DNA from: Xenophilus sp. E41
GTDB lineage: Bacteria > Pseudomonadota > Gammaproteobacteria > Burkholderiales > Burkholderiaceae_C
Assembly (NCBI RefSeq): GCF_003671765.1
Contig: NZ_QPIB01000034.1
Span: forward strand, 1-41,880
Length of the DNA: 41,880 nt
Direction: 5' to 3'
Below the pieces are notes generated by a model. That model was not told the origin of the DNA and made no database searches. It was given only the letters and a program-made list of their open reading frames with translations. Position numbers and translations under genes: made by a program. Shown in pieces: positions 1-41,880 of this stretch (position 1 is the first letter of the stretch; the number at the start of each line of letters is the position of its first letter).

Positions 1-117
1 CAGGCCAGGCTGGACATCGTCGATTGGATCGAAGGCTGGTACAACCGCCAGCGCTTGCACTCGGCCAACGGCTTCCTGCCCCCAGTGATCTGGGAGAGCA
101 CCCGCTTGGCTGCATGA
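1..117 (+). CDS. IS3-family transposase OrfB, C-terminal fragment (integrase core)
   Basis: Only the last 38 residues are in the window, reading from base 1 in frame 1 to a TGA at 115-117. The peptide has the typical end of the DDE (rve) integrase core of IS3-family transposases: a WIEGWYNRQRLHS-type block followed by a short L-P-P-V-I-W-E tail. This enzyme catalyses cut-and-copy transposition of the IS. The 5' part, with the catalytic D-D-E residues, lies to the left of the window. The subgroup cannot be decided from this fragment. Confidence 0.8.
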   Translation, partial: QARLDIVDWIEGWYNRQRLHSANGFLPPVIWESTRLAA

Positions 118-147
118 CTTGATGTACGTGGAAACGAGGCAGGGTCA
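1..147 (+). mobile_element. Right end of an IS3-family insertion sequence (partial)
   Basis: The window opens inside an insertion sequence. The transposase reading frame stops at 117, and about 30 bp of noncoding sequence follows, ending in GGGTCA near 147, which fits the TG...CA termini of the IS3 family. The exact terminus is inferred because the other end lies outside the window. Beyond 147 the sequence changes to the tail of a relaxase-like gene on the other strand. Confidence 0.6.
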
Positions 148-185
148 CAGGGCTTGGCTCGATGCATCGCAATGGCGAGCGATGT

Positions 186-1031
186 CTATCCAATTGCAGG
201 CCCGCGCTGCCGCCCAATCTCCCATGACACCCCACCGCCGCGCGCAGTGGCCGCAAGCTGCTGCCCCAGCCGTTGCTCGATTACTGGCCTCCATGGCACC
301 AAGCTGAAACCCATACCGTCATCGAGCATGGCGTAGCGTCCGCTGACGTAGTTCTCCAGCCCCTCGGCTTCGAGCCGGTCAAGCTGCCGGAACAGCTTGC
401 CCATGTCCTCGTCGCTGATCAGGTGGGTGGCCTTGCCGTTAGGGAACATCGGCACGTGGCGGCAGGGGTTCGTGCCGTCGGGCCGGTAGCCCCAGACCTC
501 GGCCAGGTTGAACATCTTGCGCATCACGCTGAAAGCACGGTTGCCCTCGGCGGGCTTGTGGGCCATCTTCTTCATGGCTGCGGCCACGTCCGGCCGCTTC
601 ACGTCCTGCACCTTCATGCGACCCAGCATCGGGACGATGCAGCGGTCGATGACGCCCTGATAGCCGCGGCGGGTGCTGGGCTTGTTGCGCTGCTTAGAGT
701 GGTCCTCCATGAACTTCACGCAGAGTTCCTTGACCGTGAGCGCCTTGCGCGCCTCGGCCTTGTCGGCGCCGGGGTCGCCGCCCCGGCGAACCTGGGCCAG
801 CCACTCCTGAGCCAGCGAGCGGGCCTGCTCGACGGTCAGTTCACCGTAGAGGCCCAAGGCCGGTTTGCGCCGCTCGCCGGCATTGGTGCGGTACTGAAGC
901 ATGAACACCTTGCGGCCCGCCGGCGTAACCTTGCACAGGAAGCCGGGGACCAGGGTGTCGCGCAGCTCGACGGCCTGCGCTTGAGGTTGTGCCGCATCGA
1001 CAGCGGACTTTGTGAGCTTGATCTTTGCCAT
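186..1031 (-). pseudogene. Chimeric remnant: tyrosine integrase N-terminus fused to DUF3363 relaxase C-terminus
   Basis: The frame starts at ATG 1031 (MAKIKLTK), with GGAGT upstream. Residues 1-90 look like the arm-DNA-binding domain (DUF4102 type) of P4/phage-like tyrosine integrases, and residues 100-200 like the SAM-like core-binding domain. At about residue 228 (plus-strand 340-350) homology stops, exactly where the catalytic domain with R..HxxR..Y should begin. The last roughly 50 residues (GRYAMLDDGMGFSLVPW... to stop 186) instead resemble the extreme C-terminus of DUF3363/VirD2-type relaxases. The frame is open across the junction, so a 281-residue chimera could be made, but it has no recombinase active site and no relaxase catalytic domain. 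A deletion between two mobilization-related genes is the simplest origin. Family assignments come from recognised sequence patterns, not a search. Confidence 0.75.
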
Positions 1032-1197
1032 GATGACTCCTTGAACGACCCCGGTTCCAGGGGCCACGTGGGAGCCACGCGGCAGGAAACTGGGTCAAGT
1101 TTCGGAAAGCACCGGCATATGATGGACGCGCCTAAGTTGTTGATAAACCTAGTAGAGCGGGCTCGGGCGTAGTCCAGCGAAGGACGGTGCGGGAGTC

Positions 1198-1611
1198 ATG
1201 GTGAAATGGAAAAAGGCCAGCACGCAGCAGCGCACTGCCATCGCTCAACTGCGGCGCGAGTTGGCCGTGCTGCAGAAGGCCCTCAAGGAGGGCCAACGCC
1301 TCGCGGCCGCCCAGGCGCGCGCCGCGGGCCGTGCGTCGCCAACTACCAAAGCCGTCGGCAACATCGCTGACGATGGCACGCCTCGGCGCTTCAGCGCCAA
1401 GCGCCTGGCGGCCCATCGCACGAGGCTCGGCCTTTCGGCCGCCGACTACGGCAAGCTCGTCGCCATCAGCGGGGCGACCATCTACAACTGGGAACAAGGC
1501 AAGACGCGCCCGTCCCCCGAGCAGGTGCAGGCCCTGGGTCTTGTGAAGCTCATGAGCCCGACGGCCGTCAAGGCGCGTCTGGCCGAACTGGCCTCTTCAT
1601 CGCCGGATTGA
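1198..1611 (+). CDS. XRE-type helix-turn-helix protein
   Basis: A 137-residue protein. Residues 1-55 are basic and helical (possible coiled coil with many Q, R and K). The C-terminal part (about 70-125) carries a Cro/CI-like helix-turn-helix: RLGLSAADYGKLVAISGATI followed by an NWEQGK motif, the classic XRE recognition-helix ending. It is probably a DNA-binding regulator. It is divergent from the integrase remnant, with a 166-bp intergenic region that could hold both promoters. ATG 1198 is preceded by a weak GGGAGT. The target is unknown. Confidence 0.75.
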   Translation: MVKWKKASTQQRTAIAQLRRELAVLQKALKEGQRLAAAQARAAGRASPTTKAVGNIADDGTPRRFSAKRLAAHRTRLGLSAADYGKLVAISGATIYNWEQGKTRPSPEQVQALGLVKLMSPTAVKARLAELASSSPD

Positions 1612-1642
1612 GGCAGCGCCGTGACCGCTGTCGATCAGCAGG

Positions 1643-1960
1643 TCAAGAACTCAGCAGTGGGTTCAGGAGCTCGACGCCCGCGCCCTTGCATTTGATCCAG
1701 GGGCCACCGGGGTGGCCCGTGCCGTCCCATCCTGCAAGTGCCGCTTCGGCCTCGGCCGCGTGCTCATAGCAGTAGCGCAGCGTGTAGCCGAACGGATCGA
1801 TGCCGACCAGCAACGCGGTCGTGAACACGAAACCTTTCACCGCGCACACGCGACCACCGCGCAGCGTCACGTGCCGGTACCCCTGCGCTTCCAGCAACGC
1901 GCGGTCCTGCGCGGCGACTTCCCTTGGACCACTTTGCGTTCTCGCCTGGCCGGAGTTCAT
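1643..1960 (-). CDS. Hypothetical protein, last gene of a coupled three-gene set
   Basis: A 105-residue soluble protein with no family I recognise. The centre (about 30-80) is a GYRHVTLRGGRVCAVKGFVF-like beta-rich stretch followed by an acidic helix. Its ATG (1960) overlaps the TGA of the upstream methyltransferase-like gene (ATGA arrangement), so translation is probably coupled. It has no signal peptide or membrane segment. It may be a partner of the methyltransferase-like protein, but this rests only on gene order. Confidence 0.55.
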   Translation of the reverse strand: MNSGQARTQSGPREVAAQDRALLEAQGYRHVTLRGGRVCAVKGFVFTTALLVGIDPFGYTLRYCYEHAAEAEAALAGWDGTGHPGGPWIKCKGAGVELLNPLLSS

Positions 1961-2613
1961 GTCGCGCGCTCCCAGATGCCGATGAAATCCGGCGTCCCGT
2001 TGATCGCGCGCGACTGCAGCCAGGACGGCGTGAGACGTCGGTGGGGCAGGGCGAGGATCGGCTTGTGCTGGTGGACCTGCGTGTTGCCGATGAAGACATA
2101 GGCGTCGCAGGCCGCGACGATGGCCGCTTCGTCCACGCCGGTCTCGCTGCCGCCGGCTTCGGGTCGGTCGTCGTCGTAGCGGTGCGTCACCCAGGCGGCC
2201 ACCACCACCTGCGGACGGTGCCGTGCCACCGCCTCGGCGGCATCGAGCTTCTCGACGTTGTCGCCGTAGCGCACCGTCGGTTGCCCCAGGCTGGCGTAGT
2301 ATGCGCGCAGCCCAGGCTCCTCCTGCTGGCGGTTGTCGGTCGCAGGAATGCCCAGCGCCGCGGCCAGCCGGCCATGGCCGGCACCGATCTCGATCGCTCG
2401 ACGACCGCCGATGACGTCCTGCAGGAACGCGACGAGCTCGGCGGTGAGGAAGCCGTAGACCCCGTGCTCGACCCCGAAGCGCAGGCGCTCCGCGGGCGTG
2501 GTGTCGGCCAGCACCGCCGCCGGCACCACGCGCAGCTGCCCACGCGCGTCCAGCAGCCGCGGCGCGAGGTCCCGCGTGCGCGCGCTATCGACGTGCCAAG
2601 CCTTCAGGGTCAC
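1957..2613 (-). CDS. SAM-dependent methyltransferase-like protein
   Basis: A 218-residue protein read from GTG 2613. The longer open frame runs up to 3018, but that part is the wrong-frame shadow of the DUF6283 gene, so the GTG just after that gene's stop is preferred. Residues about 60-70 hold AIEIGAGHGRLA, a motif I (GxGxG) of class I SAM-binding folds. Further on are an acidic D following a beta strand (RYGDNVEKLDA) and a hydrophobic strand VVVAAWV, in the order expected of a Rossmann methyltransferase. The substrate is unknown. The 3' end overlaps the next gene by 4 nt, and the start lies 11 nt after the DUF6283 stop. Confidence 0.6.
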   Translation of the reverse strand: MTLKAWHVDSARTRDLAPRLLDARGQLRVVPAAVLADTTPAERLRFGVEHGVYGFLTAELVAFLQDVIGGRRAIEIGAGHGRLAAALGIPATDNRQQEEPGLRAYYASLGQPTVRYGDNVEKLDAAEAVARHRPQVVVAAWVTHRYDDDRPEAGGSETGVDEAAIVAACDAYVFIGNTQVHQHKPILALPHRRLTPSWLQSRAINGTPDFIGIWERAT

Positions 2614-2623
2614 CGCCGTGGCC

Positions 2624-3040
2624 TCAGGACCGGAAGTCGTCCGGGTCGAGCGCGCACTCGCCGGCCGTGCTGCGCAACTTGTCCAGCACCTGTGTGTAGT
2701 TGTCGTGCAGGGGCGGCCACCCGGGTCCGGGCGCCAGCCGCGCGGCGTCGAGCCGGCCGCTCGCAATGCCCAGGCGCACCGCCGGATGGGCGTGCCCGAC
2801 GCTTGCGAGCCAACCCGCGCAATGGACCTCGGCGCCGACCTTCGACTGGTGGCACGCGAACATCGGCGCCCCGAAATCCGGCCCGCGGCCGCGGTGGTCG
2901 GGGCAGGTGGCCGCGAGCTTCTCGGCCAGCGCCAGGCTGAAGTGGGGGATGTCCTGCGCATCCTGGTCCATGCGCCAGGGGCAGCTTGGGCAGGGCTGGT
3001 GCGGCGGCTTGGGCGCATTCATGCATCCATTCTCGGCCAT
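2624..3040 (-). CDS. DUF6283 family protein
   Basis: A 138-residue protein. The N-terminal PCPSCPWR motif (about residues 16-23), the downstream FACHQSK block (about 61-67) and a CAGWLAS segment match the DUF6283 pattern, a small cysteine-rich family common on proteobacterial plasmids and islands with no established function. The CxxC and later CH/C residues suggest metal binding (inference). An alternative ATG six residues downstream (MNAPKPP) would also keep the domain. It is first in the minus-strand trio with the methyltransferase-like gene and the 105-residue protein. Confidence 0.75.
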   Translation of the reverse strand: MAENGCMNAPKPPHQPCPSCPWRMDQDAQDIPHFSLALAEKLAATCPDHRGRGPDFGAPMFACHQSKVGAEVHCAGWLASVGHAHPAVRLGIASGRLDAARLAPGPGWPPLHDNYTQVLDKLRSTAGECALDPDDFRS

Positions 3041-3082
3041 GGATGCCGCCGCGGCGTGACGCCGGCGCCATCGCCGGCCCGG

Positions 3083-3343
3083 TCAATCCTCGTCGTGGTC
3101 GTCCGGATGGCTCGGGTGCGTCATGCGGTTGTTGGCATGGCGCAAGTCGGACAGCGTCCGCGCGGCTTCGGATACGCGCAGGCTGCGCGCTGCGCGCGCA
3201 GCCACGTAGCCGGCATAGAGGTTGTCGATCTCCAGCCGCCATCGCGGCGAAATCTCCGGCCCGCCAGCACCGGCCGGCGGCATCGCCGGCACGGCGATCC
3301 CGGCGCGCACGAGGATCTCGGCCTTCTGGAGGGTGCTGAGCAT
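3083..3343 (-). CDS. Small hypothetical protein
   Basis: An 86-residue protein with no recognised domain. A helical stretch (about 38-72) rich in A and R is followed by a histidine/aspartate-rich tail (THPSHPDDHDED). ATG 3343 is preceded by a purine-rich AGAGAGA that could act as ribosome-binding site. It lies 42 bp upstream of the DUF6283 gene on the same strand and may be the first gene of that transcription unit. Metal binding by the H/D tail is only a possibility. Confidence 0.5.
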   Translation of the reverse strand: MLSTLQKAEILVRAGIAVPAMPPAGAGGPEISPRWRLEIDNLYAGYVAARAARSLRVSEAARTLSDLRHANNRMTHPSHPDDHDED

Positions 3344-3813
3344 GGCGATGTCTCTCTGTTCTTCAGCCCGTTCGCGGCAGCGTAGCCCCCGCGGCGATCG
3401 CCTTCATCGGTACAGATGCCGATGCGAGGCCGGACCGTATCGACGCTGAATGGCCGATTGCGTGGGCTGCTTGCCCCGTTTGGGCTCCTTGAGGCTGCCA
3501 CACCGGTGTGACAGGCGCCTGGCGGTCGTCCCGCTCGCCATCTTGGCGCGGCATCTCACCAGCCGCCGGGCAGGGGCAGCGGCATCGCCTGGACCGAGCA
3601 CGCGCCGACGCCCGGGACCGCCTCTTGGTCGACGCCTGGCTGCGGGCCTTGCGGCCGCAAGGGTCCGGCTGCGCCCCCGTCCTCGCCCGGTCCCTCCGCC
3701 TTGCTGCGGGCTGCGGCCTGCGGGCGGGCCCTGGCGGTCGCGCGGTCCTCGCCTCCATGGCGCCGAGGCGGCTCCGCGGGAGCCGTCCGCTCCACCAGAA
3801 AGGCAGGTTTACC
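3344..3813. other. 470-bp gene-free GC-rich intergenic region
   Basis: This stretch separates divergent genes (minus-strand set to the left, plus-strand gene at 3814). All six frames show arginine/proline/alanine-rich shadow translations typical of noncoding high-GC DNA. No convincing small gene, RNA gene or strong hairpin was seen. It presumably carries promoters in both directions, but no clear -35/-10 pair could be picked by eye. Confidence 0.4.
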
Positions 3814-4206
3814 ATGCGACACGTCCCCCCAGCGCCCCGCGCGCGGCGCATCCCTTCGGCGGATGCCACGCCGAGTTCAACTGAGCTCCCCGCCCGCCGA
3901 GCGCGCGTGGTCGGAGCGTGGAAAGCCGTGCTGAGCGGCGACGGGTGCTGGGCACTCGTTTACGACGCACAGGGCCGCAATCTCGCCGAGGTGCATCGTC
4001 CCAAGCTTTCAACCGGGCCGCTCGGCCGGTCCCTGTGCTTCGCCCAGGTGGTGGCGCTGATGCGCGCGGCACCTGACCTGTCCAAGCTGCTGCAGGAATC
4101 GATCGCGCCCAGTGGGATCGGGCCGCATGAGTTCTCACGCCCCGGCGGCTACCGCGACCGGGTGCTCGCACTCCTGGACCAATTGGCATTTCCCGCGGAT
4201 GACTGA
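3814..4206 (+). CDS. Hypothetical protein
   Basis: A 130-residue protein. The open frame extends upstream to 3508, but ATG 3814 follows an AAGGCAGG ribosome-binding site at good spacing and is preferred. After a basic, proline-rich N-terminus (1-30), the region RARVVGAWKAVLSGDGCWALVYD...AEVHRP looks like a small beta-sheet domain, followed by helices ending in LALLDQLAFPADD. I do not recognise the family. It lies 92 bp before the PIN-like gene on the same strand and may be co-transcribed with it. Confidence 0.5.
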   Translation: MRHVPPAPRARRIPSADATPSSTELPARRARVVGAWKAVLSGDGCWALVYDAQGRNLAEVHRPKLSTGPLGRSLCFAQVVALMRAAPDLSKLLQESIAPSGIGPHEFSRPGGYRDRVLALLDQLAFPADD

Positions 4207-4298
4207 ATCCGTGGGCCAACGGCGTCACCACGACGCCGTCTGCGTGGCGTGCCCCCTCGTCTATGCTCCGGCTCGACTTCCTCGCCTAGTGAGTACCG

Positions 4299-4925
4299 AT
4301 GCGAACGAACTATGTCCTGATCGACTTCGAGAGTCTGCAGCCCGAGGGGCTGGAGTTGCTGGCGGCTGGGCCGTTCCAGGTGATGGTGTTCGTCGGCGCC
4401 CAGCAGCACCGCATCCCCTTCGCCTTCGCGCAGGGGATGCAGCGCCTGGGCACCAAGGCCGAATACATCAAGATCGCGGGAACGGGCCCGAATGCGCTGG
4501 ACTTCCACATCGCGTTCCACATCGGTCGCCTCAGCGAGCGGCAGTCCGATGCGTTCTTCCATGTGATTTCCCATGACACCGGCTTTGACCCCCTGATTGC
4601 CCACCTGAAGGCGCGGGGCGTTTTCTCGGCCCGCTGGGAAGCTATCACTGACATCCCGCATGTGCGCGCAGGCCAGTGCCAGTCGACCGATGAGCGCCTG
4701 GCGCTCGTGCTCGCCCGCTTGACCCACACCAAGGCGAGCCGTCCGCGGCGGCGCAAGACGCTGGCGACGACCATCAACAGCTTGTTCCAAAACCGCCTCG
4801 ATGCGTCGGACCTGCAAGCGCTGCTGGACGCGATGGTGGCGAATCAGTACATCACCTTCAACGGGGACGCCGTCGTCTACGGCAGCTTTGCGCCGGTCGA
4901 CGCGCCCGTGACGGCCATTCAATGA
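4299..4925 (+). CDS. PIN-like domain protein with C-terminal winged-helix-like region
   Basis: A 208-residue protein. The N-terminus NYVLIDFESLQP carries the acidic D-x-E pair seen at the start of PIN/NYN-type nuclease folds. Later acidic positions (DFHIAFHIG near 68, SHDTGFDPLI near 90) fit the second and third acidic sites. After about residue 145 a basic RPRRRK linker leads to a helical region resembling a winged helix (LDASDLQALLDAMVANQYI). Likely an RNase-like protein. Its stop overlaps the next gene's start by 4 nt (ATGA), so it is translationally coupled to a multi-pass membrane protein. No antitoxin gene is adjacent. Confidence 0.65.
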   Translation: MRTNYVLIDFESLQPEGLELLAAGPFQVMVFVGAQQHRIPFAFAQGMQRLGTKAEYIKIAGTGPNALDFHIAFHIGRLSERQSDAFFHVISHDTGFDPLIAHLKARGVFSARWEAITDIPHVRAGQCQSTDERLALVLARLTHTKASRPRRRKTLATTINSLFQNRLDASDLQALLDAMVANQYITFNGDAVVYGSFAPVDAPVTAIQ

Positions 4926-5998
4926 CCGAGGCGTCGACCCCCTCGGCATCTCTGGTCACGCAGACGCTCGCCACGCGCCTGCTGGCGCGCATCGACATCA
5001 AGCCGATCGCCGCACTGAGTGCCGCGTCCCTGGCCCTCGGTGGCCTGATCGTGTTGGCCTTCTTCGTGCGCATCCGCTTCATGCCCGATGCCGATCTGGC
5101 CAGCTCCACAGCCATCCTGTTCGCGGTGGCGTTGGTGGGCCTCGCGTCCATGGCAACTTACCTCTTCGTGGCCCTGCTGCCTGGGGTCGTCACGGCCGTG
5201 TTCCTGCGGGGGCGGGGGCTGCCGCTCGATCGCGGGATCGGCTGGGTGCTGCCGGGCACCGCGCTGGTCGTGACTGGAGGCACCTTAGCGGCGGCCAGCA
5301 CCTGTTGGCCCGAGGTGATGGGCCACATCGAGCTCATCTGGCTGATTGGCTCCTGCGCGGCCGGCGGTCTCGCCGCGGCCCGCGCCTGGACGTTGCGTGC
5401 ACGGTCGACACCAGGCGACACCCCCGGGTGGCTGACGATCGCCCGCGACTTCGGCGCGTTCGCCCTGACAGCGGTGCTGTGGTTCGTCGGCGTCTTCTTC
5501 GCGCTTCAGTTGGCGGTCGCCCTGGGCAAGGACAGCGGGCTGCCGACCTGGCTGTCCGTCGCATGCGCCGTGGCCTGGACCGCGTTTATCGCGGGCGTGA
5601 ACGTCGCCGCCGGCGGCCTGCGTCCCAAGTTCGCCGTGGTCTATGCCGCTCTGTGCATGCTGCCGGCTGCGATCACGCTCATCATGATGTCCGGCGGGAC
5701 CGGCCCATTTGCCAGCTATGTGCTGCGCCAACTCGGGATGGGCGAACTGGACCGCGTGGAGCTCGTGGTCGAGCCGGCCGTGTGCCGCAGTCTGGCGCTG
5801 GCGGCGGCGCCCGAGTTCCGATGTGATGCCACCAATGCAGAAGGTGCGGGCGTGCTGCGCGGGTTGACGGCGCGCTCTCGCATCGGCACGCAGGTGGTGG
5901 TCGAGCCACAGCGGGTTGGCACGGAAGGTGGGAAGGTCGCGACCCTGCCTCAGTTGATCCTGCGCAAGTCGGACATCGTGCTGTGGGTGCGGCGCTGA
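4922..5998 (+). CDS. Multi-pass membrane protein coupled to the PIN-like gene
   Basis: A 358-residue protein with about seven or eight hydrophobic segments between residues 30 and 265, including ALGGLIVLAFFV, FALTAVLWFVGVFFALQLAV and FAVVYAALCMLPAAITLIMM. A C-terminal hydrophilic domain of about 85 residues follows, with two cysteines (VCRS, FRCD) and the ending KSDIVLWVRR. No family is recognised. The 4-nt overlap with the PIN-like gene implies a functional pair. The PIN-like partner may act at the membrane, which is inference. Confidence 0.6.
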   Translation: MTEASTPSASLVTQTLATRLLARIDIKPIAALSAASLALGGLIVLAFFVRIRFMPDADLASSTAILFAVALVGLASMATYLFVALLPGVVTAVFLRGRGLPLDRGIGWVLPGTALVVTGGTLAAASTCWPEVMGHIELIWLIGSCAAGGLAAARAWTLRARSTPGDTPGWLTIARDFGAFALTAVLWFVGVFFALQLAVALGKDSGLPTWLSVACAVAWTAFIAGVNVAAGGLRPKFAVVYAALCMLPAAITLIMMSGGTGPFASYVLRQLGMGELDRVELVVEPAVCRSLALAAAPEFRCDATNAEGAGVLRGLTARSRIGTQVVVEPQRVGTEGGKVATLPQLILRKSDIVLWVRR

Positions 5999-6557
5999 TC
6001 GGGGCTGCTGCGACGCGTCGAAGCTGTCTCCATTCCGACGCTGTCGAATGCAGGCGTCTCCCCGGCGTCGCCGGGGCCGGGCTGCTCCAGGTTCGCGCAG
6101 TCGCGCTCATCCCCTTCGGGGACGGCCTGCGGCCGCCTTGCGCATCCCTGACGCAGGGCCTGCGGCCCTCGGACTGCGTCCTCACCCTCTCTTGAACAGA
6201 CCCGCCCCTGGCGGGTGAGGGCGCTCGCCGCGCGGCGGTTCCGGTAGGCCCCGGTCCAGCGCTGTGCGGTGCTGCCGTCTTCCTGAGTCCTTCACCTTCT
6301 CGGTGACTCTGCGCCCGCGTGGCCGGGGGACCGGCTGCGCCTGCAAGGGGGTGTTCATAACGCTTCGCGTTACGAAGGCTTCCCCCTTGCTCCCCCGTCC
6401 CCGCGGTCGCCTGCCGCCACCGGGCGAAGAACTCAGGAAGACGGCGGCCAGCTCCGGATGCTGGACCGATGCGATCCGGAACCCTCTCTTGAAGGGCTCT
6501 GAATCTAGGAATCCGGCAGTGCTTCGTCCATTCATCCATCAACCGAAAGGAACGGAA
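5999..6557. other. 559-bp gene-free region with dense secondary structure
   Basis: Noncoding GC-rich region between the membrane protein and the large ParB gene. It holds a TCCCC/GGGGA hairpin near 6112 that may end the upstream operon. It also has repeated GGCCTGCGGCC blocks near 6125 and 6158, a 7-bp perfect hairpin (ACCCGCC/GGCGGGT, 6200-6216) and the large palindrome listed separately. The frame of the ParB gene stays open upstream to 6264, but start choice and ribosome-binding site place the gene at 6558. Confidence 0.5.
6184..6493. repeat. Long imperfect palindrome (MITE-like) with a 13-bp direct repeat
   Basis: Left arm 6237-6295 and right arm about 6424-6483 are inverted copies centred at 6360. 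The best blocks are GGTTCCGG against CCGGAACC (6237-6244/6476-6483) and the 15-bp perfect GCCGTCTTCCTGAGT against ACTCAGGAAGACGGC (6274-6288/6431-6445). Nested inside are CAAGGGGG/CCCCCTTG (6344-6351/6382-6389) and TAACGC-TTC-GCGTTA (6358-6372). The 13-bp ACCCTCTCTTGAA occurs at 6184-6196 and again at 6481-6493. A miniature transposable element, a structured leader RNA or a protein-binding centromere-like site are all possible. Confidence 0.7.
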
Positions 6558-8669
6558 ATGACCGCAATCGCTACGACTCCCGCACAGACCACCAGCAAGG
6601 CCGCTCGTCCCACCAACGGCGCAGGGGTCAACAAGGCCCCTCCCGCAGCGCCGAATGGTGCGAAGGCCGTGAAGGCGCCCAAGACGCCGAAGGTCCCGAA
6701 GAAGGCCCCGACCGCCGTGGCCGCCACCGAGACGACAACCTCCCAGGTGGCCGAGGGTCGATACTTGCTGGTGCCGCTGGAACAACTGGTGCTGAGCGAA
6801 GCCAACGTCCGGCGTGTGTTCCACGCCGAGGGCATCGAGGAATTGGCCGCACTCATTGGCTCGCAAGGGCTGCTGCAGCGCCTAGCGGTGGTGGCGCACA
6901 CCGAGGGCCGCTATGCCGTGGTGGCCGGGGGGCGGCGCCTGCGCGCGATGCAACGCCTCGTGGCGCAGGGTCGGTGGGAGGCTTTCCGTCCGGTGGAGTG
7001 CAAGCTCTACGACAGCGAGCGCGCCGCCGAGGTGTCGCTGGCCGAAAACTCTGGCCGCGAGGCGATGCATCCGGCCGACGAGATGGAAGCCTTCCGCAAG
7101 CTCGTGGAAGAGGGCCTGACCGTCGCACAGGTCGCTGGCCGTTTCGGGGTGACGCCGATCACGGTGGAGCGGCGTCTCAAGCTCGCACGACTGGCGCCTC
7201 GCTTCCTCGCCTTGTACCGGGCCGAGGAGATCGACCCGGACCAGTTGCAGGCCCTTGCGCTGACCGAGGACCACGCGGCGCAGGAGGCTGTCTGGGATGG
7301 TCTGCCCACCTACGACCGCGATGCCTACTCGATCCGCCGCGCCCTGACCGAGGAATCCTGCCGGGGCGATGGCCGTCTCGCCCGCTTTGTCGGCATCGAG
7401 TCCTATGAGGCGCGGGGCGGGAAAGTGCGCCGCGATCTGTTTGCGGAGGAAGGCGACGGGTCCGGGGTGTTCCTGGACGATGGCGTGCTGCTGCAGGTGC
7501 TCGCCATGGAGAAGCTGCGCGCTGCTGGCGAAGATGTCCGGGCCGAGGGTTGGGGCTGGGTGGAGTGCTTGCTCGACGGGGACTACCTCGCGCTGCGCGG
7601 CTACGGGCGCGAGGCGAAGGGGGAACGCGAACCTACATCAGAAGAGTCGCAGTCCATGACAGCCATGGAGGCTGAACGTGACGAACTGGATGCGGCCTAC
7701 GAACGCAACGAGCACGCGGACCGGGACACCGAGGTTTATGAAGCCGAGGAGCAACGGCTGATGGGCCTCATCGACGCACTGGACGAGCGCATCGATGCCG
7801 CACACGATGCCCTGGCGCAATGGACGCCGGAGCAGATGGCCCGCAGCGGTGCGCTGCTGCGCATCGATCACGGGGGCCAGATCACCATGGACCGGGGTCT
7901 GATCCGGGCCGAGGACCGGACGGCGACGAACGAAGGGCAGGGCGGCGATGACTCAGCGGCCACCTTCGCGCCGAGCGACGCGTCAAAGAAGCGATCCGCG
8001 ATCAGCGAGAAGCTCATGCGTGACCTGACCGCCCACCGCACCGGGGCCATCCAGGCCGCTCTCGTGCAGAACCCGCATGTGGCGCTGGTCACGCTCGTGC
8101 ACCGCCTCGCGGAGACGGTGTTCGGTCACTACGGGCGCGGCAACGATGTCGTGAAGGTGCACCTGACGATGACCAGCGACTACGCGCTGGCCCAGGACGC
8201 CACGGACTTCGAAAGCTCGCCCGCCGGTGCCCTGTTGGACCGCGCGACGACCGAATGGGGCGACCGCCTGCCGGGCAGTCCCGAGGCGCTGTTCGGGTGG
8301 CTGTTGGCGCAGGGCCGCGACACGCTGCTCGACCTCCTGGCCTTCTGCACCGCGCGCAGCTTCAACGCGGTGGCCGTCCGGGAGCGTGGGACCGACCAGA
8401 GCGATGCGATCACCGAAGCGCTGGGCGTGGACATGGCCGACTGGTGGGTGCCGACCGCCGCGAGTTACCTCGGGTCTGTGAGCAAGGCCAAGGCGCTCGA
8501 AGCGGTGAAGGAGGCCACCGGCGTTGATGACACAGCGGCGGTGGCAGGTATGAAGAAGGAGGAAGCGATCCGGCACTGCGCCGCGAAGCTGGAGGGCTCG
8601 CGGTGGCTGCCTGCACCGCTGCGGCGTGTGCCGGTCGGTGCCCCGGCGTCGGATGCCGACGAATCGTGA
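6558..8669 (+). CDS. Large ParB/RepB/Spo0J-family nuclease-domain protein
   Basis: A 703-residue protein from ATG 6558, with AAAGGAACGG directly upstream. Residues 1-65 are a low-complexity A/T/K/P-rich tail. Residues about 70-160 form the ParB/Srx domain (VPLEQLVLSEANVRR..., then YAVVAGGRRLRAMQRL and AEVSLAENSGREAMHPADEM). A helix-turn-helix follows (TVAQVAGRFGVTPITVERRLKLARLAP, about 190-220). The remaining roughly 450 residues, including an acidic coiled coil near 365-420, are specific to a long subfamily common on proteobacterial plasmids and integrative elements. Chromosomal ParB is about 300 residues. No parA is adjacent, and a second, normal-size ParB lies at 30290. A role in regulation or DNA protection rather than segregation is possible. 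Confidence 0.85.
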   Translation: MTAIATTPAQTTSKAARPTNGAGVNKAPPAAPNGAKAVKAPKTPKVPKKAPTAVAATETTTSQVAEGRYLLVPLEQLVLSEANVRRVFHAEGIEELAALIGSQGLLQRLAVVAHTEGRYAVVAGGRRLRAMQRLVAQGRWEAFRPVECKLYDSERAAEVSLAENSGREAMHPADEMEAFRKLVEEGLTVAQVAGRFGVTPITVERRLKLARLAPRFLALYRAEEIDPDQLQALALTEDHAAQEAVWDGLPTYDRDAYSIRRALTEESCRGDGRLARFVGIESYEARGGKVRRDLFAEEGDGSGVFLDDGVLLQVLAMEKLRAAGEDVRAEGWGWVECLLDGDYLALRGYGREAKGEREPTSEESQSMTAMEAERDELDAAYERNEHADRDTEVYEAEEQRLMGLIDALDERIDAAHDALAQWTPEQMARSGALLRIDHGGQITMDRGLIRAEDRTATNEGQGGDDSAATFAPSDASKKRSAISEKLMRDLTAHRTGAIQAALVQNPHVALVTLVHRLAETVFGHYGRGNDVVKVHLTMTSDYALAQDATDFESSPAGALLDRATTEWGDRLPGSPEALFGWLLAQGRDTLLDLLAFCTARSFNAVAVRERGTDQSDAITEALGVDMADWWVPTAASYLGSVSKAKALEAVKEATGVDDTAAVAGMKKEEAIRHCAAKLEGSRWLPAPLRRVPVGAPASDADES

Positions 8670-8749
8670 GCTTCGGGAGGTCACGCCTTGCGGGCATGGC
8701 CTCCCGGCCCATCGGGTTGCCATTGCTTCTTATAAAGGGGAATTGTTTC

Positions 8750-8959
8750 ATGTCAAAGTTCATTGCCCTTGCTGTGGCCGCCAACGTATGCGGCGCGGTT
8801 GTCCTTGGTGTGTTCCTGTCTGCGTCCAGTCCGGAGCCAGCGCGCGCGCCGAGTTCGCCCCACGGTGACTTCGCCACCCGCTTGCAGCCGAAGCTCGACG
8901 GGATCGGCAGCACGCGCGATCTGGCACCCGTGGCGCTGCCTGCGGGTGGCGGTCGTTGA
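8750..8959 (+). CDS. Small exported or membrane-anchored protein
   Basis: A 69-residue protein. ATG 8750 has AAAGGGG at good spacing, so this start is preferred over the longer open frame. Residues 4-24 (FIALAVAANVCGAVVLGVFLS) form one hydrophobic segment, either a signal peptide or an anchor. A short hydrophilic proline-rich tail follows. No lipobox is present. Function unknown. It sits between the large ParB gene and the mobilization module. Confidence 0.55.
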   Translation: MSKFIALAVAANVCGAVVLGVFLSASSPEPARAPSSPHGDFATRLQPKLDGIGSTRDLAPVALPAGGGR

Positions 8960-9255
8960 GCACAGCGGTCGCACGCTCGGCCGTGAGGCGGTGCGCTTGA
9001 CGCCTTCGGATTAGGCGCCTGTCGGTTAATAGACGTGAGTCTCTACAGGCGTGGCCCGGATGCATTGGTCGGGGGAGACGACGGGCCAAGAGATCACGAG
9101 CGACACCTGAGATGCGCGTGATTTGAGATCGATCGAAGGGTCTAGGTTCGAAGGCGCTGCGAGACGGATGAGGCCGGTCGACTGAAGCTTGAGACAAATT
9201 TGTTCGCGGCGCCGAACGCAAAGTCCTTGTGCGGCATTGAGGGCAGGATAGACAC
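8960..9255. other. Candidate origin of transfer (oriT) with MOBP-type nic site
   Basis: This noncoding region precedes the relaxase operon. On the minus strand 9250-9241 reads TATCCTGCCC, matching the nic core of RP4-like MOBP origins (YATCCTG|Y), with cleavage expected after the G. Just 5' of it on that strand is an inverted repeat TGTCGG/CCGACA (9257-9262/9283-9288), in the position where accessory proteins bind in IncP oriT. Further left are nested inverted repeats: CGCCT/AGGCG (9001-9017), CGCCTGT/ACAGGCG (9016-9022/9045-9051) and AGAC/GTCT inside the last. The nic match and location are observed; transfer function is inferred. Confidence 0.65.
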
Positions 9256-9855
9256 TTGTCGGACGGGGTTAACACACATGGGCCGACAGTGACTTCGCGC
9301 AGTGCTTCCAGCGTCTTGGGCGTGCGGGTTTCAGACGAAACCCGCACGCGGTTCGCGGCGCTCGCATCGCAGCATCAGCTGTCGGTGTCGGCGCTCATGA
9401 CCAGGCTCATCGACGGCGTGCTGGCCTCCAACGGGGTGCGTCCGGACAGCGGTTTGGAGACTGTCGGTTCGCTCGACGCATTCGCCGGTGTACCGGCCGA
9501 CGACCGCATCTCATTGCGGCTGCGTCGAGGCGATCGGGGTCTAGCGGCCGCGCGGGCTGAAGCACGCGGCATGCGGACCGGCACCTACCTTGCGCTTCTC
9601 ATCCACAACCACGTTCGCGCAACCGATGTGCTACCGCCGCCAGAGCTGGATGTCGTCAAAAGTCTTAGTGCGCATATCGCTGCACTGGGGCGCGAGCTTC
9701 GCGTGTTCGCGACGCCGAACACTTTAAGCGCGCAGGACCTGTCTGAGCTTCGAGATCTCATGGAGCGGCTCCGGGTTGAAGTCGCTGCGGCACGCGAAGC
9801 GTCGTCCGAAGTTGTGCGGCGGAATCTCCAAAGTTGGGAGGGCACGCATGCCTAA
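9256..9855 (+). CDS. Relaxosome accessory protein (MobC/TraJ-like, ribbon-helix-helix)
   Basis: A 199-residue protein if translation starts at TTG 9256 (GAGGGCAGGAT upstream), or 188 from GTG 9289. Two RHH-like stretches are visible: LGVRVSDETRTRFAALASQH... (about 21-60) and ISLRLRRGDRGLAAARAEAR... (about 85-122, the region usually seen in MobC-type proteins). A C-terminal helical coiled coil follows (LSELRDLMERLRVEVAAARE). Such proteins bind oriT and help the relaxase nick. The gene overlaps the relaxase start by 8 nt and begins only a few bases from the predicted nic site, which suggests autoregulation through oriT binding. Confidence 0.75.
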   Translation: MSDGVNTHGPTVTSRSASSVLGVRVSDETRTRFAALASQHQLSVSALMTRLIDGVLASNGVRPDSGLETVGSLDAFAGVPADDRISLRLRRGDRGLAAARAEARGMRTGTYLALLIHNHVRATDVLPPPELDVVKSLSAHIAALGRELRVFATPNTLSAQDLSELRDLMERLRVEVAAAREASSEVVRRNLQSWEGTHA

Positions 9856-10936
9856 GCAGATGGTCAAGGTCACTCGTGCTTCCGGGGCGGGGCGTGACCT
9901 GGCACTGGACATCGTCAGCTACGGTCGCCGCGGGCCAGTTGGCACGCTTCAACTGGGTCAGGACCGGATCGAGCAGGTGCAGCGCACCGTTGGGCGGACG
10001 CCCGAGGTCATGATCAAGGTGTCGGGCGGCGGACGCGACTCCGGCACCGTGCGGGCGCACCTGAAGTACGTCGGGCGGCACGGAAAGCTCTCGATCGAGA
10101 CCGACGATGGCCTCGAGATGCAAGGCAGGGAAGCAGCCGATGCGCTCATCGACGATTGGGCGCTCGATCAGTGCCGTAGCGCACATCGGCCCAAACCGGC
10201 GGAAGGGGAGAAAGACACTCGCTCCAAGCTCGTGCACAACATCGTGCTGTCGATGCCCGCGGGCACGCCGCCGGACAAAGTGCTGGCGGCAGCAAAAGTC
10301 TTCGCACGCGAGAACTTTGCGCTTCAATACCGCTACGCAATGGTGCTGCACACGGACCAAGCGCACCCGCACGTCCACCTGGTCGTGAAGTGCGAGCACG
10401 AGTACGAGCCGCGCAAGCGCCTGTACATCCGCAAGGACATATTGCGACGTTGGCGCGAGCAGTTTGCCGAGCTGATGCGTGAGCAGGGCGTGGCGGCCAA
10501 TGCGACGCCGCGACAGGTTCGCGGACAGACGCGTCGCCCGTTGCGCGATCCGATCCACCACCGCCTGCGAGCGATGCGTGCGTTCAACGGGCTCGATGCG
10601 CAGGAACGTCAGGATCGCCATCCGCCAAGTCCTTCGCGATTCATGCGCGCCAAGGTGCTGGACGCGCTGACGCGGATGCGTGGCGGCGGCCAGCCACTGG
10701 ATGCGGGCCGGTCCGATCTGCAGACCACGCGCGATGCTGTCACTTCCGATTGGCAGTCGACGGCTCATGCGCTTCGCCAGCAGGGCAGGCTCGATCTGGC
10801 CTCGCGGGTCGAGCGGTTCGTGGACCAGATGCGGCCTGTTCGGACGGATGCCGAGCATCTGGCCGAGCGGTGGGGCCGGGAACGGACACAGGAACCGCCC
10901 GCGCATCCACGCCCGCCGAATCCCCGCAGTCGTTAG
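9848..10936 (+). CDS. MOBP-type relaxase
   Basis: A 362-residue protein from ATG 9848. The nuclease domain carries an HPHVH triad (H173, H175, H177), the metal-binding HxHxH of HUH relaxases, within a YRYAMVLHTDQAHPHVHLVV block. Y74 in AHLKYVGRHG is the best candidate for the nicking tyrosine. This assignment is inferred by comparison with VirD2/MobA-type enzymes. The C-terminal 130 residues are helical and basic, ending in a proline-rich tail (HPRPPNPRSR) that may serve as a secretion signal. It would nick oriT, stay bound to the 5' end and be delivered through VirD4. The 5' end overlaps the accessory gene, giving a two-gene operon. It is unrelated to the DUF3363 fragment at the left end. 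Confidence 0.85.
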   Translation: MPKQMVKVTRASGAGRDLALDIVSYGRRGPVGTLQLGQDRIEQVQRTVGRTPEVMIKVSGGGRDSGTVRAHLKYVGRHGKLSIETDDGLEMQGREAADALIDDWALDQCRSAHRPKPAEGEKDTRSKLVHNIVLSMPAGTPPDKVLAAAKVFARENFALQYRYAMVLHTDQAHPHVHLVVKCEHEYEPRKRLYIRKDILRRWREQFAELMREQGVAANATPRQVRGQTRRPLRDPIHHRLRAMRAFNGLDAQERQDRHPPSPSRFMRAKVLDALTRMRGGGQPLDAGRSDLQTTRDAVTSDWQSTAHALRQQGRLDLASRVERFVDQMRPVRTDAEHLAERWGRERTQEPPAHPRPPNPRSR

Positions 10937-11084
10937 GCAACGTTTTCAGCCTGAAGACCGGGCGGCCAGTGTTGCTGAGCCTGCGAGGAGGACCTCGGTG
11001 CCAGGCGTGTGCGAGAACGCCTCGCGCTTCAATCGGCCCGCCTTAGGCATCCGGGTCGGCGACCATGCGCCGGCCCCCGTTCGC

Positions 11085-11816
11085 TCACATGTGTTGCAGT
11101 GCCTCGGCCGCCTGCTGTACGAGTTGCGGGTGTGCGTCCAATTGGTGGCGAATGTGTGCCCAGGCAGCCCGGTGATCGCCGTGAAAGACCGCGAGCACTT
11201 CGTCAGCGCTCGGCTGTGCGGGGAGCGATTGCTTCCAGCGTCGCGCGATGTCGATGACAGGCTCGGACAGCAAGTCGGCAGGCTTCAGGATCCCGAAGGA
11301 AGCCAGCGGGCCGGGTCGTCGGTCCAGATTCACCTCGACCTGCACGCCCGATAGCGGCCTGATCAGCGTGGCACTCAGGCCGCCGGTTCGGATCACTTCA
11401 AATACATCGTCGGCATCGTCCACGGCACGCGTGAGCCAGTCGGCGATGGCAAAGCGGACCTTCTCCATGAAGTCGCCAGGCTGCGCCAGCCCAACGCTCA
11501 CCTCGTGCTGCTGCGCCTGTGGAACGAGTGCATGGATCGCTTCCTGCGCGGCGTCGGCCGCGTCCCAGTAGATGCGAGCGGCCGCATGGTCCTCGGCTGA
11601 GGGCGTGACTTGCTCGGGCTGGCTTTGCATGCCATCGAGACCCAGTTGGTCGTCGTCTCCCGGGAGCCCGAGCTCATCCCAGTGGATGAGCTTCCCGACC
11701 GCCTCCATCGCCTTCCACGGGTCCATGTCGGCTTTGGTGAAGACGGCGAGCGCGGCTGCCGCTCCAGCGTTCAAGGCTTCTGCGGGTGCGCCGCGAGACA
11801 CGACTTCGAGTTGCAT
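11085..11816 (-). CDS. Hypothetical acidic protein
   Basis: A 243-residue soluble, acidic, alanine/glutamine-rich protein with no recognised domain. The first 45 residues (AEALNAGAAAALAVFTKADMDPWKAM) and a central helical part (EDHAAARIYWDAADAAQEAIHAL) suggest a helical fold. No signal peptide or membrane segment is present. The gene stands alone. About 100 bp upstream of its start is a LexA-box-like palindrome (11916-11931), so SOS control is possible. The start at 11816 has no strong ribosome-binding site. Confidence 0.6.
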   Translation of the reverse strand: MQLEVVSRGAPAEALNAGAAAALAVFTKADMDPWKAMEAVGKLIHWDELGLPGDDDQLGLDGMQSQPEQVTPSAEDHAAARIYWDAADAAQEAIHALVPQAQQHEVSVGLAQPGDFMEKVRFAIADWLTRAVDDADDVFEVIRTGGLSATLIRPLSGVQVEVNLDRRPGPLASFGILKPADLLSEPVIDIARRWKQSLPAQPSADEVLAVFHGDHRAAWAHIRHQLDAHPQLVQQAAEALQHM

Positions 11817-12153
11817 GGCATCGGTCCGAAAAGGTCGGGTCGCTTTCCGCCAGCGAAGGCAAAGGGAGAGCGCCCGAGAAATGACAACTGCAAGCGAGGC
11901 AGTCTAGTTCGAATACTGTATATTTGTCCAGTATTTGGTTGATTGATGGCCGTGTGCGCCAAGCGACTCATTTGATGAGGCGCGTGGGCTACCTTGACGC
12001 GATCCGCTGGCCGTCGGCCGCAGGTCCTTTCAAGAGCCACAGCCTGCCGAGTGAGGCGGGGCATGTCTTGGAAGGTTCTGGCCCGGGCTGGCCAGCCACA
12101 TGTCTGCCAGTCGACTTCGGCCGCCGTTTCCTTCACGCACAATCGCGCCCCTC
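11817..12153. other. 337-bp intergenic region between divergent genes
   Basis: Apart from the LexA-box-like palindrome at 11916-11931 and its AT-rich surroundings (11905-11950), I see no gene, RNA or strong hairpin here. A short plus-strand frame starting at 12100 extends the next gene upstream but has no good ribosome-binding site. Confidence 0.4.
11916..11931. promoter_or_regulatory. Possible LexA (SOS) box
   Basis: CTGTATATTTGTCCAG matches the proteobacterial LexA consensus CTGT-N8-ACAG except for one base (CCAG for ACAG). It is extended by flanking ATA and TAT, giving outer palindrome arms ATACTG/CAGTAT (11913-11918/11929-11934). It lies 100 bp upstream of the minus-strand gene starting at 11816 and 223 bp before the plus-strand gene at 12154. 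The AT-rich setting contrasts with the surrounding GC-rich DNA, as expected for a promoter. Confidence 0.5.
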
Positions 12154-12360
12154 ATGGACCTATTCGACTCTGCCCCCACGATGCTGCGCCAGCCCACTTG
12201 GTATAGCGACACCGTGCTCGAGGAAATCCCGCTGCCACTGCGTGCGAGCGACTATGAAGTGACGCCTGCTGCGGAGCAAAACGGCCGGTGGAAAGTTACG
12301 TCCTCCAACGGCGAGGTGGTGTATTGCGGCATCGGGCCCGTCACCGTGTCGGTGGGCTGA
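12154..12360 (+). CDS. Small hypothetical protein
   Basis: A 68-residue protein from ATG 12154 (MDLFDSAP); an in-frame ATG at 12100 would add 18 mostly basic residues. The sequence has a run of beta-prone residues (RWKVTSSNGEVVYCGIGPVTVSVG) at the end and no membrane segment. It has no recognised family. It is convergent with the zeta-like gene (stop 12433). Confidence 0.4.
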   Translation: MDLFDSAPTMLRQPTWYSDTVLEEIPLPLRASDYEVTPAAEQNGRWKVTSSNGEVVYCGIGPVTVSVG

Positions 12361-12432
12361 TCGTCCGCGCTCACGCTGAATCAAACTCGCTGCTCAGAAG
12401 CGTGCGTCCTCGGAAGCAGTGGTCGAGGGCCG

Positions 12433-13659
12433 CTAGCGAGACGGATCGTCGGGTGTCCGAGGCCTTCGCGACTGGTCCCGCGTGGGTGGCTCCATGTCAA
12501 GTGGCCTGGCCTTGGCTTCCTGATTTTTTTGCCGTGCGGCGATCCGCGCCATGTCGCCACGCTCGATGCGCTGCGCGATGTTCTCGCGCGCATGCACGAC
12601 GAGCCGCTGCGCCTGTTCCTTCGGAAAGCGCTCGGCCTCTGTGGCGGCGATGCCCAGGGCCTGCACGGCGCGTTCCTGGTGCGGGAACTCCTTGAGGAAC
12701 TCGAAGCGATTCATGACCCGGAACGCGCCGGCCTCTCGCGCCCATTGCAGGGCCTGCGCGGTCGCTGGCTCCTGCTCGCAGCGGGCTACCGCGTCATTGC
12801 GCCAAGCGAGCACCTGGCTGGCCACCTCACGCGGAACAGTGCTGTCGGTGCCCAGACGTTGGACCAGCGTCTCCCAGCGCATGGCGGTGCGGACCATCTC
12901 CTTGGCGGAGGGCTCCTTGTCCAGCAGCGATGACAGGGTGGCTGCCGCACGGGGAAGGCGGTCCCATTTGTCGCCGACGACACGGCTTTCGTAGATGTGA
13001 TCACCGCTGTTGGCGATCACCCGCAGCCCATCCACCGATCGATCGAACTCCATCCGACCCAGCACGCTCACCACGTTGTCGAACGCGAAGTCGTGCGCCG
13101 GAGTCGACGGCGGCTCGACGCCGAGGCCCTGGCGGCGCCGCATTTCGTAGCGCGCCATCATGGCGATGCGGCTCTCTTCCCGCGACGTCGCGACAAACAC
13201 GGCCTGAACGACATAGCCGTTGCGCCGAAGGTCACTGGCCAAGGCCGGTACGGACTCGATCTCCGTCGTTTCCATCTCGGCGATCAGGTTGAGCCGCTGC
13301 TTCTGTGCATCTTTCGCGAGGCGGTTGAACCAGGTCGCGCAATCGCCGGCCACCCGTGCGGAGTCCTCGGGTGCCATATCACCCCCACGCGCCCACAGCG
13401 GGTGGTAGGCACGCAGCCGATTCATCGAAACATGCGCGGCCGAAGACACCGTCTCGAGCAACTGCTGGCGCAGCTGCACTGTAGCGAAGGTGAGACCCGC
13501 ACCGGGTTGCCCCGTGATGATCATCGCGACGGGCTGGTCGGCCGGCTGTGCGTTCGCGGCCAAGTCCGTGACGACACAACGGTCGTAGAGGCGACGCAGT
13601 TCACGCTCCGACGGCGGGCGTTGGTCCGACTGGCGGTTCGATGAAGCGGCACGCGCCAT
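12433..13659 (-). CDS. Zeta-toxin-like P-loop protein with altered Walker A
   Basis: A 408-residue protein. Residues 44-58 (VAMIITGQPGAGLTF) occupy the position of the zeta-toxin/UDP-GlcNAc-kinase P-loop, but the conserved lysine of GxxGxGK[ST] is leucine (L56). Downstream HVSMNRLRAYHPLWAR corresponds to the zeta block usually read as a DELRxYHP-type motif, and RRNGYVVQAVFVATSREESR to the following strand-helix. The C-terminal half (220-408) is long and helical and is seen in plasmid-borne zeta-like proteins. Zeta toxins phosphorylate UDP-sugars; without the lysine, activity is doubtful. It starts 1 nt inside the stop of a ribbon-helix-helix gene, a toxin-antitoxin-like arrangement. Confidence 0.7.
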   Translation of the reverse strand: MARAASSNRQSDQRPPSERELRRLYDRCVVTDLAANAQPADQPVAMIITGQPGAGLTFATVQLRQQLLETVSSAAHVSMNRLRAYHPLWARGGDMAPEDSARVAGDCATWFNRLAKDAQKQRLNLIAEMETTEIESVPALASDLRRNGYVVQAVFVATSREESRIAMMARYEMRRRQGLGVEPPSTPAHDFAFDNVVSVLGRMEFDRSVDGLRVIANSGDHIYESRVVGDKWDRLPRAAATLSSLLDKEPSAKEMVRTAMRWETLVQRLGTDSTVPREVASQVLAWRNDAVARCEQEPATAQALQWAREAGAFRVMNRFEFLKEFPHQERAVQALGIAATEAERFPKEQAQRLVVHARENIAQRIERGDMARIAARQKNQEAKARPLDMEPPTRDQSRRPRTPDDPSR

Positions 13660-14159
13660 CAGGCGGTCTCCCCATCATCCTGATCACTGCTTGCCCGGGC
13701 CCGAGTCGGGGACTGAGGCGATGCGTACCGCCCGACTATCGTCTCGATCGCCTGCGCATCTTGTGGGTCGAGCGTCGACAGGGCTTGCCTAGCTTCGTCG
13801 CGTTCGCGCGTGAGCTGCTCCACCCGAGCGGCATCGGAGGGGTCCAGATCCAACAGGCGCTCGATCTCGACGGTATGGGTGGCCACGAACTGGTTCAACA
13901 GTGCCAGCGCCAGCTCGGCATCCAACACGGATTTGAGCGGCGCCCACTGGCTGTCGTCGTAGGCGAAAAAGGCGCGGGTCTCGGCTGCTGGTGGTGGCGA
14001 GGGCTGATCGTGGCCAATCGCGAATTCGCCGGACAGCACCGCCTTGGTGACCATCATGCGAATGACATCGCCCAACTCCAGGCCGCGATCGTTGGCCATC
14101 GCCATTGCCTGCTCAGCGATGTCGCGCTCGAGGCGGATGCGGATGTGGAAGCTGTCCAT
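13659..14159 (-). CDS. Ribbon-helix-helix protein, antitoxin-like partner of the zeta-like gene
   Basis: A 166-residue protein. Residues 1-45 (FHIRIRLERDIAEQAMAMAN... then DVIRMMVTKAV) show the strand-helix-helix of RHH/DinJ-RelB-type proteins, with alternating residues in the DNA-binding strand. A linker and a coiled coil (ARVEQLTRERDEARQALSTL, about 110-130) follow. The TGA overlaps the next gene's ATG by one base (TGATG), implying tight coupling. It probably represses its own promoter. A TATAAA -10-like element and the small palindrome ATAGC-N5-GCTAT lie directly upstream. Confidence 0.65.
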   Translation of the reverse strand: MDSFHIRIRLERDIAEQAMAMANDRGLELGDVIRMMVTKAVLSGEFAIGHDQPSPPPAAETRAFFAYDDSQWAPLKSVLDAELALALLNQFVATHTVEIERLLDLDPSDAARVEQLTRERDEARQALSTLDPQDAQAIETIVGRYASPQSPTRARASSDQDDGETA

Positions 14160-14165
14160 GCGACC

Positions 14166-14190
14166 GCGATTTATAGCAGCACGCTATCGC
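14166..14190 (-). promoter_or_regulatory. Candidate operator upstream of the RHH/zeta-like operon
   Basis: Overlapping inverted repeats GCGAT/ATCGC (14166-14170/14186-14190) and ATAGC-N5-GCTAT (14173-14177/14183-14187) lie 7 to 31 bp upstream of ATG 14159. On the minus strand they include a TATAAA that could be the -10 box. This position suits autorepression by the RHH protein. The half-site TATAGCA also occurs in the palindrome at 29276-29296. Confidence 0.45.
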
Positions 14191-14250
14191 ACCTCCGCGC
14201 AAATCGGGGACTCGCCGTCGACCGGTCCTGCGGCTCGCCGGCGGCCGGCT

Positions 14251-14979
14251 TTAGCGCATCGCCAGGAATGCAGCCAGGAACGACAGATGCGCGGGATAGA
14301 AGGCGTAAAAGACCCAGCGCATGCGCGGCATGGGAACGTCGACACGCGTGGCCGCCCAGATGAGTGGGAGCGCCACGACCGCCGCGAAGTTGCCGTTGAT
14401 CACCGCCAGAGATGCGGTGGCGAGGACCCAGAGCGACAGCCGCAGTGGGGTGTGCTTCCGGAGATAGGCCCACGCGCCCAGGCAGCAGAGGAGGGCTGGC
14501 CACCAGAATTCCACCAGGGCACCGCCGACCAAGAAGAGGGGGAACGCCAGGAGCCGGCGGGCCGTGCCGCCTTGCTCCCAGAGAAGGACGATCAGCGTGG
14601 CGACCAGGAGGGTGAAGAGGATGTTGAGTGGCCACCACCCGACGAGGTAGACGAAGGCGGGCGTGGACAGGGCGCCGAAGATCGCGAGTCGCTTGATCGC
14701 GCGCACATGCAGTCCGTTAGCCAGGGCGCCCGGACGGCAGAGGTTGTGCATGAGCACGAAACCGAATATCGGCATCACCATCCGGCCCAAAGCGTAGAGC
14801 GAAGCGCTGGACTCATGCAACAAGTACTTGTTCACATGGTCCCCGACCATGAGCACGAGCGCGACCCACTTGAGGGCTTCGAGGGAGCCGTCGGAGATCG
14901 CCCATAGATCTAATTCCATCGCCGGCGGGGAGACACCGCGGCCGGATCGCGGCGCAGTCGAGGAGGGCGCTCGCGCCAT
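14251..14979 (-). CDS. traX: TraX-family membrane protein
   Basis: A 242-residue protein from ATG 14979, two bases after the upstream stop; MELDLWAIS at 14919 is an alternative start. The motif ALKWVALVLMVGDHVNKYLL near residues 32-51 and the following GRMVMPIFGFVLMHN are characteristic of the TraX family. About seven hydrophobic segments follow to the C-terminus. In the F plasmid TraX acetylates the pilin N-terminus; here the role may be pilin modification or another acyltransferase-like step. It is the last gene of the T4SS operon. Confidence 0.8.
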   Translation of the reverse strand: MARAPSSTAPRSGRGVSPPAMELDLWAISDGSLEALKWVALVLMVGDHVNKYLLHESSASLYALGRMVMPIFGFVLMHNLCRPGALANGLHVRAIKRLAIFGALSTPAFVYLVGWWPLNILFTLLVATLIVLLWEQGGTARRLLAFPLFLVGGALVEFWWPALLCCLGAWAYLRKHTPLRLSLWVLATASLAVINGNFAAVVALPLIWAATRVDVPMPRMRWVFYAFYPAHLSFLAAFLAMR

Positions 14980-14981
14980 GC

Positions 14982-15617
14982 TCAGTACGCCGGCGGCAGC
15001 TCGGTGCCCTCGTCCCAGAGGCGCCGCCACTCGCGGGCGTACTGGGCGCCGAGTGCCGGCGAGTTGTTCACCACGATCACGTTCTCGGCGTTCCGCCCGG
15101 CGGCAGACGACGTGTAGTTGAAGCTGCCCGTCTGGACCGTGGCGTCGTCGGCCACGATGAACTTGTTGTGCTGCAACGCGTAGCGCGCGTTGGTCCGGAC
15201 CGGGACGCCTTCGTTCGCGAGGAACCGGGCGGCCGAGTAGCCCTTGGTCGCCTCCCCGGCGTCGATGACGACGAATACCTTGACGCCTCGCCGCTGTGCG
15301 TCACGCAGCGCGGTGGCCACCGGCTTGCTCGTGAACGAGTAGGCGGCCACATACAGGGTGCCTCGGGCGTTGCGGACGGTGTCGAGCACGAGTGGCAAGG
15401 CGTCGCCCGGTGTGAAGGCGGCGGTGATGGTCGACGCGGCGATGCCCGTTCGTGCGGCCAGTGCGCTCTCCGCCCGGGCGCCTCGGAACAATGGCTGGGC
15501 GGCCGCTGGGTTGGTGAACAGCGCAAGCACCGACAACGCCAGGCATGCCAGTGCTGTCTGGCGGCCCGCGAGGGAGCCTCGGCGAACGCGCCCGACGTTG
15601 ATTTCAAAAGCGCTCAT
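14982..15617 (-). CDS. Secreted phospholipase-D-family nuclease
   Basis: A 211-residue protein from ATG 15617, overlapping the LPD7 gene by 14 nt. A signal peptide is visible (LACLALSVLALFTNPAAA, cleavage near residue 40). One HKD motif, HNKFIVAD (H150, K152, D157), is followed by TGSFNYT, the signature of single-HKD nucleases such as Nuc of pKM101, which act as dimers. It is predicted to be periplasmic and to hydrolyse nucleic acid phosphodiesters. The open frame extends upstream to 16097 only because of the GC-rich neighbour. The 3' end abuts traX. Confidence 0.85.
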   Translation of the reverse strand: MSAFEINVGRVRRGSLAGRQTALACLALSVLALFTNPAAAQPLFRGARAESALAARTGIAASTITAAFTPGDALPLVLDTVRNARGTLYVAAYSFTSKPVATALRDAQRRGVKVFVVIDAGEATKGYSAARFLANEGVPVRTNARYALQHNKFIVADDATVQTGSFNYTSSAAGRNAENVIVVNNSPALGAQYAREWRRLWDEGTELPPAY

Positions 15618-16812
15618 GCACGGGCTCCTCGCGTCCCCGTCCGCCACGTTGGCGGGACTGCTGACGGGTTGGTTGCTGCCGATCCGCCGTCTCGGTGGCC
15701 GGAAGGTGGATGTCGCGGCCCTGCGCCAGTGCTTCCGCCAACTGGTCCCGGATAGCCTGCACAAGCCGCTGTTGCGACGGGCCATCGGCCGTGACCCGCT
15801 GGGCATACTGCTGCGCGAGTCGGGCACCCGCCGTTGCCGCGGCGAGGTTCGGCTGTGTTTCGAGCGACGCGGGCGGCATGTCCCGTCCGGAGCGGAATAA
15901 GTCGGACTGCTGCTGCAGCAAGCGCATGTGGTCGATCGTCTCGATGCCCCATCGGGCACGCTGGGCAACGATCTTCTTCTCGCCCACCAGATCGCCCGCC
16001 TCGTTGTGGTCCGGCACACGAACGTCGACTGCCGTGGTCCCCTGGCGGCTAAGGACGATCGCGGCCCCGATCCGTGGCTGAGACGTCGACTCCGCAAGCG
16101 CGCGCTCCAGGTCGGTCCCCCACACGGTTCGATCGCCGACCTCGGTGCGCACCATGACGTAGAAGGACATCCGCTGCTGCGGGTCGAACCGGTAGGACGC
16201 AGCGGCAGCGGCGACCAAGATCCCTACGATGGGCGTCCGCGCACCGTTGCGGGCGGCCCGGGGCCGGCCATCCGCGTCTTGGCGCGTCGCACCGTCATAA
16301 CTAGCTGCAAAGCGACCGTTTGGAGCTGACTCGCTCTGAGGAGTTGGGTCGCGACCGGAGTTCCCGGGCTCGCCCCGCGATCGGGTGTCGCCGTCGCGCC
16401 GTTGCGCCTGTGATCGGGCGACTTGCTGCTTTTCCGTCTCGTGGGGTTCGTAGCCCTTGACCTGAATGCCCTGCAGTGCGGCCTCGCGCCAGATGCCCTG
16501 GCGGAACGCCTCGGTACCTCGCACCTCGATCATGCGCCAGCCGCGCTGCTGCGCGATGGCCACGACGCTGTGCATGACTTCGCGGTTCTCCGTCCGCACC
16601 CGGATCCGGCTGCCGTCGTCGATGAAGGCGAGCGTGCGGTCCGGAAACAGGTAGCTGTCGTGGATTCGCAAGTACCGGCGCTCAACGGCGTCGGGTACCG
16701 GTGGATGCTGGCGTCCGGGCGCGGCGGCGTGGCCCTGCACGGCGCCGGCGAAGTCGCCTGATGCAGGGCTTGTTGATGACGTGCTGATCGTGGAAGCGTT
16801 GGCGGTGGCCAT
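15604..16812 (-). CDS. LPD7-domain protein of the conjugation operon (TraI-tail-like)
   Basis: A 402-residue protein. Residues about 42-130 (VERRYLRIHDSYLFPDRTLAF, then GWRMIEVRGTEAFRQGIWREAALQGIQVKGYEP) match the LPD7 domain (large polyvalent-protein-associated domain 7), often C-terminal in TraI relaxases. After a low-complexity charged linker (130-190) comes a possible membrane segment, then a beta-rich domain with TEVGDRTVWGTDLERAL, also typical of plasmid TraI tails. The last 110 residues are glutamine-rich and coiled. There are no relaxase motifs, so it is a stand-alone version. ATG 16812 follows GGAGACGCC. It lies 38 bp downstream of virD4. Confidence 0.7.
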   Translation of the reverse strand: MATANASTISTSSTSPASGDFAGAVQGHAAAPGRQHPPVPDAVERRYLRIHDSYLFPDRTLAFIDDGSRIRVRTENREVMHSVVAIAQQRGWRMIEVRGTEAFRQGIWREAALQGIQVKGYEPHETEKQQVARSQAQRRDGDTRSRGEPGNSGRDPTPQSESAPNGRFAASYDGATRQDADGRPRAARNGARTPIVGILVAAAAASYRFDPQQRMSFYVMVRTEVGDRTVWGTDLERALAESTSQPRIGAAIVLSRQGTTAVDVRVPDHNEAGDLVGEKKIVAQRARWGIETIDHMRLLQQQSDLFRSGRDMPPASLETQPNLAAATAGARLAQQYAQRVTADGPSQQRLVQAIRDQLAEALAQGRDIHLPATETADRQQPTRQQSRQRGGRGREEPVHERF

Positions 16813-16850
16813 GGCGTCTCCTGCGTGTGGGTAAAAGTCTGTCGGCGAAG

Positions 16851-18836
16851 TCAGTCCAGCAGGCGAGACACGAAGTCATCGGCGCGCTGCTTGATCTCGT
16901 CATCGCTCAACGGCTCAGTGGGGATCTCGACATCGTCGAAGTCGAAAGAGAAGTCGTTGAGCTTCAACTCGTCATTCATTACGGCAGCGGACATGACGGA
17001 TACCTCCTTGGTGATGGTCGACCCGCCGCTCTGCCCAGATCGATGGGCGGCCGTGGTGACTGGCGTGGCGCTGGTTGTGCCCGCAGGTCGAGGTGTGGTG
17101 CCAGCAGGTGGCGTGTGCCGCGAGGCTGACGACGTAGCCGTCGGCGCGCCAGCCCGTTCGGATTTCTGGACCTCAAGCTTCGGCACGGCAGGTGGTGGCA
17201 GCTCCCGCTTGGCGAAAGACGTGTCTTCGAAGTAGCGGATGCGGTGGGCCAGAACGGGGCGTAGGCCCTCGTAGAAGAGGATCATCCGGCTCGGCCCCAG
17301 TTCCTTGACCTCCTGCGGCAGCAGCAGGCGGCGGGGCTGATCGCTGAGGCTGACGGAGCCACCTTTGCCGGCGCCACCGAACATGGGCCGGCTGATGCTC
17401 TTTTGGCGCACGGTGTACGTGCCGAGTTCGCGCGAGATCGCCTCTGCGTCGTCGTACTCCTTGGGCGGGAAGATGATCCGTGCCGCCAGCATCTTGCGAA
17501 TCGACTTCGCGCCTTCGCCGCCGTACTTCTCGATCAGCTGCGAGTTGGACTGCACGATCACCACTGTGCGGACGTTGTAGCCGGGCAGGAAGGCCGTGGA
17601 TTCCGCGATGACTGGGATGCGGCCGAGGGCGGGGAACTCGTCGAGCATCAGCAGGAGCTGGTGTTTGAGTGCGGGATTCGTTTCCGGCAACTCACGTGTC
17701 TGCAGCCCGATTGCCTGCTGAAAGAAGAGGTTTAGCAGCGGCTGCAGCCGTGCGATGTTGTCCGGGTTGATCTGGACGTAGATGGAAATCTGGCGCTTCC
17801 TCAGGTCGCGCAGGTCGAAGTCGTTGCCCGAGGTCGCGGCGTCGATCATCGGGTTGAGCCACAGGTCCAGACGGCTCGTGAAGGTCTTGCGGATGCTGGA
17901 AGCCGTCGTGGGCGCCAGGTCGATCACGTCGTACAGGCTCTGCACCGCCTCCTGCGACAGTGGATAGCCCGCCCGCTCACAGGCGTCGATGACCCGCTTC
18001 CAGTGCTTCTGGAAACCCTCTGCGTCACTGGCCATGCCCTGGCGCAGCACTTCGCCCAGCGTGCGCGTGGCGTCGGGTACCTCGAACAGGTACAGCGCGA
18101 TGCCCAGGAACAGCGACCGGGCGGACGAAGTCCAGAACGGGTCGCCGGCCAGCGGATCCGGGAACAGCATCGTGGCGATCCGCTGCAGGTCGTCGATGCA
18201 GCGGTAGGGCTCCTCGGACACGTAGCCCAGCGGATTCCAGCGGGCGGAGCACTCCTTCTCGGACAGCGGGTCGAAGAGGTGGACATCCTGGCCGTGCGAT
18301 GCGCGGAAGCCCGCCGTGCGCATGAAGTTCTCACCCTTGATGTCGCTGACGATTGTCGAACCGGGCCAATTCAGGAGATTCGGCACGACCACCCCGACAC
18401 CCTTGCCGCTGCGCGGCGGTGCCTCGAGCTCGACGCCCTGCTGGCCAGGCAGGACCAGATACCGGCTACCGAGGCGGCCCAGGATGATCCCGTGGTCCTT
18501 GAGCAGGCCGGCCTTCTCGATCTCGCGGCGCGACGCGAACCGGGCCTCGCCATGGAGTGGTCGCCTGCGCGGAAGCATGGCCACGCCGACGAGGCCCAGG
18601 CAGACGCCCTGCGCGCCGGCGAGGCAAGTGAGCAGCGCCTGGCGGACGTCCGGGCGGTCACCGTAGGCCTGCCAGTATTGGTGGATCGTCAGCAGCGAGG
18701 CGTCATGCGGCGGCAGCTTCATGCGCATGAGGAACGCATAGCCCGCCACATACACGCCCATCACCGCGGCCGCCAGCAGGGCGACGGCGATCTTGAACGG
18801 ACTAGGAAAGCCCTCGGTGCTTGGTGCCAGGGTCAT
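16851..18836 (-). CDS. virD4: Type IV coupling protein VirD4/TraG
   Basis: A 661-residue protein from ATG 18836, chosen because it overlaps the virB11 end by only 35 nt; an in-frame ATG at 18905 would add 23 residues. Two N-terminal membrane segments (about 12-37 and 68-87) precede the ATPase domain. Walker A is EAPPRSGKGVG near residues 138-148, and Walker B is LLLMLDEFPALG near 394-405. The C-terminal 130 residues are hydrophilic and proline/threonine-rich, with an acidic end. VirD4 recruits the relaxase-DNA complex and feeds it to the VirB channel at the inner membrane. Confidence 0.93.
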   Translation of the reverse strand: MTLAPSTEGFPSPFKIAVALLAAAVMGVYVAGYAFLMRMKLPPHDASLLTIHQYWQAYGDRPDVRQALLTCLAGAQGVCLGLVGVAMLPRRRPLHGEARFASRREIEKAGLLKDHGIILGRLGSRYLVLPGQQGVELEAPPRSGKGVGVVVPNLLNWPGSTIVSDIKGENFMRTAGFRASHGQDVHLFDPLSEKECSARWNPLGYVSEEPYRCIDDLQRIATMLFPDPLAGDPFWTSSARSLFLGIALYLFEVPDATRTLGEVLRQGMASDAEGFQKHWKRVIDACERAGYPLSQEAVQSLYDVIDLAPTTASSIRKTFTSRLDLWLNPMIDAATSGNDFDLRDLRKRQISIYVQINPDNIARLQPLLNLFFQQAIGLQTRELPETNPALKHQLLLMLDEFPALGRIPVIAESTAFLPGYNVRTVVIVQSNSQLIEKYGGEGAKSIRKMLAARIIFPPKEYDDAEAISRELGTYTVRQKSISRPMFGGAGKGGSVSLSDQPRRLLLPQEVKELGPSRMILFYEGLRPVLAHRIRYFEDTSFAKRELPPPAVPKLEVQKSERAGAPTATSSASRHTPPAGTTPRPAGTTSATPVTTAAHRSGQSGGSTITKEVSVMSAAVMNDELKLNDFSFDFDDVEIPTEPLSDDEIKQRADDFVSRLLD

Positions 18837-19941
18837 ACCAGATCTCTCGGACGATGCGTGGGCTTCCGGTGCTTTTGCGGTCGCGGGCGCACTGGACGAC
18901 GACATCGACGCTCATCTGCGCGAGCTCGACGCCTTCGCGGGTGCTCATGCCCTGGCCGGCCTGGCTGCGCTTCATGAGTTGGGCCAGCGCGACGAAGGCC
19001 ATCTCGGCGCTGTCCGCGTGGACGCTGGTGATGGAGCCCGGGTGGCCGGTGTTCACGGAGACGAGGTAGTCGTACACCTCGTCGCCCGTGCGCAGCTCGG
19101 AGACGAACACCCGGTCGGGCCGCTGACGCTTGGCGCTGGCCAGCAACTGGCCGGGCGTGACCTCGGCCTGGCCCTGGGCGCCCTGCGAGTAGAAGAGCCG
19201 CACGTGGTTCGGCTGGTTGCGCAGCGACAGTTCTTTGACGTCCTCGATCGTGATAAGGCGGTCCTCGACCGGAACCTCCAGAATCAACGCCTTGCTGACG
19301 GTGGTCTTGCCCGAGCCGGTGGCGCCCGAGAAGAGGATGTTCTTGCGCAGGTGTACGGCGCGGCGCAGGAAGGCGGCGAACTGCCGACGCGCGAGCAGGC
19401 CGGTCAGCTCCCGGTCTTCGGGGGCGAGGTGCTCCACCTGCATCTGGTGGGCCGGGACGGCGGGCACGCTGCGCGTTGGACCGAAGATGCCCATGCCGTC
19501 CAGCTCCTCCAGCGTCCAGAGGGCGTTGGGCGGGCGGCGGATGGTGATGGAGACGGTGCGATCTTGCGTGGCAGGCGGCAGAACGATCTGGATCCGCTCG
19601 CCGCCCGGCAGGGTGGCCGAAAGGAGCGGTTCGTTGGCCGAGATGCGCTGGCGCGTGAAGTTGGCCACCAGCTTGGCGATCGCAAGGCACCAGTCGTAGC
19701 TGGCGAAGGGCAGTTCCTCGCGCGACCAGCCGGATTGCCGCTCGATGAAGGCGGTGCCGGGCTCGTTGATGCAGATTTCCGTCACCTCGGGGTCTTCGAG
19801 CAGGCGCCCGAGTGGGCCCAGGAAGAGCGAGAGGGAGGAGGGGGCGTCCTGCGCAGTCTTGGCCGCCGATGTGGCGGCCGCGCCGGTGGTGCCCTCGGCA
19901 CCGGCGCGGTCATGGGGATTCGGGGTCGGCTCGAAGCGCAT
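18802..19941 (-). CDS. virB11: T4SS ATPase VirB11
   Basis: A 379-residue protein from ATG 19941, with GGAGTG upstream; it overlaps the virB10 end by 32 nt. Walker A GATGSGKTT is near residues 206-214, the Walker B-like strand DRVFVSELR near 276-284 (E282 as the catalytic glutamate) and the His box GHPGSITSVHA near 299-309. This is the order of VirB11/PulE secretion ATPases. It forms a cytoplasmic hexamer that works with VirB4 and VirD4 for pilus assembly and substrate transfer. Confidence 0.93.
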   Translation of the reverse strand: MRFEPTPNPHDRAGAEGTTGAAATSAAKTAQDAPSSLSLFLGPLGRLLEDPEVTEICINEPGTAFIERQSGWSREELPFASYDWCLAIAKLVANFTRQRISANEPLLSATLPGGERIQIVLPPATQDRTVSITIRRPPNALWTLEELDGMGIFGPTRSVPAVPAHQMQVEHLAPEDRELTGLLARRQFAAFLRRAVHLRKNILFSGATGSGKTTVSKALILEVPVEDRLITIEDVKELSLRNQPNHVRLFYSQGAQGQAEVTPGQLLASAKRQRPDRVFVSELRTGDEVYDYLVSVNTGHPGSITSVHADSAEMAFVALAQLMKRSQAGQGMSTREGVELAQMSVDVVVQCARDRKSTGSPRIVREIWYDPGTKHRGLS

Positions 19942-21265
19942 AGACACTCCTGAAATCGACGTCGCGCGCCACAAGGATCTGGATGCGCTCGCCCTGATTC
20001 TTGATCACGGTCGGCGGTATGGCGATCGTGTTGCGCAGCACCTCGGTCATGACCTCCCGGCTGCCTTGTGCGCCGAAGCTCACGCCTCCGCCACTGCCGA
20101 CGCTCGTGCCGCTCTTCTGGTTGGCGGCAATGGCCTGCATTGCCCCATCCACAACCGAGATGAGCAGCGCTGCTCCGAAGCGGTCCCAGAAGTGGTTGTC
20201 GACGTAGCCGGGCAGTCCATTGCGGCCGAGTTCGTCGGTGCCGGGAGAGGCGAGTTGCACGACCACGCCCGTAGGTGTTCGGGCCTCGCTCCACGCGACA
20301 AAGACCCGACCTTGGCCCTGGCGCGGCGAGCCCTTTTGCTCGCCGACGTACTTCGTGCCGCGTTCCAGGAGCACCACCTTGCCGTCCGCGCCGTAGATGT
20401 CGCTCGCACCGATGCAAGTGGTCATGCCCTCGTAGGTCGAGTCGATCGCGGTCTCCAGCGTGCAGTCGATGAAGGCGCCTTTGGGCAGGAGCATGCGACG
20501 CGTGGGCAGCTTCTGGGCCATCACGGCTGGTGTCGGCGTGGGCTTGAGGTTGGCGGCCAAGGAGCTGGCGCCCTGCGCGCCAGTGGGCGCCGTGCCCTGC
20601 ATGGCGCCGATCAGCTGAGCAACATTGGGAATACCGGGTTGGCCGGGCGCGCTGCCGCCGCCTGCCATGGCGTCCGGCGTGCCGTAGGGCACGCCCCCAC
20701 CGGTCAGTGACTGGCCCTTGCGAAGGACCGGGGTGCCAAGCTGCCGCTCCAGGGCGAGTTGCTCCGGCGTCTTTTGCGGTGGGGCACCGGGCGTCGCGGC
20801 TACTGGGGGCGGTGGAGGCGGCGTCGGCCCTGCGGCAGCAACGGGTGGCTCCGGGGGCTTGGGCGGATCAATCCGACCCAGGGGCGGGACCTTCATCTCG
20901 CCGCCAGCCCGTGCGGCAGCCGCCTTGCGTGCTGCTTCTTCGGCGTCCCGCGTCGTGCCGTACTGGGTGTTGTAGTACCAGAACAGGAAGCCGGCACCGA
21001 GGAGCACCATGGTCGCCAGCGCCAGCCCGCCGCTCACACGGGACTGAATGGACCGCTCGCGATTGACCGAGGGAATGGCGCGTTCGCCCTGTACGGTGGT
21101 CGCCGACGCAGCGCTTGCCTGGTCGCGGGCGCCGGGATCGGCACGCCGCTGTTGGCGGTCGGGGAGAATCTCGCCGGTGTCGAGGTCCACCCGGCCGTCA
21201 CTTTGGCTGTGGGGGCGGATGTCGTTGTCGTCGAACTCGGGCCGATCGCCGTTGAATCCGGTCAT
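19910..21265 (-). CDS. virB10: T4SS core-complex protein VirB10
   Basis: A 451-residue protein. An N-terminal cytoplasmic tail (1-75) is followed by one membrane segment (about 78-97, LALATMVLLGAGFLFWYY), a proline-rich periplasmic stretch (about 125-170) and the TrbI/VirB10 beta-barrel domain (about 255-440). That domain has the typical LPKGAFIDCTLETAIDST, LLERGTKYVGE and NHFWDRFGAALLIS blocks. It spans the inner and outer membranes and senses ATPase activity. Its ATG overlaps the virB9 stop by 4 nt. Confidence 0.94.
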   Translation of the reverse strand: MTGFNGDRPEFDDNDIRPHSQSDGRVDLDTGEILPDRQQRRADPGARDQASAASATTVQGERAIPSVNRERSIQSRVSGGLALATMVLLGAGFLFWYYNTQYGTTRDAEEAARKAAAARAGGEMKVPPLGRIDPPKPPEPPVAAAGPTPPPPPPVAATPGAPPQKTPEQLALERQLGTPVLRKGQSLTGGGVPYGTPDAMAGGGSAPGQPGIPNVAQLIGAMQGTAPTGAQGASSLAANLKPTPTPAVMAQKLPTRRMLLPKGAFIDCTLETAIDSTYEGMTTCIGASDIYGADGKVVLLERGTKYVGEQKGSPRQGQGRVFVAWSEARTPTGVVVQLASPGTDELGRNGLPGYVDNHFWDRFGAALLISVVDGAMQAIAANQKSGTSVGSGGGVSFGAQGSREVMTEVLRNTIAIPPTVIKNQGERIQILVARDVDFRSVYALRADPESP

Positions 21266-22101
21266 GGTGCTTCCCCTGTCGTCGTACGCTGCACGCCTGG
21301 CGCGCTCGTGTTGTTGGGCGTGCGCGCGCCACCGCCCGCGAAGGACTGATTGACGACACAGCCGACCAGCTGACCGCGGCGCAGAACGAAACGACGCGCG
21401 ACGCGGTGGATCACCACCTCATCGGATTCGACGTTGAAATTGAGCAGCGACTCCGTACCGTCGTCGTTCTGGACGAACATGGCCGGGAAATCGGAGCGCG
21501 CCTGGAAGCGCAGGCGCGTCTGCACCCCATCGTCGTAGGCGCTCATGGGCTTGAGCGAGGCGCTTCCGCAGAACCAGTAGTTCGAGTTCCGCGGTCGATC
21601 GGCGGCCTGGCTCATCCGCGCCTCGGCGCGGCGACGCTCTGCCTCTGCCGCCAGGGTGCGGGCTTCCTCGTCCGGGTAGGCGAATCGGATCGAATAGACC
21701 ATGCGCCTGGCCGCGGCGCCCTTGGGCGCCGTTGCGGAAACCGTGTAGTCGAAGTGGTAGGCCCGGCGGTTTGTGAGGACCGTGAGGTTGGTCGAGGCGC
21801 GGGCCTCTTTGGGCTTGATGAAGAAGTGGTTGCGCTCGGCGCCCACATCGAATGCGGCGTTGTCACCGGATCCGAGGTTGACGAACTCTTCGCCCTCCGC
21901 AAACTGGAGGTGGATCTGGTAGCCGACGTACCCGTGGAGGGTGACAACGTCCTCCGGGTTGTAGTTGACGACGCGCACGCGCGCATCCACTTTGCCCGTT
22001 GGCGGAACCGTCGCGGCCACCGCATGCGAGCCAACGGCAGCGAGGCATCCAGCCAAGGCAATCGCCTCGAGCCAGAGACGAGTGGGATCCGAGAAGGTCA
22101 T
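21262..22101 (-). CDS. virB9: T4SS core-complex protein VirB9
   Basis: A 279-residue protein from ATG 22101, overlapping the virB8 stop by 4 nt. The longer open frame to 22209 is a shadow of virB8. A signal peptide ends near AVAA at about residue 29. The mature part has the VirB9/CagX fold: VRVVNYNPEDVVTLHGYVGYQ, the RAYHFDY strand, and the C-terminal ARSDFPAMFVQNDDGTESLLNF and VIHRVARRFVLRRG blocks. It lines the outer-membrane pore with VirB7 and VirB10. Confidence 0.93.
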   Translation of the reverse strand: MTFSDPTRLWLEAIALAGCLAAVGSHAVAATVPPTGKVDARVRVVNYNPEDVVTLHGYVGYQIHLQFAEGEEFVNLGSGDNAAFDVGAERNHFFIKPKEARASTNLTVLTNRRAYHFDYTVSATAPKGAAARRMVYSIRFAYPDEEARTLAAEAERRRAEARMSQAADRPRNSNYWFCGSASLKPMSAYDDGVQTRLRFQARSDFPAMFVQNDDGTESLLNFNVESDEVVIHRVARRFVLRRGQLVGCVVNQSFAGGGARTPNNTSAPGVQRTTTGEAP

Positions 22102-22829
22102 CGACCGCCCTGCTTGGGACTCGGCGCGGGCGCCGTGCTGGTCGAAACGGTCTCCGGCTCGCGCCGGTACTCGATCACCCGAAACCCGAGCGGGTTGAGC
22201 GATCGCCACTTCTCGTCCTTGGACGGGGCGACATAGGCGAATTCGATGGTGGACACCCAGTGGGTAGCCTGCTCATCCCCGGTGCCGCCGGCGCGCGCAT
22301 ACCGAGTGAATCGCACCTGGGCCAGCTTGTCCCTGCCGCTGTCGAGCTTCAAGAACGTCACCGAACGCACCTGGGTCCGTATGGCCGTGCCGTCCTTGTA
22401 GAGGTTCAGGGGCGACTGTGGGTTGTTGGCTTCCCATAGGGCTGCCCAGTCCTGGTTGAGCTTCGGGGAGTTCTGCGAAGCCACGAGTTCGTAATCGGGC
22501 TCGGCGGTGCCGTAGAAATAGCGCTCTCGGGAGATGACGTAGTTCTGCAGCAGGTTGCGAGTGACGATCTGCTCCACGTCGGTCGTGCCTTCGTACCGCG
22601 GGACGACGTCCACGATGCCGCTGCCGCTATCCACGCGGATGACGACCGGGACCGGCTGCTTGAGCGGCGTGAGGCCGGCCACGGCACCGACCGACAGGAG
22701 CGCGATGAGGCCGGATGCGCTCGCGACGCCCCAGGCGACCTTCGCGGACCGCTCCGAGCGCCTCGCGCGATCGAGCTCCCAGCTCTGCGCTTCGGCCAAG
22801 TAGTTCTCAAGTGCCGGATCGCGCTTCAT
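22098..22829 (-). CDS. virB8: T4SS inner-membrane protein VirB8
   Basis: A 243-residue protein with a short cytoplasmic N-terminus (SWELDRARRSERSAKVAW), one membrane segment (about 32-54) and a periplasmic NTF2-like domain. Characteristic blocks are QNYVISRERYFYGTAEPDYELV and the later RYARAGGTGDEQATHWVSTIEF. VirB8 is an assembly factor that contacts VirB9, VirB10 and VirB5. The start overlaps the small virB7 gene by 23 nt. Confidence 0.92.
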   Translation of the reverse strand: MKRDPALENYLAEAQSWELDRARRSERSAKVAWGVASASGLIALLSVGAVAGLTPLKQPVPVVIRVDSGSGIVDVVPRYEGTTDVEQIVTRNLLQNYVISRERYFYGTAEPDYELVASQNSPKLNQDWAALWEANNPQSPLNLYKDGTAIRTQVRSVTFLKLDSGRDKLAQVRFTRYARAGGTGDEQATHWVSTIEFAYVAPSKDEKWRSLNPLGFRVIEYRREPETVSTSTAPAPSPKQGGR

Positions 22830-22959
22830 TGGACATTCCGGAAAGGGAGGTGGGGGCGTTGATGGGCTTGAGGTCGCCCTCGCATTCCGTCGGAAGGGGA
22901 GGACGGGTGCCGCAGGCGGCCAGCACCGCTAGAAACGAAAAGGCCAGGAGTAGCTTCAT
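22807..22959 (-). CDS. virB7: VirB7-like lipoprotein
   Basis: A 50-residue protein from ATG 22959. The signal peptide KLLLAFSFLAVLAAC ends in a lipobox (LAAC, cysteine 16), so it should be lipidated and outer-membrane attached. A second cysteine at about residue 26 could form a disulfide with VirB9, as in Agrobacterium. Position between virB6 and virB8, size and lipobox all fit VirB7. The 3' end overlaps virB8. Confidence 0.85.
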   Translation of the reverse strand: MKLLLAFSFLAVLAACGTRPPLPTECEGDLKPINAPTSLSGMSNEARSGT

Positions 22960-22972
22960 GTGTCTGTCTGCC

Positions 22973-24025
22973 TCACTGCCGGTGCGTGGGGTTCGGCATC
23001 ACCTGCTCGCGAGGGATGACGGTTCCTCCACGCCGGCTGGGCGTGACCGCCCGGGCGGCCGACGAGAGGCCGGTGCCGAGTCGATTGCCGGCCAAGCGGC
23101 GGAAGGAATCCCAGCGGCTGCCTGGTTCGCGACGAGCGCCGTCGATGACACCGCGGCTGAATTCGTAGGTCGACCGCTTTGCGCCGCCCAACGCCCACTG
23201 AGTCATGCCGCTTACCACACCAAATGAACTCAGAGCGATCCCACTGGCCAAGCCGGAGGCGATCGGCATGACTTGCCGCATGATGAGCAGCACCAGGGCG
23301 GCGCAAAGGATCATGTTCAGGGCATCCACGGTCACGATGGCTGCACCACGGGCCGCTGTCTGCGTGGCATACGAGGACACAACCTTGAGCATCAACGTGG
23401 CGACCAAAGTGCTCAGTACGGCAATGAGCGCGTAGTTGGCAAGCTGGGCAATCCAGGCTTCAAAGAATCGCCGGGTGGTCTCGAAAAGAAGGAGACAGAT
23501 GAAGACTGGTCCGATCGCCAGAATGAGAGCTAAGGCGAGCTTCGAGAGCGCCAGAAGAAACAGGGCGTACACGGAGACTCCGCCCATGATGAGGTACACG
23601 ATCGCTCCGGCCAGGTAGAAGCCGAAATCTCCGTTCAAGACGCCGCCTTTGTTCCAGAGATTGGAGGCGACACTGCCGCCCTTGTCCCAGATCGTGTCGA
23701 TCACTGTCACAGGATCGCGCGATCCAGTGATCACTGCTGCAAGTTGGCCTGGAGCCTTGAAGAAGGTGTCGACCAGGATCGCGTTGAACATCCAGAGCCG
23801 GATGCCGATCCCGAGGACGATGGCAATGAACAGGATGCGCTTCACGCCCTCCCAGATCGGCTCTTGAATCCGACCTGTCAGGCTCAGGTAGCCCCACATC
23901 ATCACGTAGATGGTGGCGAGCGTGACTGCGGCAGGCTCGATCGCGCCAGCCACCGCAGCGGACTTGGAGGCGATGTAGTCCGTGAGCTGGGACGTAAGCC
24001 AGGTCCAGAACTGTTGGAAGAACAT
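22973..24025 (-). CDS. virB6: T4SS polytopic membrane protein VirB6
   Basis: A 350-residue protein with an amphipathic N-terminus and about six or seven hydrophobic segments between residues 30 and 275, including AGAIVYLIMGGVSVYALFLLAL followed by the conserved GPVFICLLLFETTRRFFEAW (about 176-195). The C-terminal 80 residues are basic and soluble. This is the TrbL/VirB6 pattern of the inner-membrane channel. It lies 13 bp before virB7 on the same strand. Confidence 0.92.
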   Translation of the reverse strand: MFFQQFWTWLTSQLTDYIASKSAAVAGAIEPAAVTLATIYVMMWGYLSLTGRIQEPIWEGVKRILFIAIVLGIGIRLWMFNAILVDTFFKAPGQLAAVITGSRDPVTVIDTIWDKGGSVASNLWNKGGVLNGDFGFYLAGAIVYLIMGGVSVYALFLLALSKLALALILAIGPVFICLLLFETTRRFFEAWIAQLANYALIAVLSTLVATLMLKVVSSYATQTAARGAAIVTVDALNMILCAALVLLIMRQVMPIASGLASGIALSSFGVVSGMTQWALGGAKRSTYEFSRGVIDGARREPGSRWDSFRRLAGNRLGTGLSSAARAVTPSRRGGTVIPREQVMPNPTHRQ

Positions 24026-24045
24026 GTCGCGGATCCCGACTTGCG

Positions 24046-24267
24046 CTACTTGCCCTCAGCCGGTGGCATCGAGGGTTGAAAGCGATTTTGGAAGCTGCCA
24101 TGGTCCGGGGCCGGCTTCTGCGGTGACGCAGTGTTCGGCAGCTCGTGCGGTGGGGTGATCGGCGGTGCTACGGCGGCGGGCTGCTGCTGCGTCAGCACGT
24201 GGTAGGCACCTCCGCCCGCAGCAGCGGCGATCACGGCGATGACGATGATGAGAACGGACTTGGACAT
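24046..24267 (-). CDS. Small single-pass membrane protein between virB5 and virB6
   Basis: A 73-residue protein from ATG 24267, 4 nt after the virB5 stop. Residues 4-22 (SVLIIVIAVIAAAAGGGAYH) form one membrane segment. A proline- and glutamine-rich tail follows (PPITPPHELPNTASPQ). This slot often holds an entry-exclusion (EexN) lipoprotein in VirB clusters, but no lipobox is present here, so the function is open. Confidence 0.6.
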   Translation of the reverse strand: MSKSVLIIVIAVIAAAAGGGAYHVLTQQQPAAVAPPITPPHELPNTASPQKPAPDHGSFQNRFQPSMPPAEGK

Positions 24268-24271
24268 TGGG

Positions 24272-25006
24272 TCAGGGGCTCGGGACGAACCGGTCGGAGA
24301 AGCCGCCATGGCCTGAGATGACCTGCTCGCGAGCACGTTGCTGCTGGGCAGCGTCTTCTGCCTGTGCGATCTGATACAGGCTCTGCAGCTTGGTTTGCTC
24401 GTTCGTGAGCATGTTCTGCTCGGCCTGAATGCGCGCCTGCAGTTCCTGAATCGCCTTGGGGTCGTTGGTGCGGCCGATGGCGCCGATCAATTGCTGGAGG
24501 GCGGCGAAGCGGCTGCTGGTGTTCTGATATGCGTTGCGCGTCAGCCCGTTGAGCATTGCCGAGGCCTGCCTGCCCTTGTCGACCATCTGGCGCATGTCCG
24601 GGCTCAACGCATCCATCTGTGTGGTCGAGAGGATCTTGTTGGCATCCATGACCGACTGGACCTGACCGGACAGGCCCCCATAGCCCTGCGAAGAGCCGTT
24701 GGTGACGCGCATCAGGTCGTCGTAGCTCTGCGGCAGGTAGTTGCGGTCCATGTTGGACATCGGGAGCAACTGGTCCATTCCTCGTGTGCCCGTCATGGAG
24801 CTGTAGGTCTGCTGCAGCTGCTCTTTCGAGGCCTTGAGCTGGTCGAACTGCTTCTGCATTGCCGAGATCTGCTGCTGCCAGTACATGACCTGCTGGATCA
24901 GGTTGGCGACGGCCGTGACGTCGATCACCGGGATGCCTGCTCTGGCCTGCATTGGGGCGAGGAACGCAGATGCGGCCAGGAAGATGGCAAGAAGTTGCTT
25001 ACGCAT
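24272..25006 (-). CDS. virB5: T4SS minor pilin VirB5
   Basis: A 244-residue protein from ATG 25006, overlapping the virB4 end by 8 nt. The signal peptide KQLLAIFLAASAFLAPMQARA is followed by the VirB5/TrbJ pattern: GIPVIDVTAVANLIQQVMYW, long glutamine-rich helices (QQQISAMQKQFDQLKASKEQ), and a C-terminal coiled coil ending in GHGGFSDRF. VirB5 sits at the pilus tip. Confidence 0.9.
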   Translation of the reverse strand: MRKQLLAIFLAASAFLAPMQARAGIPVIDVTAVANLIQQVMYWQQQISAMQKQFDQLKASKEQLQQTYSSMTGTRGMDQLLPMSNMDRNYLPQSYDDLMRVTNGSSQGYGGLSGQVQSVMDANKILSTTQMDALSPDMRQMVDKGRQASAMLNGLTRNAYQNTSSRFAALQQLIGAIGRTNDPKAIQELQARIQAEQNMLTNEQTKLQSLYQIAQAEDAAQQQRAREQVISGHGGFSDRFVPSP

Positions 25007-27506
25007 GGATCGCCTCTTGGGTTGGTAGGGGACGAAGGGCTCGCCCGGAAAGTGCATGCCGGAACGGCTCGAGCCATTGGTCAGGGTCCGGGCCGTGCTC
25101 AGCCATCAAGTCGCGCATGAGCCGCACGTTGCTGGTGCGGCCAGAGATCACGTGCAGGGCGTCCTCGAAACCCTTGAGATCGAGCTTCGCCACCACGCTC
25201 ACGTGGTTCTGCTTGATCAGGCACTGGCGGGAGCCGGGCTCGAGCTCCTGCTTGATGAGGGCGAACTCGCGGTCCGTGAGGTTGAACCCCTCTGTGTACT
25301 CGCGATAGTCAGCATCCGGGTTGGGGAACAAGATCTTGGTCGGGGTCTGCTCGATGATGGCGCGGGCAATCGACGAATCCAGGACGTGGCTCGTGCTCTG
25401 GGTGAAGGTCGCGAGGTTGGCGTTCTTCTTGCGCCAGGTCTCCAGCCCGTTCTTGGCGAATCGTGCGAAGGCCGGGTCGCTCAGCAGCTTGGCGAATTCG
25501 TCCATCCAGCACACCAGAGGACGGCCATCCACCATCCGGTTCACGAGGTGGAAGAGGTACATGGTCAGCGGCGCCCGCACGACGTCGTTGTCCAGGAAGT
25601 CCGTCACGTCGAAGCCGACGAGGCTGTGACGAGCCAGCAGCGGCGCGATCTCGTCCTGGTCGTTGTCGAACACCCAGGCGTAGTCGCCGCCCTCGCACGC
25701 GCACCACTTGCGCAACCGGGCATACATGCCTTCTGGATCGGTGATGTCCAGGAAGGAAATGAGTCGCGACAGGCGACGGAAGGGCGGATCGAGCTTGAGC
25801 GTGCCGCGCAGCGCCTGGTCGAGGTCTTCCTCCTGCCGCACCGACAGGGTCTCATCGGCAGAGCGCAGAACGAGACGCCGGAGCCAGTGCCGCATGAACT
25901 CGACGTTGTCTGGAACGCCGGCATCGAGTTGGAGCGGGTTGCAGCGAGTCGGCGCGCCGTTCTTCAGCGGCAGATATTGGCCGCCCAGCGCGCGAACGAG
26001 GATGTGCAGGCCCTCGTCCTTGTCGAAGATCACCTGGGTGGCGTCCAGCCGGTTGCAGATCGCGATCAGACAGAAGCCGAGGAAGGTCGTCTTGCCGGTG
26101 CCGACTGGTCCAACCCCTGTGACATGGCCGACGTCCCGCCGGCTGCCGCCGTCGGCGCTGCGCGGATCGCTGGCATGGAGAGAGAAGTAGTAGGGCGAGC
26201 CGGCGCGCGTCATGAACATCGCCAGGGCGTCGCCCCAGTAATTGCCGGTCGCGCGGCCGGTCGGGAAGTTGTGGAACGGGGACATCGCCGCGAAGTTCCG
26301 GCTGGTGATCGGCGATTTGCGCGTGCGGTAGCCAAAGTTGCCGGGCAGCTGGGCCCAGAAGGCTGCCTCCATGGCCAAGTCCTCCCGGGCGACGACCATG
26401 CCGGTGTCGCCGAGGAGGTAGCGCGCCCGCGCCACGTTGTCGTTGAGTTGCTTGAGACGGGGACGGCCTTCGGCCTCACTCACGCCGTCGAAGGTGTCCG
26501 CCAGGACGTGGAGGGTGAAGTGGTGGTCGCCGACGACGAACCGGTTGCTCATGAGGTCGTCCAGGGCGTCCCGAAGCTCTTCGGCCTGGGAGACGGCGAG
26601 GTCGCCAGACGAGGCCATCCGGTTGTGCTGGCGGCTCATCATGTCGGTGGCCGTGCCTTTGGCCAGAAAGGTGAAGCTCTGCGTCAGCACAAAAGGGAAG
26701 GGGGCTGTCAGGAGGGCGCCGAACATGCCCGGCGCCGTCGGCGTCGGGTACTCCTTGATCCCTAGGAAGGCGCCGATCCGGGTCTGCGTGCCCGTGCGGT
26801 ACTCCATGGCCTCGTTGCCGAAGAATGGGCGGCTCGTGGCCAGGACCTCATTGAGCGGCGAGCGCGGCATGGGCATACGCTGCCATTCGCCGTTGATCAG
26901 CAAGCCATGGAACTCGGCCAGCGACGAGAACAGCACATCGACGCCGTCGATTCGGTAGACACCCAGCGGTTCGGGGTCATACCGCTCCAGGGATGCCATC
27001 AGTTCCTGACGCAGCTTGGTGCAGGCGTCGAGGGAGTCGCGTAGCTCCGTTCTGGCACCCTCGGCGTCCGTCCGTTTGAGGATCCGCAGCGCGGCGTTGC
27101 CCAGCTTGGTCGGTTGCGGGCGGTAGACGACCGACAGGTAGAGCTCGTTGACCATCAGCCGCTCGCCGGCCATCTTCTGGCGGTAGCGGCGCTCGACCTC
27201 GTCGGCGAAGCCCGGCACCGTGCGCCCGGCCGGATAGCCCGTCTCCCGGCGCCGCACGATGTGAGTCCAGATCGCGATGTTGGGCGAGCTGATGTTCCGG
27301 TAGGAGACGTTGAGGCGCTCGTGCCAGCTGTTGATGTCGTCGTCATCCGCGCTCTCGAAGCTGGCGCCTGACAGACGCAGCGTCTGGACGTAGTCGCCAG
27401 CCCGGGTGCGCGCCACGTGTTCGTCGACATGCGCGACCAAGGGGATCATGGCGGCCGCGCTCACCTCGCGGCGCAGCGTGGCATCGGAGCGGGACAGGAA
27501 CTGCAT
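24999..27506 (-). CDS. virB4: T4SS ATPase VirB4
   Basis: An 835-residue protein, full length for VirB4/TrbE. Walker A GVGPVGTGKTT lies at about residues 464-474 and Walker B LVCWMDEFAKLL at about 664-675. The N-terminal CagE/TrbE/VirB domain (180-400) includes FLTQSF-like and QHNRMASSGDLAVSQAEEL blocks. It powers pilus biogenesis and DNA transfer at the cytoplasmic face of the inner membrane. VirB3 is not fused to it but encoded 7 bp upstream. Confidence 0.95.
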   Translation of the reverse strand: MQFLSRSDATLRREVSAAAMIPLVAHVDEHVARTRAGDYVQTLRLSGASFESADDDDINSWHERLNVSYRNISSPNIAIWTHIVRRRETGYPAGRTVPGFADEVERRYRQKMAGERLMVNELYLSVVYRPQPTKLGNAALRILKRTDAEGARTELRDSLDACTKLRQELMASLERYDPEPLGVYRIDGVDVLFSSLAEFHGLLINGEWQRMPMPRSPLNEVLATSRPFFGNEAMEYRTGTQTRIGAFLGIKEYPTPTAPGMFGALLTAPFPFVLTQSFTFLAKGTATDMMSRQHNRMASSGDLAVSQAEELRDALDDLMSNRFVVGDHHFTLHVLADTFDGVSEAEGRPRLKQLNDNVARARYLLGDTGMVVAREDLAMEAAFWAQLPGNFGYRTRKSPITSRNFAAMSPFHNFPTGRATGNYWGDALAMFMTRAGSPYYFSLHASDPRSADGGSRRDVGHVTGVGPVGTGKTTFLGFCLIAICNRLDATQVIFDKDEGLHILVRALGGQYLPLKNGAPTRCNPLQLDAGVPDNVEFMRHWLRRLVLRSADETLSVRQEEDLDQALRGTLKLDPPFRRLSRLISFLDITDPEGMYARLRKWCACEGGDYAWVFDNDQDEIAPLLARHSLVGFDVTDFLDNDVVRAPLTMYLFHLVNRMVDGRPLVCWMDEFAKLLSDPAFARFAKNGLETWRKKNANLATFTQSTSHVLDSSIARAIIEQTPTKILFPNPDADYREYTEGFNLTDREFALIKQELEPGSRQCLIKQNHVSVVAKLDLKGFEDALHVISGRTSNVRLMRDLMAEHGPDPDQWLEPFRHALSGRALRPLPTQEAIHA

Positions 27507-27513
27507 GGCCGGC

Positions 27514-27879
27514 TCAGATCACCGAGGGCAGCGCCCTGGCCCGTCGCCGTCCCGTGAAACCGGGCAGGTCGATGGCCAGCGGGCTGTACGAGTTGGCCTT
27601 CCAGAACCGGAGGTTCCCGTTGATCATGGCCGGGAGGCGCGTGCGGCCCCAGAGCTGCAGCAGGTCGAAGAATCGGGGCTCGTAGAGGCAGACCAGGTAG
27701 AGCACACCGTGGATCGGCAGGAAGGCGAGCAGCCACACGAGGTTCTTCGTCACGATGAAGGACTCGGTCGTGAGGATGATGTTGAACATCATGGCGGAGT
27801 AGGTGACGCCCCAGATCATCGAGGGACGCGTCATGCCGACGAAGAGCGTGTCGGCGACGATGCCCTGGTTGCGGCTCAT
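27514..27879 (-). CDS. virB3: T4SS protein VirB3
   Basis: A 121-residue protein. The N-terminus DTLFVGMTRPSMIWGVTYSA is the typical VirB3/TrbD opening. Two hydrophobic segments (about 22-38 and 45-62) are followed by the conserved LYEPRFFDLLQLW block. It acts with VirB4 in pilus assembly. It lies 10 bp downstream of the virB2 stop. Confidence 0.92.
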   Translation of the reverse strand: MSRNQGIVADTLFVGMTRPSMIWGVTYSAMMFNIILTTESFIVTKNLVWLLAFLPIHGVLYLVCLYEPRFFDLLQLWGRTRLPAMINGNLRFWKANSYSPLAIDLPGFTGRRRARALPSVI

Positions 27880-27889
27880 TTCCTCGCCC

Positions 27890-28168
27890 TCAGACGCCGA
27901 AGAGACCGCGGATCCACGAGACGATCTGCGGACCGCCGAAGACCAGCACAGTGCCGATGACGACGGCCACCATCCACCACCAGCTCAGGCGGCCGAACCA
28001 GGCCATGGCGCCGGACACCATGACGGCGACCGCGGCGATGGGGGTCAGGATGGAAGTGAGCTGCTGCTGCGTCGCCTGGGCGCCCGTCGCGAACGGGCTT
28101 CCGGCAAGCGCGAGCTCAGGCGCGAGGGCGAAAAGGGCGGCGAGCGCCAGCAGTGAAACGCGCAGGAT
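27890..28168 (-). CDS. virB2: T4SS major pilin VirB2 (start codon unclear)
   Basis: The mature pilin is unmistakable: a signal peptide (ILRVSLLALAALFALAPELALA) is followed by SPFATGAQATQQQLTSILTP and two membrane segments to the end GPQIVSWIRGLFGV, about 70 residues after cleavage. No ATG, GTG or TTG occurs in frame near the expected start. The frame stays open far upstream to 28627, but that part is a shadow of the 28201 gene. The start given here is an in-frame ATC after CAGAGGCTTGG; CTG at 28165 is the other candidate. Initiation may be noncanonical, or translation may enter from the overlapping upstream gene. Confidence 0.8.
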   Translation of the reverse strand: MLRVSLLALAALFALAPELALAGSPFATGAQATQQQLTSILTPIAAVAVMVSGAMAWFGRLSWWWMVAVVIGTVLVFGGPQIVSWIRGLFGV

Positions 28169-28200
28169 CCAAGCCTCTGCCTGGGATGCGCTGGGAAGCT

Positions 28201-28557
28201 CTAAGGCAGAAGCTCGAGCCGCACGATGGTTTTGCCCACGCCAAGCGTCTTGAGGTGCCGTCTGAGCGTGTCCAGGCTCCGGAAGTCCCGAGGTTGGCGC
28301 GTGGAGGTCATGAGCGTTCGCCGCCCATAGTGCCAGGCCACCACGAGTTGCAACTGGTAGACGGCCTGCGCCACCTCGGCGATCACCACCTCGATGACCG
28401 ACCCCTTGTGCAGTAGCTGGACGAACTCCAGCTGGGTCACTGTGCCACCCGCGGTGGGCCGTGCGCTCGAGGCTTCCGTCGCCTCCGCCTGGGCAGGGGT
28501 GGCGGCGCTCTTCGCTGTTGTCTTGGTTTTGGTCTTGGGCCGTGCCGTCGAGGCCAT
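28201..28557 (-). CDS. Small basic protein upstream of virB2
   Basis: A 118-residue protein. Residues 1-38 are a lysine/alanine/threonine-rich low-complexity tail. Residues 40-118 form a compact domain (LEFVQLLHKGSVIEVVIAEV, then RTLMTSTRQPRDFRSLDTL and KTIVRLELLP). This domain faintly resembles the small plasmid partition-associated (ParC-like) proteins, but I cannot confirm that. It ends 32 bp before the virB2 start proposed here. A role in T4SS or plasmid maintenance is open. Confidence 0.55.
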   Translation of the reverse strand: MASTARPKTKTKTTAKSAATPAQAEATEASSARPTAGGTVTQLEFVQLLHKGSVIEVVIAEVAQAVYQLQLVVAWHYGRRTLMTSTRQPRDFRSLDTLRRHLKTLGVGKTIVRLELLP

Positions 28558-28631
28558 GGCGGGGCGCGTGTGAGTGAGTGCTCCCTGAATTGTGAACCAA
28601 GGTGAACTGTTCTTTCATTACTTGCATGGCA

Positions 28632-29219
28632 CTACTCCAGTCGACGGCCTGAAACGGGTATGGGCGCTGCGCTCGATGCGGGCGCCTGGGAAATAGGTGT
28701 GGGATTGGATGCGGGCGCTGTCGGAGCGCGCTCGCGTCCGTACACGTCCCACCATGGGGCCGAAGGAAGGGAGGGCGCCTTCATGGCGGCCGGCGCGGCC
28801 GCGCGAGCGCTCGCCTTGGGCGCTCTGGCCGGCGATGCTTCGGCGTCGGTCGGACCGGCTCGGTTCGCAGCTGCGCCCAGTTCTCGCTTCAGGGCCGCGA
28901 CATCGTTGAGCGTTCGGCTGTGTTGATCCTCGGCCTCGGCTGCCCCTTTTGCGTCGGACGCGGCCAGGCGTTCGGCTTTGCGGCGAGCCGACGATGCCAG
29001 CAGGTCTTCCGACTTCTTCAACTCCTGGCGCAGGACCTCGACGCGATCGCTATCCCGCACACGCTGCTCCGCAACGGGAACGACGCGTTGCGTGGTTGTG
29101 TTTGCAGGACCCGCAACCGAAGCGAAACTTGTCGAGAGCCCAACCACTGCAGCAAGGACGGCGAACGCACATCGCCACCCTGACGCCCCGGCTCTGATCA
29201 CGCTTGGTTCACATCGCAT
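28632..29219 (-). CDS. Secreted coiled-coil protein, first gene of the T4SS operon
   Basis: A 195-residue protein with a signal peptide (CAFAVLAAVVGLSTSFASVAG, cleavage near residue 37). A coiled coil follows (about 50-115, RVEVLRQELKKSEDLLASSA and later SRTLNDVAALKRELG), then a proline/alanine-rich C-terminus. It occupies the position of VirB1 but has no lytic-transglycosylase features, so it is not a VirB1. It is probably a periplasmic accessory or assembly protein. A 74-bp gap with repeated GTGAAC separates it from the next gene. Confidence 0.6.
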   Translation of the reverse strand: MRCEPSVIRAGASGWRCAFAVLAAVVGLSTSFASVAGPANTTTQRVVPVAEQRVRDSDRVEVLRQELKKSEDLLASSARRKAERLAASDAKGAAEAEDQHSRTLNDVAALKRELGAAANRAGPTDAEASPARAPKASARAAAPAAMKAPSLPSAPWWDVYGRERAPTAPASNPTPISQAPASSAAPIPVSGRRLE

Positions 29220-29492
29220 GCCGCGAAATGTCGGCTAGGACGATCCACTGCGTCAATGAAGCGAAACGTACTCATTGCTATAGACGTTCTATAGCACATA
29301 CTAGACACACATTCCCATCGAAGCTACGCTGAACGTCGGTGTGTGTGATTCGACGCGTGATTCGAAACCTATTGGTTTAGCGGCGTGGAAATCGCACTTC
29401 TGAGCAACCAGCAAAGGCCTTTACGTCTTGTAGCGAAGAAGGTCGATGCAAGCAGTCGTGTGCGCCGGGCTGTCAGTTCATGGAGGTCTCGT
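29220..29492. other. Divergent control region between the T4SS and partition operons
   Basis: A 273-bp noncoding, locally AT-rich region holding the promoters of the minus-strand T4SS operon and the plus-strand parA operon. It contains the perfect palindrome at 29276-29296, a pair of GTGATTCGA direct repeats 12 bp apart (29345-29353 and 29357-29365), and TTTAGCGGC at 29376-29384. The last matches 9 of 13 bases of the IncP KorB operator. Confidence 0.55.
29276..29296. promoter_or_regulatory. Perfect 9-bp palindromic operator candidate
   Basis: TGCTATAGA-CGT-TCTATAGCA is a perfect inverted repeat with a 3-bp spacer. It sits in the middle of the divergent region and overlaps AT-rich -10-like sequences in both directions. 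Such a site would suit a global repressor encoded nearby, such as the KorA/TrfB-like protein at 31529. It is not the IncP KorA box (GTTTAGCTAAAC), so the protein that binds here is inferred. Confidence 0.6.
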
Positions 29493-30293
29493 ATGAGCAA
29501 CGTCGTTGTCTTTGGCAACCAGAAAGGCGGTGTCGGCAAGTCGACGCTGTCGCTCCTCTATGCCATGTGGCTTGCCGATGTGCATCGGCAGTCCGTGTGA
29601 TTCATCGATCTCGACACCCAAGGCAACGCATCAAAGACGTTGCGCGCCTCTGATGTCAGCGTGCAGGCAGCGAGTCTCTTTGCCCCAGGGACCGATGCGA
29701 GCAAGATCGGGCCCGGCGACCACCGCGTGCGGCAGATCGCTCTGATCACTGCGTCCAAGCAGCTGGCGGACGTCGAACTGGCCAGGCCGGACGTGGTGAT
29801 TCCTACGTTTCGGAGCGCGGTGCGCGCACTCGAGGCGCGGTTCGACACGGTCGTCATCGATACGCCCCCAGCGCTGGGCCTTCGCATGAGTGCCGCCCTG
29901 ATTGCTGCGACCCGCGTGGTGTGCCCGATCGAGCTGGAGGAGTACAGCATCGACGGCGTGACCGACATGCTCAAGACGGTCTTTGGGGTCCGTCAACGCT
30001 ACAACCCGCGGCTGGAGCTAGCAGGGATCGTCCTGAACCGTTTCAACGCGCACTCGGCGCGCCAGAAATCCGCCGTGCAGCAGTTGGCGGCCAGCTACCG
30101 TGATTTCGTGATTCCCGCGCGCATCTCAACGCGCTCGGCGATCCCGGAAGCGTTGGCGGAGGGGAAGGCCGTGTGGGAGTTGAGCAAGAGCTCCGCGCGT
30201 AAAGCCAGTCTAGAGGTCAAGGAGGCATTTGCGGCGCTTCAGCAACGCATCCAGCTGCAGCCGGTCGCGATTGCGGAAGGAGTTTCCGTATGA
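29493..30293 (+). pseudogene. parA: ParA partition ATPase interrupted by an in-frame TGA
   Basis: From ATG 29493 (GGAGGTCTCGT upstream) the frame encodes the deviant Walker A FGNQKGGVGKSTLS. A TGA at 29598-29600 then interrupts it directly before FIDLDTQGNASKTL, the ParA Walker A' region. Everything after the stop is in the same frame and intact to 30293, including VVIDTPPALG, so only one codon separates this from a normal 266-residue ParA. Cysteine or tryptophan codons (TGC, TGG) differ from TGA by one base. It may be a real nonsense mutation, a sequencing error or a readthrough site. parB follows with a 4-nt overlap. Confidence 0.85.
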
Positions 30294-31195
30294 ACGATCT
30301 GGACGCACTCGACCTCAGCGGCCTGGCGCAGTTCAGGCCATCAGACTTCCTGGCAGCCGGAGCGGGCGTCTCGGATCCGTCCGCCGCCGTGCATGTCGAC
30401 CTCTCCGTGATCGACTTCGACCCGGCGCAGCCGCGCCGCAGCTTCAAGCGTGAGTCGTTGGACGAGCTGAGCGAGTCGATCCGGCAGCATGGCGTGCTGG
30501 AACCTGTCTCGTTGAGACGCCATCCTGAGCGCGGAGAGCGCTACATCGTGAATCGTGGCGAACGGCGCGTTCGAGCTGCGCGGCAGGCCGCTTTGACCAC
30601 GGTGCCCGCGTTTCTCGACGACCGAATGGATCCATTCGCGCAGGCGGCGGAAAACCTCCACCGCGAGGACATGTCCGCGCTGGACCTTGCGCTGTTCATT
30701 GCTGAGCGCGAGCGTGAGGGCATCAGTCGTTCCGAGATTGCGCGACGCCTTGCTAAGCCGCGGTCGTTCATCACCGAGGCTGCGGCGCTCAACGAGGCTT
30801 CGTCCGAACTTCTCGAAGCGGTCAGGGATGGGCGGGTCAGCGAGGATGTGCGGACGCTCTATCGACTCGTATCCGTGGGCCGCCAGGAGCCGGCTGTTGT
30901 GCGCGAATTGCTGGGACGCGGCGATCCGATCTATCGCGCGAATGTGGAGGCCCTGATCTCGCAAGCAAGAGGTAGGGCCCCTGTGGCGCCCACTGACGCT
31001 GGCGCTACCTCAGTGCCCGTTCGCAGTGGCGGTCGGACGGTTCTCGTAGTCGAGCATGAGGGCAAGCGCGGCTCGCTGCGCATGAAAGCGCAGGACAGCG
31101 ACCTTGCCGAAGTGCGTTTTGGCGACGGCACGCGCAGCGCGGTCCCGCTCGCGGCCCTGAGATTGGTGTGTTGGGCAACGGAGGAAGCGAAATGA
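30290..31195 (+). CDS. parB: ParB/KorB-like partition and DNA-binding protein
   Basis: A 301-residue protein. The ParB/RepB/Spo0J N-terminal domain (about 35-125) has IDFDPAQPRRSF, YIVNRGERRVRAARQA and the arginine-rich AAENLHREDMSALDLALFI (box II). A helix-turn-helix follows (SRSEIARRLAKPRSFITEAAAL, about 143-165). The C-terminal part after a linker (VLVVEHEGKRGSLRMK...) resembles the KorB SH3-like dimerization domain. It binds parS-like sites and may also repress operons, as KorB does. Its start overlaps the parA stop by 4 nt. Confidence 0.9.
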   Translation: MNDLDALDLSGLAQFRPSDFLAAGAGVSDPSAAVHVDLSVIDFDPAQPRRSFKRESLDELSESIRQHGVLEPVSLRRHPERGERYIVNRGERRVRAARQAALTTVPAFLDDRMDPFAQAAENLHREDMSALDLALFIAEREREGISRSEIARRLAKPRSFITEAAALNEASSELLEAVRDGRVSEDVRTLYRLVSVGRQEPAVVRELLGRGDPIYRANVEALISQARGRAPVAPTDAGATSVPVRSGGRTVLVVEHEGKRGSLRMKAQDSDLAEVRFGDGTRSAVPLAALRLVCWATEEAK

Positions 31196-31548
31196 CAGAG
31201 CGTTCAAACTCACTGAGTCCCGATCGACGCGCGAATGTCGCGGTTCGCATGGTTGGCGTGGCGGCCGCAGGGTTGTGGTGGGCCGCGGCTCTGATCGTTC
31301 AGATCCTGCGCTTGATCGTGAGCGCTGTTTTGATACTCGCCGAGCCCGTCGTGCGAGCCGTCTTGGTTCCGGTGGCGCTGCTCGGTTTTCTGGTCACGCT
31401 CGTCTTCGGGTTCCTGATCGGTGACGCGAACTTCCCGCGTTGGGGCATGCTGGCGTTCTCGGTGGGGGCGCTTGTGCTCTACTGGCTCTACCTGGGCCTG
31501 ATGAGCCTGTTCATGTCACTGCCGAGCCATGACCGTCACCATAGATGA
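31192..31548 (+). CDS. Small membrane protein in the parAB operon
   Basis: A 118-residue protein from ATG 31192, overlapping the parB stop by 4 nt. Four hydrophobic stretches span about residues 18-110 (VGVAAAGLWWAAALIVQILRL, EPVVRAVLVPVALLGFLVTLV and the C-terminal pair). The ends are short and charged. No family is recognised. It resembles the small membrane proteins found with partition and kor genes on broad-host-range plasmids. The 3' end overlaps the next gene by 20 nt. Confidence 0.6.
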   Translation: MTERSNSLSPDRRANVAVRMVGVAAAGLWWAAALIVQILRLIVSAVLILAEPVVRAVLVPVALLGFLVTLVFGFLIGDANFPRWGMLAFSVGALVLYWLYLGLMSLFMSLPSHDRHHR

Positions 31549-31822
31549 AGAAGAGTTGGCGCGGATCGCCAAGCGGCGGCGGTTCGACGCGAGAACGCTG
31601 GAGATTGCTCACCGCCTGTTCATCGGCAAGGAGGAGCCCATGCTCCTTAAGGCGGAATACGGCGTGATCCACCAGCGCATCTACGCCATTCGCCGAGCGG
31701 TGCTTAAGGACGCCATGCCGGCAGGAACTGCAGAAGTCACGCTGCGTGGCCCGGTGGGGGCGATCGAGGCCGCGCAGCGCGCGTTCGATCGGTACATGGA
31801 AAAGCACGCCTCAGCGGCGTGA
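31529..31822 (+). CDS. KorA/TrfB-like transcriptional regulator
   Basis: A 97-residue protein. The stretch ARTLEIAHRLFIGKEEPMLL followed by KAEYGVIHQRIYAIRRAVLK lines up with the TrfB/KorA helix-turn-helix region (TIEIARGVLVDGKPQ... then GLTRGAVSQAVHRVW). The next block, MPAGTAEVTLRGP, matches the segment after the HTH in KorA. With ParA (IncC) and ParB (KorB) upstream, this recreates the IncP-style central control operon. The family call comes from remembered KorA sequence, not a search. Likely target: operator palindromes such as 29276-29296. Confidence 0.65.
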   Translation: MTVTIDEEELARIAKRRRFDARTLEIAHRLFIGKEEPMLLKAEYGVIHQRIYAIRRAVLKDAMPAGTAEVTLRGPVGAIEAAQRAFDRYMEKHASAA

Positions 31823-31832
31823 ACGGCGCGGA

Positions 31833-32885
31833 CTACACCACGTCGACGGCGGCCGGCAGCACGCGGTCATAGCGCCTCATCTCCGCCGGGTCGACGCCCA
31901 TCCACGCGGCCACCTGGTCGGGCGGTGTGCCTCTTCGGAGCTGGCGCATGGCAAAGGTATGCCGCAGCCGGAAAGATCCGCCTTCGCGGGAATCCATACC
32001 GGCGTCTTCGAGGACCTGACGCGCATTCTTGTACTGGGAGTTGGCAAGCCATGGTTTGCCGGTACGCGTCGACGGGAAGAGGTGTTCGCCAACGACCCCC
32101 GCATCGGCCCGCACCTGGAGCCAGTAGTGGAGCAGCTCTGCAGCCCAAGGTGCGACCGGTGTCTCCCTCGGCTTGGATGTGCCGTTGCCCGGTACCTGGA
32201 GCTTCCAGATCTGGTCTCGGGTGCGACCACCGTGCGCAATGGGGGAGTGGAGGGTCAGCGCGCGCACATCCCCGGGTGTCAGGCCGGCCCCTAGTTGCAA
32301 GGCCACGGAAGCGCGATTGCGCACCTCTTGCCAGGTCATGGCAGCCAAGGCATCGCGGTTGCGGCCAGGCCGAGGCCGGGCGGCCGACAGATGCGTCATG
32401 AGCTGTCGCGCCTCAGGAGCCGACAGGTACTCGGGCAGTGGGTCTTTGGTCTCGACCTCCGAATAGCGGACCTCGGGGTTGGCCAGGACCCAGTCCGAGG
32501 CGGAGGTATTGGGGAAGGTGTCGGTCCGCGCGGCATAGTGGCGCAGCACCCGGTCGATGAGGCGCATGAGGCGCAGCACATAGCGTGGCGACAGGGACCG
32601 GTCGGCGGCTTTCTGACCGAAGCGGGCCGCCTGGTAGGCCTGCAGATCCTCAATCGCCAGCGATTCGAGTGTGACCCGAGGCGACTGGCCCAGGCACCAG
32701 CCTGAGAAGCTGTCCCACATCGCTTGATAGACCTCGGTCACGCCCGGCTGTCGAAGCGAGCCACTGGCGCGCTGGCCGGCCAGCCAAGTCGCGAACGCCT
32801 CCTGCCAAGCCACAGCGGGGCTGAGGGCGGCAGGCTCAACATCGAACAGGGAGGCGGTCAAACCGCGGGGAAGGGGAGAGGGCAT
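31833..32885 (-). CDS. Divergent tyrosine recombinase
   Basis: A 350-residue protein. Residues 25-145 form a core-binding helical domain and residues 150-345 the catalytic domain. Recognisable elements are ALQLGAGLTPGDVRALTL (box I), a lysine strand (GNGTSKPRETPV, K238 candidate), FRLRHTFAMRQL (box II, R308) and RRYDRVL with the likely nucleophile Y339. The usual Arg I position is threonine (T202, though R208 is close) and the first histidine of HxLRH is phenylalanine (F305), so the active site is unusual. The start codon abuts a 16-bp inverted repeat that may be its binding or recombination site. Convergent with the KorA-like gene. Confidence 0.8.
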   Translation of the reverse strand: MPSPLPRGLTASLFDVEPAALSPAVAWQEAFATWLAGQRASGSLRQPGVTEVYQAMWDSFSGWCLGQSPRVTLESLAIEDLQAYQAARFGQKAADRSLSPRYVLRLMRLIDRVLRHYAARTDTFPNTSASDWVLANPEVRYSEVETKDPLPEYLSAPEARQLMTHLSAARPRPGRNRDALAAMTWQEVRNRASVALQLGAGLTPGDVRALTLHSPIAHGGRTRDQIWKLQVPGNGTSKPRETPVAPWAAELLHYWLQVRADAGVVGEHLFPSTRTGKPWLANSQYKNARQVLEDAGMDSREGGSFRLRHTFAMRQLRRGTPPDQVAAWMGVDPAEMRRYDRVLPAAVDVV

Positions 32886-32967
32886 AAATCAACTAACGGA
32901 CTGCGCTCGTATTCTGGTCGACGGGGTGTGTTTTTGGAAGTCTGTTCGCCTTCCGTTAGTTGATTTA
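32885..32967. repeat. 16-bp perfect inverted repeat beside the recombinase gene
   Basis: TAAATCAACTAACGGA (32885-32900) and its exact reverse complement (32952-32967) flank a 51-bp spacer. The left copy begins at the recombinase start codon and the right copy lies about 67 bp upstream of it. Perfect 16-bp arms in AT-rich sequence within a GC-rich region suggest a paired recombinase-binding site: an attachment site, an invertible segment or an autoregulatory operator. No third copy was seen in the window. Confidence 0.75.
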
Positions 32968-33205
32968 AGAAGTAGTGCCCGGATGGGGGCCGCCAGGTGG
33001 AGCCAACTGAGTCGACCGAGTGACCGCGCCAACTCCCAACTTAGGTCGTGGCGCAGTGCGGGATCACATGGCCCACTGGACAGGATTGGCAATGAAGATC
33101 ACCGACTCAGCTCAGGCTCGCCGCGTGCTTAGCGCCAATTGCGTAGCATCGGATCGCCCGCTACGAACGCCAATCGTCTTTAGATTGGCCGTACCATTGA
33201 TCGTG

Positions 33206-34921
33206 CTAGGCTGGTGCCGCTGTGGTTGCGAATTGAGCGCCCATCGCTGGCTTGTCAAGCTCTAGGACCACTTTTCTCGCTTCGCGACGAAGGTTCTCGA
33301 CAGGATAAGTTCTGACCAGCCGAGGACCTTCGATTTCAAAAGAGAAACGTTCAACAAGGCACTCCGCAGCGACCAACGGGTTCGACTCGTAGATCAACAT
33401 ATAGTTGCGCCTAGTCCAAGCCAGCACGGCTGTTTGAAGCGCCCGATCATGACGGTCCGAACCCATTGCGCCGGGCTGAAGACCTAACACATTCAAGCAG
33501 AAGCCGAGGATCTTGGCTCCTTTGAAGTTCGGAAACTTCTCCAACTTGACGATCTCGTCATAGAGCAAACGTCGAACCTTCGTCTTGATTAGGCGTCCTG
33601 CTGGTCCGTCCAGGTTGTTCAGGTGGAACAACGCCGACCACACCGCGTTGTGCTGCACATCCCAACACAGCGTCCATGGCGCTCTGACGCACGAAGCATA
33701 GAAGATCAGCTCGAAGATGAGCCTTGCGAGGTCGTCATAGATGGTCTTGCCTACCTCCATGCGCCGCAGACGATATTTGGCATTCTCAGGGACGGGGAGG
33801 CCCTCGAGCTTCGTCACAGCGTCCTCAACGAACTTCACCACCACATAACACCGCTGAATCGAATCCGAGTTCCAGCGTTCTTCTTGCCCATTAACTCTCG
33901 CAAGATCCATGCATGCACGCTGTATGCGATCGAAAGCTCGGTACAGCGCTGTGGATCGGCGATGAAGTTGATTCTTCGCCACGTAGCTACCAAGTGTGAT
34001 CAGAACGGCTCGACAGTAGGCTTGAAGTTGTTCGGCGTCCCACTCACCGGTTCCAACGGAACCCGGATCCAAAAGCGTGCCAACGCTTTCAACCAGCGAA
34101 TAGTTGGAAAACAGGGCCTGACTGAGGGGCTTGTGGTAGCCGATCAGGCCCGACCGATAGCCGTCCGCTTCGTGGAATAGGAAGGAATCCCGATTGTGAA
34201 GTGCCTCACGGACGATGTTGGCGCCAAAGGTCTCGATCTGCACGCCAAACTTCTTTGTGGCGTCGATCTCCGAGAACAACGCCCATGCTGTGCCAGGCGA
34301 AGACTTAACAATCGCTCGACAGAATCTCTGGTCGGCAATCAACAGAAGAAGATCATTCGCATAGCCGACCGCTCGCTCTTTCTTCGTCTTGAGCTCCAGA
34401 TTAGTCCGTGATCCATGCAGGTTTCGGTCTGTTGCGAACGAGATGAGAGAGCGCGCTGAATCTGCGAGTTCGTCGGCGACGATCCCCAACTCCTCGGGCG
34501 CACCTCTGACGATTGAGGAGTACAGCGCGCCGGCGAACCGCTCAGCATTGCGCTGACCAAATCGCGGAGGCCGGATAAAAGCGAACCATGCCCACGCCAA
34601 AAACGTCAGAAAGAAGATGCCGCCCAAAAGTCCTTGCCATAAGGCCGGTGTTATGAAGTGCCCCTTCGGCACATACCACTGCTCAGCGCGCCAAAGATCG
34701 GTAAGCAGCGTGAGTGCGCCGATGATCGCCACCATCCAGAACGTCGTCGCTCGAAGCGGAAGCGGCGCGACCCTGATCCTGAACTTGTAGCGAACGTCGG
34801 CGAGCGTCCAAGCCAAGACCATCAGTGCCAAACCAGCCAAGAATTCCGAGAATCCGAAGAACTTGGGTGCGCTTGCTTCGAGTTGGATGAAACACAATAT
34901 CCACTGGCAACGTTCGTTCAA
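33206..34921 (-). CDS. Unrecognised membrane protein with large soluble domain
   Basis: A 571-residue protein; ATG 34921 follows CAGGAGATCG at good spacing. Three hydrophobic segments lie in the first 130 residues (FLAGLALMVLAWTLADV, ATTFWMVAIIGALTLLTDLW, LLGGIFFLTFLAWAWFAFI). A mostly helical cytoplasmic region of about 440 residues follows, with no motif I recognise. GC content and codon use are visibly lower than in the T4SS genes, suggesting separate acquisition. It stands alone between the recombinase and the dnaE2 operon. Position in cargo next to a recombinase makes an accessory, perhaps defence-related, role possible but unproven. Confidence 0.7.
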   Translation of the reverse strand: MNERCQWILCFIQLEASAPKFFGFSEFLAGLALMVLAWTLADVRYKFRIRVAPLPLRATTFWMVAIIGALTLLTDLWRAEQWYVPKGHFITPALWQGLLGGIFFLTFLAWAWFAFIRPPRFGQRNAERFAGALYSSIVRGAPEELGIVADELADSARSLISFATDRNLHGSRTNLELKTKKERAVGYANDLLLLIADQRFCRAIVKSSPGTAWALFSEIDATKKFGVQIETFGANIVREALHNRDSFLFHEADGYRSGLIGYHKPLSQALFSNYSLVESVGTLLDPGSVGTGEWDAEQLQAYCRAVLITLGSYVAKNQLHRRSTALYRAFDRIQRACMDLARVNGQEERWNSDSIQRCYVVVKFVEDAVTKLEGLPVPENAKYRLRRMEVGKTIYDDLARLIFELIFYASCVRAPWTLCWDVQHNAVWSALFHLNNLDGPAGRLIKTKVRRLLYDEIVKLEKFPNFKGAKILGFCLNVLGLQPGAMGSDRHDRALQTAVLAWTRRNYMLIYESNPLVAAECLVERFSFEIEGPRLVRTYPVENLRREARKVVLELDKPAMGAQFATTAAPA

Positions 34922-35043
34922 TTCCGATCTCCTGATTAGATGGGACCTCCGGCTGACGCACTGTAGATGACCGGCAGGAAATTGCGTTTCCTGTCTGCAT
35001 TGCGATGCTTGCTATTCGAAGTGCAGGGTGTCCGCCGTTCGGA

Positions 35044-35373
35044 TCAGGGCGTTAGCTTGCGGCCGAATCGACTGGAGACGATCGCGCGCATGCTCGCGAC
35101 AAGCCGTGTAGGCCCCTCCATCCAGACACCTCGTGACGGTCCGGGTCGGTCGTCGCTGGGAACCACGACGGCACACCAGACCCAGTTGCGCGCGGGCATC
35201 GGGGCGCTGTGGACCTTGAACCGATACATGATGGGGCCGCCAGCCTCGTAGCTTGTCGAATAGCTTCCAACTTGCGCGAGCCAGCTTTTAATCGGCTCGG
35301 TTTCTGGTCGCCATCCGTCGCACCGAGCCACCCATCGATCGAGCTCGACGCCCGAGAGTTCGGAGATCAGCAT
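35044..35373 (-). CDS. NinX-like DUF2591 family protein
   Basis: A 109-residue protein from ATG 35373, two bases after the dnaE2 stop. Its opening, ISELSGVELDRWVARCDGW, matches the start of the phage NinX/DUF2591 family (EL-G-x-LD-x-WVA). Later regions (PIMYRFKVHSAPMP, WVWCAVVV) are beta-rich. The function of the family is unknown. Tight coupling to dnaE2 implies co-expression under SOS control. The longer frame upstream is a shadow of dnaE2. Confidence 0.65.
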   Translation of the reverse strand: MLISELSGVELDRWVARCDGWRPETEPIKSWLAQVGSYSTSYEAGGPIMYRFKVHSAPMPARNWVWCAVVVPSDDRPGPSRGVWMEGPTRLVASMRAIVSSRFGRKLTP

Positions 35374-35375
35374 GG

Positions 35376-38582
<3,207 letters not shown>

Positions 38583-38784
38583 TCATACAGTATTCCAAAC
38601 TCCACCCCGGCTGCGTCGGCCGTTACACAAAATCGTTGGCTGCAGTGCGGTTCGATCCGTTGCGCGCCAGCGTCGGGAAGAGGCTGCGCCGCGCTGGGCG
38701 GAACAAAGTCACACCCACTCGCGGCGATCGGTGCCACAGTGGGGCAGGGCGCTTGTGCGCCCGTGTGGACATCGGAGGACCAAC

Positions 38785-39216
38785 ATGAGCACGTTGGAGA
38801 AAACTGAAGGGCAGGGCGGCCGGTTTCCCGACTGGCCCCTGGAAAGGATGCTGCGAGGCATCGCCGTCACCGTGGCGCTGGCGGGCGCATCTGCGTGTTG
38901 GGGGCAGGGTAGGCCGTCTGGCCTGGACGAGGCCGCGCTGCAATACGAGGCGGACTACCGGGTCGTGGCAGCGCGGTGCGGCACGCCGGCCTTCGAGAAG
39001 AAGTTCTTCATGCAGTCGCAGCAGTTCGTGGCCGCGAGCAATGGCCAGGACAAAACGGCGACCGCGCGGCAGGAAAGCACGATCCGCGCGTTGCGACGCA
39101 ACCCCATCACGCTGATCGGCTCGCAGTCGGACTGCAAGGCACAGGGTGACGAGCTCAAGCGGGTCATGGACGAGCGCAGCCGCGGCCGCAGCGCGCAGCG
39201 CGGGCGCGGCAGGTAG
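38785..39216 (+). CDS. Hypothetical secreted protein
   Basis: A 143-residue protein from ATG 38785, preceded by GGAGGACCAAC. A hydrophobic stretch (about 24-40, LRGIAVTVALAGASACWG) suggests a signal peptide or anchor. Cysteines at about 38, 65 and 117 and a strongly basic C-terminus (ERSRGRSAQRGRGR) follow. No family recognised. It is divergent from dnaE2 and shares its upstream region, so the SOS box may also affect it. Confidence 0.55.
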   Translation: MSTLEKTEGQGGRFPDWPLERMLRGIAVTVALAGASACWGQGRPSGLDEAALQYEADYRVVAARCGTPAFEKKFFMQSQQFVAASNGQDKTATARQESTIRALRRNPITLIGSQSDCKAQGDELKRVMDERSRGRSAQRGRGR

Positions 39217-39250
39217 GCGCTCTGCCAGCAGCCAGCGCCCCGCGCCCAAG

Positions 39251-39277
39251 AAAAAGGCCCACCCCGAAGGGTGGGCC
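39251..39277 (-). terminator. Rho-independent terminator (minus strand)
   Basis: GGCCCACCC-CGAA-GGGTGGGCC (39256-39277) forms a perfect 9-bp stem. Read on the minus strand the loop is the extra-stable C(UUCG)G type and the stem is followed by TTTTT (39255-39251). It would stop leftward transcription toward the dnaE2 region. On the plus strand, after the 38785 gene, no T-run follows, so termination there would be weaker. Confidence 0.75.
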
Positions 39278-39423
39278 AAGGCAGACCGAGGAGGAGGGTT
39301 CACGTTCTCTCGTGAGCCGATCTGCAGCTTCAATCTAAGGTGACATCGTCCGCCGGCGGGTAGGATGAAGGCGCACATGCCCCTGTGCCGGGCGTGTTGC
39401 CTCTACCTCGATCGCTGCCGCCC

Positions 39424-40404
39424 ATGTGCTATTCCGCCCAGGTCCGTGCCGAGTACGCTGCTTTCCAGCGCATGTTCCCGAGCTCGAAGCTTTCGCTGAA
39501 AGGCTTCTGGGAGATCTACTGGCGCCGACGCGAGCAGCCCAAGCCGGTGATGCGCTTCTCCAAGGCGATGGATGCGATGTTTGCCAGGCCGCAGACGGAC
39601 GAAGAGCAGAAGATCCACGCGCTCATCCAGGAGTACGACGCCGAGCTCACGACGGCGACGGAGCAGGGGCTCTTCAAGCAGCGCAAGCGCCTGGCGGATG
39701 CGGAGCGCACGCTGACCACCAAGGTGACGAAGAAGGCCCAGGACGACCAGCGCATCGCCACCAACAAGATCAAGGACGCGCTGCGCAAGCTCGAGGACCT
39801 GCGGCGCACGGAGCTTGTGGAGCAGGACTATCGGATTTTTCCGGGGTGGTGGGCACCGGTGTTGATCGTGGAGGAGGGCGAACTCGTGGTGCGGCCGATG
39901 CGCTACCTGTGCAGGCCGCCGGGCAAGCCGGCCGACTACGACGTCAAGTTCTCAGGGGCGTACAACGCGCGGCGGGACAACCTCAAGAGCAGTTTCTGGA
40001 AGGGCGAGTTCGGGCAAACGCACGCGATCGCTCTGATCCCGGTGTTCTACGAGAACGTTGTGCGGCACCTCGCGGAGCACCGCGAACTCGGCCCGGGCGA
40101 GACGCCCGAGAACATCGTGCTGGAGTTCAGGCCGCAGCCGCAGCGGACGATGACCGTGGCGTGCATCTACTCCCACTGGACGCCGCCGGCAGGGTCGGAT
40201 GAGACTGAGCTTTGGTCGTTCGCGGCGATCACGGATGAGCCGTTGCCGGAGGTCGCGGCGGCGGGGCATGACCGAACGATCGTGGCGCTCAAGCCCAAGA
40301 GCATCATGCCCTGGCTGACGCCGCAGGGGCGATCTCACACAGAGCTAGACACGATGCTCGAGGACAAGGAGCGGCCGTACTACGAACACCGGATGGCAGC
40401 CTGA
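39424..40404 (+). CDS. SRAP-domain protein (YedK/HMCES family) with coiled-coil insert
   Basis: A 326-residue protein from ATG 39424, so that Cys2 follows the initiator as the family requires (MCYSAQ). Expected catalytic residues are visible: C2, N181 in NARRD, E210 in PVFYENV and H282 in GHDR. SRAP proteins crosslink through Cys2 to abasic sites in single-stranded DNA and protect them. Unlike the usual roughly 220-residue enzymes, residues about 45-130 form a long charged coiled coil (EQKIHALIQEYDAEL, then KIKDALRKLEDLRRTEL) inserted after the N-terminal segment. It lies near SOS-controlled dnaE2, suggesting a DNA-damage module. Confidence 0.85.
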   Translation: MCYSAQVRAEYAAFQRMFPSSKLSLKGFWEIYWRRREQPKPVMRFSKAMDAMFARPQTDEEQKIHALIQEYDAELTTATEQGLFKQRKRLADAERTLTTKVTKKAQDDQRIATNKIKDALRKLEDLRRTELVEQDYRIFPGWWAPVLIVEEGELVVRPMRYLCRPPGKPADYDVKFSGAYNARRDNLKSSFWKGEFGQTHAIALIPVFYENVVRHLAEHRELGPGETPENIVLEFRPQPQRTMTVACIYSHWTPPAGSDETELWSFAAITDEPLPEVAAAGHDRTIVALKPKSIMPWLTPQGRSHTELDTMLEDKERPYYEHRMAA

Positions 40405-40638
40405 ATTCCTCAGGTCGTGCGTCCTCTCTGAACAGCGACACGGCGATTGAAAACGGCGATCCGGGCGTCATGCTTCAACTTCATGGTCCTTACGTCGACC
40501 TCAACGGCGAGAGTTCCACACTCATCCCACCATACGTGATCCTTTGCGCCCTCCTTGCATCGCAGCTCCGTGCGCTTCGCCGACGTTCTGAATGTCCGAC
40601 TCCGCCCCAACTCAAAGCCTCAATGGCATCGGTAGAAG
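40405..40638. other. 234-bp region with no convincing gene
   Basis: Lower-GC sequence between the SRAP gene and the convergent DUF6527 gene. A 66-codon minus-strand frame (40610-40410) follows the DUF6527 gene but has no clear ribosome-binding site or recognisable domain. No strong terminator hairpin was seen. Confidence 0.35.
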
Positions 40639-41127
40639 CTACGATCGAATCTTGCGCCAGAGTCGTTTGCACAGCTCTCTCAATCCCTCCCCTCGCCGAG
40701 CGGGATGCGATTGCGTTTCAATCGACGCCTCGACTTGGAGGTTGCTGCCGGCGTTCGTTTTCTGGCGATGTTGCTGTGGACTATCCGAGCCGTAAAAGTG
40801 GCGCTTTCTTGCCGCGCTCATCTGACGCACGGCCGCCACCTCGGCGTTGCTCATCGACTCGGTCCATTCGACCTTCCCGCCAGAAATCCAGTAGTGCGAT
40901 CTGCACTTGAAGGCATGATTTCCGATCGATGGCTCCAAAGACACTGAGCGGCCATCAAAGAAAAGATGCCAATCTTCAGGTGCGAGAGGCGTAATCGTCT
41001 CCATCCCGCATCCGCAGGCACATCGGTGCCCAGCGACAGCATGCTCCATCGAAACATACAGCACGCCTTCTTCCAATGAATCTGGAAGGAGCTCGACAAA
41101 TTTCGATTCCAGTCTCGTTTGCCTCAC
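40639..41127 (-). CDS. DUF6527 family protein
   Basis: A 162-residue protein. The blocks VELLPDSLEEGVLYVSMEHA, then CACGCGMETITPLAPEDWHL, and CRSHYWISGGKVEW are the DUF6527 pattern. Cysteines at about residues 36, 38, 40 and 75 could bind zinc. DUF6527 genes commonly accompany ThiF/E1-like and ubiquitin-like genes in bacterial conjugation-type systems, and here the upstream gene is ThiF-like with a 4-nt overlap. GC content is lower than in the backbone. The family's biochemical role is not established. Confidence 0.75.
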   Translation of the reverse strand: MRQTRLESKFVELLPDSLEEGVLYVSMEHAVAGHRCACGCGMETITPLAPEDWHLFFDGRSVSLEPSIGNHAFKCRSHYWISGGKVEWTESMSNAEVAAVRQMSAARKRHFYGSDSPQQHRQKTNAGSNLQVEASIETQSHPARRGEGLRELCKRLWRKIRS

Positions 41128-41732
41128 TGATCTTTCTCCTCGTTGGAGATCTGATTCAGACTCAGCGAAAACGTGGTGTTGAAGTCGTTTCGATCACTCA
41201 GGTAGATGCCACTCAACCGCTTCCACTTGAAGATAGCCATCAACGCGTTCATGCAATTCAGCTCAGCAATCTGGATGTTCGAGCGATAGAGATCATCCTC
41301 GCGATCAACGACTGGTAGCCGGGCGCGCGCCTCTGGGCGACTCTCGGGTGAGCTCGTAGTCAGGCGGCAACTCCCCCAGAGGTTTTGATGATCATCGGTG
41401 AGGTTCACGCCCATCCCAGCGTCCAGAAATATCGTGGACGTGCTCTCAAGCGCGTCCGCGATAAGTTGCCGAACGGATCCTTTGTCCACGCAAACGAACA
41501 CAAAGTCATAGCCCATTAGGGCCGCAACGTTGACTTCCGTGATCATCTCAGCGTGAGCGACGATTCCTCGGTGCATTGCCGAATAGATCTCGTGGAAGTA
41601 CGCCACCTTGTACAGTTGCCGATCGAGCGTCTCGCGAGAAGAAGCGCCAGGGGCTCGGAACGCGTTGTGCTGAAAGTAGCGATCGCCATCGAAAAGATGA
41701 ATCTCCCTCACGTGCGTCTTAGCCAGAAAATC
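41124..41732 (-). pseudogene. ThiF/E1-like adenylyltransferase, truncated by an IS66-type element
   Basis: The remaining roughly 202 residues begin at DFLAKTHVREIHLFDGD, equivalent to the segment just after the GxGGTGS nucleotide-binding loop in ThiF proteins that carry an N-terminal DUF6791 (E2-like) domain. QHNAFRAPGA, FVFVCVDKGSVRQLI and an LDAGMG strand follow. The loop itself and everything upstream are gone. An in-frame ATG at 41753 lies inside the insertion-sequence end, so a short product (209 residues) could be made but would lack the ATP-binding loop. It overlaps DUF6527 by 4 nt. Confidence 0.75.
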
Positions 41733-41880
41733 GTGAGCGTCTGGCCGTCCCATCTTGACGGCGATCAGCGTTCAGGCCTGCACTGATGTCCAGCGATGCG
41801 GCAGCAGCTCGGCGAGTCGGGAGTTGGGCAGTGCCGGCAGACGCTGCAGCACATCACGCAGGTAGGCCCACGGGTCGTGC
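41733..41880 (-). mobile_element. End of an IS66-family insertion sequence (partial)
   Basis: From about 41733 the sequence GTGAGCGTCTGGCCG resembles an IS66-type terminal inverted repeat, and ThiF homology stops at exactly this point. The transposase gene ends 39 bp inside the element. The rest lies beyond the window, so the terminus is inferred from the homology breakpoint and the repeat-like sequence. Confidence 0.65.
41772..41880 (-). CDS. IS66-family transposase TnpC, C-terminal fragment
   Basis: The last 35 residues are present: DPWAYLRDVLQRLPAL, then SRLAELLPHRW and a short tail to TGA at 41774-41772. This is the typical IS66 TnpC C-terminal pattern. The catalytic part is to the right of the window. 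Confidence 0.75.
   Translation of the reverse strand, partial: HDPWAYLRDVLQRLPALPNSRLAELLPHRWTSVQA

Follow-up and report, generated by a model that had tools for sequence, protein, structure and literature searches.

What does a tyrosine recombinase that keeps only two of six canonical catalytic residues do with a perfect inverted repeat at its own start codon? The question is raised by the window, i.e., the whole stretch of 41,880 nucleotides from Xenophilus sp. E41 analysed here (Table 1). Two 16-bp arms, TAAATCAACTAACGGA and its inverted copy, face each other across a 51-bp spacer without a mismatch, exactly as the original prediction had described, and one arm starts on the A of the recombinase ATG (32885, minus strand). 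With up to 3 mismatches, TAAATCAACTAACGGA matches only at these two places in the window, compared with 0.01 matches expected. With up to 2 mismatches, the same two matches are the only ones in the strain's own genome (5.92 Mb, 43 contigs), which leaves no further copy of the 16-mer for the far end of a cargo region, where it had been proposed to look for one.

Table 1. Positions of the recombinase gene, its arms and neighbouring features in the window
Feature	Position	Strand	Remarks
Integrase-like ORF	186-1067		arm-binding and SAM-like integrase domains, then a C-terminal DUF3363 piece
VirD4/TraG-type, T2SSE/VirB11-type, TrbL/VirB6 and VirB4-type genes	16851-27506	-	type IV secretion
ParA-like gene	29640-30293	+	AAA_31 match begins at profile position 78; N-terminal part missing from ORF
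ParB-like gene	30290-31195	+	
Tyrosine-recombinase-fold protein, 350 aa	31833-32885	-	degenerate active site (T203, N234, F305, R308, V331, Y339); from ORF, Pfam, alignments and model
3' (gene-proximal) arm, TAAATCAACTAACGGA	32885-32900	+	12-nt half-site 32886-32897; overlaps A of start codon
Spacer, 51 bp	32901-32951	.	57 bp when measured between AAC and GTT
5' (gene-distal) arm, TAAATCAACTAACGGA on minus strand	32952-32967	-	half-site 32955-32966
Low-GC ORF, 571 aa	33206-34921		no Pfam match
DNA polymerase III alpha-type protein	35376-38582		possibly DnaE2-like
SRAP gene	39385-40404		SOS-associated peptidase
ORF in low-GC contig end	41124-41753		weak ThiF match, below curated cutoff

The arm pair across related loci

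Relatives were gathered from plasmids and genomes. A tblastn search with the recombinase gave matches in 84 of 72,556 plasmid records, and among the best 40 listed, 16 (H1-H16) show ~35-68% identity, most of them from Variovorax, and 24 show ~25-30%. A profile scan of a genome collection returned 135 pattern hits and 109 relatives, from which the best 80 loci were kept, and a genome search added further loci, many of them the same genomes again. The 133 loci considered below still include genomes reached twice, with 23 identical pairs; outside this set stand L015 and L041 (copies of the window and L007), L098 (the strain's own genome), and the fragments L138-L140.

An inverted arm pair, scored with a motif built from these loci and with both arms above threshold, lies upstream of the recombinase gene in 116 of the 133 related loci (duplicates included), amounting to 93 distinct pairs, and in 0 of 635 control segments of equal size elsewhere in the loci. 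Read from the outside inward, the arm motif is AAATNNNCTAAC followed by GGCA. The spacing between AAC and GTT ranges from 51 to 151 bp (median 79) among the 93 distinct pairs, and the arms show no helical phasing (Rayleigh R 0.14 at 10.5 bp, n = 93). Within one locus the arms differ on average at 1.00 of 12 positions, versus 3.29 between loci, and arm divergence follows protein distance (Mantel r 0.52 and 0.59, n = 89). The repeat is therefore present near homologous recombinases, where its absence had been named as the outcome that would count against the claim, and the arms track the recombinase. Both results favour the earlier suggestion that the repeat belongs to this gene, and it is most likely the recombinase's own cis site.

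The pair is missing in 17 of the 133 loci, 14 of which (L011, L039, L046, L057, L071, L073, L079, L086, L102-L104, L107, L108, and L122) lie outside the inspected set of relatives without the catalytic tyrosine, the other three being the distant Tyr-less loci L129-L131. In L086, ~1.4 kb is inserted between the arms relative to L084, and the displaced 5' arm is still recognisable. L104 and L046 have one arm only, just before the start codon.

Each arm may be a recombinase binding site with a strong outer 12-bp half-site, AAATNNNCTAAC, and a centre that starts with GGCA and would span ~7-8 bp, judging by the few sites that look complete. A putative inner half-site would be weak and mostly degenerate. 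At an 8-bp centre, the mean excess of inner matches on both sides is only z ~2 and is larger at 0-1 bp; at least 8 of 12 inner positions match in 2 of 93 loci on each side, no more than at some other spacings. Two halves can be recognised within an arm in single loci only, e.g., L012, L025, and L042; each arm is possibly a core of the Xer/dif kind, in which two inverted halves enclose a centre of 6-8 bp.

In integron attC and CTX phage attP, the recombinase acts on a folded single strand. An analogous arrangement here, with a hairpin of paired arms and the spacer as its loop arising during conjugation or replication and serving as the substrate of the recombinase, appears improbable to us. The arms are complementary and change together, the loop is free in length, unphased, and mostly unconstrained in sequence, folding of the window site as a single strand gives z = -3.9, and the host element has conjugation genes. 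However, complementarity is expected anyway if one protein reads two inverted sites, and at least one mismatch separates the 12-nt arms in 58 of the 93 loci, the same A/G difference recurring at one position in 19 of them. Arm agreement also falls to background beyond ~+7 (83 loci), which leaves no second paired (L-type) box. The further step, that an enzyme with a single canonical Arg plus the Tyr acts as a recombinase on folded single-stranded DNA of the plasmid, at a site live only in that state, e.g., on conjugative arrival, is a shade more doubtful still. Integron integrases and attC differ as well, since there is no site array and no second paired box here, and the score under the NCBIfam XerA/integron-integrase model is 16.6 bits (cutoff 220).

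A recombinase fold with a reduced active site

The window protein has the core-binding and catalytic domain fold of the tyrosine recombinase superfamily. It matches Pfam Phage_integrase (E = 4.9e-9), a domain with 14 further matches in the strain's own genome, 13 of them above the cutoff, and the gene is under purifying selection in the close pairs compared. The predicted structure (mean pLDDT 84, pTM 0.58) comprises both domains, and a structure search places it nearest to XerA and XerH, with the repressors MrpR/YopR (SPbeta) and SroF (phi3T), which share the recombinase fold, also among the matches. In the model, the first helix starts at residue 23 and residues 1-17 mostly have pLDDT <50, so that it leaves no room for a folded N-terminal arm-binding domain. 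The protein is not an XerC or XerD equivalog (NCBIfam XerC 29.2 bits against a cutoff of 335.15; XerD 17.9 against 329.6).

Of the canonical Arg-Lys-His-Arg-His-Tyr set, profile alignment to XerD leaves only Arg308 and Tyr339. Four of six residues are changed, and the RKHRH pentad plus Tyr is thus incomplete. The original prediction was right that Arg I and the first His are replaced, the latter by F305, but the Arg I position is T203 rather than T202, position 202 being Leu. It was also right about R308 and Y339, and the active site is more deviant than claimed, because in the same alignment N234 takes the place of the Lys in XerD's GKG and V331 that of the His in LGH.

The changes that were scored recur in relatives. 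Among 120 loci, the box I residue is T in 83, A in 25, G in 4, and S in 2, never R in the 114 scored (6 unscored), and residue 305 is F in 98, Y in 15, R in 1, and Q in 1 (5 unscored); box I and first-His changes are thus common to all relatives scored. Among the close homologues listed (the best 120 of 578), residue 331 is V in 74, I in 45, and L in 1, and Tyr339, R308, H309, and R208 each occur in 120 of 120, with K228 (119) and R240 (117) near-invariant; R208, K228, and R240 may be candidates to stand in for Arg I and the Lys, much as an alternative Arg would in an IntDOT-type enzyme. The Lys place in relatives was judged from alignments only.

Losing individual residues of the set has precedents. 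According to PMC8138268, Arg I is missing in the IntCTnDOT subgroup and shifted in IntDes, and in IntDes the Arg I shift is accompanied by replacement of the first His by aromatic Tyr. The same source presents these as arm-binding-domain enzymes of other bacteria, unlike the present protein, in which the Lys and last-His positions are changed too.

The main rival to a working recombinase is a non-catalytic role: a DNA-binding protein of recombinase fold that does not recombine, binds the arms, represses its own gene, and builds a complex in cis, resembling partition, silencing, or copy control. We regard this as rather unlikely, yet a serious contender. R308 and Y339 are the only canonical residues left, and the box I and first-His changes run through all relatives scored. 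MrpR, according to PMC10516654, retains the Lys and Tyr of the active site but has lost its recombinase function and serves as a repressor, and it recognises a 15-bp motif, binding repeated elements across its prophage; MrpR/YopR and SroF are among the fold matches. The arrangement differs from the one described there, since MrpR sites are spread over the prophage and here one inverted pair per replicon was found, by the protein's own gene. The single arms of L104 and L046, just before the start codon, look operator-like.

A sister clade bears on the same issue. Among the best 120 of 152 homologues of a Cupriavidus necator pHG1 protein, none has Tyr at the aligned place (I 88, L 20, M 5, V 3, gap 4), and R208 (118), R240 (118), and R308 (116, 4 gaps) are kept, so these arginines may serve DNA binding only. 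Such Tyr-less proteins occur in Cupriavidus and Burkholderia and retain the family fold signature. They persist on Cupriavidus plasmids beside an HU-family gene in 5 of 6 annotated or partly annotated cases, downstream in L129, L233, L234, and L236 and divergent upstream in L235, with none listed for L130; L131 and L232 are unannotated and stand outside this count. Arm pairs of the present motif were found in 0 of 8 inspected Tyr-less loci (L129-L131 and L232-L236; in L130, L131, and L235 the absence of Tyr was judged by eye), which contain only short unrelated inverted repeats. A short palindrome precedes some Tyr-less starts, e.g., CCGCCTCGTACGAGGCGG in L233.

The same comparison also speaks against a purely DNA-binding role. 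Tyr339 is invariant in the 120 close homologues listed, though the sister clade lost its Tyr without losing the fold signature, and the arm pair accompanies the Tyr-bearing clade. Furthermore, no second exact-pattern pair was found in the replicon, in a search that leaves divergent single sites outside its reach, and a protein that did nothing but repress its own gene would thus lack any other known target. If the protein is active, it would be a tyrosine recombinase working with very little of the textbook active site. If it is inactive, the family would be a sizeable natural case of recombinases turned DNA-binding proteins, with Tyr-bearing and Tyr-less branches side by side.

Copy number of the site and a possible role in plasmid maintenance

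In 8 of 10 plasmid records (0.2-2.5 Mb), the only occurrence of the exact pattern CTAACGG-N62..92-CCGTTAG is the one at the recombinase. The other two carry variant arms at the recombinase, namely CCAAC arms in L014 and one variant arm with a shorter spacing in L128. Different plasmids of one strain each have their own copy of the module. Within up to 6 kb around the 93 loci, we found 10 extra arm-like matches scoring 13.2-17.3 bits, compared with a median of 23.8 bits for true arms (lowest 8.5); both the exact-pattern and the arm-score search could miss divergent extra sites. One of the 10 is the displaced arm of L086. The three top extra matches fall in pair-less loci, L011 (-3050, 17.0 bits), L057 (-622, 17.3 bits), and L079 (+6008, 16.7 bits), with positions relative to match start. 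Downstream of the recombinase gene no arm pair was found, and on inspection the sequences following the stop codon shared no motif.

A single exact-pattern pair per replicon is what one expects of a maintenance site and not of a cassette or transposon end. We therefore tentatively prefer, at somewhat below an even chance, a module for replicon maintenance: the recombinase would act at its own site, present in single copy, and repress its own expression via the start-codon arm. Behind this reading stand the conserved association of gene and arms, the layout of the outer half-sites, the lone exact-pattern pair in 8 of 10 records, purifying selection on the gene, the fold nearest to Xer proteins, and the invariant Tyr; DNA binding, inner half-sites, autorepression, strand exchange, and dimer resolution are inferred. 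The recombinase gene and its two inverted arms would form one such module on Burkholderiales plasmids and megaplasmids, with two putative sites that point towards each other upstream of the gene at a distance of 51-151 bp. In a plasmid dimer or cointegrate, the identical arms of the two copies could recombine and so restore monomers. Protein bound at the gene-proximal arm, which sits at the start codon, would repress its own gene. No sigma-70-like promoter was found around the recombinase start, and the -10 element might come from the gene-proximal arm, an idea from inspection only. If active, the family would represent a dedicated upkeep system of large Burkholderiales plasmids.

Xer/dif is the closest comparison. 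It shares with the window protein the nearest fold and the best profile matches, a model without room for a folded N-terminal arm-binding domain, and a single site per replicon (8 of 10 records). Unlike in Xer/dif, the recombinase is encoded beside its own site and on plasmids, two inverted sites 51-151 bp apart replace one short site, four of six catalytic residues are changed, and a consistent terminus location is not apparent. The site lies loosely near a GC-skew switch in at most 2 of 4 large replicons, and a local GC-skew maximum coincides with the site in 1 of 3 50-kb stretches. Of 66 loci with 5-kb flanks, 51 have a higher GC skew on the upstream side of the module than on the downstream side, with gene orientation uncontrolled. 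TnpI-IRS, TnpS-rst, ResD-rfsF, and Cre-lox are plasmid or transposon resolution systems with tyrosine recombinases, and they differ from the present case in its large and variable arm spacing. A full-text search of the open-access literature, judged by titles and abstract beginnings, found no description of the family.

Several results count against the maintenance recombinase. The four missing catalytic residues, inner half-sites that are not established, the lack of an evident, consistent terminus position, and the 17 pair-less loci all do so, as do the MrpR precedent, the retention of R208, R240, and R308 in the Tyr-less clade, and the location of the top extra arm-like scores in pair-less loci.

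Spacer turnover, flanking DNA, and neighbouring genes

Across relatives, the spacer is mostly poorly conserved in sequence and length. Among 35 pairs compared, the similarity of four close ones breaks off at an arm: for L008/L009 and L083/L087 this is the outer edge of the 5' arm, for L044/L048 and L060/L062 the inner side of the 3' arm. The alignments of many pairs continue across the site (e.g., L045/L047, L014/L091, and L072/L078), and in L036/L037 the alignment stops mid-spacer. In L056/L058/L059, the spacer has turned over and both flanks still align. The spacers of L056, L058, L059, L125, and L126 are near random level (z -0.3 to 2.5, pS 0.09-0.16) with alignable outer 80 bp, except that those of L125 and L126 align with each other (distance 0.12, pS 0.077). 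The spacers of L008 and L009 differ by 0.26 plus gaps, far above the synonymous 0.038. Slow spacers are seen in window/L016 (distance 0.10, pS 0.22), L014/L091 (0.16, 0.22), and L083/L087 (0.20, 0.27). Turnover is thus patchy, and the notion of a hypermutable spacer was toned down because several pairs have slow ones. Exchange at the arms is a possible explanation for the pairs losing similarity there, and the breakpoints could also reflect free divergence of unconstrained DNA beside conserved arms. A comparison of 83 loci revealed no donor spacer, recombination products were not seen, and folding of 60 of the 83 spacers was on average no different from shuffles. The spacers of L056 and L082 share one reverse-orientation match with a score of 15.

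The geometry, two inverted sites flanking the region in front of the gene, also suggests an invertible switch in which the recombinase flips the spacer and changes expression. We give this hardly any credence, since no close pair has a spacer matching in reverse complement above the shuffled level and agreement between the arms in their central sequences ends at ~+7. Among the close pairs compared, no case of both spacer orientations was observed.

The original prediction raised the possibility of an integron-like or transposon-like insertion system with cargo beside the repeat, which we now consider very unlikely. GC does fall outside the 5' arm (0.55-0.56 in 1-kb bins at 33.0-35.0 kb), and a low-GC gene lies on the far side of it. 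The similarity of the window to its 95% relative L016, however, runs to 33169, ~200 bp past the arm (350 columns, 81% identity), so that the placement of cargo just beyond the repeat is only approximately right. About 60 bp beside the arm match poorly on inspection. The extra low-GC stretch, in place of ~0.5 kb in L016, spans ~33169-35060 and contains the 571-aa ORF of Table 1; cargo insertion at the arm was rejected for the window, as this stretch begins some 200 bp from the 5' arm.

A stretch of ~1.1 kb with zeta-toxin and antitoxin genes in L008 (-1175 to -72, relative to match start) meets the outer edge of the 5' arm and is missing in the 98% relative L009. An insertion system would explain this junction, but no arm-like match above 13 was found at the far end of the L008 stretch. 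Such a system is also at odds with the single exact-pattern pair of 8 of 10 records, with the few and weak extra arm-like matches (10 in 93 loci, 13.2-17.3 against a median of 23.8 bits), and with the absence, on inspection, of a shared motif following the stop codon. No attC-type cassette array was found beside the gene, and recombination ends were not found at both borders. The module, found on plasmids of soil and water bacteria, resembles a device for plasmid upkeep more than one for gene capture.

The window appears to be one complete contig, and the recombinase encoded in contig QAIB01000020.1 of Xenophilus aerolatus E41 is identical to the window protein. With type IV secretion, relaxase, and ParA/ParB genes, the contig is probably a conjugative plasmid or similar element, as judged from gene content. 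The ParA- and ParB-like genes lie on the other side of the recombinase from the arms, and the order recombinase-ParB-ParA-VirB recurs in L006. Towards the opposite end of the window, the ORF combining integrase domains with a DUF3363 piece has the appearance of an integrase that was fused to another gene or broken into it, and the low-GC contig end carries the ORF with the weak ThiF match. The conjugative element also carries the DNA polymerase III alpha-type protein and the SRAP gene.
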